Below, piece by piece: positions 1 through 61,800 of a stretch of 61,800 bases of DNA. A program made the position numbers and the translations under genes. Under the pieces are notes generated by a model. That model was not told the origin of the DNA. It saw only the letters and a program-made list of their open reading frames with translations, and did no database searches. Numbering within the stretch: position 1 is the first letter of the stretch; the number at the start of each line of letters is the position of its first letter. The stretch is from a virus: the IMG/VR virus record IMGVR_UViG_3300006789_000022, positions 1-61,800 of that record. The stretch is one strand, 5' to 3'.

Positions 1-65
1 AACTCGTTGCGTGGGCCGAGCAGTATAGCCCCGATTACGCTGGGGCTGTAACGACATTACCCTGA
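1..65 (+). CDS. C-terminal fragment of an upstream gene (partial)
   Basis: From base 3 one frame is open for 20 codons and stops with TGA at 63-65, 24 bases before the next start codon. The peptide ends in AGAVTTLP. Its position and tight spacing to the next structural gene suggest it is the tail end of a virion gene that begins outside the window. Nothing more can be said from 20 residues. Confidence 0.4.
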   Translation, partial: LVAWAEQYSPDYAGAVTTLP

Positions 66-89
66 ACAAAAGCGACGAATAAGTGAACC

Positions 90-1646
90 ATGCCTCTCCA
101 ACGCAACCAGCCGTCGCCAGAACGCCAGAGCGTCCTTTCGTTTGTATCACCAAGCGTTGCGGACCTTCTGTTTTACGAGACCGTTGATGCCAAGACCGTT
201 GGGGCTGGGGGCGGTAAAACGGTAACATCTATCTCGTCTGCTACGCAGGCGGTTGAGGTTACGGCTGGTGGCACCTATGACGGGGACTACCACGAATCGG
301 GGTTCCTTGTTCAAGTGACTTCTACGGCCCACGGTTATGTTGTTGGGGATGTTGTCACTGTTATAAACGCCCCAGACGGCAACAACGGCCTTAACGCAAA
401 TGGAACTTTTGAGATAAGGTCCAAGACAGACAACAATTTTGTTTATTTTGTCCGTGGGTCTGGTTCAACCAGCACATGGGACGCTGCTGATGTTACAGCG
501 GCCAATACCATTGTTTACAAATCCCACCCACAATACGGGACCGCACACCCTGACACGGAAAAGTTCCCCACCCACAAGCTGTGTTATGTGAAGCAGGCCG
601 ACGGCGAAGGGCTATATTTTGAATACTACTATGCCGCTGAACGCCTGCACCAAGACGATTACAACTTTGAATACAGCCAAGCGGACTTGGGTGGGAACAA
701 ATATGATACCGTAGTGCGGACCTATGTGACCTTGCGGTCTGATTTTGCTGACGCCGACACTGAGTATCCGGCGGGGGGTGCCATGCCTGACCCGCTCAAT
801 CAGTTTGCAGACACCCATATTCTGCTCACACGCCAGCAGAAGCGCATCGGGGATCAGGAATTGGACGGCCTCTTCGTTGTCGAGCAGCGGGTTTACTTTA
901 ACCGTCAGGACATCGTTACCCAGAAGCTGGACTCTGCCACAGACAAGGTTCTGGAGACTAAGATAAAACTTTACTATCGTGGTGAAGCTGGGGCCGACCT
1001 TACGGGTTCATCCGCTGCAATAGAAACTGCCGCAGACGATCCCACCGCGTGGGGTCTGTCTGCTACGGGGGTGAACAAGGAAGTCCAACAACTAAGTCAC
1101 GACTGGTGGCAGGTTACCGTGCAGGATGTTATCCCGCAGGGGCTTACTGACCATCTCGGCGGCAAAGTTATCAGGGATTATTACACATATCAGAACTTCA
1201 CATGGCCTGCTGTGCTAGATGGTCTGGTTTTTACATCAGTTGCTAGAAAAGACGGCGCTAACAATACTGCGGTGACTGCTCGTATGAAAGAAGGGAAGGG
1301 GGGTCACAGCGGCCCGACCAAGATGAGGGTCCGGCAAGTATGGAAAAGCACTGTTTTTTCTGAAGGCACCATACCTGAACCCAAGGTTTTCAAGACGACT
1401 AGTGGGAGATACACCGGGGCGCTATATAGTGTAAGTGTTAGTAATGTGCTGAGTGGGCCAATTACATTGACTGACTTTATTGGCACCGAGCACCCTACAT
1501 TTAAGATGGGGGATTATGCGTTCCCCAAGCCTTGGCTTCTGGCATCTGACCCGACGGACTGGCCGAGTAGCTTTGTCGGGTCTGCCGCCCAGAAGCCTTT
1601 TCGGGGCGGCTATTTGCTGGAAATCATAGACGTTTACGCACCTTAA
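90..1646 (+). CDS. Probable virion structural protein, 518 aa
   Basis: A 518-residue soluble protein without signal peptide or membrane segment. It is rich in Gly, Thr, Val and aromatic residues, as beta-rich tail or neck proteins are. I recognise no named domain. It is the first of three adjacent rightward genes (90-3895) that precede the lysis cassette, a place where podoviruses often keep neck and tail genes. The start is preceded by AAGTGAACC and no Shine-Dalgarno. Its stop TAA overlaps the next ATG (TAATG), so the two are translationally coupled. The virion role is inferred from context and composition only. Confidence 0.65.
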   Translation: MPLQRNQPSPERQSVLSFVSPSVADLLFYETVDAKTVGAGGGKTVTSISSATQAVEVTAGGTYDGDYHESGFLVQVTSTAHGYVVGDVVTVINAPDGNNGLNANGTFEIRSKTDNNFVYFVRGSGSTSTWDAADVTAANTIVYKSHPQYGTAHPDTEKFPTHKLCYVKQADGEGLYFEYYYAAERLHQDDYNFEYSQADLGGNKYDTVVRTYVTLRSDFADADTEYPAGGAMPDPLNQFADTHILLTRQQKRIGDQELDGLFVVEQRVYFNRQDIVTQKLDSATDKVLETKIKLYYRGEAGADLTGSSAAIETAADDPTAWGLSATGVNKEVQQLSHDWWQVTVQDVIPQGLTDHLGGKVIRDYYTYQNFTWPAVLDGLVFTSVARKDGANNTAVTARMKEGKGGHSGPTKMRVRQVWKSTVFSEGTIPEPKVFKTTSGRYTGALYSVSVSNVLSGPITLTDFIGTEHPTFKMGDYAFPKPWLLASDPTDWPSSFVGSAAQKPFRGGYLLEIIDVYAP

Positions 1647-2458
1647 TGGCACAGGATTTTAACCCCGACCTCAGTGTTTCTTTTGACGCGCTGCAAAGGC
1701 CGATGCCCACGCCGGAGCAACCTTCCGGCTCCATTATCGGCAGTGCCGATGCTAACTCCCACCGCCCTGAAGAGGATGAACTTCGGCACCGCCCCCATGC
1801 GTTTGCGCTGATGCACGGCTCGGACGGGGCCAAGGTTGCTTACGGGCAGTTGCTTTGGAGGATTGATGAGCTTAACCTTTTTTATACCCTCTCCGCTCCA
1901 GACACCTTATTAACAGAGGATATTGATACATGGCCTACGGGAACATATGAGGTTACGGGCAGCGGCCCCGCAACTATCGAGATCCCCGCTCGTGGAGGCC
2001 CAGTCCCCATCACTAACTTAGCCCATACGCACGGTCAATCGGGACAAGCAGCCGTAGGCGGTCTAAATGTAAAAGTCCCTACAATAAACACGGAAGACGG
2101 GGCGGTAATGTCTTCGGGGATTAACTTTAACGACAACGACACAAAATACCACCAACTGGACGGGTATGGTGACGTTTACCTTTACTGGAAAGTTGACCTT
2201 GACGATGACGATAACGATAAGGTCACCAAGTGTTGGGTGACGGTAGACGGGGGGACGGCTCAGTCAGACATACCTGCTGTAGATAATTCTTTCACCGCAC
2301 TTGACAGACAGAACACTGGAAACGGCACTATTGAAGTAGGAACATACCGTGTAAAGTTAGGGTCTGTGAACGAAGATGAACAAGTGACCCAAGACATATC
2401 TAGTGACGTTTATTGGTCGATCTTCCTCTTGATGAGGGTAGCCGATGAGGGAAGCTAA
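1646..2458 (+). CDS. Probable virion structural protein, 270 aa
   Basis: A 270-residue acidic protein that begins with a Pro/Ser-rich segment. It contains the segment NLAHTHGQSGQ near residue 130 and a run DLDDDDND near residue 186, which could bind divalent cations. There is no membrane segment and no recognised domain. Its start overlaps the preceding stop by one base, and its own last 14 bases overlap the next gene, so the group is co-translated. A tail or fibre-associated role is inferred from its neighbours. Confidence 0.6.
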   Translation: MAQDFNPDLSVSFDALQRPMPTPEQPSGSIIGSADANSHRPEEDELRHRPHAFALMHGSDGAKVAYGQLLWRIDELNLFYTLSAPDTLLTEDIDTWPTGTYEVTGSGPATIEIPARGGPVPITNLAHTHGQSGQAAVGGLNVKVPTINTEDGAVMSSGINFNDNDTKYHQLDGYGDVYLYWKVDLDDDDNDKVTKCWVTVDGGTAQSDIPAVDNSFTALDRQNTGNGTIEVGTYRVKLGSVNEDEQVTQDISSDVYWSIFLLMRVADEGS

Positions 2459-2852
2459 GTGCGCTTGTTCTTGTTTTGAAGGGGGCAGTTTTACTAAATA
2501 CTCTTTCCCCCCTAGTGGGTTCAAGCCCGAGCTATTTTTAATAAGCCCTAAAGATTTTCTGGGCCTCGCCACGTTTTTGGCTAAAGAAGAACGCACTACC
2601 GCGAGAGTTATTTTTAACAGGGGGGTTCCTTTTTTCAATCTTCCTCATCTGACGCTACAAGACGGCAGGGTCACAGAACACGCGGGAAGGCACAGGGCTA
2701 CGGTCTTGCTGGATAATGGTTACACAACTATGCCTGTCAGGATTTATTCGGTTAAAGACAAAGATTTTCCTGACTACATAAAAGCACAGGAAACCGCAAA
2801 AGACCCTGACTTCACGATCCCCCTGCCCACTGGCCTGACCCTTGACCCTTGA
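2445..2852 (+). CDS. Small protein with an HxGRHRA (ParB-like) motif
   Basis: A 135-residue protein. Residues about 70-95 contain TEHAGRHRA (H79, G81, R82, H83, R84) followed by a hydrophobic strand and PVRI. This layout recurs in ParB/sulfiredoxin-like small phage proteins, whose GxRR or GRHR box binds nucleotide or phosphate. The rest has no recognised domain. It overlaps the end of the preceding gene by 14 bases. It may be a nucleotide-binding accessory protein rather than a virion part. The ParB-like fold is inferred from one motif only. Confidence 0.5.
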   Translation: MREAKCACSCFEGGSFTKYSFPPSGFKPELFLISPKDFLGLATFLAKEERTTARVIFNRGVPFFNLPHLTLQDGRVTEHAGRHRATVLLDNGYTTMPVRIYSVKDKDFPDYIKAQETAKDPDFTIPLPTGLTLDP

Positions 2853-2875
2853 CCCCCCATCTGCTACTTTGAACC

Positions 2876-3895
2876 ATGGCCACATTGACCGTTCAAGGCG
2901 TCGAGGATGCCCTGCTAGACGTATGCGGGTCCAAGGGTGCTAACTCCGCCCAGTTCCTGAAAGAACTGAATCTGGCCCTCCCACGCCTCTACAATATGGG
3001 CATGTGGCGCGACCTCGTCTTTGAGGATGTTGTCACCACCACGGCCAGCACGTTCACTATCCCCGACGATGCTGAGTCAATTATTTCGGCTCTTGTAGAC
3101 ACGGACGGGAGCACTACTGATTATTCTTACCCTCGCGCAGTCCGCAGCCAATTCCACGACTACCGACTGGCTGGGCGGGACGACACGGCTGGGGAGAACA
3201 CCATGGCTGCTTTCGGGATCGTGGACGACGGCTACTCAGCAACGGTCGAGGAGCCTGTGGATGGGAAGACCTATTCCTTGACCTTGAGCCCAGTCAGCCC
3301 CGCGGCACACCTCCCCGCATCTGGGACCGTTCATGTTACCTTTTCGGATGGGACAAACACCTCCGACCCCACTTCGCCCCATTCTGGTTCTGTGGGGGGT
3401 AAGTTTACTTGTGGGAGTGAGGCTAGTCTTATAACGCACCCGCATAATGTCGATATAACCAGCATCAGTGAGATAAGGGTGGGGACGGCTAACTTAACAG
3501 ACCCCGTTAAGTTAACTTGGGAAGAGACAGGATCTTCGACTTCTCTGGTCGCCGCCAATGATCTGCAAGAAGCCAACCAAGTCACCCGTTACCGCCGCTA
3601 CCGGATCGACAACAGGGATTCCAAGACCATGTCGCTGCGGCTGCTCCTCAAGCGGAAGTTCAAAACGCTGATCGACAGCACGGACGTTGTCTACATCTCC
3701 AGCCTCAACGCAATCAAACACGCGCTCCTTGGCTCCATTGCCGAAGAGAACGCAGACGTTGAGCGGTCCAATTACCACTGGTCCGTGTGCCGCGCCTTGC
3801 TCGACGAGCAACTGGACGCACACCGTGGCGCGGCCAAGCCCGCCATTAGATTTGATCCCTCTGGTGTGGGAGCCTACACCAGTAACATAATGTAA
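2876..3895 (+). CDS. Probable neck or tail structural protein, 339 aa
   Basis: A 339-residue protein. Its N-terminal 45 residues look helical (QFLKELNLALPRLYNMGMW), which resembles the first helices of tail-tube and adaptor proteins that sit below the portal. The centre is a Thr/Ser/Gly-rich beta segment and the C-terminus is helical. No named family is certain. The start ATG follows TTGAACC with no Shine-Dalgarno. It lies 8 bases upstream of the lysis cassette. A head-to-tail joining role is an inference from this two-part architecture and position. Confidence 0.55.
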   Translation: MATLTVQGVEDALLDVCGSKGANSAQFLKELNLALPRLYNMGMWRDLVFEDVVTTTASTFTIPDDAESIISALVDTDGSTTDYSYPRAVRSQFHDYRLAGRDDTAGENTMAAFGIVDDGYSATVEEPVDGKTYSLTLSPVSPAAHLPASGTVHVTFSDGTNTSDPTSPHSGSVGGKFTCGSEASLITHPHNVDITSISEIRVGTANLTDPVKLTWEETGSSTSLVAANDLQEANQVTRYRRYRIDNRDSKTMSLRLLLKRKFKTLIDSTDVVYISSLNAIKHALLGSIAEENADVERSNYHWSVCRALLDEQLDAHRGAAKPAIRFDPSGVGAYTSNIM

Positions 3896-3903
3896 CCCCT
3901 ACC

Positions 3904-4083
3904 ATGATCCAATACATCACCGAGAACAAAGAGGAGCTTCTGCAAATCGTTGCCAGCGTCATCGCTGTGGCCTCCCTCATCGCCACCATGACTCCAAACG
4001 AGTCCGACAATAAATGGGTAAACCGCATTTCTTCCGTCGTATCGTGGCTCGCCCTCAACGTGGGCAAGGCTAAGAGCAAGTGA
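3904..4083 (+). CDS. Small holin-like membrane protein, 59 aa
   Basis: A 59-residue protein that opens the lysis cassette. Residues about 13-29 form one hydrophobic helix (LQIVASVIAVASLIATM). A short polar stretch (TPNESDNKW) and a second amphipathic helix ending in LALNVGKAK follow. Small phage proteins with this TM, polar loop, LALNxGKAK layout occur next to endolysins and are usually taken as holins. Its TGA stop overlaps the GTG start of the next gene (GTGA). It is one of two holin candidates here; the other is at 4401. Confidence 0.55.
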   Translation: MIQYITENKEELLQIVASVIAVASLIATMTPNESDNKWVNRISSVVSWLALNVGKAKSK

Positions 4084-4298
4084 AGACGTTCTTCCGTCTT
4101 TTAACTGCGGCACTCAATGCCTACATCGAACATGTCCGACTGCAACGAGACCGACATCTCGACGCTTTGGAAGATCGCCTTGATGGCCTTGCTTCCATTG
4201 GTGACGCTCATAGCAAGTTGCTCATCGAGCGGGTCGCTAAACGCATCGAGCGCGAACGCAAGCGCCTTATACGATCCACCGACAGTAACTCTGATTGA
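4080..4298 (+). CDS. Helical lysis-cassette protein, possible spanin partner, 72 aa
   Basis: A 72-residue, highly charged and probably fully helical protein with GTG start (GTGA overlap with the previous stop). It has many Arg, Asp, Glu and Leu residues in heptad-like spacing. The N-terminal 15 residues (TFFRLLTAALNAYI) are only weakly hydrophobic. A lipoprotein gene starts inside it in another frame at 4117, which recalls the nested Rz/Rz1 arrangement. It could therefore be the inner-membrane spanin subunit, but a convincing transmembrane segment is missing. Confidence in the gene rests on the overlap pattern. Confidence 0.5.
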   Translation: MKTFFRLLTAALNAYIEHVRLQRDRHLDALEDRLDGLASIGDAHSKLLIERVAKRIERERKRLIRSTDSNSD

Positions 4299-4404
4299 CG
4301 GGCAGTCCTACCAGTTCAAAGAGGGCGTCCTTGTTGGGCGGAAAGATCATAAATTCCACAGCGACTACAGCTATCGCCGTGCCGTAATCATTGGAGAGAA
4401 ATGA
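4117..4404 (+). CDS. Lipoprotein, candidate outer-membrane spanin, 95 aa
   Basis: A 95-residue protein with a hydrophobic stretch at about residues 17-34 ending in a good lipobox (IASC, lipidated Cys35) and a small Ser/Ala-rich linker after it. This is the usual form of an Rz1-like outer-membrane spanin. The gene starts inside the preceding one in a different frame and ends with an ATGA overlap to the next. An alternative in-frame ATG lies at 4132. The mature part, about 60 residues, carries a small beta-like domain (VTLIDGQSYQFKEGVLVG), which is longer than most Rz1 proteins. The spanin function is inferred. Confidence 0.55.
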   Translation: MPTSNMSDCNETDISTLWKIALMALLPLVTLIASCSSSGSLNASSANASALYDPPTVTLIDGQSYQFKEGVLVGRKDHKFHSDYSYRRAVIIGEK

Positions 4405-4577
4405 TAATGAACCCCCGCATCATCGACTCCTTGATAGGAATGGCCGCACCCACCATCGGGCTTATCACGAGTATGCAGGAACAGTTTGAATACTGGCTGC
4501 GAGTTGGCTCCTTAGTCGTTGGCATCACGGTCGGCCTTGCCTCCTTGTATCGGCTGCTCTCTAAATACAAGAAATGA
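4401..4577 (+). CDS. Second small membrane protein of the lysis cassette, 58 aa
   Basis: A 58-residue protein with a moderately hydrophobic N-terminal helix (residues about 6-23) and a strong one at about 34-52 (RVGSLVVGITVGLASLYRLL), ending in a basic tail KYKK. Size, two-helix topology and position directly before the amidase make it a holin candidate. It overlaps both neighbours by four bases (ATGA), so it is translated in concert with the lipoprotein upstream and the amidase downstream. Confidence 0.6.
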   Translation: MIMNPRIIDSLIGMAAPTIGLITSMQEQFEYWLRVGSLVVGITVGLASLYRLLSKYKK

Positions 4578-5149
4578 AAATCGGGTTAGCATGTGGCCAC
4601 TCACGCCTTGGCGATCAGGGGGCATACACTACAGGCGATTACGTCCTGTCTGAATGGGATTTCAACCGCGACATGGTCCGCCGGATTGGGCATGTGTTGA
4701 GCAACAACCACGGGTGGGCCAGTGGGGGCGATTACGTTATCTACGACCACTATCCCGCCCGAAGCTACACCGGAGCAATTAACTATCTGGCTCGCAAGCT
4801 CAAAGAAGACAACGTCGGGGCCGTCATAGAGCTACATTTCAATTCCGCCAGTCCATCTGCCAAGGGCCACGAGTGGCTTTACTGGCATACCAGTAGCGGA
4901 GGGAAGCGGCTGGCCGAAACCCTGCGTGATGAGATGGAAGAAGCCTACCCAGACATGAAGTCTCGGGGCGCTAAACCACGCGGCCCGAAACAACGCGGCA
5001 GTTATCTGCTCCGCAAAGTCCCGCCCTACGCCGTTATCGCGGAACCTTTTTTTGGGAGTAACGTGCGTGAGTGGGAGATGATTAACGACAGTCGAGACAA
5101 GCTGGCCGGAGTCTACGCCCGCGCCGCCATCAGGTTTGCAGAAGGATGA
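4574..5149 (+). CDS. N-acetylmuramoyl-L-alanine amidase (Amidase_3-type endolysin)
   Basis: A 191-residue zinc amidase that cuts the bond between N-acetylmuramic acid and the peptide stem of peptidoglycan to release progeny. The Amidase_3 landmarks are visible: His9 in the opening CGHS box, Glu27, His88 in ELHFNS, and the probable catalytic Glu157 in AEPFFGSN. The whole protein is the catalytic domain. There is no separate wall-binding module and no signal peptide, so it should need the adjacent holin candidates for release. Start and stop both overlap neighbours by four bases. Confidence 0.9.
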   Translation: MKIGLACGHSRLGDQGAYTTGDYVLSEWDFNRDMVRRIGHVLSNNHGWASGGDYVIYDHYPARSYTGAINYLARKLKEDNVGAVIELHFNSASPSAKGHEWLYWHTSSGGKRLAETLRDEMEEAYPDMKSRGAKPRGPKQRGSYLLRKVPPYAVIAEPFFGSNVREWEMINDSRDKLAGVYARAAIRFAEG

Positions 5150-5451
5150 GCATCCCCAAGAGCATAACTATCGGTGGGGTTCGGGTCCGAATCCGGCTGG
5201 GGGATCTAGGGGACGACGACTGTTATGGAATGTATTCCCACAGGCGAAAGCTCATCACCATCGACAAGACACTCAAAGGAAAAGAACTCCACGACACCGT
5301 CCGACACGAGATGCTCCACGCCAGTCTCGCCATCTCCGGCCTCAGTTATTCCGAATCTTACGAGGAAGAGAGCATCGTGAGGTGCATGGACGAAATCTAT
5401 TTTCCAGCGTGGGAAAGATTCACAAAACGATTCCAACAAAATAATGCCTAA
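5146..5451 (+). CDS. Small zinc-metallopeptidase-like protein (HEMLH)
   Basis: A 101-residue protein with a gluzincin-type HExxH motif (His54, Glu55, His58) in a predicted helix. Acidic residues at 73-75 could provide the third zinc ligand. Short phage proteins of this plan resemble SprT/IrrE-like minimal zincins. Its substrate is unknown. It follows the endolysin with an ATGA overlap and may be a lysis accessory or a host regulator-cleaving factor. The start has AAGG directly before the ATG, too close to act as a normal Shine-Dalgarno. Confidence 0.65.
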   Translation: MSIPKSITIGGVRVRIRLGDLGDDDCYGMYSHRRKLITIDKTLKGKELHDTVRHEMLHASLAISGLSYSESYEEESIVRCMDEIYFPAWERFTKRFQQNNA

Positions 5452-5650
5452 GAGGACAAAGAATACTTTCAAGCCGCATCTGATGTATCACCCTAAGACG
5501 GGCAAGACATCTCGTGCAAACACCTACGCCCAGCACATCGCGCTTGGGAAGAAGGGATACGTCCACTCATCTTCCAAAAAGAAGAAGTCGTCCCGTGTCC
5601 GCGACTCTTTTCCTGAAGCTGTCGAGAAGAGGTTGAAGGGCGGCTACTGA
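5444..5650 (+). CDS. Small basic protein, unknown function
   Basis: A 68-residue protein with about a third Lys/Arg/His, including the run SSSKKKKSSR. It overlaps the preceding gene by eight bases. It is likely a nucleic-acid-binding or structural cement peptide, but no family is recognised. The rightward organisation and close spacing support it as a real gene. Confidence 0.55.
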   Translation: MPKRTKNTFKPHLMYHPKTGKTSRANTYAQHIALGKKGYVHSSSKKKKSSRVRDSFPEAVEKRLKGGY

Positions 5651-5654
5651 GGTT

Positions 5655-6191
5655 GTGAAAAAGAAACTGCCTCGCCAGTTCTCAAAAGAGGGCAGGGGCA
5701 AGCTCATAAAGTTCAAACCGAACTCCGAGAACGTAAAGCAGGCTTTCGAGCGAAGTCAGAACCTTGGGGTGCTCCCGAACTCATTCACCCGTGGTGCGGG
5801 GCGCATGACGGGCTTCCTTGGTGAGATCGCATTTGAGCTTCTTTTCCCCGACTCCAAATACGTTGGCAACTACAGCCGCACCCATGACTACTTAATGGGG
5901 AATAGAAAAATTGACGTAAAGTCCAAGACATGCCGCGATACGCCCAAGCCCCATTTCACGGCCTCTGTAGTCTGTCCTGAAAGTAAACCCCTCAAGGCCA
6001 GCCACTACTTTTTTGTTCGTGTCCGCAAGGATCTGACACGGGCGTGGATGCTGGGCTGGATCACCAAGAACCGCCTGATGGAACAGGGCGAGTTCAAACG
6101 TAAGGGCGAGGAAGACGACTACGGGTTCACCTACAAGGTGTCGGGGTGGCACATTCCGATCTCCAGCTTACGGTCCCCGTCGTCACTATGA
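5655..6191 (+). CDS. PD-(D/E)XK nuclease-like protein
   Basis: A 178-residue protein with GTG start at 5655. Residues 53-90 carry a PD-(D/E)XK signature: Glu57 in a helix (GFLGEIAFELLF), Asp78 in HDYL, and Asp87-Val-Lys89 in a beta strand (KIDVKSK). This is the metal-binding and catalytic core of many phage and restriction nucleases. It probably cuts DNA as a recombination, resolvase-like or host-degrading nuclease. The gene ends convergently on the primase-helicase gene; the stop codons are adjacent (6186-6191) with no terminator between them. Confidence 0.65.
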   Translation: MKKKLPRQFSKEGRGKLIKFKPNSENVKQAFERSQNLGVLPNSFTRGAGRMTGFLGEIAFELLFPDSKYVGNYSRTHDYLMGNRKIDVKSKTCRDTPKPHFTASVVCPESKPLKASHYFFVRVRKDLTRAWMLGWITKNRLMEQGEFKRKGEEDDYGFTYKVSGWHIPISSLRSPSSL

Positions 6192-8345
6192 CGTAACCAC
6201 AACGGCGGGGATAATGTCATATTTCTCCTCGATACTGATCGTCCACACCTTGCCGCCGCCGCGCCCAACCGACTTGACCGGACGAATATGTGTGTTGGCT
6301 TTCCCTGCTTCTTCCAACGCCGACATCCCGCGCCGGACGAATTCAAGGTTGTTAGACATCCCCACGTTACGCCCGTTGTTGAAGTCATGCAGCGTCACCT
6401 GAAACTCGGTCAGGGTTCCTTCCCAACTCTTCAGTGTTCCATTCAAGGCGCGGCACTTCTTGGCGAAGAACTCGACCAGTTCCGCTACTGCCGAGCGGGA
6501 CGAGTTGTCGTAAGCGGCTGACGATACCGAGATGTCGATGAAGCTGACCACTCCGAACCGTCCGTATGCCTCGATCTCCTGTGGGACCGTCCAGTCCAGC
6601 AGCCACTTCCCGAAGAAGGGGAGTTCTGTCTTGATGGTGGCCTCCAGCATTTTGTTAGGCGGGAAGTTGCTTGTGGCAAAATCACTCACTTTTAAGGCCA
6701 TGAGCTTGTCACGGTTGCTACTGTCAAGGGCGGGTATCACGGATAAGCTGTTGGCGTCCATGTTCAATGACATGATTACCCGTCCTGCCCACGGGACCGA
6801 GATGGAATCTGCATACTTCGCCATATACTCGATGCGAGGATTTGCCACGGCCCGTTTGATGAGTTCAGTTGCTTTCCGTTGATCCTGAAAGGAACTGGCA
6901 CTTGTCGTGTCGTCGATCACCCATGCCGCTACGCGGCCCAGATCCCTGTTGAATTTTGTGTGGCCGGACAAGTAGTCAGACGCGTCGGAGAACCCACCGA
7001 CGAGGCCCGAGATAACTCTGTTAGATAACAGGCTTTTGCCCTTGTTGGTGGGTCCAACCAGAATGAGTGCCTGCCCCTGCATCGTTTCCCGCTCAAGGAC
7101 GGCTTCGTAGAATCTCTTTAACCACGCGTAGAAGTAATCTGTTGTTGGTCGTGGCGTGGAGTTTTCAAATAACTGGGATAGCCACGCGTGGAGGAACGGC
7201 CAGTTCTTCGGGTCTCCGTCGTCAGCAGGTTCCACTGGTTCAATGGTTGCGGTGTTCAGGATGCGGTTGCCGTTGCATTCCACCACGCGGTCCTTTGAGA
7301 AGATAACCGGAGCTATTTCCGTTATACGATTCTGGTTACTGATTACGAGGATCGCAGCCTCAACCTCCGACAGGGGTTTGCCCTTTTTCTGTTTCGGGCA
7401 GAAGCCCATTTGCCTGAGTTCCAGAACGAGTTGGTCCCTTGGTATCTCAACGGCGATGTTATCTAACAGCTTGAAGAACCGCTTTCCGTTGAACCAGTAT
7501 TCGTCGAGGAGAGCGCCGAGCTTCTTCTGCTCATACTCTTCGACAAAGGATGGGCCAAAGATGTCGCGCCACGATATGAATCCGCGCCCCGCCCTGTCGC
7601 TGTAGCAGATCATCCCATCATCTGTAACCTGACAACCTTCACGGTCGATCCCATCGTCGATCCAGAACAGTGGCCCCCTGCTCCCGACTTCAAATGGACC
7701 CACCCACCGATGCCCATAGTCGGATCTTACCTTCTCTGCGACAACGTCAATAGGGATGGCGGTGTCCCCAGATTGCGGTGGGCTGGTCTCGGCGGCTTTA
7801 AGGAGGGCTGTGTGGACTATCGCCTTGGGCAAAGGCACCCCGATCTTGTGCCAGTCGGACCCTAACTCAAAATATTGTGACGGGTTTAACGATGTCTCGT
7901 CGAAGCCAGCGAAGATTTTGTTCAGCTTCAGGATCTTCTTCATCTCCTTGGCGAACGCGGCAAACATGTCCGGTGGCACGGGGATCGCTTCCGCGAATTC
8001 CCAGACCAGTCGGATATACCCGCTGTATGTTTTTGACCTCCATGTCGGCAGGCTATTCGCGCAGATGGTCGCTATCTTCCCGTCCACCAGACTCCAGTCC
8101 ACGGGCGCGTCGTAGTCCGCTACGATGCCGTAGACTTTGTTGGTGGGGTTCTCGGAGGATACCCGTTTTGATGGGGCGCGTCCCTCGACCGTGGAATAAA
8201 ATACGTGTTTGGTTTTTGTATCCGCACACCATGCCCTGTATTCCGCTTTGGAAGAAAACGGCGGGACTGAAGGTTTGAATTTGGAAAGGTCGGCGGTCTT
8301 CCTTGCGGCGGCACTGCGTAGATTTTCAATATAGCGGTAGGTCAT
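6186..8345 (-). CDS. Primase-helicase with P-loop ATPase domain
   Basis: A 719-residue replication protein. The N-terminal third has a segment YGIVADYDAP near residues 72-81, a DxD-type acidic pair as in archaeo-eukaryotic primase domains. The C-terminal half is a P-loop ATPase with Walker A GPTNKGKS near residue 431, Walker B WVIDD near 478 and an RVIMSLN sensor strand, like SF3/DUF5906-type phage helicases. It should unwind and prime DNA for the adjacent polymerase. Its ATG overlaps the PolA stop (ATGA), so both are co-translated. No separate primase gene is seen in the window. Confidence 0.85.
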   Translation of the reverse strand: MTYRYIENLRSAAARKTADLSKFKPSVPPFSSKAEYRAWCADTKTKHVFYSTVEGRAPSKRVSSENPTNKVYGIVADYDAPVDWSLVDGKIATICANSLPTWRSKTYSGYIRLVWEFAEAIPVPPDMFAAFAKEMKKILKLNKIFAGFDETSLNPSQYFELGSDWHKIGVPLPKAIVHTALLKAAETSPPQSGDTAIPIDVVAEKVRSDYGHRWVGPFEVGSRGPLFWIDDGIDREGCQVTDDGMICYSDRAGRGFISWRDIFGPSFVEEYEQKKLGALLDEYWFNGKRFFKLLDNIAVEIPRDQLVLELRQMGFCPKQKKGKPLSEVEAAILVISNQNRITEIAPVIFSKDRVVECNGNRILNTATIEPVEPADDGDPKNWPFLHAWLSQLFENSTPRPTTDYFYAWLKRFYEAVLERETMQGQALILVGPTNKGKSLLSNRVISGLVGGFSDASDYLSGHTKFNRDLGRVAAWVIDDTTSASSFQDQRKATELIKRAVANPRIEYMAKYADSISVPWAGRVIMSLNMDANSLSVIPALDSSNRDKLMALKVSDFATSNFPPNKMLEATIKTELPFFGKWLLDWTVPQEIEAYGRFGVVSFIDISVSSAAYDNSSRSAVAELVEFFAKKCRALNGTLKSWEGTLTEFQVTLHDFNNGRNVGMSNNLEFVRRGMSALEEAGKANTHIRPVKSVGRGGGKVWTISIEEKYDIIPAVVVTS

Positions 8346-10117
8346 TTCGTGTAGCGGGTTAGTATTGCCCCTTCAGCCGCGAGCGGGATGTCAGCAATCC
8401 ATTCCGGTGGGGTGGACATGATGCTCAGGATGTCGGCCAGCGCGGCGTCTGCCTTGTCGGCGTCTGATTCCACCACGATCTCATCGTGAACGTGCATGAT
8501 GACGTTATGCCCCGCAGCAGCCACCCTGACAAGCATGTCCGAAAAAATATCTCGGGCCAGAGCCTGCGAAGCATTCTCAGCTATAAACCCGCCCCACAAT
8601 TTGATGGGGATCATCTTGGCCCCCTTGGGGAAGTGGGCTGTGTGTTGTGTCCGGCCCCCTTCAACTTTGTCTGCGGAAATCAAACCGTAGTCCAGCACTC
8701 TCCCGCTCGGTAGATCCACCGTGAACGGTGTGGGCATTCCCTGCTCCGATAGGTTATATGCGCCTACAATGTCGTTGTTGAATTCTCGCCATAGTTTTGT
8801 CACTGAATCCATTGAGCTACGATAAAGATCGACTGCCGCGTTTGCCTCTTTCTGTGTCATTCCCGACATGTCTGCAAACCGTTGTTTCCCTGCCCCATAA
8901 CCACACCCCAAAACCATCGCCTTAATTTTGTGCCTGAGTTTGGGGTCTTGCTTGAGCGGCCCGTTCTCTTTCTCCCACCGACCAAACCGGATCGCAAAGG
9001 CTTCATAAATATCATCACACTCCTCGATCTCCGTGAGCATGTTCCCGTCCCCAGCCAGCCAGCATAATGTCCGCACCTCGATCTGGCTCAGGTCGGCCAC
9101 CACTAACCTCTTATCTTCTTTTGTAGATATGAGGTGTCGGAGGTTGATCCCGAACATTTCCTCCCTTGGCAGGTTCTGGAGGTTCAGGTTTCCCCCACTC
9201 CCACTGAACCGCCCAGTGTGCGCTCCAAAATACATGAACCCTCCGTAGTATCTCCCGTCAGGCATGGTGGCTACGTCGAAGCTCTCGACCTTCTTTTTGA
9301 GTGCGTTGATTCGCCTCCAGTTCTGCGTGGCCTCAATCCAGTCGTGCTTCTGACTGTTGTATTCAATCCACTTCTTGCTCTCTGGGTTGGTCTTCGCCAG
9401 ACTCGCAGGCGGTTCCAGTCCGACCTTCTGGCACTCCTCGTCAAACGCAGCGCGGCTAAGGAGAGGTTTGCTTCCGAGCCACGGGATATTGGACTCGGCC
9501 TCAAACAACTTCTCGTTGATGGTCTCCAGTTGTTTCTTCAAGAGGTCCGTGTCGATAGGGATTCCTCCCTGACAGATCCTCCGGTTCAGGGTGCTAATAA
9601 CCCGTTCCTCCTCCGGCCAGCGGTCACCGAACTCCTCCCACAAGCGGAGACAAAGCTCGGCGTCCTTGATCGCGTATGCACTGACCTCTTCGCGGAACTC
9701 GTCCGTCATCGACTCCCACCTCTTTCCGCTCATGTTGTCGCGGGTGGACTTGTCGATTTCTAATCCAAAAGCTGCATGACTCGCTCCCTTGAGCGAGCGA
9801 GGAAGGCGGCAATACGCCGCAAGGTCCGCCGTGCAATGCCATTCGGCTGGTTGGACTTCTGGCCACCACGATTGGGCCGTGCCATGTAGATATAAGGTTT
9901 CATCGAATGATGCGTTGTGGCTCAGGGCCGTATTACCAATAAGTAAATTCCAGTTAAACTTTTTGGGGTGTCCGACGAACTCCGTGCCGTCGGTTCCTTT
10001 TACCGTCAACAGGTAGGCGTCGAAGTCTGGGTGAGAGAAGTAGCCCAGTGGGCCGAGCGTCTTTATGCTGCACCTTTTGTCGTAGTAAGTTTCGTAGTCG
10101 AGAGCGTAGGTTTCCAT
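8342..10117 (-). CDS. polA: Family A DNA polymerase with 3'-5' exonuclease
   Basis: A 591-residue replicative polymerase. The exonuclease has Exo I Asp7-x-Glu9, Exo II Asp72 and Exo III Tyr148-xxx-Asp152. The polymerase domain has TGRFSGSGGNLNLQNLPR (residues 301-318), motif A Asp342 in ADLSQIE, motif B around Lys399 with YG at 407-408, and motif C His544-Asp545-Glu546. No 5'-3' exonuclease domain is present, as in many phage PolA enzymes. It is the main replicase together with the downstream primase-helicase. A hairpin followed by a T tract lies only 6 bases before the ATG, which suggests attenuation. Confidence 0.95.
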   Translation of the reverse strand: METYALDYETYYDKRCSIKTLGPLGYFSHPDFDAYLLTVKGTDGTEFVGHPKKFNWNLLIGNTALSHNASFDETLYLHGTAQSWWPEVQPAEWHCTADLAAYCRLPRSLKGASHAAFGLEIDKSTRDNMSGKRWESMTDEFREEVSAYAIKDAELCLRLWEEFGDRWPEEERVISTLNRRICQGGIPIDTDLLKKQLETINEKLFEAESNIPWLGSKPLLSRAAFDEECQKVGLEPPASLAKTNPESKKWIEYNSQKHDWIEATQNWRRINALKKKVESFDVATMPDGRYYGGFMYFGAHTGRFSGSGGNLNLQNLPREEMFGINLRHLISTKEDKRLVVADLSQIEVRTLCWLAGDGNMLTEIEECDDIYEAFAIRFGRWEKENGPLKQDPKLRHKIKAMVLGCGYGAGKQRFADMSGMTQKEANAAVDLYRSSMDSVTKLWREFNNDIVGAYNLSEQGMPTPFTVDLPSGRVLDYGLISADKVEGGRTQHTAHFPKGAKMIPIKLWGGFIAENASQALARDIFSDMLVRVAAAGHNVIMHVHDEIVVESDADKADAALADILSIMSTPPEWIADIPLAAEGAILTRYTK

Positions 10118-10123
10118 GGTTCC

Positions 10124-10166
10124 AAAAAGAAGCCCCCACCGATAGTTACCAGATCAGTGGGGGCTT
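10124..10166 (-). terminator. Intrinsic terminator or attenuator before polA
   Basis: Perfect 10-bp arms AAGCCCCCAC (10130-10139) and GTGGGGGCTT (10157-10166) enclose a 17-base loop. On the minus strand the stem is followed by CTTTTT and, after six more bases, the polA ATG. The same hairpin faces TTTT on the plus strand, so it can act in both directions. It lies between the small genes at 10276-12814 and polA. Its place inside the polA leader suggests it tunes read-through into the replication genes. Confidence 0.7.
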
Positions 10167-10275
10167 TTAAGTGCGGTGGCTTTTATGCGATTACCACCAA
10201 GGCGATGCTTTAACCAGAACAGTTAGAGAACACTACCGAGTAAACTCCGACTGCCCCGCCGCAATACCTGATCTG

Positions 10276-10512
10276 TTACTCCTCCTCCTTGACCACATCA
10301 ACTTCTTCCCCGTCCATGACAAGCGTCAGGTCTAACTGGTTCCTGTCTTCAGTTGGAAGGGACATGCCGATGGCACCAGCCAATGCGGCTCGGATGGAGA
10401 TGAGCTTGTGCTTACTTTCGTAGGCCGTATTGATGGAGTTGTCGAGTTCGTCGATCATACCACTAAGCATGACGACTTCCTCCTCCACTGTCTTTTCGTC
10501 GAAGTCAGCCAC
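10276..10512 (-). CDS. Small acidic coiled-coil protein, unknown
   Basis: A 78-residue acidic protein with GTG start, whose first base is shared with the preceding stop (TAGTG). The N-terminal 45 residues have heptad-like Leu/Ile/Val spacing, consistent with a short coiled coil. The C-terminus ends in a Glu/Asp/Val-rich tail (VDVVKEEE). It is co-translated with the 211-residue protein upstream and lies in the replication block. An acidic tail of this sort is common in single-strand-binding or polymerase accessory proteins, but no family is recognised. Confidence 0.6.
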   Translation of the reverse strand: MADFDEKTVEEEVVMLSGMIDELDNSINTAYESKHKLISIRAALAGAIGMSLPTEDRNQLDLTLVMDGEEVDVVKEEE

Positions 10513-11147
10513 TACCTTGCAAAGTTATTGGTGAACTTCTGAACAGCCTCACTGGTCTCCTTGTCGGTGAATGTGAGGGACGGAGCATACCACGAATACT
10601 TGCCGCGAGAGATGAGCGAGGACGTAAAGTCCCAGTATCTCGTCGAGGGAGGTGTTTCGGGGTTGAACAGGGTAAACGTAGCCAGCCTTTTGAAAGTCTG
10701 GCGATACGCGTCCTTGGCGACGTTGATGCGACCAAGGGCGTAGAGTTTATCCCCGATAGGGAACGGGTAGGCGGCCCCTACATCCGTCTTGTCCGGCTTC
10801 TCAAAGAGAAGCGTGATGTCCGCGAACTCCAGCATTGGGTAGTCCGAGGTCTTGGCGATCTCGTCCCGCTCCTCCTGAGAGTGAGCGATGCGAGGCATCT
10901 CATCATCGTCGTAGGGAATGTCTTCCCGCCAGCCCTTGATCACGGAGATCGGGATGGTCACAACAGCCGTCTCCGGCTCTGCGATAACGAACTGTTTATC
11001 CAGAACGATGGACCCAAAGGGCGCGTCGATCTCGGATGTTTTTTGCACAACATTGATCCGTGGAATCTCAATGTCCGAGGGCTCTATCATCATGCTCGCT
11101 GGGGACATGATTTCCGTTGCCGGAGCTTCCTTAATTTTCCCTGCCAT
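10512..11147 (-). CDS. Conserved-type phage protein in replication block, unknown
   Basis: A 211-residue soluble protein. After a polar N-terminus it has the segment IEIPRINVVQKTSEI, then alternating beta and helical segments (residues 45-170) and an aromatic C-terminal third. The pattern 'short tail, PRINxxQ, beta-rich core' is seen in phage proteins encoded beside DUF2800 nucleases and PolA, which suggests a DNA-binding or recombination-mediator role. Position between a RecB-like nuclease and PolA supports that, but the function is not shown by any motif. Confidence 0.55.
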   Translation of the reverse strand: MAGKIKEAPATEIMSPASMMIEPSDIEIPRINVVQKTSEIDAPFGSIVLDKQFVIAEPETAVVTIPISVIKGWREDIPYDDDEMPRIAHSQEERDEIAKTSDYPMLEFADITLLFEKPDKTDVGAAYPFPIGDKLYALGRINVAKDAYRQTFKRLATFTLFNPETPPSTRYWDFTSSLISRGKYSWYAPSLTFTDKETSEAVQKFTNNFAR

Positions 11148-11174
11148 TTCTTTTTGTGTTTCGTGTTTCGTTGA

Positions 11175-12293
11175 TTAGGAGAGGGTGTGCCTCGCCTGAG
11201 ATGTGGTGACTATACCTGCTTCCACGCAGGCGTCAACAAATTCTTTAGAAATTCTTTTCTGATCTTCTTTTGCCCCCTTGGCTCCCACCGCCTTGGCGAG
11301 CTTTGCGACGGGCAAGTTAGCTGCTTCCAGCACCTCTTCCTTGTCCAAGCCGAACTGCTCCGCGATCTCCACCAGCCCCATGTTATCTTCCACCCGCTTG
11401 GTGGCCCCCATGTTCCTTAGACGTAAAGTAGGAAACTCAATACCGTTCTTAGCCATGTCCACGGCCCTCTTCTTCAGGCGGTCAGCCCAGTTGGAAACCA
11501 TCTTTGCGATGACCCATAGCTGTTCGACTACTTCGGGGTCTTCCACTTCATCGAGGTCAACGTCCGGCAGATCAGTATTGATCTTCTTGGCCACAGAAAC
11601 CACTAACCCACCTAGCGCGGGGCAAGCATCTTCGTGACGGCAGAACCGACAGTTCACTGTGGGGGTTAGGTCGGATAGCTCCGGTGTGCCGTCGTTCCAT
11701 TTAGGCCGGACTTCTTCTGCTTTCTTGATTGTCTCGGACAGTTTCCTGACAAGGGCGGGGATGTCTTCCCGCGTGAACGTGTGAAACAGCGTCTCGTTCC
11801 GAACGGGGACGTAGAATACAAACGTGATCTCGTCCAATTCTGGGAACCGCTGAAACGTGCCTACGGTGTAAGCCTGCGCCTGCCAGTTTTTTTCCGGTGG
11901 GTCGATCATTGAGATCCCCGTTTTGTAATCCGCTTGGATTGCTGTGTTGTCGTCAAAAACAGTCAAGCGGTCACACGTTCCCCAAGTTTCTGTCCCTTCC
12001 AGTTCAACGGTCAACTGGATCTCCTTGAAATCTTCGGTCTGCTTTCTCCCACTTTGGGCGTAGTTGGCGAGGAATGCTTCTTCCTCCTCCATTATCTGCT
12101 CATAGATTGAAACCTCTTCTTCGCTTTGGAGGTTGGAGGTGTCGTTTATTTCTAACGCCTCGTGTATCCGTGTCCCCTTTTCGGCAGCCGCGTTTGTTCC
12201 GCTTCTCCCGTGATACCCCGCACATCCTGCTACATACTTGAGCGATGATGGGGAGAATTCAGCGTGGTCTCTATCAGAGTGACTGTCTGGCAT
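11175..12293 (-). CDS. Cas4/RecB-like nuclease (DUF2800 type)
   Basis: A 372-residue PD-(D/E)XK nuclease. The core is visible as GTRIHEAL (His44), GTCDRL (Asp108) and ADYKTG (Asp122, Lys124). Cys24 plus a C-terminal trio Cys214, Cys217, Cys223 match the four-cysteine iron-sulfur arrangement of Cas4/AddB-type exonucleases. It probably processes DNA ends for recombination with the RuvC-like resolvase upstream. A longer frame exists to 12383, but a sigma70 promoter ends 7 bases before the ATG at 12293 and the upstream gene stops at 12302, so the start MPDSHSD is preferred. Confidence 0.8.
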   Translation of the reverse strand: MPDSHSDRDHAEFSPSSLKYVAGCAGYHGRSGTNAAAEKGTRIHEALEINDTSNLQSEEEVSIYEQIMEEEEAFLANYAQSGRKQTEDFKEIQLTVELEGTETWGTCDRLTVFDDNTAIQADYKTGISMIDPPEKNWQAQAYTVGTFQRFPELDEITFVFYVPVRNETLFHTFTREDIPALVRKLSETIKKAEEVRPKWNDGTPELSDLTPTVNCRFCRHEDACPALGGLVVSVAKKINTDLPDVDLDEVEDPEVVEQLWVIAKMVSNWADRLKKRAVDMAKNGIEFPTLRLRNMGATKRVEDNMGLVEIAEQFGLDKEEVLEAANLPVAKLAKAVGAKGAKEDQKRISKEFVDACVEAGIVTTSQARHTLS

Positions 12294-12300
12294 GGGGGCG

Positions 12301-12328
12301 ACTATACACCCTTCTGGCGGCCTGTCAA
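12301..12328 (-). promoter_or_regulatory. Sigma70 promoter, leaderless start of the DUF2800 gene
   Basis: TTGACA (12323-12328), 16-base spacer, TATAGT (12301-12306), then seven bases to the ATG at 12293. The transcript should begin within about one base of the start codon. The stop codon TAG of the upstream resolvase gene lies inside the -10 box. Confidence 0.7.
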
Positions 12329-12814
12329 AATATATTGAGCAATTAAATACGCGTCGATCATTCCGTCGTGTGGGGTGCGACACCTTTTGTTCTTCAGCCA
12401 GTTCTCGGCGGGGGATAGCTGCTCGGCTAATTTCATGGCCGCTATTTTGGTTTGCCCTTTCGGGACGTTACCTAGCATTTCTTTTTGCCACTTATGGACC
12501 GACACCCGCACGAGGTCATACCCCTTCACCTCGGCCATCCCTACGATCTTGCCGAAGCTCATGGCCATAGAGCGGACGGCCTGCGAACTTTTCGCATGGG
12601 CTAGAGGTTCTTCTACCGCCAGCGTGAACGGTGTGTTCAGGTTGACTAGCCACTCGTTGATCTTGGCCGTGGCCACTTCCCGCTTCTTGCTTCGCTGCAT
12701 CGTGGGCATAGCGATCTTGTCAATGACCCCGCCGTCAAATGCGGAGATTGCACAGAGGCCCCCATCTAGTCCGTTGTCTACTCCGACAATCACTGGCGCA
12801 TACCCTTCAGGCAT
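12302..12814 (-). CDS. RuvC-like Holliday junction resolvase
   Basis: A 170-residue RNase H-fold nuclease. The four acidic residues of RuvC-type resolvases are in place: Asp13 in VGVDNGLDGG, Glu68/69 in LAVEEP, and Asp150 and Asp154 in HDGMIDAYLIAQY. It should resolve branched replication and recombination intermediates before packaging. It overlaps the upstream gene by 25 bases. Its stop codon sits in the -10 box of the next promoter. Confidence 0.85.
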   Translation of the reverse strand: MPEGYAPVIVGVDNGLDGGLCAISAFDGGVIDKIAMPTMQRSKKREVATAKINEWLVNLNTPFTLAVEEPLAHAKSSQAVRSMAMSFGKIVGMAEVKGYDLVRVSVHKWQKEMLGNVPKGQTKIAAMKLAEQLSPAENWLKNKRCRTPHDGMIDAYLIAQYILTGRQKGV

Positions 12815-13041
12815 GAAGGGGATATGATTAGACCGTCACCACTCTCGGGCGTGAACACAACATAATTCTTGCCCAGCCCCTGAAGGAAGAACACTTCGCG
12901 GGCGGTGTGTGGAGTCACCCGAAAGAAGACCCCCACCAGTTTGCGGTGAGAAAATGAGAAGTCATTCTTGGTGGGGTGGTCTTCTCGGATCAAGACAGTG
13001 GGGTTTACCTCTACTGTCTTTTTTTCAAACAGGGGAGCCAT
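12790..13041 (-). CDS. Small protein of unknown function, 83 aa
   Basis: An 83-residue protein with mixed beta-like and charged segments (VEVNPTVLIREDH, HRKLVGVFFRVTPHTAREVFFLQGLGKNY). The start at 13041 is chosen because the upstream stop lies two bases before it (TAG CT ATG); a frame extension to 13071 would overlap that gene. It overlaps the resolvase gene by 25 bases, so it belongs to the same operon. No family recognised. Confidence 0.6.
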   Translation of the reverse strand: MAPLFEKKTVEVNPTVLIREDHPTKNDFSFSHRKLVGVFFRVTPHTAREVFFLQGLGKNYVVFTPESGDGLIISPSCLKGMRQ

Positions 13042-13043
13042 AG

Positions 13044-13412
13044 CTACAAGGACGTTGAGTCGAGGAAACACGGGGTGTTCGGCCCAAGGTCACAGGACTT
13101 CAACTGGTCGAGCGCCATTTCGACTTCCCTTTTGTTCAGCCCGTGCTTCTCCTTGAGGATAATCTTGGTCCCTGCAATCGAGTAGCAGGCGACGGGCGGG
13201 TTGCGCGGGTGCTCGACAATGCCAATATAGGCGTCCCTGAGTTCGCTAAACAACATGACTCCCCCAACCGAATCTTTTTTGGTCTTTTCGGCTTCTTCCG
13301 AGAACCCCGCATAACAAGTGGGGTCAGCTTGTCGGTAAAAATATGGGTCGTCCGACGGGTTGTATTTCGCTCCGTCGAATTCAGGCGCACCGGAGTTCAA
13401 GTCGTAAATCAT
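13044..13412 (-). CDS. Unknown protein in replication operon, 122 aa
   Basis: A 122-residue soluble protein. The first half is polar and aromatic (PSDDPYFYRQADPTCY); the second half has a strand-helix pattern ending in REVEMALDQLKSCDLGPNTPCFL, with three cysteines. It shares one base with the stop of the small terminase gene (TGATG) and is followed at two bases by the next gene. The tight operon supports a real gene. No function can be assigned. Confidence 0.6.
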   Translation of the reverse strand: MIYDLNSGAPEFDGAKYNPSDDPYFYRQADPTCYAGFSEEAEKTKKDSVGGVMLFSELRDAYIGIVEHPRNPPVACYSIAGTKIILKEKHGLNKREVEMALDQLKSCDLGPNTPCFLDSTSL

Positions 13413-13978
13413 CAGTCTAAGTCAATGATGGGTTTTACGGCTCCCTCCCCACGGTCGGCTTTCGTATTGTTTAAGATGGAGATGTCTATCTGCATCTTGC
13501 CTCCTCCGTTCTTCGCGTTGAGTCCGAGGTTACGGCGGATGAACTGGTCAAGCTCCGACAACTCGCGGACTGTCTTGGCGGGGCGTAGGTTCTTCACGCT
13601 ATCCCGCATGAGCTTGATGCCTGTCGCGGCAGCGTAGTGCTGGTATTTATCGGCGGGGCTGGATTGTCGTTCCGCGATTTCCAAGATCGCCGCGTCTTCT
13701 TCCTGTCGTGCGTCGTGGCTTGCGCGAAGGATCGCCTCGTCCGTGGTGGATTCAAGCTGCTGGTCTATTGCCCCCGCTAGTTCATCTGCTGGGGCTTCCG
13801 GCGCAGGCTCGTGTGGGCGCAACCCGTTTTTCTTCGCGGGTATGCCTAACTTTTTGAACCACCTCCGCACCGTGCCGGGGTGAACCCCTAGCTCTTTGGC
13901 AATGGAAACGGTTTTCCAGTCTGCCTTATACATCGTCAGGGCGCGTTGCTGGAGACTGTCTTTAGGTTTGTCAGACAC
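13412..13978 (-). CDS. terS: Probable terminase small subunit
   Basis: A 188-residue protein with GTG start. Residues 20-50 form a helix-turn-helix (TVSIAKELGVHPGTVRRWFKKLG) suited to DNA recognition. A Pro/Ala/Glu-rich linker, a helical region and a C-terminal segment with RELSELDQFIRRNLGL follow; the latter is typical of oligomerising small terminases. It lies directly opposite the large terminase and diverges from it, which is unusual since the two are normally consecutive. It would recognise the packaging start site and hand DNA to TerL. A transcription regulator is the main alternative. Confidence 0.65.
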   Translation of the reverse strand: MSDKPKDSLQQRALTMYKADWKTVSIAKELGVHPGTVRRWFKKLGIPAKKNGLRPHEPAPEAPADELAGAIDQQLESTTDEAILRASHDARQEEDAAILEIAERQSSPADKYQHYAAATGIKLMRDSVKNLRPAKTVRELSELDQFIRRNLGLNAKNGGGKMQIDISILNNTKADRGEGAVKPIIDLD

Positions 13979-13997
13979 TTTGGAAGGGCGTAATCTC

Positions 13998-14003
13998 TAT
14001 AAT
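13998..14003 (+). promoter_or_regulatory. -10 box before the large terminase
   Basis: A consensus TATAAT ends five bases before the terL ATG, again a leaderless geometry. No good -35 lies at 16-18 bases (the expected place holds ACACTT), so a phage activator or an extended -10 may be needed. The reverse strand of the same site reads CTATTATAG, which could serve the divergent terS gene. Confidence 0.45.
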
Positions 14004-14008
14004 AGATT

Positions 14009-15796
14009 ATGGCGGTAAGCAGCCCATCCATCAAGCAGATACTCGATCCGCGAATCGACCCTAAAACAAAACGCATGGATGTCGGGGGGCTTTTAATTCC
14101 CCCCACCAGCTTGATCACCGCTTTGTTGTATGGGTTTGCTAATCACGAACACCTACGCGCAAAGGAGTATTACTTCTGGCGGGTATGCGACGAGCTATGG
14201 AACCATTCTGATCTTCCTGAAAAGTTAATGATCCGCCACCCGTGGGCCGAGCAAATGGTCTGGGCCGCGCTTAATAATAAATATCTGGCCATCGGGGGGT
14301 CTGCGTCATCTGGTAAGTCCCACACTATGGCCGCGTGGGGGATAGTTAACTGGTTGTCAAAACCAAAAGATACGTTGGTATTGATGACATCGACCACGTT
14401 GCGCGAGGCCCGCAAGAGGATCTGGGGATCGGTGATGTCATTACTATCGGTCATCGAGGGGGCTCCTATCAAGATTCGGGACTCCATTGGAAACGCAGCC
14501 TATGTGGATGAGAAAGGGATACTAATCGAACGGGCGGGTATTTCGCTCATCGCTGCCGAGAAATCTAAAACACGCGAGGCCGTGGGGAAATTTATCGGGA
14601 TCAAGCAAAAGAGGGTAATTTTGATTGGTGACGAGTTATCGGAATTGTCGGAAGCCATTCTTCAGGCAGGGCTATCCAACTTGTCCAAGAACCCTGAGTT
14701 CCAACTGATCGGCATGTCCAACCCGAACAGCCGATTCGACGCGTTCGGGATATGGTCGGAGCCGATCAACGGCTGGGACTCGGTGGATACCCACACAGCG
14801 GATGGGTGGCCCACGAAGTGGGGCGGGGATTACATCCGCCTCGATGGGGAACGCTCCCCTAACATAATAGCTGGGGAAGTCCTCTACCCTTGGCTCCCTA
14901 CTCAGGAAAAGGTTGACGAGGATAAGGGGCTACTCGGCCCCGAGTCTCGCGGCTACATGCGAATGATTCGCGCCATTTTCTTTGACTCTGACGAGACGAC
15001 GGGCATCTACGGCGAGAACGAACTGACCATGTCCAAGGCTATGTCCAAGGTCGAGTGGGAGGGAACCCCCATCCGTGTAGCCGGAATCGACCCCGCGTTC
15101 ACGAACGGAGGCGACCGGACAATCCTCTACACAGCCTCGGTGGGGTATGACAAATCAGGACAATACGTCATCGAGTTCGGGGAGGCTGTTCATTTGAACG
15201 ACGACGCCACCAACAAGGCGGTCCCTCGGACCTACCAGATTGTCAAACAGATCAAGGAACACTGCGAGAAGCGGAATATCCTCCCTGAGAATGTAGCAGT
15301 TGACGCGACGGGCGCAGGAGCACCTTTCTGCGATGTCCTCTCGGGCGAGTGGGGCAGCGGGTTCCTGCGAGTTAGCTTCGGTGGCAAGGCCAGCGACAAG
15401 CGGGTCAGCGCCAACAGTCGGTCGATAGGCACGGAGTTGTATGTGAACAGGGTCTCCGAGCTTTGGTTCGTGGGGAAAGAACTGATGAGGACGCGTCAAG
15501 TCTTTGGGGTGAATACGGATCTGGCCCAAGAGATCACCAGCCGAAACTACGACATGATCAAAAGCGGCACCCTGCGGGTTAAAATAGAATCCAAACCTGA
15601 ATTTAAGGCCCGCTTCGGACGCAGCCCCGACCTTGCTGATGCGGCGTTTCTGGCCCTTGACTGCGCCCGTCAGCGGCTTGGCCTCGTGGCGGTTGACCCG
15701 CCCGAGGAAGGGAAGGACGGACGCCCGCACCGTCGGACCACGATTAAGCAGTTGGGACAGGCATTACAGAACCGAGATGCGGTTTTGCTGGATTGA
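14009..15796 (+). CDS. terL: Terminase large subunit (ATPase and nuclease)
   Basis: A 595-residue packaging motor. The ATPase has Walker A GGSASSGKS (Lys103) and Walker B VILIGDELSE (Asp208, Glu209). The RNase H-like nuclease has Asp361 in AGIDPAFTNGGD, Asp432 in VAVDATGAG, and Asp541/Asp544 in SPDLADAAF. It pumps DNA into the prohead and cuts the concatemer. The gene starts the rightward internal-protein block and is separated from divergent terS by 30 bases. Confidence 0.95.
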   Translation: MAVSSPSIKQILDPRIDPKTKRMDVGGLLIPPTSLITALLYGFANHEHLRAKEYYFWRVCDELWNHSDLPEKLMIRHPWAEQMVWAALNNKYLAIGGSASSGKSHTMAAWGIVNWLSKPKDTLVLMTSTTLREARKRIWGSVMSLLSVIEGAPIKIRDSIGNAAYVDEKGILIERAGISLIAAEKSKTREAVGKFIGIKQKRVILIGDELSELSEAILQAGLSNLSKNPEFQLIGMSNPNSRFDAFGIWSEPINGWDSVDTHTADGWPTKWGGDYIRLDGERSPNIIAGEVLYPWLPTQEKVDEDKGLLGPESRGYMRMIRAIFFDSDETTGIYGENELTMSKAMSKVEWEGTPIRVAGIDPAFTNGGDRTILYTASVGYDKSGQYVIEFGEAVHLNDDATNKAVPRTYQIVKQIKEHCEKRNILPENVAVDATGAGAPFCDVLSGEWGSGFLRVSFGGKASDKRVSANSRSIGTELYVNRVSELWFVGKELMRTRQVFGVNTDLAQEITSRNYDMIKSGTLRVKIESKPEFKARFGRSPDLADAAFLALDCARQRLGLVAVDPPEEGKDGRPHRRTTIKQLGQALQNRDAVLLD

Positions 15797-15846
15797 CAGT
15801 ATCCCCCTTAACCCATATTCTTGACACGCACTTTAGTCGATTTGGT

Positions 15847-16353
15847 ATGTCTGGATTTAAATTTTTTCGTGACCCAAGCCAACGTAATCGGGATGAACCG
15901 AGAGACCCTTTTAAGTCGGAGGATTGGACAGATTATGGTTCGCCCGATGATGAACGGCCCATAAAGTATTCTGCTCCTCCTCCTCAACTCCTGCCGGACC
16001 CGTTTACGGGCAAGCCAATAACGCAAGCCGATATTGACGCACAGGTGGACAGTTATGGGGAAGCCCCTGCCCCTGCCGCCCTACCCGCCGCGCCTGCTGC
16101 TGCCGCTGCACCTGCACCTGCTGCACCCGCACAGGAAAGAACGCTGCAACAAAAGTCTCTCATTAACCCCGAAAGGCAAAGGCAGGAAGCGTTGAGGAAA
16201 GCCAAGGAGGAGGCCGACGGCAAAAAAGCCGAGGCTACAAAAGGTCGCGGAGCAGGGCAAGGGCTTACAACTGGCGGGCTTTCAACCTACGGCAATCTCA
16301 GCGGGAGCGGCGGTTTTGGCAAACAGACAAAATTAAATCCAGCTAGGCGATAG
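15847..16353 (+). CDS. Ala/Pro-rich probable virion protein, 168 aa
   Basis: A 168-residue low-complexity protein: polar N-terminus, an Ala/Pro-rich linker (residues about 78-100), a charged helix (ERQRQEALRKAKEEADGKKAE) and a Gly-rich C-terminus ending in ARR. The start at 15847 is chosen because earlier frame starts overlap terL. It lies 50 bases after terL and 2 bases before the EF-hand gene. Composition suits an internal or scaffolding-type virion component. No family recognised. Confidence 0.5.
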   Translation: MSGFKFFRDPSQRNRDEPRDPFKSEDWTDYGSPDDERPIKYSAPPPQLLPDPFTGKPITQADIDAQVDSYGEAPAPAALPAAPAAAAAPAPAAPAQERTLQQKSLINPERQRQEALRKAKEEADGKKAEATKGRGAGQGLTTGGLSTYGNLSGSGGFGKQTKLNPARR

Positions 16354-16355
16354 TT

Positions 16356-18452
16356 ATGGCTAAAGTCACTGTTACTGACGCAGAAGTTCAGAAAATTCTG
16401 CGGAGGGTTCTAAACGAGAAGACGGGCAAGACCTCCGCAAAAGAGCTTAAAAAGCTGGCCCAGCGGTATAATCTCACCCGCCCGAAGGGGCAGGGAAAAG
16501 GGAAGGGGGCGCTGCAAAACTTAGCTCGTCAGATCGCCGTGCATGAGAAAACGCACCGTGCGAGGTCTTTCCGCAGGCCGACCCCTGAACAAAAAAAGAT
16601 CATTGAAGAACATCGCAGGCAAAGAAAGGTAAAGCTCAAAGGATTTGGTAAAGGACTGGGCAAGACTGCGGTGGCGCTGGGCAAAAAAATACCATACTAT
16701 CATGCCGTGCGGGCATTGGAGCAATTCTCCGATGAAGATGTGATCCCTGTTCTTGGGGCAGGAAGAGAATCGACATTTGAGGGGTTTCAGAAAAGGGGGG
16801 TAAGGCTTCCGTGGAGCGATAAACGAGTCTTGACCCGTGATATCGCCTTCGATCCAGAGAGTGACGCGGCGGGGTGGAAGATCCCTTTGCTCGAAGAGGA
16901 GGTTACGCCAACTATTACACAAGCCGTGAAAGGTCCGCTCGACCCTGTCGGAGCCATGTCTTCGTTTTATCAGGCTGGTCCGAGGGTAGTAGAAGGATTG
17001 GGGGATATTATTGGACAAGCGGGGGAGGCTGCGCCGTCCGCCGCCCAGCTTAAATTTCTCGCCGAGGCAGACACCAATGACGACGGCAAGATATCTGCCG
17101 AAGAACGTGCCGTTGCTCTTAAAGAACACGCAGAAAGACCCCCCACGCTCGGTGCTTCGGCCCTTGTGGCGATGCAGAAGGGGAGGCGGGCGGCTGCGGA
17201 CGCGGAGTATCTCAAAGATGTCCCCGCTGATCTGCGGCCAACAGGCCGCGACAAGTGGTTTTACGGTGGTGCGGGGGACGCTGAATTCAAAGACAAGGAA
17301 GAGGAAGCTATATTTGGTCATTTTAGAACTCAACGAGGAAGTGAACTTCTTCCGAAGATGGAGGAGATGCTACGGGAGCAACACGAAGGCACCCGATTTG
17401 AGCGTAAGGCCGAAGAAAACCTTGGAACAAGGGCCACCGTGAGCCGTTCGTCTTACACAAAGGAGAGGGGCGAGCCAGCCATAAAATACGAACCAGAAAC
17501 CGACGAGTTTTTCAATTCAGACGACAGGGCAGCCTTCCGCAAGGCAGCCCTCGACGGCACCTTGGTTGAGATGTTTGACACGGACGGCAGCGGTGGGCTA
17601 TCCCGTTCAGAAAAAGAATTATACTTTGACAAGACAGTTGGCTTCAAGGCGGGCGGGCCAGTCGCCGCTAGAGAAGCGGCAGCCAAAGCAGCCGAAGCAG
17701 CCGACTTCATCCCCGCACCCTATGAGGGTGACCTCCCCGTCCACGCGGCTGGGTCTGATTTTGACCGCCCTGAGTATGACGGGACTGTCGGCGAACAGAA
17801 CTGGATGGGAGAGCCAACAGAGCCAACAGAGCCAACAGAGCCAACAGAGCCAACAGAGCCAACAGAGCCAACAGAACCCCCGCCCACTACAAGGGAATAC
17901 GCGGCCATGATGCGGCAGGCCATTGGCAACGAGGCGATTGGCATAGAAGAACGCAACGAGGTCATGCGGACAATCAGGGATGAGATGATCAACCAAAATC
18001 TCACCTCCTTTGAAGAGTTCAATCAGATCGGTCGCCAGATGCTGGAAGAGGCCCCCGCCCGAAAAGCTGCCGCACACGTAGCTTACCTCCGGTCCCCCGC
18101 AGGGAGCGACTGGGTAAAGACACCGGGCCTAGATAGCCTTGCAGCTTTGCAGAAAGCCCCCTTCGGAAGAGGCACCGCATTGGAAGGTTCCGTCGGTGGA
18201 CTCAAAGATGAGTCCCGCCAACTTGAATCCACAGGTGGGAGACTCCGCCGTAAGGCGCGTGAACTGGAGGGCATGGGTCACCGCTCTGTCGCGGCCCAAG
18301 TCCGAGCCGCAGCACCCCGCCGACCCCTCATGTCCCAGCGGGATCGGCTAGAACTGGAAAAAAAGAAAAAGGCCCTCGCAGCAGAACAAGCAGCAGCACA
18401 AGCACTCATCAGCAAAGGTGAAGAAAATATCAACGCAAACATAGTGTCGTAG
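16356..18452 (+). CDS. Probable internal virion protein with two EF-hand loops
   Basis: A 698-residue mostly helical, charged protein. Two canonical 12-residue EF-hand calcium loops are present: residues 239-250 (DTNDDGKISAEE) and 408-419 (DTDGSGGLSRSE), each with the coordinating residues at positions 1, 3, 5 and 12. An (EPT)7 tandem tract follows at about 486-506. Near the C-terminus (about 655-668) is RPLMSQRDRLELE, which recurs in the next protein. The basic N-terminus could bind DNA. Calcium sensing during assembly or entry is an inference. It is three bases upstream of the next gene. Confidence 0.65.
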   Translation: MAKVTVTDAEVQKILRRVLNEKTGKTSAKELKKLAQRYNLTRPKGQGKGKGALQNLARQIAVHEKTHRARSFRRPTPEQKKIIEEHRRQRKVKLKGFGKGLGKTAVALGKKIPYYHAVRALEQFSDEDVIPVLGAGRESTFEGFQKRGVRLPWSDKRVLTRDIAFDPESDAAGWKIPLLEEEVTPTITQAVKGPLDPVGAMSSFYQAGPRVVEGLGDIIGQAGEAAPSAAQLKFLAEADTNDDGKISAEERAVALKEHAERPPTLGASALVAMQKGRRAAADAEYLKDVPADLRPTGRDKWFYGGAGDAEFKDKEEEAIFGHFRTQRGSELLPKMEEMLREQHEGTRFERKAEENLGTRATVSRSSYTKERGEPAIKYEPETDEFFNSDDRAAFRKAALDGTLVEMFDTDGSGGLSRSEKELYFDKTVGFKAGGPVAAREAAAKAAEAADFIPAPYEGDLPVHAAGSDFDRPEYDGTVGEQNWMGEPTEPTEPTEPTEPTEPTEPTEPPPTTREYAAMMRQAIGNEAIGIEERNEVMRTIRDEMINQNLTSFEEFNQIGRQMLEEAPARKAAAHVAYLRSPAGSDWVKTPGLDSLAALQKAPFGRGTALEGSVGGLKDESRQLESTGGRLRRKARELEGMGHRSVAAQVRAAAPRRPLMSQRDRLELEKKKKALAAEQAAAQALISKGEENINANIVS
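17811..17873 (+). repeat. 9-bp tandem repeat coding (Glu-Pro-Thr)7
   Basis: Seven perfect copies of GAGCCAACA in a row, in frame, inside the EF-hand protein gene. It encodes an extended, stiff acidic linker. Copy number should vary by slippage among relatives. Confidence 0.95.
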
Positions 18453-18454
18453 CC

Positions 18455-19345
18455 ATGTCAGATTTTTTAAATAGTGTCGAAAAAGCACTACGCACAGTAG
18501 CCCCAATTCCGTCCGCTGTTGGGCGCGGAATCGGGCGGGCAGTTGGGAAGAAGAAAGCGGCTTCTGATCGGGAGAAGGAGAAAGAGAAGTATCTCGCCGA
18601 ATACGGTGAGAGCTTCAAGGAGCGTACCAGAGAGGATGCTCGGGAATTCCAGAAGATGCAGAAAGAAGGTAAGATTCCCTTGGATGTGAAATTCAATCCG
18701 CCTCCGGGCATCGCTACAATGCGCGATTACGAGGATCTCTGGTCAGACGATTATAAACAAGCACGAGAACGTGGTCGGAGAGAAACAGTCGCCCTGCAAG
18801 AGCAACTGAAAAGGCTAGGCCATGATCCGCACGGTGATTGGAAAAGAAAACGAGACCGCGAAAAATTTGAGGAATCCCTTCTCGGACGCGCTGCTGATCC
18901 AACGGACCCCCTTGACCCCTTGGTGCAGGAGCACCGATTGCGCGAAGCTGAAGATGCCGCCGCCCAACGGCAAAGGCTCCTTGAAAAAGAAGAACCACTT
19001 GAAGACTTTGACCCTCGCGGTGAGGAGCCACGCACACCGGAAAAACCGGACGCACTTGGGCGTTCCATGGCGCGTGGGTTTGACAAATTTCACTCCGCAC
19101 TGGGGTTTGAAGCGGCGAGTCCCCCCATCGACCCGTTTACTAACGAGCCTGTGGAGCCTGTGGAACTTAGGGGGCGACCGCTCATGTCCCAGCGGGACCG
19201 GATAGAAATGGAGAACAATAAAAAAACTACCCCCCTGCCTAAAGGCAAGGGGTCTATCGACCCAAGCTTGCTCCCCGACAAGAAGGCGACGTTAAGGGGA
19301 GAACGCCGGAAGCAAAAAAAGCAACAGCACAGACGCAGAAAGTAA
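18455..19345 (+). CDS. Charged probable internal virion protein, 296 aa
   Basis: A 296-residue, very charged helical protein. The first 40 residues are short and basic, then Glu/Lys/Arg-rich helices follow and a Lys/Arg-rich tail ends the protein. Residues about 241-255 repeat the motif RPLMSQRDRIEME found near the end of the preceding protein, almost identical at DNA level over 27 bases. The stop TAA is followed at once by the next ATG. The shared motif suggests a common binding partner in the virion. Confidence 0.55.
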   Translation: MSDFLNSVEKALRTVAPIPSAVGRGIGRAVGKKKAASDREKEKEKYLAEYGESFKERTREDAREFQKMQKEGKIPLDVKFNPPPGIATMRDYEDLWSDDYKQARERGRRETVALQEQLKRLGHDPHGDWKRKRDREKFEESLLGRAADPTDPLDPLVQEHRLREAEDAAAQRQRLLEKEEPLEDFDPRGEEPRTPEKPDALGRSMARGFDKFHSALGFEAASPPIDPFTNEPVEPVELRGRPLMSQRDRIEMENNKKTTPLPKGKGSIDPSLLPDKKATLRGERRKQKKQQHRRRK

Positions 19346-20335
19346 ATGGCTGACTTCTCATATGGCGACGACATCGCCCCGATGAAGGGCGAATACTTTG
19401 GTATGCGCCCCGTATCCACGCGCATGTCGGAGTATCTCTACGAGCAATACGACAGGCCGATGATGCAGATGCAGGCCGAACGTCGTAAGGTGCAGGCTCA
19501 GGATCTGGCCTTCCAACGGGCGCAGCTTGAGTTCGACAAGGCCAAGGAAGATAGTCGCAGGCAGCAGGAAGAGGCGGACCATTTGGCCGTCGTGTCCGCG
19601 CAGCTATCCGAGAGCCTTAACTCAGATATGAGTAATTTTGATAAAGTGAACCTCATCAATCAGACCCGCCAAGACTTGTATACCAGCAAGCCCAGACTGG
19701 CGGGCAGTCCACTTTTCAAGGGGCTGTTCACTAGCGCGACACAATCCGTGGCTGGGACTGAGGCCCAGCAGGATTACTACATCCCGCAGATGACCGCTAT
19801 ATCGTCCCTCGGGGATGTGCCTGCCGCCGAACAGCTTGCCGACGCGGACGGCATCAGGACTGAGAAGGAGAAAGGTCTCATAGAAGTCACGAGGGCGCAC
19901 GCGAAAGCACTCAGCGGCAAAGCGGCCACCACCCAGAGGGGCAAAAGGCTCGGCGCGGACATTGCCGATCTCAAGGACAATATTGCCATCGTCCGGCGTT
20001 TGGGCAAGGCGGGGACAACGAAACCGGAAACTGAAGAAGAAGAGGAGAGCTTCGATCCGCTTGAGCAAAAAGAGTCAAAGTTGGGGATGACCAAGGAGGA
20101 TGTGCAGCAAATGTCGGGCATCGCAGACACATACCTTACCGGAAAGGCCCTTGAACAATATAACGATGCCGATCACTTCTACGACGTAGGGTCTAGGAAA
20201 AATTACCTGCTCGACCAGCTAATGGCGAAGCGTATGCAGCTATTCGACGAGCTATATGGCGAGTCCACTTTCGTCCCCCCTGAAAGTAAGGTGGTGCAAG
20301 AAGATACCAGATCCCGTTTTCAAACCAAGCGTTAG
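19346..20335 (+). CDS. Coiled-coil probable internal virion protein, 329 aa
   Basis: A 329-residue protein with a long coiled-coil segment at about residues 28-110 (RPMMQMQAERRKVQAQDLAFQR and on), an Ala-rich helix, an acidic hinge (ETEEEEESFD) and a basic end. It starts exactly at the preceding stop and lies 31 bases before the giant gene. Podoviral ejection proteins upstream of the largest internal protein often look like this. The role is inferred. Confidence 0.55.
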   Translation: MADFSYGDDIAPMKGEYFGMRPVSTRMSEYLYEQYDRPMMQMQAERRKVQAQDLAFQRAQLEFDKAKEDSRRQQEEADHLAVVSAQLSESLNSDMSNFDKVNLINQTRQDLYTSKPRLAGSPLFKGLFTSATQSVAGTEAQQDYYIPQMTAISSLGDVPAAEQLADADGIRTEKEKGLIEVTRAHAKALSGKAATTQRGKRLGADIADLKDNIAIVRRLGKAGTTKPETEEEEESFDPLEQKESKLGMTKEDVQQMSGIADTYLTGKALEQYNDADHFYDVGSRKNYLLDQLMAKRMQLFDELYGESTFVPPESKVVQEDTRSRFQTKR

Positions 20336-20366
20336 CTGCTAACCCACATATCCCATCGCGTCAGCT

Positions 20367-23300
20367 ATGTCTGAGCAAACTGATACCCCAACCGTCAACA
20401 CCCTCGGGTTCTCCGAGTGGTCAACTGAAAATGTTTATGCCGACCCGCTTGAGAGCAGGTTAAAGTTCGGGGATTATGTCCGCGAGGAGTTCATCAAGGC
20501 AGACGCGTATACCCCCGATGTCGAGACAGGAGTCCGGCAAGGGCTTGCCGATATGTTACGCGAGGGAGGGTTACTTGAGCCGGACGGAGCGAACGCGGAA
20601 GAACTGGCGCAACGCATGGAGGACATCCAGAGGGGCAAGACATTTGACCAACTCGCCCGCACCTTCCAGCAGAGCCTGCCGGAACACGGCGAAGATCAGC
20701 GGACGCTGGACAATTATTTTGCGGCTGCCGTCGAGTCGCCTTCCCCCGAATATGCTGAAGAACTGCAACCGTTACGCGAAAAGGCTGGCGACGTAGTAAA
20801 CAGGAATCGGGACCAGTTACTGCGAGTCAAGGTAGACGCAGGCGAATTGCCGATGGCCCGCCTGTCGAACGGCCAACTTATCGTAGGTGAGGCCGCCGCA
20901 CGGATGGATCTTGTAGACGCGATCAAGGCGTCGTCCGAGGGGGGCGTTGCGATGGGTGACGCGTTGGCCGCGCAGGCGCAGTTAGAGACCCCCGACGGGT
21001 TCAGTATCCCGCTGTATCGCATCCAGAGACTGGCACGGGCTACCAGACTCCTTGAAGTGGAACGCAAACAGAACGAGGATTTCGACATCCAGCTAGACGG
21101 ACTTTCCACGGAAGCTGCCCAGTCCGAGTATAGCACGATGGACTGGTTGGAGCACAAGGCCGACAACCTTGGGAGAGGAATTTCAAATTTCTTTGGCCGC
21201 ATCATGGGTCAGGGGGAAGACATCGACAAGGCAGAGGAACGCCGCGAGGCGGTAAACGAGGCACGAGGGTCCGACATTCGACAGATAGCGGCGAAGTATG
21301 CCCTCAAGTTCGACATGCGCCCCGAAGACATGGAGCTTGCGGTTGAGCAGATGGTTCTCGACAACGCGGTCAACAAGCAAATGTTTGAGTTCCACGACGC
21401 GGACGACGACGATGTAGGCAAGAATTTGCGGATAGGGGGTTACGGCCTCCCGACCATGTCGGTGCAGGCGATGATCAACAAGGATGTCTTCGACAAGACC
21501 CTTGCCGCAAACCCCGAGCTTAGTGGAGAAGTTAAAACCATGCTTAACAAGCAGCGCATCTCGCATCTTCGATCCGAGTTCACTCAGCTTGACAAGTTCC
21601 TGTCGGACTACGGCTCAAGCGTGTCCGATGAGTGGAACAAGGCGCTCATCGCTGGGCGCACTGCTGGCGTCGAGGACTACAAGATTCTTGAGGGGTTCGT
21701 CGCGGACAAGGACAACTACAACGAGTTTGCCGAGAGGGCTGCTGGAATTGGCATGTCATTCCTGAACGGAGTTGGCCAGTTGTTCGCCGCTATCCCAGCC
21801 GCGTTCGGGTTTGATCCGGCGCAAGATTACTTGGCCTCGGTCAGCCAGAAGAACGCAGACCGCCGCCAACTCGCCGCTGTTTTTGGGGAGGAATTTGGAC
21901 TCCTGCAAGACGCCGCCGAGACAGCATTCCCCATGTTGATTGACATTGGGGCGACCGTCCTCCTCGCAGCCGCGACTGCCCCCGCTGGTGGTGCTGGTGG
22001 TGTGGCCTACGCGTCCCTCAAGGCCGGAGGAACTGCCACGGCCAGCATGACCGCCAAGGGCATGTTCAAGTCGATAACCTCAAACGTGTTCAGGAAGACC
22101 GGAGCCAAGTCCACCGTCGCTCAGGCGGAGGATCTGCTTGAAGCAAGCCTGATCAAGGGGACCAAAGAAGGGGCCGTTGACATCCTCAACGCCTACAACA
22201 GTAAACTCTCTGCCCACTTGGGCAACCTTCCCGCCATCTTCATCCCTGCCGCAACCCGTTCCGGTTCGGCAACCTACGGGGCGGTATACAATCAACTGAA
22301 GCAAGACCCCAGCGTTTCCGAAGAAGACGCGCACGACAGGGCGCTCGGGGCCATGCTCATGGCTGGCACGTTCACCGGAGTTCTCACGGCGGCGTTCTCT
22401 ACTATCGGACGCGGCGGGGTGGAAGATGCCCTGCTCAAGGGTCTCAGCTACAAGCAGATGAAAAGAGCGGGTGAGGAGATCACAGGTAAGCTGGGGGGCG
22501 ACTTCTTGAGCGCAGCGCAGAAAGCGATCAAGACGACGATGAAAAAATACTCATTTGGCGGGGTCAAGGGGCTGGCCAAAAATGTGTTCGACGAGGGTGT
22601 TGAGGAGAGCATCGACGAGTTTGTCAACGGGCTTGTCACTGACGCGGCCCTGCACGAGGACACCCCCATGCTGGAACGGCTCCAGCAGACTTGGCACGCG
22701 TTCGTCTTGGGCGGGATTATGGGAGGCTCCGTCCCCCTCGTCCAAAGAACCTTCCGCGCCCTGCAACCAGACGTTCTACGGGAACGGGAAAAGACTTCAT
22801 TCTACGAAGATGTTTTGGAGGAAATGTCCGCAGACCTTACCGCGAATGGTGCTCCGGTAACTGCACAATATGTTAACATGGTAGTGTCCGACATGCGGCG
22901 GAAAGACGCACGGGCATCCGTGATCCCGTCTCTTGAAGAACAGGAGGCCGAGCTTGGGAGGAGGGAGCCGGAAGCCACCGAAGAGGGGACACAACTCCCG
23001 TCCGGCATAACACCGGACCCAGAAATGGAGGCGTTGCTTGAGGAGAAAGTCAACCCCGACTCCGCTGCAAGGGCCGTGAACAATGTTCTCGGCAGCAGCG
23101 TTCCGGCTGTCGCTGGGGCTGACCCGACGACCGTGGAGGCCAAGGGGAACCTGATGCACCAACTGGAGTTGCCAGTTCAGGAAGCTGGCGCACTCGAAAA
23201 CTCGGACCACCAAGCGGTGCGTAATTTAATTCCTCGTCGCACCGAAGGCGTGGAGCCTGACGTATTTGAAGGAACCCGCCCGCCCAAAAAGAAGGCCATC

Positions 23301-26300
23301 ATCGACCCCGCCCGCGCCGAAGAGGCCGAGGCGATTGAAGTCGGGTTCAGGGAAACTGTCCGGCAGATCGACGAGGCCGAGGCCCTCTACAAGAAGATGG
23401 ATCAACAGGTAGCGGGGGCTGAAGTCGCGGGCGAATCTTCTGTCCGGCGGGCGCTGGAGCAGCGGGTCCGTGAGGGTAAGGCCGTAAGCCCAGAACAAGC
23501 TATCGAGTTAAGGGGGGAGGCATTCAAGGACCGCGTCCTCGCCTTGAAAGACCTCAAGGTTGAACAGAAACTGGAATCTCCCGAAACGAGACTCGCCGCA
23601 CTCTACGAGCAGGAATATGCCCAGACTGAGGAAAGACAACGAGAAGAAGATTTTCGCGACAACTTTGGCCCTGAAGACCTTGAAACAGGCGCTATGCGCC
23701 AGAACAATACGGTAGCTGTTGATGGTATTATCCGAAGCGGGTTCCCACAGGTTCTAACTGTAGCCAAACTCAAACGATTGGGCATCCCCTTTAACCAAGA
23801 CACTACGTCGGCAGTATTTCTTCGTGAGGCGAACCACCAGATTCAAAGACAAATCTCTGAAGCATACCCCAAGCTCCCTGTGACCCGTCCAGAAGGCGGA
23901 TTCGCCCTCGACTCGGCGTATGGCCAAGGGAAGGTATTCTTGGACAGAGTCGGTCGCGGGCAGTTTAACAACGACCCCCTCACCATGCTAAGTCTCCTTG
24001 AGACGGGAGCGTCCATCGTTGTCGATCCGGCCCATTTGGATTCCCCAACCCTGAACCCCGCGTTCAGGTTCGCTCGCGTTGGTGACAACGTGGTCGTGTC
24101 CGACATCATGGTCCCCGAGTCCGGTGGCCTCGTGTCCGCGCTCACCCCCACAGACCGCGCTCTGGTTCTCCAGCCGGACTACACACGGGTCGTTGATCTG
24201 GTTGAGCGGGTGCTCACGCTACGCGACGAAGGGTTAAGGGAGCCGGATGCAGTAATCGACTCTCCGTTTGAGCCGAACACGCAAACGACCGCGCAAGAAG
24301 TCCTGACCCAACTGGAAGAAGGAGTCGGTATTGATAAGTTTGTCACCCCCAACACTGGGGAACTCGCCCCTGAATTTGCTGAATCCGCCCAGATAGAATT
24401 ACGTCTCAGGGCGCAGGAAGCGTTGTTCACTGACGGCAAGGTGTCTCTCGTTGGGCTTGGCCGAGAAGTTGCCGACACTTACATGGCCGAGCAGACGGCC
24501 CGCCTCAAGCACTCCAAGGAGTCGTTCGTGGCGTCGGTGTCGGTGAACGAAGCTGCCGACCTTCAAGCAGACCCCGACTATAACGCGGCATCTGAAGTTG
24601 AAGATACCTACACCCCATTCCCAGAGAACGCCCCACCACCATTCCCCGAGTCGGGCATATCCAATCTCCTCAACGAGGCCCACGCCGACGCGGTCGCGGC
24701 CTTGGACGGAGATTCCAACCTGCGGCAGAGCGTAGTCCTCCTCGTCCAGAACGAAGTGTTCAACACCTCGTCTATTGATTTCAACAGGACTTCTACCAAA
24801 AGACTGTGGAGTTACGTTGTCCAGTGGATGGCGCAGGGGAACCACAAGACGAGTCCGGCCAGCATTGAATTCCAGAAAGCCCTGAAAGGGCGGCGGTTTG
24901 AAATGGGTACTCCCGTCAGGGAGGCTCTGCAACTAATGGCGTTGTCCTCTGCGTCCGTGGAAGGGACGCCCAAGACCGACGCAGCTTACCGTGCGTTCCT
25001 CCGCGACAAAATCCGTGGCCTCAAGGGCGGTGCCGAACCGTCAGATGCGGAAGTATTTTCGTTCCATAACTATGTTCGTGGGTCCGTCGGGGCGTTGCTG
25101 CTCCGGTCGCAGCCCTCGGGCATGAGCAAGGCCCATGACCAGAAGACTAATAAGAAGGCCATCGCCGCGCTGGGTCTGAAAGACGGAGACCCCGAGTCCA
25201 TAATTGAGGCCCTAGAACGGATCGTCGGTGTGTCTGACCGCGCCCAGAAGGAATACGACTCCCATCTCGTGTCCATCGCACGACTGCTGCTCCAGTCACC
25301 CGACTTCATCAGGAGCATTGAGTTGTCGATTGACGAGACCGACCTGAACTACGCTGGGAAGTTCGACACATTGACTGACGGCACCCCTGCTATCTCAATA
25401 AACATTAACGGACATAACCCGAGGGGGGTGGCCGACACGCTCGTCCACGAGTTGATCCACGCGTATGTGACTGGCGTCACCAGAAAACCAGCCGCCCAGC
25501 AAACACGCCAAGAGGCAGCCGCGATTGGGTTGTTGGAAGGAGTAATCGCCGACATTCGGGCAGACTTCAAGGCAATATCAAACCAAGAAACTACGCCCGT
25601 TGTTTTCTCGCAACGCGCCGTCCCTAGCGTAATGGGCCGTGGCAGGGTCTACAAGTATCACGACACCCGTGTGTATGACGCCCTTGCCAACGTGGATGAG
25701 TTCGTCGCGCACTTCCTTACGTCCACAGATTTCCAGAAGTTCGTCAAGACCATGCTGGCCGACAGGAATGCCCCCGCATTATACAGCAGGTTTGAACAAG
25801 TTGTTGCGGCCATTCGCTCATTTTTTCTGGGGGCAAACCCCGAGTTTGACTCGGCGTTCTCTGCCGTTCTGGATCTGTCGCATTCTTCTGTTCTGGCGGC
25901 TGGGCCGAGACGCCGCAGTAGGCGCAAACTGATTAGTGTGGAGGAGTTCCTTACCTTGCCGAACAAGGAGTCCCGCACCGCGAAGGACTTCGTCGCGGAC
26001 AGCGTCTTCCCGACGGACCCCGCCACCAACAGCACGACTTCCAAGGAGCCAGTGACGACCGAGTCCATCGTGGGCAAGATCGCGGAAGATGTCTCCCGTT
26101 CACAGCAGGAAGCTGTGAGACTTTCTTCCGGCGTGCAGGGGGCCACCGGAGTTGACGTTGATGCCCAGCAACGCGGGCGGGCAAACGTGGAGCGACTCCT
26201 GTCACTCATCAGAAACCGCATCGTGCCACCTGAGATGCGTATGGAGGTTGATACCAGCAAGCGGTCGGTGGACGCGGACGGGAACATGGTCGCCCCGCCG

Positions 26301-29300
26301 ATGATGTATGTGGACTCTAATACTGGAACCTTGATCGTGAACCCATTGGAACTGAGTGGGTTGTTGAAAGAATTTCAGGCTAACAATGGGGGCAGGCCCC
26401 TTTCCATTCGGACTCAGATGAACATCACCGCTGTGATTGCGAACGAGGAGATCGCACACGCGGCCTCGGTAGCCACGATCACGAAGGCCGAGCGGGACGA
26501 ACTTATCAATGGAATGACCTTCGCCGACGCCGAGGAGACCGTGAGCAACTACGGCGACGAGGGCAACGTAGGCAACAGGGAGCGCCTCCTTGAAGGGTGG
26601 CGGAACGGAGACCCCGCCGCGCAGCGTGAAATAGTGGAGGAGAGGCTCCGGCAACACGCCCAGAAGGTAACGAGGGGCTTCACTACCGAGGAGGAGATCG
26701 CGTTCCTCCGCAGGAACCCGAACCTTGTCCAACAAATCATCCGTTACTTCCAACGGTTCCTGAAGAAGCTCGGCTACTACAGGTCTCGCCGCGACATAAG
26801 CCCCCAGATGAGGACGGCGGTTGACCGTGTGGTGAATGAAATCAGGGCGCTGGAGGCGGGTTACCGATACTCCACGAACCTCAAGCCGTTCGACCCGAAC
26901 AACCCTGAATCTGTCATCGAGCAGTTCAGGAAGCAGGCGAACATGAACAAGCCCATCGAGCGGGCTGATGAGCCGAGGGAAGCCGAACCCGCGATGGCGG
27001 CTTCAGGGATCACGGCTCAGGTTCCAGCAGACGCGGGGGAAGTTATTGACGCCCGTGGCTGGACGAAGGTTGGCAGGCAACTTGGGTCTAACATGGGTGG
27101 GGTGTATGAAGACGGGGAGGGGAATAAATTTTACTTCAAGGAAAGCAAGTCACCAGAACACGCCCGTAACGAGGTGCTGGCCACGATTCTTTACGAAACC
27201 GCAGGCGCTGACATCCTCCCCATCCGTCTGGCGACGGGCAAGAACGCAGCAGGAGAGGACGTTCTGGGGACGGCCTCCGAGTGGCGTGAGGACTTCACGG
27301 ACTTCGATCCACAAGATCCGGCCATGCGTAAGGCCGCCTTCCCCGACTTCGCAATCCACGCGTGGTTGGCCAACTGGGACGTTGTCGGGTTGGTATATGA
27401 CAACCTCATGGTTGACGGTGAAGGGAACGTGGTTCATGTGGACACGGGTGGCGCACTCAAGTTCAGGGCGCAGGGTGAACCGAAGGGCGGTGCTTGGAAC
27501 GAGGGGGGTTCCGAGTTTGCAACGCTACGGGTGATGGGGCAGGCAGGCGAAGTGTTTGGTGGCATGTCCACCACTGACCTCCAGAACAGCGCGAACGAGC
27601 TACGCAAAATGTCCGACGATGTCATCCGGTCTGCGGTCGAGCGCGTGATGGGCGTGGGGGCCGACGGCACCGACATGGCCAACACCCTTATTGCGAGACG
27701 CAATAATATACTTAACGTGGCGTTCGGTGAGGGCCAGTTCGTGTCCTCCGGTATTACCGCTGGCCGCGACGTTCAGCAGCAAGCTGGGGTTACTCGTGGC
27801 GGGTTGAATTCCTTCGCCCAGAAAGTAGAAACCGGAGTGGTCTCGGCAAGTATGGCCGCCGACACACTGGCGAGCCTCCCGAACAGCGACCGGAACCGAG
27901 CCACAGAACTACTACACAAGCGGACGAAGTTCATGCGAGCGTTGTGGGCTGCTCTGGGCCTTAGCCAAGACACGTTCCAAGACAGGCAGACAAGACTTAG
28001 CAATTTCCGTCGGGCTTTGAACCGTCGGGCAGACGACCTCGACGCCACTACCCAGAAACAACAAACCCCTGTTATTGGGGACGATGTCCGCAAGTTCGAT
28101 CCGGTGGACCGCCAAGCTGCCAAGGAGCTTTCTAGGGGTTTGGCTTCAGGGATCACGGTCGGTGACTTTGATTTCGACGGCGTCTTCCCTGAAGGTCTTG
28201 AATATGATAGGTTTGAAGACGGCAGGTTCCGAGGGACTCCACTCCGCAAGTTTCAAGAGGGGATGCTGTCCGAAGGAGAAAAGCCTTCGGAAGACCCCCT
28301 AACAGAAAAGGACGTCGAGGAACTGGAGGAACGCCTAAAGAAACTAACCGTCGAGGGCGAGGTAGGCCGCTACTGGTATGAAGACGCCGCCAAGAAGATT
28401 CTCGAAATAACCAACGGCAATGTTGTCGAAGCCGAAAAGCTCATCGCGTTGTTGGCTATCTACTCCCCGCAAACCGGAGTGCAGGTTAATACCTATTTCG
28501 CTATTCGGGGTTACGAGCAACACGCCAATAAAGTCTCCCGCAAAGACTATAAGGTTAAAACTGCGGTTCAGGATAACAAAGCTCGTGCCGTCCTATACGA
28601 CAACAGAGATTGGGTAGGCCGGAAGACGGACAATTTCTACAAGAACATCATGTTCCACATCGTGCAGGAAGCGACACCGGAACAACTGAGGGCGATGCGT
28701 ATCGACACCGCGTTCTTGGAAGACATCCAGCAACCAGTCACCGTGGACATGTGGGTCTACAGGGCCTTGGGCTACGATACTATCGGGCTGACCGACAAAG
28801 AAGGGAAAGGTCCGTTCGGGTTTTCTGAGAAGATGATCAACCGCCTCACCTACTCCCTGAACCAGAACCTTGCCGAGGGGGAACCCCGATACGAGGCGCA
28901 CCAAGTGCAGGCGATGATCTGGACCGCGATCAAAGCGCGTTCCGAAAACAAAGCGGTCAAGAAGAAGACAGAAGCCGAAAGCATAGCGGCGGGGGACTTG
29001 GTCAGAAGAGGCAAAGAGCGCATCTTCGTCAGGCGGAAAGTGATCAAGATGGTCAAGGGGGAGGAAACAGAAGTCATGTCCGATGCGCCATCTGAGCGAG
29101 ACCACCAACGTAGGTGGACAGAGAACGCACTGGCCGCAACCGGAGTTGATTTCGTTGAAGCGTCCCGTTCTTTCGATTACTTCGTAAACTCGATGGGGCT
29201 GTTGGCAACGTGGGAAGTAATCGCGTCCGAGCAAACAGAGATGGGGAAACGGCTCGCGGCTATGTCTATCGACGAGAAAAGGTCGTTCACGGAGCAAGCG

Positions 29301-32300
29301 ATGCGATTGATAATCGACCCTACTACCGGAGAAGACCTCCTCGCAAAGGAACTGGGCATCGCACTGTCTACATCAAAAATCTCCACGGGGGGATACGCGG
29401 GTGGTGTGACGCCTAACGTCCTGTCTACTCTTTACCCCAACAAGCCAGCAGATGTGGGGGGCAAGGAGACTTACGACGACGACGCTATCCGCGCTTACGC
29501 ACGGTCGCTCCAATACATCTTCATGCAGGACGCCGTGCCGTGGGCTAGGTTCGTTAAGCACACGAAGCAGGATGTTTTCTACAAAGTATCAAAGCGTGGA
29601 ACGACCTCCAGAGGGGGCGTTCGGTTTGAAACGCAGGAAGAAGCGGAGAAGTTCGCCGCTAGTGAAAATGCTAAAATTGATACGGGCAAAGTTGTAAAGG
29701 TTGAAGATGGCGAGGGGTATCAAATCCAGAATAAAAAGGACAAGCCATACAAGCTACGGAGCAAGGAAACAAAAAAGATGGAGGAAACCCCTGTCTTTGT
29801 TCCGACCGTCACCGAAGACCCCGACCTCACTGAGCAACAGCGTATCGACAAAGCCGATAAGGAAGCGAGGGAAGCAGCCGAGTCCTTTAGGCGAGACAAC
29901 CTGATGCACATCATTGGGGGCAACAACCAGTCCCACGGCTTTCACCTCACGTTTGGAGAAAATCTCACAGAGTCCAAGGAACAAGAGATACAGGACTTCT
30001 TAACGTCCGTGCATCCTGACTTCGGGTTCACGAAGGTAGGCGCTAACGAGATAGTTGTAATTAACTATAAGATGGATTACATGGGTATGCTTCCTGTGTT
30101 GACAGACGGGGTGTTTGCGGCTAAAATAAATCAACAATATGGCCAAGAAGCAGAACTCGCAGAAATCACAACCGTCGGAGAATACGGATACCACGACTGG
30201 GGATCTGACTCCGCTGCCGAGGGGATCTTTTCCCTCTCTACCAGATTCACACCCGCTGTTCAGCAGAGGCTTCGTGGTTGGCGGCAGGGGTTTCAGCGGA
30301 TCTCGGCCCAGCGGGTCACGACCCAGCCCCACGCCCAAATCTTCAGACTAGCTTCCGGCATCACCGCCCGAAGGGGCGACGAAGATTATGGCCTCGCAAG
30401 CGAAGCCATGCTGCAAGCGTTTGAGCCGCGCAGGGACAGGGACAGGGAGTCGGCTCTCTCCGAGAGGGGTTCTCTCGACGAACGGCGTGAGGAGTGGGCG
30501 ATTGAAGAAGCGGCAAAATTACACCGCGTAGTTAGCGCCCAAAAAAAATCACTCCAAGCAGGGGGGCCACCGATGGCCTCCGTGCATGATATCAAGCTGA
30601 TCGCAGCGGACAGGGGTTTCAACGACGAGGTTACTGAAATCTATCTTGAATATCTGAGCGTGAAACGCACCATTGCTCGCTTGGATAAAGCACACCGCAT
30701 TGACGATTTAACGACGACGGAGGAGGCGACGGAGCTACTGGTGGGCGAAGGTCACGGAGACGCAGACGTTAAAAGGTGGCGGGCTATTGACAAGGCCGCT
30801 CCTGAGATCGACGGTGCCGCTATTGGTGCGTTTCAATCACTAACATTCACTGAATGGGAGGCCGCGAAAGGGGGCTGGGCTGGGAGGAGTGGCGTAGATA
30901 TCGACCCAGACACTGGTAAACAAGAACCGCCAAGCTGGTTGGACAGGGTCAAGATGGCCCCGCAGATTGCGAAGAAAGCGCGGATCAAAGTCCGAAACCT
31001 CCACGCTCGGTTACAGGAGATCGACCAAGAGTTCTTTGAACTTGAGCGTCGGCGGAAGGAAGCAGACACGGCCCTTCTGTCTGGGGTGGCGACCCGTGCG
31101 AAAATTGATTCGCTGCAAAACGAACTGATCTTGGAAGTAGCCCGCCTGAGAGGTTACGCCCCGTCGCTGTATCACGGCACCGCTAGGAGGCTGAGTATAC
31201 AGGCCCTGTTCGACAAGTTCGGGATCTCCCATGTCAGGTTGATGCCGCTCCATCCAGAAATACCTCAACACCCTGACCGCAAGGTAAAGATTGTGATGAG
31301 GAAAGGTTATGACCCTGCCGAGGTGCCGACGGTTGTCCGCGACAGCATAGACGAGTTCGTGCATGAGCATAAGTTTGACCACAGGTATCCTTTCGAGGTT
31401 TACAAGGGGGCCACCGGAGAACACTACACTCCGGCCACTGGTCTGATTTTCCTGTCCCCAAGGCAATCACACGCGCACGGTTTCGCTATGGCAAAAGCGG
31501 GCCATATTAACCGGAAGATAGCCGGAGCTGGCTCCCGAATGAGGGTGACGGAGGATCTTATCCTGCCGACCTTCGTCAAGGTGGACAAGATTTTTGACCC
31601 CCGTAAAGACTGGAGGTTAGTTGAGGATGTTCTCAACAGGTTAAGGCGGAAGCGGCATCTGATGGGGGAGGACGTATGGATGGAAACCGAACTGGATAAA
31701 CCATTCCACCTCCCGTCCAAGGCCGAAAGACAGGGCCTCACGGATGCCGCAGACAGGGCAGATGAGCAGGCAGCAGACTACTACAGGCTCATCAACGGCA
31801 AGTGGGATTGGTGGGAAAGGCCAGAGGTCGTCGATGCCGTGTTTGACTTGGGGTTTGACGCGATGCTCGTGTCTGAAAGTCCCGACTCACACGGGGTGCA
31901 GTCGGACGGACGAATGAATCTCGCGGTGCGTGACCCCGAGAAGCTCAAGACCGCACACCCCAGAACCTACGACAGGGACGGGAACCTCATCCCGCCATCG
32001 AAGCGGTTCGACGAGAGCAAGGACGCCCACATGTATTCAGGAATCACGACCCAGTTCGGTTGGACGGGGGACGAGGAACTGACCGCAGAGCAGACCAAGG
32101 AACTGGGGGAGATCCAGAAAGAACACGACAGCATCCTTAACGAGTATAAACATATTCTGGATAAGGGATCGCAGGCATGGCGTGGTGATGGTGGACGACA
32201 CAGGCGGAACGTCTTAACGGGACTGTCCCGCACAGAAGAAGTTCATCAAGGTTACCGATGGGACTTCATGGGCGAAGACGACTTGGGGTTCGGGTTTACT

Positions 32301-35300
32301 CCAGACCCCGAGCAGTATGAGGAGAACGCGGGCCAATTCGGGGCGGTGCCTGAGATGGGCATAGCAAATGTTACGATAGCTGAAATCGCCGCCCGACTTC
32401 AACCGCTCGTGAACAGGGCGGCAGAGATAGCGGGGTGGTCCCACAGACACATGTATCACGGAACGTCCTACGCTGAACAACCAGCAGGGGAACTGCCGTT
32501 CTGGAAGGAGCAGCCCGAACCCCACCGCCCCACGTTTGGCACGTTCGACCCCACTAAGTCCGATTACGCCGGACCAAAAGGACTCGTCTTCTTCTCGCCG
32601 AAAGTCCACAGGGCCGAAGAGTTTATAGGGATGCAGGAGGGAGGAGGCGGCCACGCGATCATTCCGGTGGTCACGAAAGCAGACATGAACATCTTCGACC
32701 CCCGCACCAACTGGGAAGAGTTCGTGGATGTTATTGTCATGTATCACGCCCTTGAATACCTCGGCCCCGAAGCCGAGGGCATGACGGACGAGGAGATCGT
32801 TCAACGGTTCATCGACGACAACACGGCGAAAGGCAAGGCTGGCGAGGCTTTCACTGACCAGAGCATGAATAGGATCAAAACAGGGAACTGGATCTACTGG
32901 GAGAAGCCGCTTGTCGTGGACGCGATCATGGCCAAATACGACGGGATGTTGGTTTCTGAGCCTGTTACCTTCAGCAAAGAACAGTTAGACGAAGCTGGCC
33001 TCGTTAAGGACGAGCATATGAACCTCGCCTTGCGTAACCCCAGCCTAGTCAAGAGCGTGGCACCGATCACCTTGGACTCAAAGGGGGAGATCGTCCCACT
33101 GAGCGAGCGGTTCAACCCAGCCAGCCCCGCGTTCATCCACTCCGGCATCACGTTCGGTGACGCGTCCGACCTCCCGTCCGAGTTCAACTCGGAGGGCGTG
33201 GACTACAGCCAGTTCATCGAGGTTCTGGAGATGCCCTTCATCGAGAAGGGACCGTTCCAGAAAGTGAAGGGAACGTGGAGGAAACTGTTCAAGGGCGAGA
33301 CCGACCCAACTGTGCAGCGTTACGTCCGGCAGCGGGACGCGTTCCTCAGAACGAACGACAAGATCGTCGAGGAATACCACTCCAAGTATAAGTCTGCTCT
33401 GGAGAAGGACTTCCCGAACCCCGACGACATCCCGTGGGACGACATCCAAGCAGCCACCGGAACCACTGACAACATCGACCCAGACCCAGACAACGTGTTG
33501 CTGGATGCACGGAACAAGGAGAAGGATGCAGCCCACGCCCAGTATCAGGCCGACCTCGCTACCGAGTATGCGAAGCACAAGCAGGCGGAAGATGCCGAGA
33601 AGGCAAAGATCGCCACCGAACCGGACCCAGACAAGCGCAAGACCCTCTACAGGGCAGCGGCAGACGCACGGAGGGCAAAGCAAAAGGCTTCAAAAGCGGC
33701 GCTCGGGACTACCAAGGGAGCCGCCGACGAAGCGGCCCAGCAAAAATACGAAGACGCCAAGGACAAGTCATTTGAGACGAAGAAGGCAGACATGATCAAG
33801 GACAGGAACGAGGCGTTCGACAGGCTACGGTCCACCGCCCCAAGCCTGTTCCCCGTCCTCCTCGACCTCCGGCGTCTGACCGACGAGCTATCTGCTCAGG
33901 CCAAGAGTCTGTTCGGGGTGTTCTCCGCGAAAGACCTGAGCGTTAAGTTCGATAACAATATGGGGCTTTACGTCACGCGCAGGTATCACATGTTCTCCGA
34001 CACCGACTACGTCGAGCGCATCCTTAGATCGGAGGCGACTAACGACAAGGCCGTCAGGGACGCGGCCATCGACTTCATGCGGGACCAGTTCATCAAGTTT
34101 GAATTCGACAGGTTCAAGCAGGACGGGCGGTCAGATGCCGACGCGCTTGCTGCCGCCGAAGCTAAATACGACAGCAGGGAACGGGGCGGACAGTCCTTGG
34201 GCTACCAGATGGCCCGTGATTTCCTCCAGTCCTTTGACACGGACACGGGTCCGATGGACTTCGCGTCGGCGTTCGACTTCGCAGGGAAGCCCGCCTCCCT
34301 GCCCGCCAGACTGTCCGACTCCCTCAAGGCGCTGACCAAGAACCTTGAAGGCAGGGCCGAGATCCCGAAGCCGCTCGCGGACCTGATGGGCGCGAACAAC
34401 GTGCCGGAGGACAGCATCGACTCGCTCCTCTACACGTTAGGCACGGTCTCCAAGATCGCCGCCCACCAGTCATTCCTTAATAAGATGAGGCAGCAGGGCG
34501 AGGTTGACGGGTGGCTTATGACCAACCAGCAGAAGAAGGATGCGGAAAAGAAAGCCAAGACGAAGGAGGAGTTCGACCGCATCAGTTCGATGAAGCCAAT
34601 CGTATCCTCCGGTGCTGACAGTGGGCTGAACCCGTTGGCTGGGATGTGGGTGGACAGGGACGTTCACGACGACATCCAGCCTATGTTCCAGCAGACCGTC
34701 AGGGAGCCTAACGACGCGTCCTCTCGGGTGCTGCACAACGCGATGACCTACGCCCAGAAGGCAACGGGCTTCGCCATGGCGGCCAAGACGTTGGGTTCGG
34801 TAGGATTCTACCTCCGCAACATGCTCAGTAACGTGCTGTTCTTTGGTCCGGCGCAAGGATACTGGGGGGCAGGCAAGTCCCTCATCTCCGGCGACCCCAC
34901 CGAGGGGACGGGCATGTCTGCGGTCATGGCCACCGGAAGGGCCTTCAGGGGCAACGCAGCCCGTAGCAGCGCATACCTGCGGGAGCTTGAAGCTCTTGGG
35001 GTGTTCGGTGACGAGGTCCGCTCCGAGATCATGCTCAAGTTGATGCGCGGCGAGGAGACGTTCGCGTCCCTTGAATCGCAACTGCAAGACCTCAACAAGA
35101 GGGCCGCGACAATCAAGGGGGCTAAGGCGTTACAGTCTATCCAGAACACTGCCGCCCGTCTCGGGTCCGCAATGGATTCGTTCTACAAGATCGGATACTT
35201 TGAGCACGAGTTGGCGGTCATCGAGGAAGCAGCCAAGCACGAGGAGGAGACGGGGATGCCGAAGAAGGACCGGAAGTATTCTCTTATGGAGCCTTACCAG

Positions 35301-36551
35301 CGGAAGCAACACGCCGCCGACATCATCTCGGCCACCGCTCAGTCATACGCCCGTGCTCTCCCAGTCATCAAGAAGATCAGCGGCTCGGGGTTCGGCCTCC
35401 TCTTCGCACCGTTCATCCGGTTCACGGCAGAGGTTCCACGAATCGCGGTGAACACGTTCACGCTGGCGCGTAAGGAGATGAAGGATTCCAATCCAGTCAT
35501 CAAGGCCCGAGGGCGGAGACGCATGACGGGCTTCAGTGCCGTGGCGATCTTCTCCACTGCGGTCCCCGCCATGCTCCAGAAACTCCTGTCCGACATGGGC
35601 GAGGACGAGGACGAGGCGTTCCGTATGTCCCTCCCCCCTTATCTCAGAAATCATACTTTCTATTACTTCAGGGGGGACAGCGCCATCGCCAAGGCAGCGC
35701 GTAAATTGTCAGGGGGCAAGGAGGGAGACCTCACCACGTTCGACCTCACCTACCTGAACCCGTTCGCCGTGATCGCTGACCCGTTCCTCCGTGGGATGGA
35801 GCACCTCGTGAGAGGGGAGCCGATGGTCGCAGCCGAGAAGATCGTGACGACCGCGTTCCTTGAGCCATACCTCGGGGACCAGATCCTCGCCGGATCTATC
35901 GTTGACGTTAAGGAGAACCGAGACGCCAGATCAGGCAGGCCGATCTACGAGGAGTCTGACCCGCTGTGGAGGAAGCTCGGCAAGATGAGCCTCTACGTCG
36001 GCAAGGAGGCTTACGGCCCACGGACCCCGATGAAGTTTCACGAGGCGTGGAAATCGGCTGGGGGAGAGGTGAACAAGTTCGCCGACTCGCCGTTCGGGAT
36101 AATCCTGAGTGAGTTTTATCCGGTAAGGCCCCGCTCAAATGACCCAGCCGACCAGTTCTCTCGGGTCGTATACCAACTGAGGGACGAGCAACGGCGCGTC
36201 CAGCAGAGGTTCAACAAGCTCAAGCAGTCCAAGGGCATGGGCGAGCGAGAGGTCAAGGCCATCCACAGGGACATCAGGAAGTCCCGCATGAGGATCAACA
36301 GCAAGTTGTCTCAGGCCATGCGTGGGTTCAACGGACTCGGCGTCAACAACTACGACCTCTACCAGCAACTACGCGGGGCGCGATACGGGGAGCGGAGATC
36401 CAAGCTACTCTTCTCAGGGTTCATGGAGAATCCGGTCCCGACCACTGACCTCGTCGAGACCCTGATGCGGACGCCACAAGGACAGCAGCGGCTCAGGTGG
36501 CTGATGGAGGAACACTCGGAGAACCCAAGGTTCCTGAAGCTGGACGACTAG
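20367..36551 (+). CDS. Giant polyvalent protein (5,394 aa) with SGIT-punctuated modules
   Basis: One uninterrupted frame covers 26% of the window. Segments in order: N-terminal helical part with Gly/Ala-rich hydrophobic stretches (about 520-800) that could insert in membranes; a zincin-like HELIH at 1694-1698 with Glu1778 downstream; a degenerate EEIAH at 2027-2031; a kinase-like module (Lys2258, NWDVVG, Asp2345-Asn2346, Asp2359 in HVDTGG); a region with NFYKN and VTVDMW motifs (about 2670-2830); two ADP-ribosyltransferase-like modules opening with YHGT at 3602 and 4030; a charged coiled region; an LPD38-like C-terminus from about 4800. Eight SGI(T/S) motifs (Ser 879, 1429, 2213, 2461, 2594, 3330, 3891, 4259) lie between modules. 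It is probably packaged and injected. Processing at these sites is my inference. Confidence 0.85.
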   Translation: MSEQTDTPTVNTLGFSEWSTENVYADPLESRLKFGDYVREEFIKADAYTPDVETGVRQGLADMLREGGLLEPDGANAEELAQRMEDIQRGKTFDQLARTFQQSLPEHGEDQRTLDNYFAAAVESPSPEYAEELQPLREKAGDVVNRNRDQLLRVKVDAGELPMARLSNGQLIVGEAAARMDLVDAIKASSEGGVAMGDALAAQAQLETPDGFSIPLYRIQRLARATRLLEVERKQNEDFDIQLDGLSTEAAQSEYSTMDWLEHKADNLGRGISNFFGRIMGQGEDIDKAEERREAVNEARGSDIRQIAAKYALKFDMRPEDMELAVEQMVLDNAVNKQMFEFHDADDDDVGKNLRIGGYGLPTMSVQAMINKDVFDKTLAANPELSGEVKTMLNKQRISHLRSEFTQLDKFLSDYGSSVSDEWNKALIAGRTAGVEDYKILEGFVADKDNYNEFAERAAGIGMSFLNGVGQLFAAIPAAFGFDPAQDYLASVSQKNADRRQLAAVFGEEFGLLQDAAETAFPMLIDIGATVLLAAATAPAGGAGGVAYASLKAGGTATASMTAKGMFKSITSNVFRKTGAKSTVAQAEDLLEASLIKGTKEGAVDILNAYNSKLSAHLGNLPAIFIPAATRSGSATYGAVYNQLKQDPSVSEEDAHDRALGAMLMAGTFTGVLTAAFSTIGRGGVEDALLKGLSYKQMKRAGEEITGKLGGDFLSAAQKAIKTTMKKYSFGGVKGLAKNVFDEGVEESIDEFVNGLVTDAALHEDTPMLERLQQTWHAFVLGGIMGGSVPLVQRTFRALQPDVLREREKTSFYEDVLEEMSADLTANGAPVTAQYVNMVVSDMRRKDARASVIPSLEEQEAELGRREPEATEEGTQLPSGITPDPEMEALLEEKVNPDSAARAVNNVLGSSVPAVAGADPTTVEAKGNLMHQLELPVQEAGALENSDHQAVRNLIPRRTEGVEPDVFEGTRPPKKKAIIDPARAEEAEAIEVGFRETVRQIDEAEALYKKMDQQVAGAEVAGESSVRRALEQRVREGKAVSPEQAIELRGEAFKDRVLALKDLKVEQKLESPETRLAALYEQEYAQTEERQREEDFRDNFGPEDLETGAMRQNNTVAVDGIIRSGFPQVLTVAKLKRLGIPFNQDTTSAVFLREANHQIQRQISEAYPKLPVTRPEGGFALDSAYGQGKVFLDRVGRGQFNNDPLTMLSLLETGASIVVDPAHLDSPTLNPAFRFARVGDNVVVSDIMVPESGGLVSALTPTDRALVLQPDYTRVVDLVERVLTLRDEGLREPDAVIDSPFEPNTQTTAQEVLTQLEEGVGIDKFVTPNTGELAPEFAESAQIELRLRAQEALFTDGKVSLVGLGREVADTYMAEQTARLKHSKESFVASVSVNEAADLQADPDYNAASEVEDTYTPFPENAPPPFPESGISNLLNEAHADAVAALDGDSNLRQSVVLLVQNEVFNTSSIDFNRTSTKRLWSYVVQWMAQGNHKTSPASIEFQKALKGRRFEMGTPVREALQLMALSSASVEGTPKTDAAYRAFLRDKIRGLKGGAEPSDAEVFSFHNYVRGSVGALLLRSQPSGMSKAHDQKTNKKAIAALGLKDGDPESIIEALERIVGVSDRAQKEYDSHLVSIARLLLQSPDFIRSIELSIDETDLNYAGKFDTLTDGTPAISININGHNPRGVADTLVHELIHAYVTGVTRKPAAQQTRQEAAAIGLLEGVIADIRADFKAISNQETTPVVFSQRAVPSVMGRGRVYKYHDTRVYDALANVDEFVAHFLTSTDFQKFVKTMLADRNAPALYSRFEQVVAAIRSFFLGANPEFDSAFSAVLDLSHSSVLAAGPRRRSRRKLISVEEFLTLPNKESRTAKDFVADSVFPTDPATNSTTSKEPVTTESIVGKIAEDVSRSQQEAVRLSSGVQGATGVDVDAQQRGRANVERLLSLIRNRIVPPEMRMEVDTSKRSVDADGNMVAPPMMYVDSNTGTLIVNPLELSGLLKEFQANNGGRPLSIRTQMNITAVIANEEIAHAASVATITKAERDELINGMTFADAEETVSNYGDEGNVGNRERLLEGWRNGDPAAQREIVEERLRQHAQKVTRGFTTEEEIAFLRRNPNLVQQIIRYFQRFLKKLGYYRSRRDISPQMRTAVDRVVNEIRALEAGYRYSTNLKPFDPNNPESVIEQFRKQANMNKPIERADEPREAEPAMAASGITAQVPADAGEVIDARGWTKVGRQLGSNMGGVYEDGEGNKFYFKESKSPEHARNEVLATILYETAGADILPIRLATGKNAAGEDVLGTASEWREDFTDFDPQDPAMRKAAFPDFAIHAWLANWDVVGLVYDNLMVDGEGNVVHVDTGGALKFRAQGEPKGGAWNEGGSEFATLRVMGQAGEVFGGMSTTDLQNSANELRKMSDDVIRSAVERVMGVGADGTDMANTLIARRNNILNVAFGEGQFVSSGITAGRDVQQQAGVTRGGLNSFAQKVETGVVSASMAADTLASLPNSDRNRATELLHKRTKFMRALWAALGLSQDTFQDRQTRLSNFRRALNRRADDLDATTQKQQTPVIGDDVRKFDPVDRQAAKELSRGLASGITVGDFDFDGVFPEGLEYDRFEDGRFRGTPLRKFQEGMLSEGEKPSEDPLTEKDVEELEERLKKLTVEGEVGRYWYEDAAKKILEITNGNVVEAEKLIALLAIYSPQTGVQVNTYFAIRGYEQHANKVSRKDYKVKTAVQDNKARAVLYDNRDWVGRKTDNFYKNIMFHIVQEATPEQLRAMRIDTAFLEDIQQPVTVDMWVYRALGYDTIGLTDKEGKGPFGFSEKMINRLTYSLNQNLAEGEPRYEAHQVQAMIWTAIKARSENKAVKKKTEAESIAAGDLVRRGKERIFVRRKVIKMVKGEETEVMSDAPSERDHQRRWTENALAATGVDFVEASRSFDYFVNSMGLLATWEVIASEQTEMGKRLAAMSIDEKRSFTEQAMRLIIDPTTGEDLLAKELGIALSTSKISTGGYAGGVTPNVLSTLYPNKPADVGGKETYDDDAIRAYARSLQYIFMQDAVPWARFVKHTKQDVFYKVSKRGTTSRGGVRFETQEEAEKFAASENAKIDTGKVVKVEDGEGYQIQNKKDKPYKLRSKETKKMEETPVFVPTVTEDPDLTEQQRIDKADKEAREAAESFRRDNLMHIIGGNNQSHGFHLTFGENLTESKEQEIQDFLTSVHPDFGFTKVGANEIVVINYKMDYMGMLPVLTDGVFAAKINQQYGQEAELAEITTVGEYGYHDWGSDSAAEGIFSLSTRFTPAVQQRLRGWRQGFQRISAQRVTTQPHAQIFRLASGITARRGDEDYGLASEAMLQAFEPRRDRDRESALSERGSLDERREEWAIEEAAKLHRVVSAQKKSLQAGGPPMASVHDIKLIAADRGFNDEVTEIYLEYLSVKRTIARLDKAHRIDDLTTTEEATELLVGEGHGDADVKRWRAIDKAAPEIDGAAIGAFQSLTFTEWEAAKGGWAGRSGVDIDPDTGKQEPPSWLDRVKMAPQIAKKARIKVRNLHARLQEIDQEFFELERRRKEADTALLSGVATRAKIDSLQNELILEVARLRGYAPSLYHGTARRLSIQALFDKFGISHVRLMPLHPEIPQHPDRKVKIVMRKGYDPAEVPTVVRDSIDEFVHEHKFDHRYPFEVYKGATGEHYTPATGLIFLSPRQSHAHGFAMAKAGHINRKIAGAGSRMRVTEDLILPTFVKVDKIFDPRKDWRLVEDVLNRLRRKRHLMGEDVWMETELDKPFHLPSKAERQGLTDAADRADEQAADYYRLINGKWDWWERPEVVDAVFDLGFDAMLVSESPDSHGVQSDGRMNLAVRDPEKLKTAHPRTYDRDGNLIPPSKRFDESKDAHMYSGITTQFGWTGDEELTAEQTKELGEIQKEHDSILNEYKHILDKGSQAWRGDGGRHRRNVLTGLSRTEEVHQGYRWDFMGEDDLGFGFTPDPEQYEENAGQFGAVPEMGIANVTIAEIAARLQPLVNRAAEIAGWSHRHMYHGTSYAEQPAGELPFWKEQPEPHRPTFGTFDPTKSDYAGPKGLVFFSPKVHRAEEFIGMQEGGGGHAIIPVVTKADMNIFDPRTNWEEFVDVIVMYHALEYLGPEAEGMTDEEIVQRFIDDNTAKGKAGEAFTDQSMNRIKTGNWIYWEKPLVVDAIMAKYDGMLVSEPVTFSKEQLDEAGLVKDEHMNLALRNPSLVKSVAPITLDSKGEIVPLSERFNPASPAFIHSGITFGDASDLPSEFNSEGVDYSQFIEVLEMPFIEKGPFQKVKGTWRKLFKGETDPTVQRYVRQRDAFLRTNDKIVEEYHSKYKSALEKDFPNPDDIPWDDIQAATGTTDNIDPDPDNVLLDARNKEKDAAHAQYQADLATEYAKHKQAEDAEKAKIATEPDPDKRKTLYRAAADARRAKQKASKAALGTTKGAADEAAQQKYEDAKDKSFETKKADMIKDRNEAFDRLRSTAPSLFPVLLDLRRLTDELSAQAKSLFGVFSAKDLSVKFDNNMGLYVTRRYHMFSDTDYVERILRSEATNDKAVRDAAIDFMRDQFIKFEFDRFKQDGRSDADALAAAEAKYDSRERGGQSLGYQMARDFLQSFDTDTGPMDFASAFDFAGKPASLPARLSDSLKALTKNLEGRAEIPKPLADLMGANNVPEDSIDSLLYTLGTVSKIAAHQSFLNKMRQQGEVDGWLMTNQQKKDAEKKAKTKEEFDRISSMKPIVSSGADSGLNPLAGMWVDRDVHDDIQPMFQQTVREPNDASSRVLHNAMTYAQKATGFAMAAKTLGSVGFYLRNMLSNVLFFGPAQGYWGAGKSLISGDPTEGTGMSAVMATGRAFRGNAARSSAYLRELEALGVFGDEVRSEIMLKLMRGEETFASLESQLQDLNKRAATIKGAKALQSIQNTAARLGSAMDSFYKIGYFEHELAVIEEAAKHEEETGMPKKDRKYSLMEPYQRKQHAADIISATAQSYARALPVIKKISGSGFGLLFAPFIRFTAEVPRIAVNTFTLARKEMKDSNPVIKARGRRRMTGFSAVAIFSTAVPAMLQKLLSDMGEDEDEAFRMSLPPYLRNHTFYYFRGDSAIAKAARKLSGGKEGDLTTFDLTYLNPFAVIADPFLRGMEHLVRGEPMVAAEKIVTTAFLEPYLGDQILAGSIVDVKENRDARSGRPIYEESDPLWRKLGKMSLYVGKEAYGPRTPMKFHEAWKSAGGEVNKFADSPFGIILSEFYPVRPRSNDPADQFSRVVYQLRDEQRRVQQRFNKLKQSKGMGEREVKAIHRDIRKSRMRINSKLSQAMRGFNGLGVNNYDLYQQLRGARYGERRSKLLFSGFMENPVPTTDLVETLMRTPQGQQRLRWLMEEHSENPRFLKLDD

Positions 36552-36736
36552 CTCTCGCCCTCGATGCCGAGCTTGGCAGCCTCCCAGCCGTGCCTCATGC
36601 CCATCAGGTAGAGGGCGTCGAGGTTCTTGGCGAGGGTGTCCTTCGACCACTTGCGGTCGGCTACGTTCTTGACGATCTCGTCGGCACGCTTCTGGTGCTC
36701 GGTGGCTTGGCGGCTTTGCAGTTTGTCTAATGTCAT
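36548..36736 (-). CDS. Small helical protein, 62 aa
   Basis: A 62-residue helical protein (MTLDKLQSRQATEHQKRADE start). It is the last gene of the long leftward block. Its stop shares CTAG with the stop of the giant gene, so two convergent operons meet with no spacer. The ATG lies just after the stop of the next upstream gene. No family recognised. Confidence 0.5.
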   Translation of the reverse strand: MTLDKLQSRQATEHQKRADEIVKNVADRKWSKDTLAKNLDALYLMGMRHGWEAAKLGIEGES

Positions 36737-36737
36737 T

Positions 36738-36947
36738 TTAATTTTTGTGGATAACGTCGGTCAGTCTGATGGCGATATTGTATTGGGCCTTGGTGTCTAG
36801 GATCGGGGAGGCGGGTAGGATCTTGTCACCTATGATCGGATACAGTTTACAGGTTTCAGGGTCCACCGGATCATCGTCGAAATACTCACCCTGAATCATC
36901 ATGGGCATTCCGTTCGGGAAGAACTCTCGGACTATCTGTCTATACAC
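36738..36947 (-). CDS. Small protein downstream of the helicase, 69 aa
   Basis: A 69-residue protein (MYRQIVREFFPNGMP start) with an acidic centre (FDDDPVDPE). It overlaps the end of the helicase gene by eight bases and is therefore translationally coupled to it. It may be a helicase accessory subunit. No motif is recognised. Confidence 0.5.
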   Translation of the reverse strand: MYRQIVREFFPNGMPMMIQGEYFDDDPVDPETCKLYPIIGDKILPASPILDTKAQYNIAIRLTDVIHKN

Positions 36948-38238
36948 CGTGCAACTCGTTGAGGTTGGACAGGCGGCGATTGATCGAGCGCATCACATGC
37001 TCCTCGATGGAGTCCGTTGCGACCAGCACCTGCTGGAGGGCGTCACTCTTACCACCGTTGCGGTGGATGCGACCGAGCACCTGCTTGTAGATCTTGCAGT
37101 TGAAGGTGGGCGAGATCAGCGCCACGCGTGGGCGGTTACCAATCGTGTCGTGCAGGGAGATCCCCGTCCCACCAGCCGCAGCATTGACTGCGATGCAGTG
37201 AGTCTGGTCAGCTTGGAAATCGTCGATAACCTGCTGACGATCTTCGTCGGACTGCCGACCGTCGATCCGATCACACTTCAGCCGGAGCCGGAGAGCGTCG
37301 ATGGTGTCACTGTAATTCACGAAAAGAACTACCGACTTACCCTGAGCCATGAGATCCTCTGCCATCTCGGCGAGATCCACAACCTTGAATGCCTCGGCCA
37401 GCCGACGGGCGCGGGTGATGTTGGCGAGGACATACTCGCTATCAGTCACGGTCCCCTTCTCGATGAAGTCCTCGATGATCTGGGGCGTGATGCCGAGGTC
37501 GTCGTAAGCCTTCTGGATCTTCTTGTTCTCCCTGAACTGGATCGGCTGAACGAACACACGGTTCTTCTTGAAGGAGTTCGGGAAGTCATCCACCGTGAGT
37601 CGGTGGGTGCTGGTCGAATACATCTGCTGGCGGAGTAGCGGGAGGTGGAAGGGGTCTTCCAGAATCCACGCCCCCCACTCGTTCTTCTCGCATCCGAACA
37701 TCCGCATCCACGGCCACCACCTCTTCAGCCCGTCCACCTTCTGGTCGCCGGAGTGCAGGCCGAGGGCGAGACCGAGGGGGCGCATCTCGGTGGGGTCTTC
37801 GCAACTGGTGCCGGACATGCTGTGAACCGTGTAGCCCTGCTTGATGAGGTTCACAAACAGCGCGGCGTTCTGGGTGAACGGACCCTTGCACTTGTGAACC
37901 TCGTCCACGAACACAACCGTGTCGGGGTCGATGAGCCACTTGAATGCTTTCTTGCCCACCTTGGAGACGTAACCAGTCTTACCCGTGCGAAGGGATTCAA
38001 GGTTAAGGATGAAGGTTGCAGTGACGCCCTCCTCCTCCAGTTCGGCCTTCCATGCAGGGATGACAGCCTTGGGGCAGATGACTGCGATGGGCTTGCCGAG
38101 GGCGGCTGCCAACTTGACTGCGACTACAGTCTTGCCAGTCCCCATGTCGGACTGGTCGAGGGTGGCGAGGCCAGCCACGAGGCGCTTGTAGAAGAAGTAG
38201 AATGTCTCCAGTTGCTTGGGGAAAAGGGTCTTGCTCAT
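36940..38238 (-). CDS. SF2 (SNF2-like) DNA helicase/translocase
   Basis: A 432-residue superfamily 2 ATPase with both RecA-like lobes: Walker A DMGTGKT (Lys36), motif II VDEVH (112-115), motif III SGTS, and in lobe 2 AAAGGTGISL and QVLGRIHRNG. It should move on duplex DNA using ATP, in replication, recombination or protein displacement. A sigma70 promoter lies upstream, giving a leader of about 24 bases here rather than a leaderless start. Confidence 0.9.
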   Translation of the reverse strand: MSKTLFPKQLETFYFFYKRLVAGLATLDQSDMGTGKTVVAVKLAAALGKPIAVICPKAVIPAWKAELEEEGVTATFILNLESLRTGKTGYVSKVGKKAFKWLIDPDTVVFVDEVHKCKGPFTQNAALFVNLIKQGYTVHSMSGTSCEDPTEMRPLGLALGLHSGDQKVDGLKRWWPWMRMFGCEKNEWGAWILEDPFHLPLLRQQMYSTSTHRLTVDDFPNSFKKNRVFVQPIQFRENKKIQKAYDDLGITPQIIEDFIEKGTVTDSEYVLANITRARRLAEAFKVVDLAEMAEDLMAQGKSVVLFVNYSDTIDALRLRLKCDRIDGRQSDEDRQQVIDDFQADQTHCIAVNAAAGGTGISLHDTIGNRPRVALISPTFNCKIYKQVLGRIHRNGGKSDALQQVLVATDSIEEHVMRSINRRLSNLNELHGV

Positions 38239-38268
38239 TTAATAGGTAGTCAGTTTTAGGATGCGAGT

Positions 38269-38297
38269 AGTATAGCAGGTGAGTTGAATAGCGTCAA
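38269..38297 (-). promoter_or_regulatory. Sigma70 promoter for the SF2 helicase
   Basis: TTGACG (38292-38297), 17-base spacer, TATACT (38269-38274). The spacer end CACCTGC and -10 match those before the gene at 47544. Unlike the others, the start codon is 30 bases beyond the -10 box. Confidence 0.7.
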
Positions 38298-38323
38298 GGA
38301 CATTATGATATATTTTTGGGAAG

Positions 38324-38395
38324 GCCGCTCAGGTGTTTCATTGGGAACTAGCTAATCCCGTTGCAGGTTCTCCCTGCACACCATGCCTGAGCGGC
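38324..38395. ncRNA. Structured three-way-junction element (unidentified)
   Basis: Perfect 10-bp arms GCCGCTCAGG (38324-38333) and CCTGAGCGGC (38386-38395) enclose two smaller hairpins: GGGA/TCCC (38343-38359) and TGCAGG/CCTGCA with a 5-base loop (38362-38378). The 72-base element lies between a membrane microprotein gene and the helicase promoter. It lacks tRNA T-loop and anticodon features and has no T tract, so it is neither a tRNA nor a simple terminator. It could be a riboswitch-like leader, a processed small RNA or a protein-binding element. The strand is undecided. Confidence 0.5.
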
Positions 38396-38400
38396 TAAAA

Positions 38401-38514
38401 TTATTCGGCTAAGAATTCAATCAGGGCGAGACCCGCGTGGATCAGGAGTAGTGTTCCAACGAACGCCAACATGGTCAAGGTGGCGGCCTCGTAAAGTGCT
38501 AGTTCTTTTTTCAT
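38401..38514 (-). CDS. Single-pass membrane microprotein, 37 aa
   Basis: Thirty-seven residues starting MKKELALYEAATL, with one hydrophobic helix (residues about 12-34, LTMLAFVGTLLLIHAGLALI). It starts one base after the stop of the gene before it (TAA C ATG), so it is coupled. It probably sits in the inner membrane. Function unknown. Confidence 0.5.
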   Translation of the reverse strand: MKKELALYEAATLTMLAFVGTLLLIHAGLALIEFLAE

Positions 38515-38515
38515 G

Positions 38516-38671
38516 TTAAAGCGCGTTATCAAATTCGACTTGCTCTCTGACCTCTGAGATCCGGCATCCGAAGCTGAAGTCCAGTTCGCCGTTCTCTTCC
38601 GCCTCGGTGAGAAGTGAGAGGATGGTTCGTGCTTGGGTCTCATTGTCGGTATTGATAGTCAAGGTTGCCAT
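38516..38671 (-). CDS. Small acidic protein, 51 aa
   Basis: Fifty-one residues (MATLTINTDNETQARTIL...), acidic, with a strand-helix pattern. An alternative ATG six bases upstream (38677) would give MDMATLT. The gene sits in a three-gene operon (38844 to 38401) with very short gaps. No family recognised. Confidence 0.5.
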   Translation of the reverse strand: MATLTINTDNETQARTILSLLTEAEENGELDFSFGCRISEVREQVEFDNAL

Positions 38672-38688
38672 GTCCATTTGTTTGGGGG

Positions 38689-38844
38689 TTACAGTTTCTT
38701 GAGCAAGTAGAGGATGGCATCCACCCTCGGCTTGAGTGTGGCATTCTCTTTGGCGATGGCCTCCAACTCCTCCTTGATGACGTAGTGGGTTGATCCCTTA
38801 CGCATCGAGGGGAGCCATTTACGGACATCAATTATTTCAGCCAC
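38689..38844 (-). CDS. Small basic helical protein with leaderless GTG start, 51 aa
   Basis: The start is taken as GTG at 38844 because a consensus TATAAT ends exactly six bases before it; the frame stays open upstream through the promoter to other ATGs that would not be on the transcript. The 51 residues (VAEIIDVRKWLPSMRKG...) end in a Leu-heptad helix (LEAIAKENATLKPRVDAILYLLKKL), probably a dimerisation coil. It heads a three-gene operon. Function unknown; a small regulator is possible. Confidence 0.55.
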   Translation of the reverse strand: MAEIIDVRKWLPSMRKGSTHYVIKEELEAIAKENATLKPRVDAILYLLKKL

Positions 38845-38850
38845 GACGTA

Positions 38851-38878
38851 ATTATACACATTTCTAACAGAATGTCCA
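38851..38878 (-). promoter_or_regulatory. Sigma70 promoter, leaderless GTG gene
   Basis: TGGACA (38873-38878), 16-base spacer, TATAAT (38851-38856), six bases, then GTG at 38842-38844. The spacer holds TTCTGTTAGA, which contains the TCTAACAG octamer that also repeats in the control region at 50.8 kb, so this promoter may be regulated by the same factor. Confidence 0.65.
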
Positions 38879-39098
38879 ATGGTTTTAATCATGTGTTTAT
38901 AAAGTAAAATGTGAGGAGGGATTACTTTTGTTACCCCCAACTTTCGCCGTCCAGATAAAGATCATTTAGGCTACTCGCGCTCTGCTCTCTCTGCTCAGTC
39001 AGTTGACCCTTGCTCAAGATACAGACACCTTTAGGCTCTTGGATTACACCTATGTTCAGTCACTCACGATTGGGGAGCTACCCCAAAGATTAAAATTG
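38879..39098. other. Gene-free stretch with a small hairpin
   Basis: No supported gene. A short hairpin TTGGGG/CCCCAA (39070-39086, 5-base loop) lies just beyond the stop of the gene at 39099. It may mark the end of that operon, although no T tract follows on the minus strand. A short minus-strand frame ending at about 38941 (LTEQREQSASSLNDLYLDGESWG) has protein-like composition but no ATG or GTG start. Confidence 0.4.
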
Positions 39099-39497
39099 TT
39101 AGATGCTATAATGCTTACGGACTTCTACTTCAGCTTCTTCGTAAGTCAGGCCGCTCTTCTGGGCCTTCCACATTGCCTCCCATACTTCGTGCATGTGGTA
39201 GTGCATGAGGGACCGGATGGTCTGAGGGATCTCCTCGTTATCCCGATAACTATTTTTGAAGTTATCATAGTCGATCTCATCGACCGCCACCCCGATGGCG
39301 TTGGTCACCACAGGTTTGTGGAGGCTGACCCTGAATCGGTAGTCGGCGTCGGGAGTCTCCTCGACCTTCAGCCAAGGTAGGAGCGCATGGAAGAGGCGCT
39401 CCAAGTCACCCTTCATCCGAGCACGGACGAGCAATTTCGTGGAGTCGTTACGGTCCTCCACGATGGAGACGAATCCTTTGTTAGTGAATACCCACAT
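39099..39497 (-). CDS. Unknown phage protein, 132 aa
   Basis: A 132-residue protein starting MWVFTNKGFVSIVED, with a beta-rich N-terminal half (KLLVRARMKGDLERLF) and a helical acidic C-terminal half with a His/Trp-rich patch (MHYHMHEVWEAMWK). The start at 39497 is one base after the stop of the alpha-CTD-like gene, so the two are coupled; a longer frame would overlap that gene. No function assigned. Confidence 0.6.
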   Translation of the reverse strand: MWVFTNKGFVSIVEDRNDSTKLLVRARMKGDLERLFHALLPWLKVEETPDADYRFRVSLHKPVVTNAIGVAVDEIDYDNFKNSYRDNEEIPQTIRSLMHYHMHEVWEAMWKAQKSGLTYEEAEVEVRKHYSI

Positions 39498-39498
39498 G

Positions 39499-40401
39499 TT
39501 ACTGGCCCCTCCCTTCGTTGGAAATGTCTTCCAGTTTCTGGAGCTTATTACGGACATCCCGTCGGTAATCCGATTGCTGTTTCAGAATCTTCTTCCGGTT
39601 CTTCCTGTAATAGGCCCGCGCATATGTGGCGTTCTTTCGGAGGATATCCTGAGCATCCGAGGTGGCCTCCTGCTCACGCTCCCCGTCGGGCCAGTCGAGG
39701 CCGAGGGCGTTGAGTCCCTCCCTCACATCGTCCAGAGATGCCGTCCCGAAGTGTGGCAGGCTGAGAAGATAGTCAGGGGTCTGACTGATCAACTGCCCGA
39801 GGTTGCAGATGTCGGCATCCTCCAATGCGGCGGTAGCATTCTTGCGGAGGTCGAGCCTACGGATGGAATCGTAGAGAGACGTTGCCCTCACGGCGGGGTC
39901 AGGTTCCTCGTCATCCCATGACTCGATGTTCTCGGCGAAGAGATCTGCGAGGAGGGGAGGTTGAACTTCCTCTTCCTCTTCTTCACGGTCGTCGATGGGG
40001 GCCGCGATAACCTCCGCGAGGGTGGGGACTTTCTCTTCTGACTCGTCAACAGAAACCGGATGCCACTCGGCAGTAGTGTAGGTTTTCCCCTCTCCCGCCG
40101 GAGTGTAGGTGCTTGTCGGCTTGGCGAACAGATCCGAGGAACGCTCGGTCTCGAAATTTTCGAGGGCCTCCTCAAGATGAGCCTTCTTCGCCTTGAAGCC
40201 CATGCCCGTCACATGGTTCAGGTGATGATCACGGAGTTCCGTGACGAGCCTGTCGGCGGCCTCGCGCTCGGTGAGCAGCATGTTTTTCATGTCCGCGAAT
40301 TTCTCACGGGACTCCAGTTGTTCGTCAGTCAGGCTCAAGAGCAGATCAAGACCAGCTTGAGTGTCCTTGAGGAAGGACCGGATAGATGTGGTGTTTGCCA
40401 T
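39499..40401 (-). CDS. Protein with an RNA polymerase alpha-CTD-like domain
   Basis: A 300-residue protein. Residues about 178-236 read like the C-terminal domain of bacterial RNA polymerase alpha: SIRRLDL, then ALEDADICNLGQLISQTP, LPHFGTASLDDV and LNALGL, the same order of helices as the host domain. The N-terminal half is helical with an acidic stretch (EEEEEEV), and the C-terminus has a basic helix (AYYRKNRKKILKQQ). By alignment the main UP-element arginine (Arg265 in E. coli) is not kept. It may redirect polymerase or bind promoter DNA. It starts leaderless behind a strong promoter, so it is probably made early. Confidence 0.7.
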   Translation of the reverse strand: MANTTSIRSFLKDTQAGLDLLLSLTDEQLESREKFADMKNMLLTEREAADRLVTELRDHHLNHVTGMGFKAKKAHLEEALENFETERSSDLFAKPTSTYTPAGEGKTYTTAEWHPVSVDESEEKVPTLAEVIAAPIDDREEEEEEVQPPLLADLFAENIESWDDEEPDPAVRATSLYDSIRRLDLRKNATAALEDADICNLGQLISQTPDYLLSLPHFGTASLDDVREGLNALGLDWPDGEREQEATSDAQDILRKNATYARAYYRKNRKKILKQQSDYRRDVRNKLQKLEDISNEGRGQ

Positions 40402-40407
40402 GATGAT

Positions 40408-40436
40408 ACTATAACAGAGGGGTGGGATTTAGTCAA
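40408..40436 (-). promoter_or_regulatory. Sigma70 promoter, leaderless alpha-CTD-like gene
   Basis: TTGACT (40431-40436), 17-base spacer ending CTCTGT, TATAGT (40408-40413), six bases (ATCATC), then ATG at 40401. Same cassette as before the genes at 41585 and 43746. Confidence 0.75.
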
Positions 40437-40478
40437 CAACTTTCTGCAAATAAATTAAGCGGCTGTTAACTGGAAACT

Positions 40479-40565
40479 TTATTTTTGAGTTAAGCTCTCC
40501 CGCTTCCGCCGGAGAACGAGGAGCAGGACGATGGGGACAAGGATCAGGAAGAGGGTTGCAGTCAT
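40479..40565 (-). CDS. Membrane microprotein, 28 aa
   Basis: Twenty-eight residues starting MTATLFLILVPIVLLLVL and ending in a basic tail RRKRESLTQK: one transmembrane helix with an inside-positive end. It follows the zinc-ribbon gene by 11 bases. Small size lowers confidence, but membrane peptides of this type recur in this phage (38401, 52678). Confidence 0.4.
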   Translation of the reverse strand: MTATLFLILVPIVLLLVLRRKRESLTQK

Positions 40566-40576
40566 GGTGTTTGGCG

Positions 40577-40882
40577 TTAGTCAATCCGAGCCTCGGAAAG
40601 TTCGTGCTCGCCACCGTCTTCATCGAGCACGGTGACGGTGGTGCTTTCGGGTGAGGTGGCAACCACCACTCCCCAAGTGCCGCCGTCGAAGGTGAGTTCG
40701 ATAGGGGTGGGGGGTTCGGGTTTGCACATCGCGGCCAAGGCTAACCTAGCCGGAAGAACAACTATCGAGTTACATGTGTCGCAACACTGGCCCGAGTCGA
40801 ACGGCCTCACTGGCTCGGGGTTGTTGCCCCACCCTACGAAGTGGTCGCCACAAAGGACACACATCCATGATTCGTTTTCCAT
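40577..40882 (-). CDS. Zinc-ribbon protein, 101 aa
   Basis: A 101-residue protein with an N-terminal zinc-binding box: Cys8-x2-Cys11, GWGNNPEPV, then Cys33/34-x2-Cys37, and NSIVVLPARL. Small phage proteins of this CxxC...GNNPxPV...CCxxCN plan are common but uncharacterised. The second half is a small acidic beta domain (TTVTVLDEDGGEHEL). It starts two bases after the upstream stop (TGA TC ATG). Confidence 0.65.
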   Translation of the reverse strand: MENESWMCVLCGDHFVGWGNNPEPVRPFDSGQCCDTCNSIVVLPARLALAAMCKPEPPTPIELTFDGGTWGVVVATSPESTTVTVLDEDGGEHELSEARID

Positions 40883-40884
40883 GA

Positions 40885-41385
40885 TCAGTTAAGTAGAAGT
40901 TTCTTTTTCTCGTTACCCTCATCGTCCTCCTTGAGGACTATGTTCAGGCTCTTGAAATCTTCCCAGTGTCTCTCGTCCACCACCACGCGGTTACCTCTAC
41001 GGTCTGCTTCAAGCAGTTTGCTGGTGGCTGAGACCTCAAAGGAGTCAACCTCCTCGACGTTGCCGATGGCGTGGGTCAGGTCTACAACGTCTTGCGCCGA
41101 GACGTATCGCTCGCCACGGGGGGAGCCACAGTCACAGCCCTCAACGTCACACCGATCAGGGCGGACGGTCAGGACGAAATTGAGGGTGCCGCAATCATCG
41201 CACTCATGGAAATCTATGTCGTGCATTTGAAACCCTGCCTCATTGACAGTCGCTTCAAGTATGTCCTCCATGATACAGGACGGGTTCCTTGAGTTGGTTT
41301 CGTCAACCGGATAATCAGTGTCGATAGCACAACTGTTAAGCTCAAGGACGATGTTGAGGGAAAGGAACTCAGGTTGGAATTGCAT
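40885..41385 (-). CDS. Cys-rich acidic protein, 166 aa
   Basis: A 166-residue protein with a probable zinc site: Cys62-x2-Cys65 (ECDDCGTLNFVL) and Cys79, Cys84, Cys86. The rest is acidic, with SLNIVL occurring near both ends (residues 9-14 and about 145-150), which hints at an internal repeat. Its start uses the same TGA TC ATG junction as the downstream gene. Function unknown. Confidence 0.6.
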   Translation of the reverse strand: MQFQPEFLSLNIVLELNSCAIDTDYPVDETNSRNPSCIMEDILEATVNEAGFQMHDIDFHECDDCGTLNFVLTVRPDRCDVEGCDCGSPRGERYVSAQDVVDLTHAIGNVEEVDSFEVSATSKLLEADRRGNRVVVDERHWEDFKSLNIVLKEDDEGNEKKKLLLN

Positions 41386-41387
41386 GA

Positions 41388-41585
41388 TCAGGATTGGTTG
41401 TCGGGGTTCTCTAGTTCGTCGAACTCCTTGGCAATCTGGTGTGCGTCGAAGTCGGCGTAGTCTCGGGGTCCATCGTGCAGGGAGTCCTTGATGTCTTGCA
41501 GGACTCGGGACACTACCTCGGGCCTCGGTCCCTTGGGACGGGCAGCCTCGAAGAGGTCGGTGATGCTTTGGTGGATGCTTGGCAT
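41388..41585 (-). CDS. Small protein, 65 aa, leaderless
   Basis: A 65-residue helical acidic protein (MPSIHQSITDLFEAARPKGP start). It heads an operon of the genes down to 40479 and has its own promoter six bases upstream. No family recognised. Confidence 0.6.
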   Translation of the reverse strand: MPSIHQSITDLFEAARPKGPRPEVVSRVLQDIKDSLHDGPRDYADFDAHQIAKEFDELENPDNQS

Positions 41586-41591
41586 GGTGAT

Positions 41592-41620
41592 ACTATAACA
41601 GAGTGTAATGATTTAGTCAA
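41592..41620 (-). promoter_or_regulatory. Sigma70 promoter, leaderless
   Basis: TTGACT (41615-41620), 17-base spacer, TATAGT (41592-41597), six bases (ATCACC), ATG at 41585. The -35 box overlaps the stop codon of the upstream gene (Val-Val-Asp-stop coded by GTTGTTGACTAA). Confidence 0.75.
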
Positions 41621-41834
41621 CAACTTTCTTTGATTTATTTATTTCCGCATTGAGGGCGGCGTCAAATTCTTCCTCGCTCACGTTCTCAAGTGAGACGATG
41701 GGAGCACCAAGATCCCTGACTCCATCAGGGCGGGAGCCGTCTCGGCAAGACCAAGCTGTGCTCTTGCGCCCATCGTAGATGGTGGCCGTCCTATCGGCTG
41801 GGTTGTAGAAACCAAATATGTGGTCGTAGTTCAT
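41613..41834 (-). CDS. Small protein, 73 aa
   Basis: A 73-residue protein (MNYDHIFGFYNPADRTATIY) with a beta-hairpin-like start and an acidic helical end. It sits between the poly-Glu protein and the promoter at 41592. Its last codons form part of that promoter. No family recognised. Confidence 0.55.
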   Translation of the reverse strand: MNYDHIFGFYNPADRTATIYDGRKSTAWSCRDGSRPDGVRDLGAPIVSLENVSEEEFDAALNAEINKSKKVVD

Positions 41835-41864
41835 GGAGCGTTAAGCGGAGATTTTATTTTTGAG

Positions 41865-42200
41865 TTAAGCTCTCTCCCCATCGTTGATGTGGTCGTCGGC
41901 TCTCCAGTTGTCCCAGTCTTCCTTCGTCCACTCCTCTTCCTCTTCCTCCTCTTCCTCCTCTTCCTCCTCCTCGGCAGACAGGATCACGGTCTCCGCCTCG
42001 GCGAACGCCTCGCGTTTCTTCTCGGCTTGCTCGGCCTCGTGCTCCGCGATGTAGTCGCGCATGGAGGAGAGCAGGGCGGCCTCGGAGATGGCAACGTGGA
42101 TGACCATGTCATCCTCGTAGGGGAGGAGGTAGCGGAAGCCCATCTTGCGGGTGGCGAGGACGAACAGTCGCAGCCACATTGTCTGAATTAAATCTCTCAT
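41865..42200 (-). CDS. Poly-glutamate protein, 111 aa
   Basis: A 111-residue protein: N-terminal hydrophobic/basic helices (MRDLIQTMWLRLFVLATRKMGFRYLLPY), a middle helix, then 14 consecutive glutamates followed by Trp/Asp-rich residues. The start at 42200 follows the stop of the VWA gene by 22 bases; an upstream frame extension would overlap that gene. Strongly acidic tails often mimic DNA or bind basic proteins. Function unknown. Confidence 0.55.
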   Translation of the reverse strand: MRDLIQTMWLRLFVLATRKMGFRYLLPYEDDMVIHVAISEAALLSSMRDYIAEHEAEQAEKKREAFAEAETVILSAEEEEEEEEEEEEEEWTKEDWDNWRADDHINDGERA

Positions 42201-42222
42201 GGTAGTTTCTAATGGTTGAAGG

Positions 42223-43746
42223 TTAGCCGACGTTGATGGCGACTCTCTCGCCGAACGGGTAGCAGGTGACACCGATGTTCTCGGGGGCGTGGTAGCCGAA
42301 GCACAGCCACAGGATGGGGCAGTAAGGCTCCCTCATGTCGTCCCAGTCCCAGCGACAGGTGTAGCCGTCGGTCAGGAAGATGATGCCGTCCGCGTTCGGT
42401 GCGTTCTCCTCGGCCCAGTCGAGGGCTGGCTTGAGTTGAGTCCCGCCCCCGCCGCCGAGGGTCTCGGGGAGTTCGCCTCCAGCGTCCACCTCGTGGGTCT
42501 CGTGGACCCGAGTGTCGCAGGGGACGATGTGAGTGAGGCGGGGCTGGAACTGGTCGAGCACCTCCTGCACCTTGTCGAGCATCGGACCCATCTTGTGGAC
42601 GTTGGAGCCGGAGGTGTCCACGAGGAACACAAGCTCGCCAGCTACCTTGGAGCCACGGGCGCGGCGGACCACGCCAGTCCGGTCGAAGGTGCGAGTGCAG
42701 AGTGGGCGGTCCCAGCCTTCCTCGGAGCGAGCCTGAAACCAGTTGACAAGGTGCTCGTCCCAAGGGACACGGTTCGTGGTCCGCTTCAGGTCGCTCGATG
42801 CGAACGTCCCCGCGCCGGAGCCAAGACCCTTGGTCTCGTTCACACGCTCCTCGTAGGACGCCTGCTGGACAGCCTCACGGTTCGCGGAGTCGAAGTCCTC
42901 AAGAGTCTCACCGTCCTCAAGCTCAGGCTCGCAGAAGTCATCGTGACCACCACCGAACTCTCCGGTGGTTGCCCCATCCCCCGAGCCATCAGGGGATGAG
43001 GCTTCACCATGCTCGTCCGACTCGGCTCCACCCTTGCCGGACTCACCTTCCTGCTCACCAGAATCGTTCTCGTCGCCGGAGTCACCACCGTCCTGATCAC
43101 CAGCCTCGTCGCCGGAGTCAGGGTTCGGGGTGCCGGAGCCGTTGCCAGCCTCGTCACCTTCCTCGTCGGACTGCTCGGAGCCACCGCTGTTCACGTTCAC
43201 AGGAGGAACGGGGTGGGTCTTGAGGATCTTCTCGACGAGTTGCTCGGAGGACAGGTCTTCCTTGTCGGTATCGTATAAATCTTTTTCGTCGATAAGGATA
43301 TCTCCGAGGGGAGTCATCACATCGAACGGCTCAAGTCCGGCGTCGAACATGGCCTGACGGGCCTCGTTGTTGAGATCGCGGAGCCACGCGTTGATGATCA
43401 GGTCGCTCGCCACGTTGGCAGCACACCAGTTCTTTCCCTTCCAGAATATCTGAGCACCGACCTCACGGTAGCGGCGGAATCTCTCAGCGTGGTTGAGCAG
43501 CAGGTGGCAGTTCTCGTGACCGACAACGAACGCACAGTTGGAAGCCTTGAGGGTGTTCAGAACGGCGAGGTTGTAGTAACCGAACCTCCCGTCCATCATG
43601 CCATACTTGGTGGCAGTTGTGTGCTTCATGCCTCGGAGTGAGGCGCGGTAGAGGTAGCCGACCCAGTTGCGGAGGTCGCGGACTCCGACCTCGAAGGGGG
43701 TGGTCCCCCTTGGGTGAACGTCGATGAAGTTGGAAGTGGCAGGCAT
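42223..43746 (-). CDS. VWA-domain protein with N-terminal metallopeptidase-like domain (DUF2201 type)
   Basis: A 507-residue protein in three parts. Residues 1-170 hold HExxH (His77-Glu78-Asn79-Cys80-His81), as in the DUF2201 N-terminal putative metallopeptidase. Residues about 185-275 are a Gly/Asp/Glu-rich linker. The C-terminus is a von Willebrand A domain with the MIDAS motif Asp377-x-Ser379-x-Ser381 in FLVDTSGS. Such proteins pair with MoxR AAA ATPases like the one at 44799, two genes upstream. Together they probably remodel or unfold a host or phage target. It starts leaderless. Confidence 0.8.
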   Translation of the reverse strand: MPATSNFIDVHPRGTTPFEVGVRDLRNWVGYLYRASLRGMKHTTATKYGMMDGRFGYYNLAVLNTLKASNCAFVVGHENCHLLLNHAERFRRYREVGAQIFWKGKNWCAANVASDLIINAWLRDLNNEARQAMFDAGLEPFDVMTPLGDILIDEKDLYDTDKEDLSSEQLVEKILKTHPVPPVNVNSGGSEQSDEEGDEAGNGSGTPNPDSGDEAGDQDGGDSGDENDSGEQEGESGKGGAESDEHGEASSPDGSGDGATTGEFGGGHDDFCEPELEDGETLEDFDSANREAVQQASYEERVNETKGLGSGAGTFASSDLKRTTNRVPWDEHLVNWFQARSEEGWDRPLCTRTFDRTGVVRRARGSKVAGELVFLVDTSGSNVHKMGPMLDKVQEVLDQFQPRLTHIVPCDTRVHETHEVDAGGELPETLGGGGGTQLKPALDWAEENAPNADGIIFLTDGYTCRWDWDDMREPYCPILWLCFGYHAPENIGVTCYPFGERVAINVG

Positions 43747-43752
43747 GGTGAT

Positions 43753-43781
43753 ACTATAACAGAGTGTGATGGTTTAGTCAA
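43753..43781 (-). promoter_or_regulatory. Sigma70 promoter, leaderless VWA gene
   Basis: TTGACT (43776-43781), 17-base spacer, TATAGT (43753-43758), six bases (ATCACC), ATG at 43746. Confidence 0.75.
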
Positions 43782-43799
43782 TATCTTTCTGATCTTTTT

Positions 43800-44738
43800 T
43801 TAGACAAGCCCACTCGCGGCGAGCTTGTCCTCAAGGGCGGCGGTCACCTTGGTGAACTCCTCGGCCTTGTCCTTCCGCTCGACGGGGTCGAGTCCGACAA
43901 CGTCGAGTCCCTCGACGAGGCTGGCAGCAGTGGCCGCAGCAGTCTCCAGTTCGGGGAGGTCGAGCAGGTTCTTCCCGCGCACCTCGGCGACCAGTTTCTC
44001 CACGGTCTTGAACTTGTCGGCGCGGAGCCGAGTCTTCTTCCCGTCCTCGGTCTTGGAGTCGGCGGCGACGAGCCGCTTGACGCACTCACCGAGGGCGTCG
44101 AGCAGGGACTCGACAGGCTTGGCGTGGGCCGAGAGAACCTTGGCCTTGGCAGACTCCTCGGCCTTGAGCTTGATCCGCTGGACCGTCTCGGCCAGCACGG
44201 TATCGAAGATTTTAGAATCCGAGATAGTGGTCTCGATGTCGAACCCGAGTTCGCTCCGGCGGAGGAACCGATCCACTGTGGGATACTCCACGCCCTCTCC
44301 GAACACGAGCATCTCCTCCTTGCCCCGCTCCTTGAGAGCCTCCCAGTTGCGGCGGATCTCGGCGTTGCACTTGTCGATGCTGATCTTTGCAGCGTTGAAG
44401 ATCTCCTCGAAACGGTCGAAGTCCTGCACTCGACAGAGGTAGGTGTTCGGGCGGCCAGTCTTTGCCAGACCACGGTAGCCCCGCTTAGGGTCACCAGCCA
44501 CGATGTCCTTCTTGAACTGGTTGACGAAGGACCGCGCCGTTCCAATGGCAGTGTCGGTGGCGGGGAGGAAGCGGGAGTTCGCCGACAGGAGTTTCTTGAG
44601 TCCGGCCCTCTCCTCGGGATCGACCTGATCGAGCAGGACTTTCTTCGCGTTGGGGTTGGTCCCCGTGATCACGTAGGACGGGTTGGCGAGGTGGATCTCG
44701 ACGAGCGAGCGGAGGGAGGAAGATTTGATTTCGAGCAT
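43800..44738 (-). CDS. Helical protein between MoxR and VWA genes (DUF3150-like)
   Basis: A 312-residue, largely helical charged protein with long coiled stretches (residues about 185-300). Size, composition and position between a MoxR ATPase and a VWA/metallopeptidase gene match DUF3150-type proteins of phages and plasmids. It may be the adaptor or substrate-binding subunit of that complex. No catalytic motif is visible. Each of the three genes has its own leaderless promoter. Confidence 0.6.
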   Translation of the reverse strand: MLEIKSSSLRSLVEIHLANPSYVITGTNPNAKKVLLDQVDPEERAGLKKLLSANSRFLPATDTAIGTARSFVNQFKKDIVAGDPKRGYRGLAKTGRPNTYLCRVQDFDRFEEIFNAAKISIDKCNAEIRRNWEALKERGKEEMLVFGEGVEYPTVDRFLRRSELGFDIETTISDSKIFDTVLAETVQRIKLKAEESAKAKVLSAHAKPVESLLDALGECVKRLVAADSKTEDGKKTRLRADKFKTVEKLVAEVRGKNLLDLPELETAAATAASLVEGLDVVGLDPVERKDKAEEFTKVTAALEDKLAASGLV

Positions 44739-44744
44739 GGTGGT

Positions 44745-44773
44745 AGTGTATCAGATAGAGTTTAAGTTGTCAA
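44745..44773 (-). promoter_or_regulatory. Sigma70 promoter, leaderless
   Basis: TTGACA (44768-44773), 17-base spacer, TACACT (44745-44750), six bases (ACCACC), ATG at 44738. Second promoter class with spacer beginning ACTTAA. Confidence 0.75.
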
Positions 44774-44798
44774 CTATTTTCTTGGATAATTTTTAGGG

Positions 44799-46004
44799 CT
44801 AGGCGACGAGACCCTTCAGGTGGAGAGCAGATGGGTGGGCGAAGATGGGGTTGTCCCCGTCACCCTCGGGCTGAGTGTGAGCGGCGAGGGTGGAGAACAC
44901 CCACGCTCCAAGCTCGGGACTGCATCCCTCGAAGAGGTCGAAGGCCCAGTCCCACTGGCCGGAAGAGATGGCAGCAGGGTAGTCCTTGCCTCCCTCGTTC
45001 AGGGCGATGCGAGCGGCGGCGAAAGCCACGGCGGGGTGACGGTGCTTGGGAACCTCGGCCATAGTCTTGCGACCCTCGCGGACCTCGGTCACCTCCGGCC
45101 CGATCACGAGCACGGTCTTGATGAGGCTGACCATGTCATCGACTACGGGAGTCGGGATGCGGGATGCAGCATGGAGGGCGAAGAAGTCTACGTCCTTGAT
45201 GGAGTCCCAGTCGGGGAACATCCTGAGCACACCTTCCCATGTCCGGCCAGAGCACACGGCCCCGCCAGTGTAGCGGGACGGCTTGTCCTCGCCCTTGACC
45301 TTGCCAGTCCACGGGTTGAGACCCTCGCCCTGAGTCTCCACGCCTTGCCTGAAGAAGTTCAGGTAGGCCCAGACAGGGCTGCCCTTGAAGGTGGGGGCGG
45401 TGTGATTGAGGAAGTCATCGACCGAAAGTTCAAACCGATACTGGCTGCACCGTGCAGCGTCAGGCTGGGAGAGTTCCCGCCCGTTCTCAACATCGTCGAG
45501 CCGCCCGTTAAACGTGATCATAAACCTCACGTTAGGGCCGACCTTGTGGACCCCGATGTAGCGGTCCTGCCCGTCCGGTGCGTAGAGAGCGGGACGGTAT
45601 GCCTGCTTGATCTGGCCGGACGCGGCCTGCCACTCCTCCAGAATGACGAGGATAGGCTTGTCGCCCACGGTCGCCCAGACCGGAGCCTCCTCGGGCTTGA
45701 TGGACACCGAACGGTAGTCACCGTTGCCCTCGTGGTGAGGGACTTGGATACCACGAGCAGTCTCCTCGTGGACTCCGGCACAGTTGAAGGTGACGATCCC
45801 GCCCTCGTGGTTCGGGTCACGGGCATCAGCCCACGAGATGAACTGAGCAGGGATGCCGAGTTCCTTGGCAACCTCCTTGCCGGACGAGGACTTGCCTCCT
45901 CCGGTGGGGCCGCCGACTGCGAGGACCGAGCCGGAGCGTTCGGCCATTCGGGTTGCGGCGGGGACGCCGGAGAAGGAGAGTTTCGGTAGAGAAGTTTCAA
46001 GCAT
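44799..46004 (-). CDS. MoxR-like AAA+ ATPase
   Basis: A 401-residue AAA+ protein with Walker A GGPTGGGKS (Lys38), Walker B ILVILEEW (Glu123/124) and sensor-1 asparagine in MITFNGR (Asn166). MoxR ATPases act as chaperones that load cofactors or remodel protein complexes together with a VWA partner, here encoded two genes downstream. Its target in this phage is unknown; host RNA polymerase, replication proteins or a defence complex are all possible. Confidence 0.85.
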   Translation of the reverse strand: MLETSLPKLSFSGVPAATRMAERSGSVLAVGGPTGGGKSSSGKEVAKELGIPAQFISWADARDPNHEGGIVTFNCAGVHEETARGIQVPHHEGNGDYRSVSIKPEEAPVWATVGDKPILVILEEWQAASGQIKQAYRPALYAPDGQDRYIGVHKVGPNVRFMITFNGRLDDVENGRELSQPDAARCSQYRFELSVDDFLNHTAPTFKGSPVWAYLNFFRQGVETQGEGLNPWTGKVKGEDKPSRYTGGAVCSGRTWEGVLRMFPDWDSIKDVDFFALHAASRIPTPVVDDMVSLIKTVLVIGPEVTEVREGRKTMAEVPKHRHPAVAFAAARIALNEGGKDYPAAISSGQWDWAFDLFEGCSPELGAWVFSTLAAHTQPEGDGDNPIFAHPSALHLKGLVA

Positions 46005-46010
46005 GGGAGT

Positions 46011-46039
46011 AGTGTATCAGCTAGGTGTTAAGTTGTCAA
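46011..46039 (-). promoter_or_regulatory. Sigma70 promoter, leaderless MoxR gene
   Basis: TTGACA (46034-46039), 17-base spacer, TACACT (46011-46016), six bases (ACTCCC), ATG at 46004. An AT-rich block (AATAATTCAAGAAAACAT or close) lies directly upstream of the -35, as at 47574, 47877, 48252 and 49058. Confidence 0.75.
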
Positions 46040-46052
46040 ATGTTTTCTTGAA

Positions 46053-46280
46053 TTATTTTCTGAACTTGAAAGGCACGGCGCGTTGGACTGCATCGAGCAG
46101 GCCCCTGCTGTAGAGGCAGGTGAGGACGCGAGTGGTCTCCTCAAGGTCAGGCACGATACCGTTCTGGTAAGGGTGCTGGGCCTTGAGTTCATCGACGATG
46201 CGGTCGAGTGAGTCGATCACGGCGACGAGATCCTCGGTCGGGATCGGGAGTTCAGGGGTAGGGTCGTGGGAATCAGGCAT
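46053..46280 (-). CDS. Small acidic protein, 75 aa
   Basis: A 75-residue protein starting MPDSH, as the DUF2800 protein does. It has a helix (EDLVAVIDSLDRIVDELKAQ) and a basic end. The leader ACATTTACCCAGTTACCATC before the ATG is shared with the two genes upstream and resembles the promoter cassette without its -10, so these are likely co-transcribed. No family recognised. Confidence 0.55.
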   Translation of the reverse strand: MPDSHDPTPELPIPTEDLVAVIDSLDRIVDELKAQHPYQNGIVPDLEETTRVLTCLYSRGLLDAVQRAVPFKFRK

Positions 46281-46300
46281 GATGGTAACTGGGTAAATGT

Positions 46301-46558
46301 TTAGGCGATGTCGAGGGCGTATGCGTTCCGCAAGTGGTTCTTGTGACGGTCGAGAACGTGGTCCGCCTCGTTCAACTGCTGCTGGAGACTCAACATGTGG
46401 AGGTCAAAGCGTATCCGCTGTTCGGTGCTCATCTCCCTGTGCTTGATAAGGTTCTTTGATCTGATGATCTTCCTACGGATGTTCTTGCAGTCGATGTTCG
46501 CAAGATACATTTTGTGAGTGTCGAGCATTTGGTTGAAGTCGTAATCGTTCATGGGCAT
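46301..46558 (-). CDS. Small basic helical protein, 85 aa
   Basis: An 85-residue protein (MPMNDYDFNQMLDTHKM) that is fully helical and rich in Lys, Arg, His and Leu. The start at 46558 is chosen over a longer frame because it follows the same conserved leader as its neighbours and avoids overlap with the upstream gene. Possibly nucleic-acid binding. Confidence 0.55.
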   Translation of the reverse strand: MPMNDYDFNQMLDTHKMYLANIDCKNIRRKIIRSKNLIKHREMSTEQRIRFDLHMLSLQQQLNEADHVLDRHKNHLRNAYALDIA

Positions 46559-46586
46559 GATGGTAACTGGGTAAATGTTTCTGGGG

Positions 46587-46871
46587 TTAAGCGGAGGGAC
46601 CGTGATGGGTGACGCTAGCGAAGGACAGGGTCGCAGCCTCGTTATCACTATCGAAGAACTCGTCGGTGAACCGGAACCCGTTGGGGTGGGTTGTGCTGGG
46701 GCGAATCCACTCGGGGCGAACGAACTTCTGCCCCGCGTAGTAACCGTCGAAGGCTTGAGCTTCCCCCCTGTTGAGGAACAGCACCCACCCTTGGGGTTCC
46801 TCGTTAGTCTGGACGGCGTGGACGTTGATCGGCATGAAAGGAAGGGTTCCGGTGAAGATTATTCTGGGCAT
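46587..46871 (-). CDS. Small protein, 94 aa
   Basis: A 94-residue protein (MPRIIFTGTLPFMPINVHAV) with a beta-rich aromatic core (GWVLFLNRGEAQAFDGYYAG). The start at 46871 follows the conserved leader (CATTTACCCACTTACCATC). A longer frame to 46973 would run into the upstream gene. No family recognised. Confidence 0.55.
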   Translation of the reverse strand: MPRIIFTGTLPFMPINVHAVQTNEEPQGWVLFLNRGEAQAFDGYYAGQKFVRPEWIRPSTTHPNGFRFTDEFFDSDNEAATLSFASVTHHGPSA

Positions 46872-46899
46872 GATGGTAAGTGGGTAAATGATTCTGGGG

Positions 46900-47544
46900 T
46901 TAAGCGGCGGCGGTCTTGTTGCCCCATGGCAGGCCGAAGTTCTCGGCGCACACTGGCCCGAAGCCAGCGGCAAGGGACTCGGTGGTGGTCAACTCCCGCC
47001 GACAGAAGCAGCAGTTGCCGGAGGCGTGGCCGTGTTCCGCCGCCACCTTGGCGGGGTCAGCGGCGAAGTCCTTCACCAGTTGGACGACCTCGGGGGTCGC
47101 ACCCCGAGCGGGGTGGAAGGCACCATCCTTGATCACTCCGAACCAGCCTGCCCCGAACTCGGGAGCGGCGACGGTGATGGAGCCGTGGTGCTTGGACCGA
47201 GGCCCAGCCTTTGCCACCTTCAGGGTGACGGGACCACGAGTCAGGATGAACTTGGGGAACTTCAGCTTGGCCGAAGCGGTGGCGAAGATGGCCTCGATGG
47301 CGGAGGCATCGACCTTGACGGGCGGGGCCTTGGCCTCGGGAGTGGCGACTCGGTGGAGCCAGAACTTGCGAGCGGCGGACAGGTCGCCCCACTTGTTGAA
47401 TGCCTTGGCGAGATCCTTGGCGAAGGAACTGGCGTCGGGGTCAGCGAAGACGGCAGCGGCGGCCTCGGCGTCAGTTGAAAACTTGGAAGTGAATCCGGCG
47501 TGGGTCTTGCCGGAGGCGGAGGTGATGGAATCGAACTTGAGCAT
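46900..47544 (-). CDS. Zinc-binding protein with DUF6011-like C-terminus
   Basis: A 214-residue protein. The last 45 residues form a compact zinc-binding unit: His173, Cys178, Cys181 and Cys199 in GNCCFCRREL...GFGPVCAENFG, as in DUF6011 proteins. The middle is a beta-rich basic domain (FILTRGPVTLKVAKAG), the N-terminus helical. It may bind nucleic acid or protein. It heads an operon reaching 46053. Confidence 0.65.
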   Translation of the reverse strand: MLKFDSITSASGKTHAGFTSKFSTDAEAAAAVFADPDASSFAKDLAKAFNKWGDLSAARKFWLHRVATPEAKAPPVKVDASAIEAIFATASAKLKFPKFILTRGPVTLKVAKAGPRSKHHGSITVAAPEFGAGWFGVIKDGAFHPARGATPEVVQLVKDFAADPAKVAAEHGHASGNCCFCRRELTTTESLAAGFGPVCAENFGLPWGNKTAAA

Positions 47545-47550
47545 GACGGT

Positions 47551-47579
47551 AGTATAGCAGGTGGTTAGAGAATTGTCAA
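47551..47579 (-). promoter_or_regulatory. Sigma70 promoter, leaderless (near-perfect consensus)
   Basis: TTGACA (47574-47579), 17-base spacer, TATACT (47551-47556), six bases (ACCGTC), ATG at 47544. It is the closest to consensus in the array. Confidence 0.8.
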
Positions 47580-47592
47580 ATGTTTTCTTGAA

Positions 47593-47847
47593 TTATTTTT
47601 GGGGCGGCTTGATGCGGACAAGATCACGGGCCATCCGCTCAACGTCAGGGTAATTGCCGAGAGCCTCGTGATCATTCTCGTTGCTCCAAGGGATCAGGAA
47701 GCGTCGGAGTTCGGTGAGGGAAACGCGGCGGAAGAGACCGAGGCCACTTCTCTCAACGTCACGAGTGAGCTTGTTGGCTTGCTCGGTGAAGGGAGCGATG
47801 GACTTGGTAGCGGCGGCGTCGATGGCAGACTGGAGTGGAGTAGGCAT
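47593..47847 (-). CDS. Small protein, 84 aa, leaderless
   Basis: An 84-residue protein (MPTPLQSAIDAAATKSIAPF) of mainly helical, slightly basic composition, ending VRIKPPQK. Single-gene unit with its own promoter. No family recognised. Confidence 0.6.
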   Translation of the reverse strand: MPTPLQSAIDAAATKSIAPFTEQANKLTRDVERSGLGLFRRVSLTELRRFLIPWSNENDHEALGNYPDVERMARDLVRIKPPQK

Positions 47848-47853
47848 GATGGT

Positions 47854-47882
47854 AAGGTATCAGAAAGGTGTTAAGTTGTCAA
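47854..47882 (-). promoter_or_regulatory. Sigma70 promoter, leaderless
   Basis: TTGACA (47877-47882), 17-base spacer, TACCTT (47854-47859), six bases (ACCATC), ATG at 47847. Confidence 0.75.
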
Positions 47883-47907
47883 ATGTTTTCTTGAATTATT
47901 TTTGGGG

Positions 47908-48222
47908 TTAGGAAACCTCCACCTTGATCCCGAGGGCGGTGTGAGTCAGGTCCACCTTGCGGGTGCGTCCGGTGACACCGTTGATCACATAGAGGGAAGC
48001 CCTCCTCCAGCCGAGGCGGTCATCGAGGTAAACGCGGCCCTTCTTGAAGGTCGAGCCGTGCTTGCCAGCGATGGCCGTCAGGGAGCGCCCGAGCTTCTCC
48101 TTCCAGATGGAGTTGCTCATCCCGAACTCGTTGCGGGCGGGGATGGCTGCCTCCATGATGGAGATTGCGGACTGGGCGGTCTCTTCAGTGAAGAGCGGGG
48201 CTGGGATGGCTTTAGCAGGCAT
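47908..48222 (-). CDS. Small basic protein, 104 aa, leaderless
   Basis: A 104-residue protein (MPAKAIPAPLFTEETAQSAI) with a helical N-terminal half and a basic beta-rich C-terminal half (TFKKGRVYLDDRLGWRRASL). It may bind nucleic acids. It ends in GTTTCCTAA, as does the next gene upstream. Single-gene unit. Confidence 0.6.
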   Translation of the reverse strand: MPAKAIPAPLFTEETAQSAISIMEAAIPARNEFGMSNSIWKEKLGRSLTAIAGKHGSTFKKGRVYLDDRLGWRRASLYVINGVTGRTRKVDLTHTALGIKVEVS

Positions 48223-48228
48223 GGTGAT

Positions 48229-48257
48229 AAGGTAACAGAAAGGTGTTAAGTTGTCAA
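48229..48257 (-). promoter_or_regulatory. Sigma70 promoter, leaderless
   Basis: TTGACA (48252-48257), 17-base spacer, TACCTT (48229-48234), six bases (ATCACC), ATG at 48222. Confidence 0.75.
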
Positions 48258-48282
48258 ATGTTTTCTTGAATTATTTTTGGGC

Positions 48283-48591
48283 TTAGGAAACGGGGGCCAC
48301 TCTTGTCCATCCGACGGGGGCGCAGACCCACTTGGCAGGGCGATGAGCTTTCGGGTGATCGACCTCGACGATGTCATCGACCGAGAGGGACCGGAGGTTC
48401 CCGAGACGGTAGGCGGCGGCGATGGGCTTGTCCTCTTCGTTGAGGAACTCCTCCGGTGCGTTGAACATATGGAAGGCTCGGTCGCAGGCGGCGGGACGGC
48501 TGGTGCTGACGGTGTCAACGTAGGAGAAGACGGCTTTGTCGGGGTCCACAAGGTCGGTTCGGAAGGCAACGTGGAAGATGTTTACGATCAT
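48283..48591 (-). CDS. Small protein with RSLSVDDIV segment, 102 aa
   Basis: A 102-residue protein (MIVNIFHVAFRTDLVDPDKA). The segment YRLGNLRSLSVDDIVEV resembles the RSxSVGDV box of small phage and plasmid accessory proteins of unknown function. It shares a leader of about 60 bases with the gene at 50262 and has no own -10 box, so it is probably read from the promoter at 49035. Confidence 0.55.
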   Translation of the reverse strand: MIVNIFHVAFRTDLVDPDKAVFSYVDTVSTSRPAACDRAFHMFNAPEEFLNEEDKPIAAAYRLGNLRSLSVDDIVEVDHPKAHRPAKWVCAPVGWTRVAPVS

Positions 48592-48641
48592 GGTAGTTGG
48601 GTATGGTTGGTAGTTTAGGTTGGTGAGATTTCGGGGCGGGG

Positions 48642-49028
48642 TTAGCCCTCGATTTTATCGAGGGTTTTCTGGGTTACCTTTCGCAGTTCAAGAAGTGCGT
48701 TGAACTTCCGGCGGTATGCGTCACCGAGTCCGACTACCACTGGCCTGATGTAGTCGGAGTCGAAGAGGTCGCGGCAACTCTTAGCTGCACGCTCCGCGTT
48801 TTCCTTGTTGTCGAAGACTACTGCACCGGAAGGTCCGCCGCCGAAATTGTGTCCGCCGTCTTGGGCAGTGAGGCAGGCACTCTGGGTCGGGTTGTCGTTG
48901 GCGACGACAACCCAAGCGTTGTTGGCGACACGGTTGGCGATCTTGTAAATCTCAATCTGCTCGTTGATCAGGTCGAGGCTTTCTTGTGCGGCGGCGTAGA
49001 GGGCGGCGGAAGTAGTATTAACTGGCAT
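48642..49028 (-). CDS. Small protein, 128 aa, leaderless
   Basis: A 128-residue protein (MPVNTTSAALYAAAQESLDL) with N- and C-terminal helices and a central beta part (NNAWVVVANDNPTQSACL, AVVFDNKENAERAAKSCRD) that may bind small ligands. It heads a two-gene unit. No family recognised. Confidence 0.6.
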   Translation of the reverse strand: MPVNTTSAALYAAAQESLDLINEQIEIYKIANRVANNAWVVVANDNPTQSACLTAQDGGHNFGGGPSGAVVFDNKENAERAAKSCRDLFDSDYIRPVVVGLGDAYRRKFNALLELRKVTQKTLDKIEG

Positions 49029-49034
49029 GGTGGT

Positions 49035-49063
49035 AAGGTATCAGATAGGTGTTAAGTTGTCAA
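49035..49063 (-). promoter_or_regulatory. Sigma70 promoter, leaderless
   Basis: TTGACA (49058-49063), 17-base spacer, TACCTT (49035-49040), six bases (ACCACC), ATG at 49028. Confidence 0.75.
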
Positions 49064-49076
49064 ATGTTTTCTTGAA

Positions 49077-49682
49077 TTATTTCTGGGCCTTCTTCGCGTG
49101 GACCCAAGCGATGAAGTCGTCGAGTTCGTCCGCCGGAATGTCCACCAGCTTGAGGCCAGCCCACTTCTCGGGGACACCTTGGCTCAGGTCGAAGTCGCGC
49201 CGCCAGTTGGCCTGACGGTCGGCCTCGACTTGGTAGCCCTCGACAACCCAGACCCCTTGCACCTTGCGGCGGTCCACCTTGCGGGGATCGGTATCGACGA
49301 TGGTCGCACCGTCACGGTCCAGCAGGAGGACATGGCGCTCGACCAGCACGAGGTAGCGAGCGTCAGGGGCATCGTTCAGCTTGCGGAGGAGGGGCCGGAT
49401 CTTGGCGACCGAGGGGAGATCCGCATGAAGGCGGCGTAAAGATTTCATCTTCCCGTTGGCTTGCTCGGCCCGATAAGTCAGCTTGCAGGCACTCTTGCGG
49501 GACCGGACTGAGAACCCACCGCGCCGGAGGATGCGCTTAATGTCAGACATATGACCGGAGTAGTGGTAGGTGCTCGGCGGGATGCCAAAGTGAGCGATGA
49601 CCGAGGAGGTGCAGACCGTCTTTCGGCGGCCCGAGGCGTGGGTGATGTGACCGGAGAGGTGGGGAGTGGAGAGAGTAGGCAT
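49077..49682 (-). CDS. Possible papain-like cysteine-peptidase-fold protein, 201 aa
   Basis: A 201-residue protein. Cys24 opens a helix (KTVCTSSVIAHFGI) and His117 precedes a strand (RYLVLVERHVLLLDRDG) with Asp130 in TIVDTDP. That Cys-His-Asp order, with a helix after the Cys and a strand at the His, fits small phage proteins of the papain-like or C39-like fold. Between them lies a very basic segment. The start MPTLS lies 34 bases after the upstream stop, with AATACT nearby but no clear promoter. Peptidase activity is uncertain. Confidence 0.5.
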   Translation of the reverse strand: MPTLSTPHLSGHITHASGRRKTVCTSSVIAHFGIPPSTYHYSGHMSDIKRILRRGGFSVRSRKSACKLTYRAEQANGKMKSLRRLHADLPSVAKIRPLLRKLNDAPDARYLVLVERHVLLLDRDGATIVDTDPRKVDRRKVQGVWVVEGYQVEADRQANWRRDFDLSQGVPEKWAGLKLVDIPADELDDFIAWVHAKKAQK

Positions 49683-49716
49683 GGTAGTGGTAGTATTCAG
49701 GATTCAGGATTCGGGG

Positions 49717-49965
49717 TTAGCCTTGACGGCGGATCATCTCAGCGTCGAGGAGGGCCAGCTCGGCCCTCAGTTGATCCAAGGCAATGGCGTGAATGGGGTG
49801 GGGTGGTTGTGCCTCCTCCTTGGCGAAATTCTCCCTCGTAAAGTTCAGGAGCCACTCCAAGTCCTTGTCCGACCACTCCATAAGCTCGGCCCCGCTGAAG
49901 GAGGTCCGAATCTTACGGGGGGAACGAAGGGCCGAAAGGCGGGCGATGGTGTCAACTCTGCTCAT
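49717..49965 (-). CDS. Small helical protein, 82 aa
   Basis: An 82-residue helical protein (MSRVDTIARLSALRSPRKIR) with a basic N-terminus and acidic Leu-rich helices ending in EMIRRQG. Part of the unit 50570 to 49077. No family recognised. Confidence 0.55.
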   Translation of the reverse strand: MSRVDTIARLSALRSPRKIRTSFSGAELMEWSDKDLEWLLNFTRENFAKEEAQPPHPIHAIALDQLRAELALLDAEMIRRQG

Positions 49966-50004
49966 GGTGATAGTCAGGTATGGTTGGTGGTTCAGGATTC
50001 GGGA

Positions 50005-50262
50005 TTAAGCAAAGCAACTAGGCTGGACCCAGTCTTGTCCGGTCTCATCGTTGAGGGCATCGCAGATATCGGACTTGGTCCGACCGACCTTGACCGTGGT
50101 GTAGGTTGCGCTGGTCAGGATCGCGGCCCAGTCGGCGAGGTCCGTTCTTCCCGCTTCAAGGGCGGCCTCGTTCACGGCGAGGTGGGCCTCGTCAAGAGTG
50201 GGGAAGTAGGCGTAGGTGTTGGCGGCGAGGGAGGAGGTGTAGGATGCGAGGATCAGATTCAT
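50005..50262 (-). CDS. Small protein, 85 aa
   Basis: An 85-residue Ala-rich protein (MNLILASYTSSLAANTYAYF) with an N-terminal strand pair, a helix and a second strand pair. It shares its upstream leader with the gene at 48591. No family recognised. Confidence 0.55.
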   Translation of the reverse strand: MNLILASYTSSLAANTYAYFPTLDEAHLAVNEAALEAGRTDLADWAAILTSATYTTVKVGRTKSDICDALNDETGQDWVQPSCFA

Positions 50263-50312
50263 GGTAGTCAGGTATGGTTGGTAGTTTAGGTTGGTGAGAT
50301 TTCGGGGCGGGG

Positions 50313-50570
50313 TTATCGGCCAGCGTGGACGGCGTCGAGGGCCTCTTGAAAGGTGCCATCAGCATGACGTTGGAGTAAGTCGGCGGCCTCGGTGATGATC
50401 TTGCGAGCGGCCCAACGGCCCTCGACCTCGGCCTCGGAGAGGCTATCCCAGAGTGGGTGATTGTCGGATAAGACATCGACGAGGGAACCGATGGCCTCGT
50501 TGAGGACATCGAGTTCGGCGTAGAGGGCGTCGGAGGAGGGGCGGCGGTCGGAAGTAGTAGTAACTGGCAT
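50313..50570 (-). CDS. Small helical protein, first gene of the leftward block, 85 aa
   Basis: An 85-residue acidic helical protein (MPVTTTSDRRPSSDALYAEL). It is the first gene transcribed leftward from the control region and starts leaderless six bases after a -10 box. No family recognised. Being first suggests immediate-early expression. Confidence 0.6.
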   Translation of the reverse strand: MPVTTTSDRRPSSDALYAELDVLNEAIGSLVDVLSDNHPLWDSLSEAEVEGRWAARKIITEAADLLQRHADGTFQEALDAVHAGR

Positions 50571-50576
50571 GGTGAA

Positions 50577-50605
50577 ACTATACCAGAAAGGGGGCTTATC
50601 GTCAA
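50577..50605 (-). promoter_or_regulatory. Sigma70 promoter, leaderless, at edge of control region
   Basis: TTGACG (50600-50605), 17-base spacer, TATAGT (50577-50582), six bases (TTCACC), ATG at 50570. The first 29-bp dyad repeat lies 37 bases upstream of this -35. Confidence 0.75.
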
Positions 50606-50641
50606 TATCTTTCGGTCACTTAAGGTATCTTTTTTCCCTCA

Positions 50642-50676
50642 CCCTGTAACCTGTTGAGTGTCAATGGGTTACAGGG
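50642..50676. repeat. Dyad repeat 1
   Basis: Core TGTAAC-N3-TTGA-N3-TCAA-N3-GTTACA at 50645-50673. Here the outer arms extend to a perfect 10 bp (CCCTGTAACC / GGTTACAGGG). Confidence 0.85.
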
Positions 50677-50819
50677 ATTGGTCATCTGATCACCCTCGGA
50701 TCAGGGGTCAGGATAGAGGGTGCAGGGTGCCGGAAACCCCTTGAAAAACAGGGTCGAAAGGGTCCGAAATCCCTAACAGAAACGGCTTTAAGTGCAGGTT
50801 TCATAGCACCATGAATCGG

Positions 50820-50848
50820 TGTAACGTGTTGAGGGTCAAGGGGTTACA
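50820..50848. repeat. Dyad repeat 2
   Basis: Perfect match to TGTAAC-N3-TTGA-N3-TCAA-N3-GTTACA with identical spacing. Confidence 0.85.
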
Positions 50849-50849
50849 G

Positions 50850-50878
50850 TCTAACAGAAACTGTTAGATTCTGTTAGA
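50850..50878. repeat. Cluster of TCTAACAG octamers
   Basis: TCTAACAG (50850-50857) and two inverted copies CTGTTAGA (50861-50868, 50871-50878). Further copies occur at 50773 (CTAACAG), 51057-51064 and, outside, in the promoter spacer at 38863. They directly follow dyad 2. Confidence 0.65.
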
Positions 50879-50885
50879 GACGAGT

Positions 50886-50914
50886 TGTAACTTATTGAGC
50901 ATCAATGAGTTATG
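50886..50914. repeat. Dyad repeat 3
   Basis: Same layout with right arm GTTATG instead of GTTACA; inner TTGA/TCAA intact. Confidence 0.8.
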
Positions 50915-51019
50915 ATGTATATACAATGTATTGAATCGTTTGAATTGGTTCCGAGGGTCAAGACCCCCGAGAGGGGGTCAAAGCCCGTAGCGGGCCTCCT
51001 AGGGGCCTTAAAATGCAAG

Positions 51020-57429: not shown

Positions 57430-58803
57430 ATGGCATTCGGACCTCCCGGCTCACTAACCGGTCCCACGACTGGCGCAGGGGCTGACATTAACACGATTCT
57501 GACCCAAGAAGCTGGGCGGATTGGCAATGATATTCATAAAGCCACTCTGCACACCAGTCCTTGGATCGACCTCATCAAAAAAGCCGCCTTCCCTGAAGGA
57601 ATGGGCTATCAACTCAGCACACTGGTTTATGACCGTGCGCTGCCTATCACGCCTTTGGCAAACAGCCTTGGGGCCTCTCCAGCCGACTCAGAAGTTGGCA
57701 CGGATTGGTCTGCGATGGGCAATGACACGCTCGGCGCTTCTCGCGGGTTCACCGCCTTGCAGACTGACACGACTGCCTCGCTCCCAACTGAAGGCAGCAA
57801 TGTTAACATCATCGACTTCTCCAAGCAGCTCAAGACTTACAGTCTCAGCCGCGCAGTAATCGAATCCCCGCGTATCAACGTCGAGGAACTTCGCTACGCT
57901 GTGCATCGCACCGAGCAGCTTCGGGCTATCATGGATCTCCTCAAGGAATCCACCCGTCAGTCTTGGGAAGATCGCTACCGCCAACAGTTTGGTATGCAGG
58001 CCGACAACGTGATCTATGCCCAAGCCGCTTCCTCTGTCTTCTCTACAGGGGCTGAAGGTAAAGCCCTCTACGGAGAGACAGGAGATGATCTTCTTAATGT
58101 TGACGATACCATCACTGATGGTGGCGATGGCTCCGGTTCAGGAGATACAGTCGGCACCGATGCCAACATCTCCAACGCAATTCTGGATAAAGCATATTTC
58201 CAGCTTGTTCGTAAAGGTGCTGGCAACAACGCCTACGGTCGTGAGAACGGACGCCCCGTGTTCACCCTTGTGTGTTCCTCGGAGGCTTCCTACCAACTCC
58301 AGACCGAAGCAGGTTTCCGCGATGACATCCGCTACAACAATGCCAAGGTCAGCGATCTCATCGCCCCCCTTGGTGTTGAGAAGTCCTTCAGGGGGTTCTA
58401 CCACCTGATTGATGACATGGCCCCTCGGTTCAATGTCGCGTTGTCAGGTGACAATAACAACTTGGTTCAAGTCCCCGTCTATGATGTGGATCAGACCAAT
58501 AATAAGATCGTGATGAACACGGCCTACGACAGCGCCGCTGTTGAAGCCGCATTCATTCTTCACCAAGATGTGATGGAGTCCCTGATTCCTACCCCTGTTG
58601 GTAATGTAAGTGGTCTCAAGTTTGATCCCGTGTCATACAAAGGCGAATTCAAGTGGACGAATATTGCCGATGTTATTCGCAATCCTGACGGCCAAATTGG
58701 TTTCTTCAGGGGGATCATGGCCAGTGCGTCGAAGCCGATCAAAACCGAATTCGGTTACGTCATCCTCTTCCTTCGCACCAGCAGCACCCCCGCTGCGGTC
58801 TAG
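57430..58803 (+). CDS. Major capsid protein
   Basis: A 457-residue protein. After a Gly-rich start it has an N-arm (ILTQEAGRIGNDIHKATLHTS), a helix-rich middle (RTEQLRAIMDLLKESTRQSWEDRY), a Gly/Asp insertion (DGGDGSGSGDTVGTD) and a beta-rich C-terminal half, the HK97-like order. Position after portal and scaffold, and an unusually long leader with repeats, fit the most abundant virion protein. No lysine/asparagine cross-link site can be named. Confidence 0.85.
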   Translation: MAFGPPGSLTGPTTGAGADINTILTQEAGRIGNDIHKATLHTSPWIDLIKKAAFPEGMGYQLSTLVYDRALPITPLANSLGASPADSEVGTDWSAMGNDTLGASRGFTALQTDTTASLPTEGSNVNIIDFSKQLKTYSLSRAVIESPRINVEELRYAVHRTEQLRAIMDLLKESTRQSWEDRYRQQFGMQADNVIYAQAASSVFSTGAEGKALYGETGDDLLNVDDTITDGGDGSGSGDTVGTDANISNAILDKAYFQLVRKGAGNNAYGRENGRPVFTLVCSSEASYQLQTEAGFRDDIRYNNAKVSDLIAPLGVEKSFRGFYHLIDDMAPRFNVALSGDNNNLVQVPVYDVDQTNNKIVMNTAYDSAAVEAAFILHQDVMESLIPTPVGNVSGLKFDPVSYKGEFKWTNIADVIRNPDGQIGFFRGIMASASKPIKTEFGYVILFLRTSSTPAAV

Positions 58804-58812
58804 GTTTAACTT

Positions 58813-58846
58813 GTGCGGGGTAGCGGCTTAACCCGTTACCCCGCGC
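58813..58846 (+). terminator. Strong hairpin after the capsid gene
   Basis: A 14-bp stem (58813-58826 with 58833-58846, two G-T pairs) with a 6-base loop, ten bases after the capsid stop. No T tract follows, so it is either a processing/stability hairpin or a weak terminator. Confidence 0.55.
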
Positions 58847-58863
58847 ATAACCCAACTACGATT

Positions 58864-59013
58864 ATGCCTACTCTTGATGATACTCCCACTCTTGAAGAAC
58901 TGGGGTCGAGCGATGTTGTTGCCGCCGACCTGATTCTTGTTTATGATGTGTCAGAGCAGAAAGTCAAAGCGATCTCTCTCACCAATCTCAAGGCCAGTAC
59001 GTTGCTGGATTAA
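58864..59013 (+). CDS. Small acidic protein, 49 aa
   Basis: Forty-nine residues (MPTLDDTPTLEELGSSDVVA) with a beta-type core (DLILVYDVSEQKVKAISLTN). The leader ACGATT before the ATG is the same as before the gene at 59090. It may be a capsid decoration or cement peptide. A longer frame from 58813 would include the hairpin and is rejected. Confidence 0.5.
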   Translation: MPTLDDTPTLEELGSSDVVAADLILVYDVSEQKVKAISLTNLKASTLLD

Positions 59014-59036
59014 ATTTCCACCTCCAACCCTAACCA

Positions 59037-59078
59037 TAAATCCCGAACCCTGAGTAACCCTTCGGGGTTCGGGATTTT
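59037..59078 (+). terminator. Rho-independent terminator
   Basis: A 13-bp stem with arms TCCCGAACCC (ending 59050) and GGGTTCGGGA (from 59065), extended by AAA/TTT, followed by TTTTACTTT. It ends only about 12 bases before the next ATG. Confidence 0.8.
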
Positions 59079-59089
59079 ACTTTACGATT

Positions 59090-60376
59090 ATGGCTGCCAA
59101 ACCAAAGCCGAAGAAGAAAAAGGAAACGGAAACGAAACCTAACCTCGGCCCGTTGCCTCTCCAAGGCACACCGGACGACGAGCTAAGAGACCCGCAGAAA
59201 ATTCTCGATGAAGAGGCCCGTGCGGCCCACCCTTCCCAAAAAGGATCAGAGACTGCTCCCAAACCCCGCGCCATAATCCATGACTACCTGAAGGGGCCGG
59301 AGGGGGCCGCTGTTAGGTTGCCCGCCAACATATTTGGGGGCGACTTTTCCCAAGAGCAACGCGACATGATCCTCACTGCGGGAGCCAAGCAGGGACTCGG
59401 GCCAGAGTATTTTCACGCCTCCAAATACGGTGTGGCAAGGGGAGCCGACGGGGAACCCCTCCCCAAGAAAGAAGTATACCTCCCTGCCTCAAGCTACGGG
59501 GCCGCTATGGTTGACCCCCGAACTGGAGATTACTTCACTGGCAACAACCAGTGGCTCGCACAAACGTCCGCGAAACTTCAGGCACAGGGGCTACCCGCGC
59601 TCATCCCTGAAGCGCAATATGAGCGGGACAAAGAATTCTACGAAAAAAAATATGTAGACGCGCAGTTCGACAAGCAAGGCATGTTGGACCCCGAGAGGGC
59701 CAAGACCTTCGCAGACTTCCGAGGCCGGATGCTCAGGAAGATGGCGCTCGACAAGCAAGCGGCTGAAGGGGCAGAGCCTGAACCAGCGGGAGAACCAGCG
59801 GGAGAACCGGCAGCGGACGATGTGGTGGTGGACCCAACGACGGGAAATATTTATACCGAAGCAGGAGGAGGAGAAGGGATACAGTTAGATCCTGATCTTG
59901 AAGCCGCACTGGCGCGGGATATTGCTCGTGGCAAAGCCCCTGCTCCTGCCCCTGCCCCTGCCCCTGCCCCTGCTGAAGAACTATATACGGCCCCTCCCTC
60001 AGAATTTGAGGGGGGCTACGCTGAAGATGAGGGTGTTGACACTTCCAAGATAACTGGGGCCGATTTACTTCCTTACGCCGGATATGGAGAAGAACCCGCC
60101 CCAGAACCAGACGACGAAGGCTTCGGTGATGATGATGACGGCGACGAAGCGGAACCCACCGTGTCGTTCTTCTCACCGGAGATGATAGAGCAGAGCGCAA
60201 CGACTGTGTTTGAAAGGCTAACAGGCGGACCCCCAAAGGAGGGCGTTGACGAAGACGCCTTGGCCAAACTCAGCGCACACCTCAGTGACGAACGATTTGC
60301 CGACATGACCCCTTCCGAGGCACTTGAGGTTCTTAAAGAAGAAGGGTATGCCATCGGGTTAGGTGAAGGATTTTAA
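59090..60376 (+). CDS. Proline/acid-rich probable virion protein, 428 aa
   Basis: A 428-residue protein. Basic start (KPKPKKKKETETK), a folded part (residues about 60-235), then low-complexity linkers: (EPAG) repeats, an (AP) run near residue 285 and an Asp-rich stretch, and a helical end. Low-complexity hinges suggest an elongated virion component. The start lies directly after a terminator, so it needs read-through or its own promoter, which I cannot identify. Confidence 0.6.
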   Translation: MAAKPKPKKKKETETKPNLGPLPLQGTPDDELRDPQKILDEEARAAHPSQKGSETAPKPRAIIHDYLKGPEGAAVRLPANIFGGDFSQEQRDMILTAGAKQGLGPEYFHASKYGVARGADGEPLPKKEVYLPASSYGAAMVDPRTGDYFTGNNQWLAQTSAKLQAQGLPALIPEAQYERDKEFYEKKYVDAQFDKQGMLDPERAKTFADFRGRMLRKMALDKQAAEGAEPEPAGEPAGEPAADDVVVDPTTGNIYTEAGGGEGIQLDPDLEAALARDIARGKAPAPAPAPAPAPAEELYTAPPSEFEGGYAEDEGVDTSKITGADLLPYAGYGEEPAPEPDDEGFGDDDDGDEAEPTVSFFSPEMIEQSATTVFERLTGGPPKEGVDEDALAKLSAHLSDERFADMTPSEALEVLKEEGYAIGLGEGF

Positions 60377-60378
60377 CA

Positions 60379-60756
60379 ATGCACCCCCACGACGACAACA
60401 AGAAGGGCGACATGGTCCCCGTGGACGCCCCTGAGAACAAGGGCGCTGCGCCCGAGGGGGGCAAGGTGGACGAGGGCCACGAGATGGTTCAGCACCAGCT
60501 TAACAACCTGAAGCAGAATGCCGATGCCCTGCTGGAGCACATGTCACAGTGCGAGTGTCCCCATGTCCATGAGGAATGGGTTAAAAAAAAGATAACCCTA
60601 GCTACGGATTATCTCGATTCAGCGCGAGACTACGTTTTCAGCAGTCACGGCGAAGGCGGCGACAAAGATCACGGAGACGATCACCATGATGAGCACGACG
60701 ACGGCAGCGGCTTTATGGTAATGATCGAGAAGCGCCTGTCCCAGCGACAGCCTTGA
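60379..60756 (+). CDS. His/Asp-rich small virion-type protein, 125 aa
   Basis: A 125-residue protein starting MHPHDDNKKGDMVPVDAPEN. The helix EEWVKKKITLATDYLDSARDYV is followed by a His/Asp/Glu-rich patch (HGDDHHDEHDD), likely metal-binding, and CECPH near residue 58. Small proteins with this helix are common in phage structural clusters. It begins two bases after the previous stop. Confidence 0.55.
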   Translation: MHPHDDNKKGDMVPVDAPENKGAAPEGGKVDEGHEMVQHQLNNLKQNADALLEHMSQCECPHVHEEWVKKKITLATDYLDSARDYVFSSHGEGGDKDHGDDHHDEHDDGSGFMVMIEKRLSQRQP

Positions 60757-60780
60757 CCCTAAACTGGAAATCTGTAAACT
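60753..60780 (+). promoter_or_regulatory. Possible sigma70 promoter, near-leaderless
   Basis: TTGACC (60753-60758), 16-base spacer, TAAACT (60775-60780), ten bases, ATG at 60791. Confidence 0.4.
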
Positions 60781-60790
60781 GCTTTAACGT

Positions 60791-61177
60791 ATGGCCGCTA
60801 AGTCAGTATCCCACACCGTGTCCCTGTCTATTGGCAATGTATCTTTGGCCTTTAATGATTCGTCAACTGTTTCGGCTGACCCAACAGATTTTTTGCTGGC
60901 CACGCAGACTGTCTCTACCAGTTACGAGGCGTTAGACGATGGTGAAGTTGACCCCGCTTCTTGTCTGGTCATGTTGCTTCTCAAGAACGAAAACACGACA
61001 GGATCTTCTGAGCTACAGCTATCACTCGACGAAGGGACAACCATTCACCTTGTCCTCCATAACGGGCAAACCAATCTGATAAGCATAGAGAACTACGGTA
61101 ACGTGAGGATAAAAAGTAACACCGGAAACGTAGACGTTACTTACATGGCCGTCCAGATCGGTGCTGGTGACGCATAA
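60791..61177 (+). CDS. Beta-rich probable tail or decoration protein, 128 aa
   Basis: A 128-residue, Ser/Thr/Val-rich protein (MAAKSVSHTVSLSIGNVSLA) with alternating strand pattern throughout and no charged tail, consistent with a small beta-sandwich. Context with the following two genes suggests tail, fibre or decoration proteins. No family recognised. Confidence 0.55.
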   Translation: MAAKSVSHTVSLSIGNVSLAFNDSSTVSADPTDFLLATQTVSTSYEALDDGEVDPASCLVMLLLKNENTTGSSELQLSLDEGTTIHLVLHNGQTNLISIENYGNVRIKSNTGNVDVTYMAVQIGAGDA

Positions 61178-61194
61178 TTCAACAACCAACAATC

Positions 61195-61527
61195 ATGGCA
61201 ACATCCAATATCGACAAACAATCCTTCGGGGAGGCGGGGGCAACTATGCTCACTGGAACTGAAGGAGTGGTGAAAGAAATATGTGCAATCCTCGTCATCG
61301 AGGACACCATATTTGATGGCTACGATGACGACAGTGATGGCAGCTATACTGACGGGGACCATTCTAAATGGCCCGAACTCACCGATTCAGCAACCAACGG
61401 CAAAAAACTTCTACGGAGTGATTCTGCCGCTGATGGCGTAACTGTCCCTGCTGGAATTACTATTTACGGGCAGTTTGCCGCAGTTAAGCTCCGCTCTGGA
61501 ACCGTCCTCTGTTACCACGCAGCCTAA
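61195..61527 (+). CDS. Small probable virion protein, 110 aa
   Basis: A 110-residue acidic protein with an Asp/Gly-rich loop (DGYDDDSDGSYTDGD) that could bind calcium, and a beta-rich end (VTVPAGITIYGQFAAVKLRSGTVLCYHA), a common ending of head-decoration or fibre proteins. Its stop overlaps the next ATG (TAATG). Confidence 0.55.
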   Translation: MATSNIDKQSFGEAGATMLTGTEGVVKEICAILVIEDTIFDGYDDDSDGSYTDGDHSKWPELTDSATNGKKLLRSDSAADGVTVPAGITIYGQFAAVKLRSGTVLCYHAA

Positions 61528-61800
61528 TGCGCTTAGGTCTGTCAGCGAAGATCGGGGCGAGTCCCCCGCCTAGATTGCTATACCACCCTAAAGCGGCGGC
61601 ATACATGGATAAGGTGGTGGCAAATGATTCTTATGGATTCAGCACCGCGCAGAGGAGCGCAATATCTGATTTTTTCGACGCCCTCGATGCCAACAGCCTT
61701 GGGTCGGTAATCAAGAAGATGTTCTTCTTCGGCTTTTCGGTTAATGCCGGATTGCGCGATGTGATGAACCCCACCTCCACGGAGTCGTGGGCCGCTGCCC
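61527..61800 (+). CDS. Start of a further gene, cut by the window end (partial)
   Basis: The frame is open from ATG 61527 to the last base (91 codons). It begins MRLGLSAKIGASPPRLLYHP and continues with helical, aromatic sequence (FFDALDANSLGSVIKKMFFF). This kind of N-terminus is seen in phage tail or receptor-binding genes, but the product cannot be named from a fragment. Confidence 0.6.
   Translation, partial: MRLGLSAKIGASPPPRLLYHPKAAAYMDKVVANDSYGFSTAQRSAISDFFDALDANSLGSVIKKMFFFGFSVNAGLRDVMNPTSTESWAAA

What the first reader, a model, noticed from the sequence alone, without database searches (positions are those of the whole stretch)
20367..36551. 5,394-residue protein punctuated by eight SGI(T/S) motifs at module borders
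SGIT (once SGIS) occurs with Ser at residues 879, 1429, 2213, 2461, 2594, 3330, 3891 and 4259. Preceding residues are hydrophobic, small or aromatic (MAA, FVS, GLA, RLA, HMY, FIH). The motifs bracket recognisable modules: 2213-2460 is the kinase-like module, 3330-3890 the first YHGT module, 3891-4258 the second. That fits protease cleavage sites that free separate effectors from one packaged polyprotein, or conserved joints used in module shuffling. No prohead protease is recognised in the window; the internal HELIH domain (residue 1694) could be the processing enzyme.
Basis: partly seen in the sequence, partly recalled or inferred. Interest (0 to 1): 0.85.

Follow-up and report, generated by a model that had tools for sequence, protein, structure and literature searches.

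The report
Phage cargo polyprotein with standard joints
A giant phage protein is built like a train of enzyme modules coupled by the same short peptide (SGIT), and in related phages whole modules have been added, lost or swapped exactly at that coupling, which is probably also where the protein is cut into separate enzymes.

Summary
The 5,394-aa ORF is real and SGIT occurs 7 times (0.05 expected), all at borders; the eighth motif, SGIS at 1429, is not a border. Fourteen related giant proteins share a three-part backbone: N-terminal part, zincin (HExxH) part and C-terminal part. Between the second and third lie 0-5 exchangeable cargo cassettes: kinase-like, ART-like, DUF7178, acetyltransferase, methyltransferase-like, extra zincins. 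Near-identical proteins differ by whole cassettes whose ends fall on the motif (8 ends, within 0-8 residues). Per-cassette identity conflicts with backbone identity, so cassettes move between lineages. The motif generalises to [LIV]-x-S-G-[ILV]-x and changes by lineage (SGIT, SGLG). It persists in three 'empty' backbones and at a constitutive backbone site whose codons vary freely. Cargo joints also share a DNA word, TCAGGG[A/C]TC, beyond codon need. The HExxH zincin is intact in 14/14 motif-bearing proteins; any HExxH occurs in only 24/66 distant relatives. Joint-delimited cassette exchange is shown. Proteolytic cutting at the joints, most likely by the embedded zincin, is inferred. Polyvalent proteins are known; a standard joint peptide serving as exchange border and likely cleavage site was not found described.

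The parts
20367..36551 (+). Giant polyvalent-type ORF, 5,394 aa
   Evidence: relatives of 3,250-5,324 aa
20367..23000 (+). Backbone part 1 (residues 1-878), hydrophobic segments near 520-538 and 659-680
   Evidence: conserved in 14/14 proteins; hydropathy
23001..23012 (+). Joint 1, SGIT 879: constitutive backbone site, codons vary synonymously among relatives
23001..27002 (+). Backbone part 2 (residues 879-2212) with zincin-like metallopeptidase
   Evidence: 14/14 proteins carry HExxH and N-x-DEF-[VI]-AHFLT; profile hit to PDB 9sfn_G internal virion protein
24651..24662 (+). SGIS 1429: not a joint
   Evidence: SSIS or SGIA in relatives; ordered helix start
25446..25460 (+). HELIH zincin motif (residues 1694-1698)
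27003..27014 (+). Joint 2, SGIT 2213 (TCAGGGATCACG): end of N-terminal backbone, cargo entry side
27003..27746 (+). Cargo cassette: kinase-like (CtkA/HipT/HipA-like fold)
27747..27758 (+). Joint 3, SGIT 2461: cassette breakpoint at residue 2464
27747..28145 (+). Cargo cassette, 133 aa, function unknown; absent in L010, L011 and L108, replaced by a 287-aa ART-like cassette in L012
28146..28157 (+). Joint 4, SGIT 2594 (TCAGGGATCACG): cassette breakpoint at residues 2596-2600
28146..30353 (+). Cargo cassette with DUF7178 (PF23802, E 1.2e-8), exchanged between lineages
30354..30365 (+). Joint 5, SGIT 3330
30354..32036 (+). Cargo cassette, first YHGT (ART-like) module
32037..32048 (+). Joint 6, SGIT 3891
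32037..33140 (+). Cargo cassette, second YHGT (ART-like) module
33141..33152 (+). Joint 7, SGIT 4259: start of C-terminal backbone (SGVT, SGIF, SGVF, TGIT or SGLG in relatives)
33141..36548 (+). Backbone part 3 (residues 4259-5394), related to phage virion structural proteins

Best explanation
This is a phage virion polyprotein of the polyvalent kind. A fixed backbone (N-terminal membrane-active-looking part, zincin part, C-terminal virion part) carries a variable train of effector cassettes between its second and third parts. Every border is marked by one short peptide, [LIV]-x-S-G-[ILV]-x (SGIT here), lying in a disordered linker. Shown: cassettes are gained, lost and exchanged at these joints, and the joint peptide is uniform within a lineage but differs between lineages. 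Inferred: the joint is a proteolytic processing site, cut during assembly or after ejection so that separate effectors and backbone pieces act apart. Inferred: the embedded HExxH zincin does the cutting, in cis or among copies; a hydrophobic residue after Gly would suit a zincin cut between G and I/L. Inferred: the shared DNA word TCAGGG[A/C]TC at cargo joints reflects spread of joints with cassettes and gives microhomology for further exchange.
For: SGIT 7 observed against 0.05 expected, only in this protein. L011 and L012 are about 98% identical yet differ by a whole 287-aa cassette ending on the motif; likewise L113/L114, L105/L106, L010/window. Cassette identity conflicts with backbone identity: window vs L010 backbone 88-90% but DUF7178 cassette 75%; window vs L012 backbone 69-82% but DUF7178 90%. 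Empty backbones L021, L022 and L113 still keep one joint, SGLG or TGIT. Third motif residue is Leu at all 11 joints of the L104/L021/L022 lineage and never at the listed joints of the others. Peptide is kept with free codons: window 879 TCC GGC ATA ACA vs 2213 TCA GGG ATC ACG; L021 AGT GGT CTG GGG vs AGC GGC CTT GGG. All six tested joints have predicted pLDDT below 50. Zincin HExxH and NxDEF intact in 14/14. Iyer et al. 2017 (PMC5512222) propose zincin self-processing of polyvalent proteins and report phage P1 DdrB cleaved before packaging.
Against: No cleavage has been observed. N4 vRNAP carries a zincin yet is packaged unprocessed (PMC5512222). Some distant relatives have a zincin but no repeated motif. 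Cargo joints share DNA beyond what the peptide requires, so part of their uniformity is common descent rather than selection on the peptide. Some large indels (window 1067-1125, 3360-3523) are not at joints. The second structure model is weak (mean pLDDT 49).
Confidence: 0.55

Rival explanations
1. The joints are only recombination seams. Cassettes carry a short shared DNA word at their ends, exchange happens by microhomology, and the giant protein works uncut.
For: TCAGGG at 6/6 cargo-side joints of L104 and at none of its 30 other SG dipeptides (binomial p 1e-7); TCAGGG[A/C]TC is the commonest joint word across lineages; breakpoints fall on the joints.
Against: The constitutive joint (window 879) and the joints of empty backbones carry no cargo yet keep the peptide with different codons. 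The motif switches in that site too (SGIT to SGLG). Flanking DNA shows little or no similarity beyond about six bases either side.
Confidence: 0.2
2. The joints are processing sites, but for a separate phage head protease acting in trans rather than the embedded zincin.
For: Prohead proteases cut packaged proteins at short motifs (SPN3US gp245 after AXE, PMC10052503; phage P1 DarA cut by Pro, PMC12810830). Several structural genes of the window have no family assignment.
Against: SGIT occurs in no other window ORF, whereas head proteases usually also cut capsid or scaffold proteins. No protease family was recognised among the window genes scanned.
Confidence: 0.2
3. Each joint is a docking peptide, one per module, that binds a partner (capsid, ejectosome or chaperone) to pack or thread the train, without being cut.
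For: One motif per module, in linkers, with lineage-specific concerted change as expected for co-evolution with a partner.
Against: No partner identified; the motif also separates backbone parts that need no extra tether. No direct test was possible.
Confidence: 0.15
4. Chance or a generic flexible hinge.
For: Gly/Ser-rich linkers are common between domains (general knowledge); the joints do lie in predicted disordered linkers.
Against: Enrichment over 100-fold, lineage-specific identity of the motif residues, persistence over deep divergence.
Confidence: 0.02

Closest known systems
Polyvalent proteins of phages and conjugative elements (Iyer et al. 2017, PMC5512222)
   Same: Multidomain phage protein with zincin, kinase-like and ART-like domains; release of domains by embedded zincins was proposed there and compared with RNA-virus polyproteins
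   Different: No shared joint peptide at domain borders was found in that paper's text; here borders carry one lineage-specific peptide and cassettes swap at it
N4 virion RNA polymerase (Schitoviridae)
   Same: Giant packaged protein with an HExxH zincin-like domain; the zincin cassette of L106 matches the N4-type vRNAP family (phrog_2206) at profile positions 2103-2236, where Iyer et al. place the N4 zincin (aa 2130-2448)
   Different: No RNA polymerase module found here; N4 vRNAP is packaged uncut
Phage P1 DarA/DdrB antirestriction proteins
   Same: Packaged, ejected proteins that are proteolytically processed (PMC5512222, PMC12810830)
   Different: Separate genes; DarA is cut near its N-terminus by prohead protease Pro; no repeated joint
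SPN3US/phiKZ-type prohead protease substrates
   Same: Head proteins packaged and cut at a short motif (AXE, PMC10052503)
   Different: Different motif; here it is restricted to one protein and repeated between modules
Polymorphic toxin systems
   Same: Cassette-wise exchange of toxin domains on a constant carrier (general knowledge; also invoked in PMC5512222)
   Different: Here cassettes are internal, multiple, flanked on both sides, and carried by a phage polyprotein

Membership tests
Polyvalent proteins (Iyer et al. 2017) | Several unrelated effector domains in one polypeptide of a phage or conjugative element | tested here: met
   kinase-like, DUF7178, two YHGT modules and a zincin in one ORF; acetyltransferase and others in relatives
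Polyvalent proteins (Iyer et al. 2017) | Zincin MPTase with HExxH and a later Glu helix | tested here: met
Polyvalent proteins (Iyer et al. 2017) | Delivered into the host with the DNA | not testable with these tools
   C-terminal relatives match a virion structural family; no virion data
N4-type virion RNA polymerase | T7-like RNA polymerase module | tested here: not met
   no polymerase family in Pfam or PHROGs scans of all nine segments
Prohead-protease substrates (T4/phiKZ type) | Cleavage motif shared with other head proteins | tested here: not met
   SGIT in no other window ORF
ART-PolyVal (PF18760) | Match above the curated cut-off | tested here: not met
   no hit for the window's YHGT cassettes; Foldseek gave nothing on a weak model
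HipA/CtkA-like kinase | Kinase fold | tested here: met
   Foldseek to CtkA 3akl (E 3.4e-3, prob 1.00) and HipT 8ezr (E 7.2e-3, prob 1.00)
HipA/CtkA-like kinase | Kinase activity | not testable with these tools
   needs an assay
DUF7178 (PF23802) | Score above gathering cut-off | tested here: met
   35.5 bits vs 27

The most novel reading that the evidence does not exclude
A plug-in cargo system: a phage polyprotein in which one standard joint is read at two levels, as DNA microhomology for cassette exchange and as a peptide cut site for the embedded zincin, so that any new cassette is automatically released from the polyprotein. The joint peptide and its protease would have co-evolved into lineage-specific specificities (SGIT, SGLG).
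Probability: 0.35. Interest if true: 0.9.

Novelty: new variant of a known kind. Interest (0 to 1): 0.74.

Why it matters
Whether phage polyvalent proteins are processed, by what and where, has been open since they were described. A lineage-specific joint peptide gives exact predicted cut sites and a candidate enzyme, so the question becomes directly testable by virion mass spectrometry or a two-construct expression assay. The joint also offers a way to split otherwise unreadable giant phage proteins into their effectors, and documents cassette exchange inside one open reading frame.

Tried and rejected
SGIS1429 as a border: rejected. TCAGGG as a genome-wide signal in the window: rejected, counts equal the Markov expectation. 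A repeated motif in more distant relatives: none comparable. Relatives of the zincin part in one genome per bacterial or archaeal species: none confirmed. Close relatives of backbone parts in named phage records: only two distant C-terminal matches (none). Recognised protease or capsid families in the window genes scanned: none beyond a weak scaffold-like coiled coil. Fold of the YHGT cassettes: model too weak, no match. The zincin itself did not surface in the PDB fold search, where kinase hits dominate; its identity rests on HExxH/NxDEF conservation and weak profile matches. Other literature searches found no description of such a joint in the held library.

Full report
Check. Seven are SGIT, against 0.05 expected; no 4-mer in 400 shuffled or 400 Markov sequences was as over-represented. 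SGIT occurs in no other window ORF. The eighth, SGIS1429, is not kept in relatives (SSIS, SGIA) and begins an ordered helix, though it lies at the edge of that model. So seven joints.

Relatives. Scans of viral contigs with the C-terminal part, the N-terminal part and the zincin region gave thirteen related giant proteins with the joint, all from uncultivated virus records; twelve are complete at both ends, L108 is cut by its contig end. With the window they form one architecture: backbone part 1 (about 825-1,275 aa), backbone part 2 with a zincin (about 1,200-1,330 aa), 0-5 cargo cassettes, backbone part 3 (about 1,080-1,150 aa). L113, L021 and L022 have no cargo, and parts 2 and 3 meet at a single joint (TGIT or SGLG). 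Cassettes: kinase-like (window, L010, L011, L012, L108, L115), DUF7178 (also in L105, L106, L112), YHGT/ART-like with a shared C-terminal tail ...KSxxPxTxDxDGNxIPLSxRF... just before the joint, GNAT acetyltransferase (L104; its homologue in L112), methyltransferase-like (weak), extra zincins (L104, L106, L112), and small unknowns down to 47 and 64 aa, plus a 13-aa remnant in L108.

Joint-delimited exchange. In pairs with similar backbones I located where homology stops without using the motif. L010/window: last homologous residue 2464 (SGIT is 2461-2464) and first on the far side 2600 (SGIT 2594-2597). L011/L012: 2419 (SGIT 2416-2419) and 2709 (2703-2706). L105/L106: 2157/2162 (joints 2155/2160) and 2214/2685 (2219/2689). 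L113/L114: 2066 (joint at 2074 in L114) and 2350 (2349-2352). All eight ends are within 8 residues of a joint; by my estimate (7 joints, 17 positions each, 5,394 residues) a random position would be so in about 2% of cases. L011 and L012 are about 98% identical over all shared parts, so that change is recent. Two further variable stretches (window 1067-1125, 3360-3523) are not at joints. Per-cassette identities conflict with the backbone: window-L010 88-90% in the backbone but 75% in the DUF7178 cassette; window-L012 69-82% in the backbone but 90% in DUF7178 and 88% in the kinase cassette; L012-L114 54-67% in the backbone but 77% in the shared ART-like cassette. Cassettes move between lineages.

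The joint. Sixty-one distinct joint contexts give [L/I/V/A/M]-x-[S]-G-[I/L/V]-[T/G/other] with uninformative flanks. I picked these sites partly by their SG core, so the logo is somewhat circular; the breakpoint test is not. Leu is the third residue at all 11 joints of the L104/L021/L022 lineage and at none elsewhere. L104's cargo joints share DNA, so this is a few independent events rather than eleven; but the two joints of L021 (AGT GGT CTG GGG, AGC GGC CTT GGG) and the constitutive joint of L104 (AGT GGG CTT GGG) reach the same peptide with different codons. The L104/L021/L022 constitutive joint lies about 45 residues further downstream in the backbone than the window's 879. At the constitutive joint (window 879) the Ser, Gly, Ile and Thr codons vary freely across relatives while the peptide stays SGIT or SGIN. 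This is selection on the peptide.

DNA level. Cargo joints also resemble each other in DNA more than the peptide requires. TCAGGGATCACG is the commonest word; in L104 all six cargo-side joints read TCAGGGCTC and none of its other 30 SG dipeptides uses TCAGGG. In the window itself the excess is slight (2 of 6). Similarity hardly extends beyond about six bases either side. Joints are thus partly copies of one another and give microhomology, but a longer recombination site is not seen.

Zincin. HE[LV][TI]H and N-x-DEF-[VI]-AHFLT are present in 14/14 joint-bearing proteins, whereas any HExxH is found in 24 of 66 distant C-terminal relatives over 1,300 aa, several of them truncated. The predicted fold has a three-stranded sheet and the HExxH helix, the description Iyer et al. 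give for these enzymes (PMC5512222). The profile matches a solved internal virion protein, 9sfn_G, around HExxH (E 0.003-0.007); the zincin cassette of L106 matches the virion RNA polymerase family phrog_2206. Distant relatives exist with a zincin but without a repeated joint (L025, L122-L125), so a zincin does not imply a joint.

Structure. In the model of residues 1429-2600 (mean pLDDT 65) the joints 2213, 2461 and 2594 lie in stretches below 50. In the weaker model of 3231-4430 (mean 49, about half of all residues below 50) 3330, 3891 and 4259 do too. The kinase-like cassette resembles CtkA, HipT and HipA kinases and occurs in other phage proteins, for example one annotated as particle-associated in Yersinia phage fHe-Yen8-01.

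Mechanism. Shown: a cassette-carrying phage protein with one lineage-specific joint at every border, used as the border of exchange. Inferred: the joint is cut. The best arguments are the peptide's persistence where no cargo is present (empty backbones, constitutive joint), its free codons, its disordered context and the invariant zincin next to it. The strongest counter-argument is that N4 vRNAP carries a zincin and is packaged uncut. I put cassette exchange at about 0.95, processing at the joints by some protease at about 0.65 to 0.7, and the zincin as the enzyme at about 0.5.

Novelty. Polyvalent proteins, their zincins and the idea of polyprotein-like release are published (PMC5512222). 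Cleavage of packaged phage proteins at short motifs is known (PMC10052503, PMC12810830). I found no description of a shared joint peptide at every module border of a phage polyprotein, of its switch between lineages, or of cassette exchange at it. Hence a new variant of a known kind.

Noticed in passing
window residues about 2025-2150 of the giant ORF (26440-26815): Conserved NEEIAHAAS ... EERLRQHAQKVTRGFTTEEE stretch before joint 2213 looks like a second, degenerate zincin-like unit (EExxH instead of HExxH).
   Followed up: no
L108, residues 3089 and 3102: Two SGIT joints only 13 residues apart, as if a cassette had been lost and its two joints left behind.
   Followed up: partly
L105 3142-3188 and L106 3634-3680: A 47-aa mini-cassette (SGVQ...SGIF) sits just before the C-terminal backbone in both.
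   Followed up: no
window 16356-18452: 698-aa protein upstream of the giant gene with EF-hand-like calcium-loop matches (sub-threshold) and no phage family assignment.
   Followed up: no
window 14009-38238: Gene order (three smaller genes, giant virion protein, then an opposite-strand helicase) resembles Pelagibacter phage HTVC027P gp82-gp87.
   Followed up: partly
window residues 3360-3523 and 1067-1125 of the giant ORF: Large indels relative to relatives that are not at joints.
   Followed up: partly
phage records (e.g. OR261032.1, PV565041.1, MK814760.1): The kinase-like cassette is widespread in other phage multidomain proteins, in Gordonia phage Forza directly after the portal gene, without an SGIT joint.
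   Followed up: partly

What the first reader, a model, noticed from the sequence alone, without database searches (positions are those of the whole stretch)
39499..40401. Phage protein with an RNA polymerase alpha-CTD-like domain, made from a leaderless early promoter
Residues 178-236 follow the alpha-CTD pattern (LDL..., ADICNLGQL, LPHFGTASLDDV, LNALGL). In bacteria this domain binds UP elements and activators. Several promoters of this phage carry a conserved AT-rich block just upstream of the -35 (AATAATTCAAGAAAACAT), where a UP element would be. A phage alpha-CTD mimic could redirect polymerase to those promoters or block host activators. The key host arginine is not conserved at the aligned site, so any DNA contact would differ.
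Basis: partly seen in the sequence, partly recalled or inferred. Interest (0 to 1): 0.7.

Follow-up and report, generated by a model that had tools for sequence, protein, structure and literature searches.

The report
Phage mimic of polymerase alpha-CTD
An uncultured phage carries a gene for a protein whose middle part is a true relative of the bacterial RNA polymerase domain that grips promoters and activators, but the residues that grip DNA are gone, so it is more likely a decoy or adaptor for host transcription proteins than a promoter reader.

Summary
The 300-aa ORF at 39499-40401 (-) has an alpha-CTD domain at residues ~171-236: Pfam RNA_pol_A_CTD E=1.5e-7; a profile of the phage domain retrieves only RNA polymerase alpha above noise in the PDB; the predicted fold matches alpha-CTD at Z up to 11.5. 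Two relatives in IMG/VR (53% identical overall) keep it. The promoter is real: TTGACT-17-TATAGT-6-ATG, one of at least seven such leaderless-looking promoters here.

The proposed function is only partly supported. All three phage domains lack Arg265 (Asn instead), which is kept in all 92 cellular alpha-CTD rows and the 3 other phage domains aligned; Lys291 and Lys298 are also replaced. The AT-rich block above the -35 also occurs at orthologous genes of sister phages that lack the gene, so it does not depend on this protein and is better read as an UP-like element for the host's own alpha-CTD.

Layout: long N-terminal helix, acidic unstructured linker, DNA-blind alpha-CTD, strongly basic tail. 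My best guess is a decoy or adaptor that docks on host transcription proteins. Phage proteins annotated with alpha-CTD domains exist already; I found no tested function for one. The host is unproven (perhaps Planctomycetes).

The parts
39499..40401 (-). CDS, 300 aa, alpha-CTD-domain protein
   Evidence: orthologues in L002 and L003, tblastn E 2e-61 and 4e-55; 53% identity to each in the full alignment
40132..40401 (-). residues 1-90: long N-terminal helix (residues 2-63) plus a second helix; best conserved part; probable coiled coil
   Evidence: AlphaFold2 of residues 1-92, pLDDT 93-95 over residues 11-50; 51-78% pairwise identity
39892..40131 (-). residues 91-170: acidic, Glu-rich, unstructured linker
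   Evidence: mostly pLDDT under 50; net charge -7 to -19, 29-42% identity
39694..39891 (-). residues 171-236: alpha-CTD-like domain lacking Arg265, Lys291 and Lys298 equivalents
39502..39645 (-). residues 253-300: strongly basic helical tail (net +10 to +15)
   Evidence: pLDDT about 89-92 over residues 261-290; charge
40408..40436 (-). promoter of the gene: TTGACT (40436-40431), 17-nt spacer, TATAGT (40413-40408), 6 nt, ATG
40437..40461 (-). AT-rich block above the -35 (cgcttaatttatttgcagaaagttg), UP-like position
41592..41620 (-). leaderless-type promoter of the 65-aa gene
43753..43781 (-). leaderless-type promoter of the VWA/metallopeptidase gene
44745..44773 (-). leaderless-type promoter of the 312-aa gene
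46011..46039 (-). leaderless-type promoter of the 401-aa AAA/MoxR-like gene
47551..47579 (-). leaderless-type promoter of the 214-aa DUF6011 gene
50577..50605 (-). leaderless-type promoter of an 85-aa ORF

Best explanation
Shown: the gene encodes a member of the alpha-CTD domain family, set between a long N-terminal helix plus acidic linker and a basic C-terminal tail, under a strong sigma70-type promoter whose predicted start point is the ATG itself. Shown by sequence comparison: the domain has lost Arg265 and two lysines that hold DNA in the E. coli alpha-CTD. Inferred: it is made early, forms a dimer through the N-terminal helix, and offers two flexibly tethered alpha-CTD-like heads that do not read UP elements. 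The heads dock on proteins that normally meet the host alpha-CTD (an activator, sigma region 4, or the host alpha-CTD itself), while the basic tail holds the protein near nucleic acid. The net effect would be to keep host activator-dependent transcription from competing, or to bias host RNA polymerase towards phage promoters that carry their own UP-like block and good -35/-10 boxes. The phage would then stay dependent on host RNA polymerase.
For: Alpha-CTD family membership by sequence and fold. Loss of R265, K291 and K298 in all three members, while R265 is kept in all 92 cellular rows and 3 other phage domains aligned; R265/N294 enter the minor groove and K291/K298 bind phosphates in E. coli (PMC7822876). 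Conserved surface run QTP(D/E)YLL(S/T)L inside the domain, with an invariant Tyr at the position of E288, in the 287-determinant region. Modular layout and basic tail. No single-subunit RNA polymerase model was hit in the large ORFs scanned, so use of host polymerase is likely. Precedent that phages target alpha: T4 ADP-ribosylates Arg265 (PMC2988020); Rac of phiKMV-like phages causes alpha cleavage (PMC7552054).
Against: No binding partner was identified. The sigma-facing 261 determinant is not conserved in the phage domains, and the residues of the 287 determinant differ from those of E. coli, so contact with the usual partners is not predicted from residue identity. The basic tail could give DNA binding by another route. 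The dimer is assumed from a predicted single long helix only.
Confidence: 0.4

Rival explanations
1. The domain reads the AT block of the phage's own promoters: a phage alpha-CTD that recruits polymerase to them.
For: True alpha-CTD fold. The AT block is at the UP position in 19 promoters of the three phages that have the gene.
Against: R265, K291 and K298 are replaced in all three. The AT block is kept at orthologous promoters of G006 (MoxR-like, p312, VWA; 72-88% AT) and G003 (MoxR-like; 80% AT), which lack the gene. The DUF2800 gene promoter with its AT block is near identical in G000-G003 and G006.
Confidence: 0.12
2. A general nucleic-acid-binding protein of phage replication or genome handling. 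The basic tail binds DNA or RNA and the HhH-type domain is a structural or protein-contact module with no link to transcription.
For: Very basic tail (net +10 to +15). The gene lies in a minus-strand cluster with a helicase and an AAA/VWA pair. The Dmc1 N-terminal HhH domain also matches at Z 8.6.
Against: Sequence profile and top fold matches are to RNA polymerase alpha rather than to other HhH families.
Confidence: 0.3
3. [quoted passage not shown]
For: Alpha-CTD fold with acidic character (net -2 to -7); head-to-tail alpha-CTD dimer in PMC7822876.
Confidence: 0.15

Closest known systems
[quoted passage not shown]
   Same: Sequence family, predicted fold, a flexible linker before the domain
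   Different: No alpha N-terminal domain; Arg265, Lys291 and Lys298 equivalents lost; acidic domain; extra basic tail
Annotated phage alpha-CTD proteins (Bacillus phage Goe8 QDP42789, Microbacterium phage Mazun gp26, Ruegeria phage V16 gp23, Erythrobacter phage vB_EliS-L02 ORF40, Mycobacterium phage Mithril, Rhodococcus phage Finch)
   Same: Alpha-CTD-type domain in a small phage protein, function untested as far as I found
   Different: Goe8, Mazun and V16 keep Arg265 and Asn268 (the other three were not aligned); different flanking regions in those three; 26-31% identical to the window domain
Non-RpoA alpha-CTD proteins of Pirellulaceae (450-500 aa protein with two alpha-CTDs; 100-150 aa protein with one)
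   Same: Alpha-CTD outside RpoA; shares TP-D-x-LLS helix and FG-x-x-(S/T)L-x-(E/D)-V pattern
   Different: Cellular; Arg265 kept in all; no basic tail after the domain in the small ones
T4 Alt/ModA and phiKMV-like Rac
   Same: Phage control of the host alpha subunit
   Different: They act through ADP-ribosylation, or through cleavage of alpha, not through a domain look-alike

Membership tests
Alpha-CTD domain family (PF03118) | Significant match to the family profile | tested here: met
   E=1.5e-7 over cut-off; relatives E 1.5e-6 and 3.5e-5 per genome, the second below the curated cut-off; reverse profile to PDB alpha, best 9e-6
Alpha-CTD domain family (PF03118) | Alpha-CTD fold | tested here: met
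   Foldseek TMt 0.84-0.90 over 54-60 residues, about 1 A; VIA Z up to 11.5
UP-element-binding alpha-CTD | Minor-groove and phosphate contact residues R265, K291, N294, K298 | tested here: not met
   N; S/T/S; H/N/Q; A in the three phage domains
UP-element-binding alpha-CTD | Binds AT-rich DNA | not testable with these tools
   needs EMSA or footprinting
RNA polymerase alpha subunit (RpoA) | Alpha N-terminal domain and full-length RpoA match | tested here: not met
   only the CTD part of the rpoA models matches, far below their cut-offs
Phage alpha-CTD-domain proteins | Alpha-CTD domain in a phage-encoded non-RpoA protein | tested here: met
   window record is a virus record; similar annotated phage proteins
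Leaderless mRNA gene | Transcription start at the start codon | tested here: inconclusive
   -10 to ATG distance of 6 nt predicts it; no transcript data
Generic helix-hairpin-helix proteins | Better match to another HhH family than to alpha-CTD | tested here: inconclusive
   no other HhH family; Dmc1 HhH at Z 8.6; HHH_5 only weakly in L002

The most novel reading that the evidence does not exclude
A family of phage decoys built on the host polymerase alpha-CTD, with the DNA-binding face removed and a dimeric, tethered layout that imitates the two alpha-CTDs of RNA polymerase, so that host activators or sigma region 4 are captured away from host promoters.
Probability: 0.22. Interest if true: 0.75.

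Novelty: new variant of a known kind. Interest (0 to 1): 0.42.

Why it matters
Many phages are annotated with alpha-CTD-domain proteins, yet I found no tested role for one in the papers held here. This family is informative because it keeps the fold but drops the arginine used for UP-element binding, which points to protein contact rather than DNA reading and gives a clear bench test. If the decoy reading is right, it would be a way for a phage to silence host activators without modifying the polymerase, different from the ADP-ribosylation and cleavage strategies known.

Tried and rejected
PHROGs: no hit for the protein. tblastn of the whole protein against phages: none. IMG/VR scans with the protein, with the 3-row alignment and with the domain alone gave the same two relatives. 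GTDB genome scan with the alignment: none. Idea that the AT block exists only where the alpha-CTD gene exists: a PWM scan suggested this (0 hits in gene-less phages), but direct inspection of orthologous upstream regions showed the block and the 6-nt -10-to-ATG spacing with weaker hexamers in G006 and G003, so I dropped it. The PWM was trained on the gene-bearing clade, and these are two related clades, so the contrast is one event at most. Host: terminase relatives lie in MAGs of three different phyla (Blastopirellula 89%, Altibacter 78%, Opitutae 75%), so binning alone does not decide. The domain scores highest with a Pirellulaceae RpoA profile (35.1 bits against 19.3 for Opitutae RpoA), but the profiles were built from unequal numbers of distinct rows (14 against 3) and mean identity is only 36% against 30%. 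The N-terminal helix model was not searched against fold libraries, since matches of a long helix are not informative. Several 'phage' records with alpha-CTD hits (Salmonella, Acinetobacter, and many unannotated ones) carry or appear to carry bacterial rpoA, so I did not count them.

Full report
Observation. The ORF at 39499-40401 on the minus strand is open from ATG for 300 codons. The window is a virus record of 61.8 kb. Pfam gives one family only, RNA_pol_A_CTD, residues 174-231, E=1.5e-7, above the curated cut-off; NCBIfam rpoA models match the same stretch and nothing else of RpoA. A single-sequence search of the PDB puts RNA polymerase alpha first.

Relatives. Two other uncultured phages encode orthologues in the same gene order: L002 (record G001) and L003 (record G002), 53% identical to the window protein in the full alignment. 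Both match PF03118 independently when their whole records are searched. A profile made from the three domains alone retrieves 44 PDB sequences at E up to 10; the first 42 are RNA polymerase alpha, best 9e-6, and no other helix-hairpin-helix family appears. So this is the alpha-CTD family, not a generic HhH, by sequence.

Fold. AlphaFold2 with the three-row alignment gives pLDDT 82-87 across residues 181-230. Foldseek against the PDB lists alpha-subunit chains in the displayed top 50 (target TM-scores up to 0.84-0.90 over 54-60 residues, about 1 A, for isolated CTD chains). The VIA second look gives Z up to 11.5 for alpha-CTDs and 8.6 for the Dmc1 N-terminal HhH domain.

DNA-binding face. In the E. 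coli closed complex on rrnB P1, R265 and N294 enter the minor groove and K291 and K298 touch phosphates (PMC7822876). Aligned to 91 cellular alpha-CTD rows from Pirellulaceae and Opitutae plus E. coli, R265 is present in every cellular row and also in the phage proteins of Goe8, Mazun and V16; some rows are the same domain fetched twice. In the three phage proteins of this family it is Asn. K298 is Ala in all three, K291 is Ser/Thr/Ser, N294 is His/Asn/Gln, and N268 is Ala/Lys/Arg. K291 and K298 also vary in Pirellulaceae RpoA, so R265 is the telling loss. The sigma-facing 261 determinant is not kept either. A run QTP(D/E)YLL(S/T)L is conserved among the three phages in the 287-determinant region. 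The E. coli sequence used in that alignment, and which residues make up the 261 and 287 determinants, come from my own knowledge.

Layout. Residues 2-63 form one long predicted helix (pLDDT 93-95 over residues 11-50), the best conserved part overall (51-78% pairwise). Residues 91-170 are acidic and mostly of very low confidence. The alpha-CTD is acidic (net -2 to -7). The last ~48 residues are strongly basic (net +10 to +15) and helical. That the N-terminal helix makes a coiled-coil dimer is inference.

Promoter. The gene starts six bases after a TATAGT that lies 17 bases from TTGACT. The window has 8 such leaderless-looking sites with an ORF of 40 aa or more, against 0.8 expected in Markov resamples; G001 and G002 have 8 and 11 against 0.4 and 1.0. 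Transcription typically starts 7 or 8 bp downstream of the -10 element (PMC5101437), so the transcript is expected to begin at or next to the ATG, but no transcript data were available. The 25 bases above the -35 are 64-80% A+T in 19 promoters of the three phages, against 44% for the window.

Is the AT block tied to the protein? Sister phages G003 and G006 are 61-kb records with orthologues of the neighbouring genes at 37-80% identity but no match to the alpha-CTD protein or PF03118. Their orthologous genes still carry AT-rich blocks (72-88%) above a weaker -35 and -10: G006 at the MoxR-like, p312 and VWA genes with the same 17-nt spacer and 6-nt distance to the ATG, and G003 at the MoxR-like gene with a 16-nt spacer. 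The promoter of the DUF2800 nuclease gene, with its AT-rich upstream run, is nearly the same in all five phages. The block therefore does not need this protein. A UP-like element read by the host alpha-CTD is the simpler account.

What it does. I commit to a protein-contact role in host transcription (confidence 0.4). The strongest rival is a nucleic-acid-handling protein in which the alpha-CTD-type fold serves another contact (0.3). Pairing with the host alpha-CTD (0.15) and direct reading of the AT block (0.12) follow. No single-subunit RNA polymerase model was hit in the large ORFs scanned, so the phage probably uses host polymerase, which makes a transcription role reasonable.

Context. 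Phage proteins with an annotated alpha-CTD domain are not new: several are in BFVD by fold, in INPHARED by sequence, and in a published Erythrobacter phage (PMC9127768), there without a test of function. In Pirellulaceae, most of the 26 genomes searched carry four or more alpha-CTD domains, in a pattern that fits RpoA, a 450-500 aa protein with two, and a 100-150 aa protein with one. The Opitutae family searched carries essentially RpoA only. The window domain scores best with the Pirellulaceae RpoA profile and the closest terminase lies in a Blastopirellula MAG, so a planctomycete host is possible, but MAG bins of two other phyla also hold close terminases and the host stays open.

Verdict. 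Observation confirmed; first interpretation partly supported; new variant of a known but uncharacterised kind.

Noticed in passing
36940-52810 (-): A minus-strand gene cluster in which at least seven genes start six bases after a sigma70-type -10 box, suggesting widespread leaderless early transcripts; the helicase gene (36940-38238) is an exception, with its -10 box about 30 nt above the ATG.
   Followed up: partly
11175-12383 (-): The DUF2800/PD-(D/E)XK nuclease gene probably starts at codon 31 of the listed ORF, seven bases after a TTGACA-16-TATAGT promoter; that promoter and its AT-rich upstream run are nearly unchanged in four related phages.
   Followed up: partly
20367-36551 (+): A single open frame of 5394 aa. 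Pfam, scanned in two halves, finds only DUF7178 in the second half.
   Followed up: no
42223-46004 (-): An AAA ATPase (MoxR-like position) followed by a 312-aa protein of unknown family and a DUF2201 metallopeptidase/VWA protein, conserved in order in relatives; resembles MoxR/VWA pairs of bacteria.
   Followed up: no
L024, L025 (469-aa frame), L023 (176-aa frame) and the family of G011: Pirellulaceae genomes carry non-RpoA alpha-CTD proteins: a 450-500 aa protein with two domains and a 100-150 aa protein with one, in most of the 26 genomes searched; I found no paper on them in one search.
   Followed up: partly
L003:5700-5860: The relative's protein has a short tandem repeat (ENRKEEEE) between the alpha-CTD and the basic tail, a sign of a freely varying linker.
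   Followed up: no
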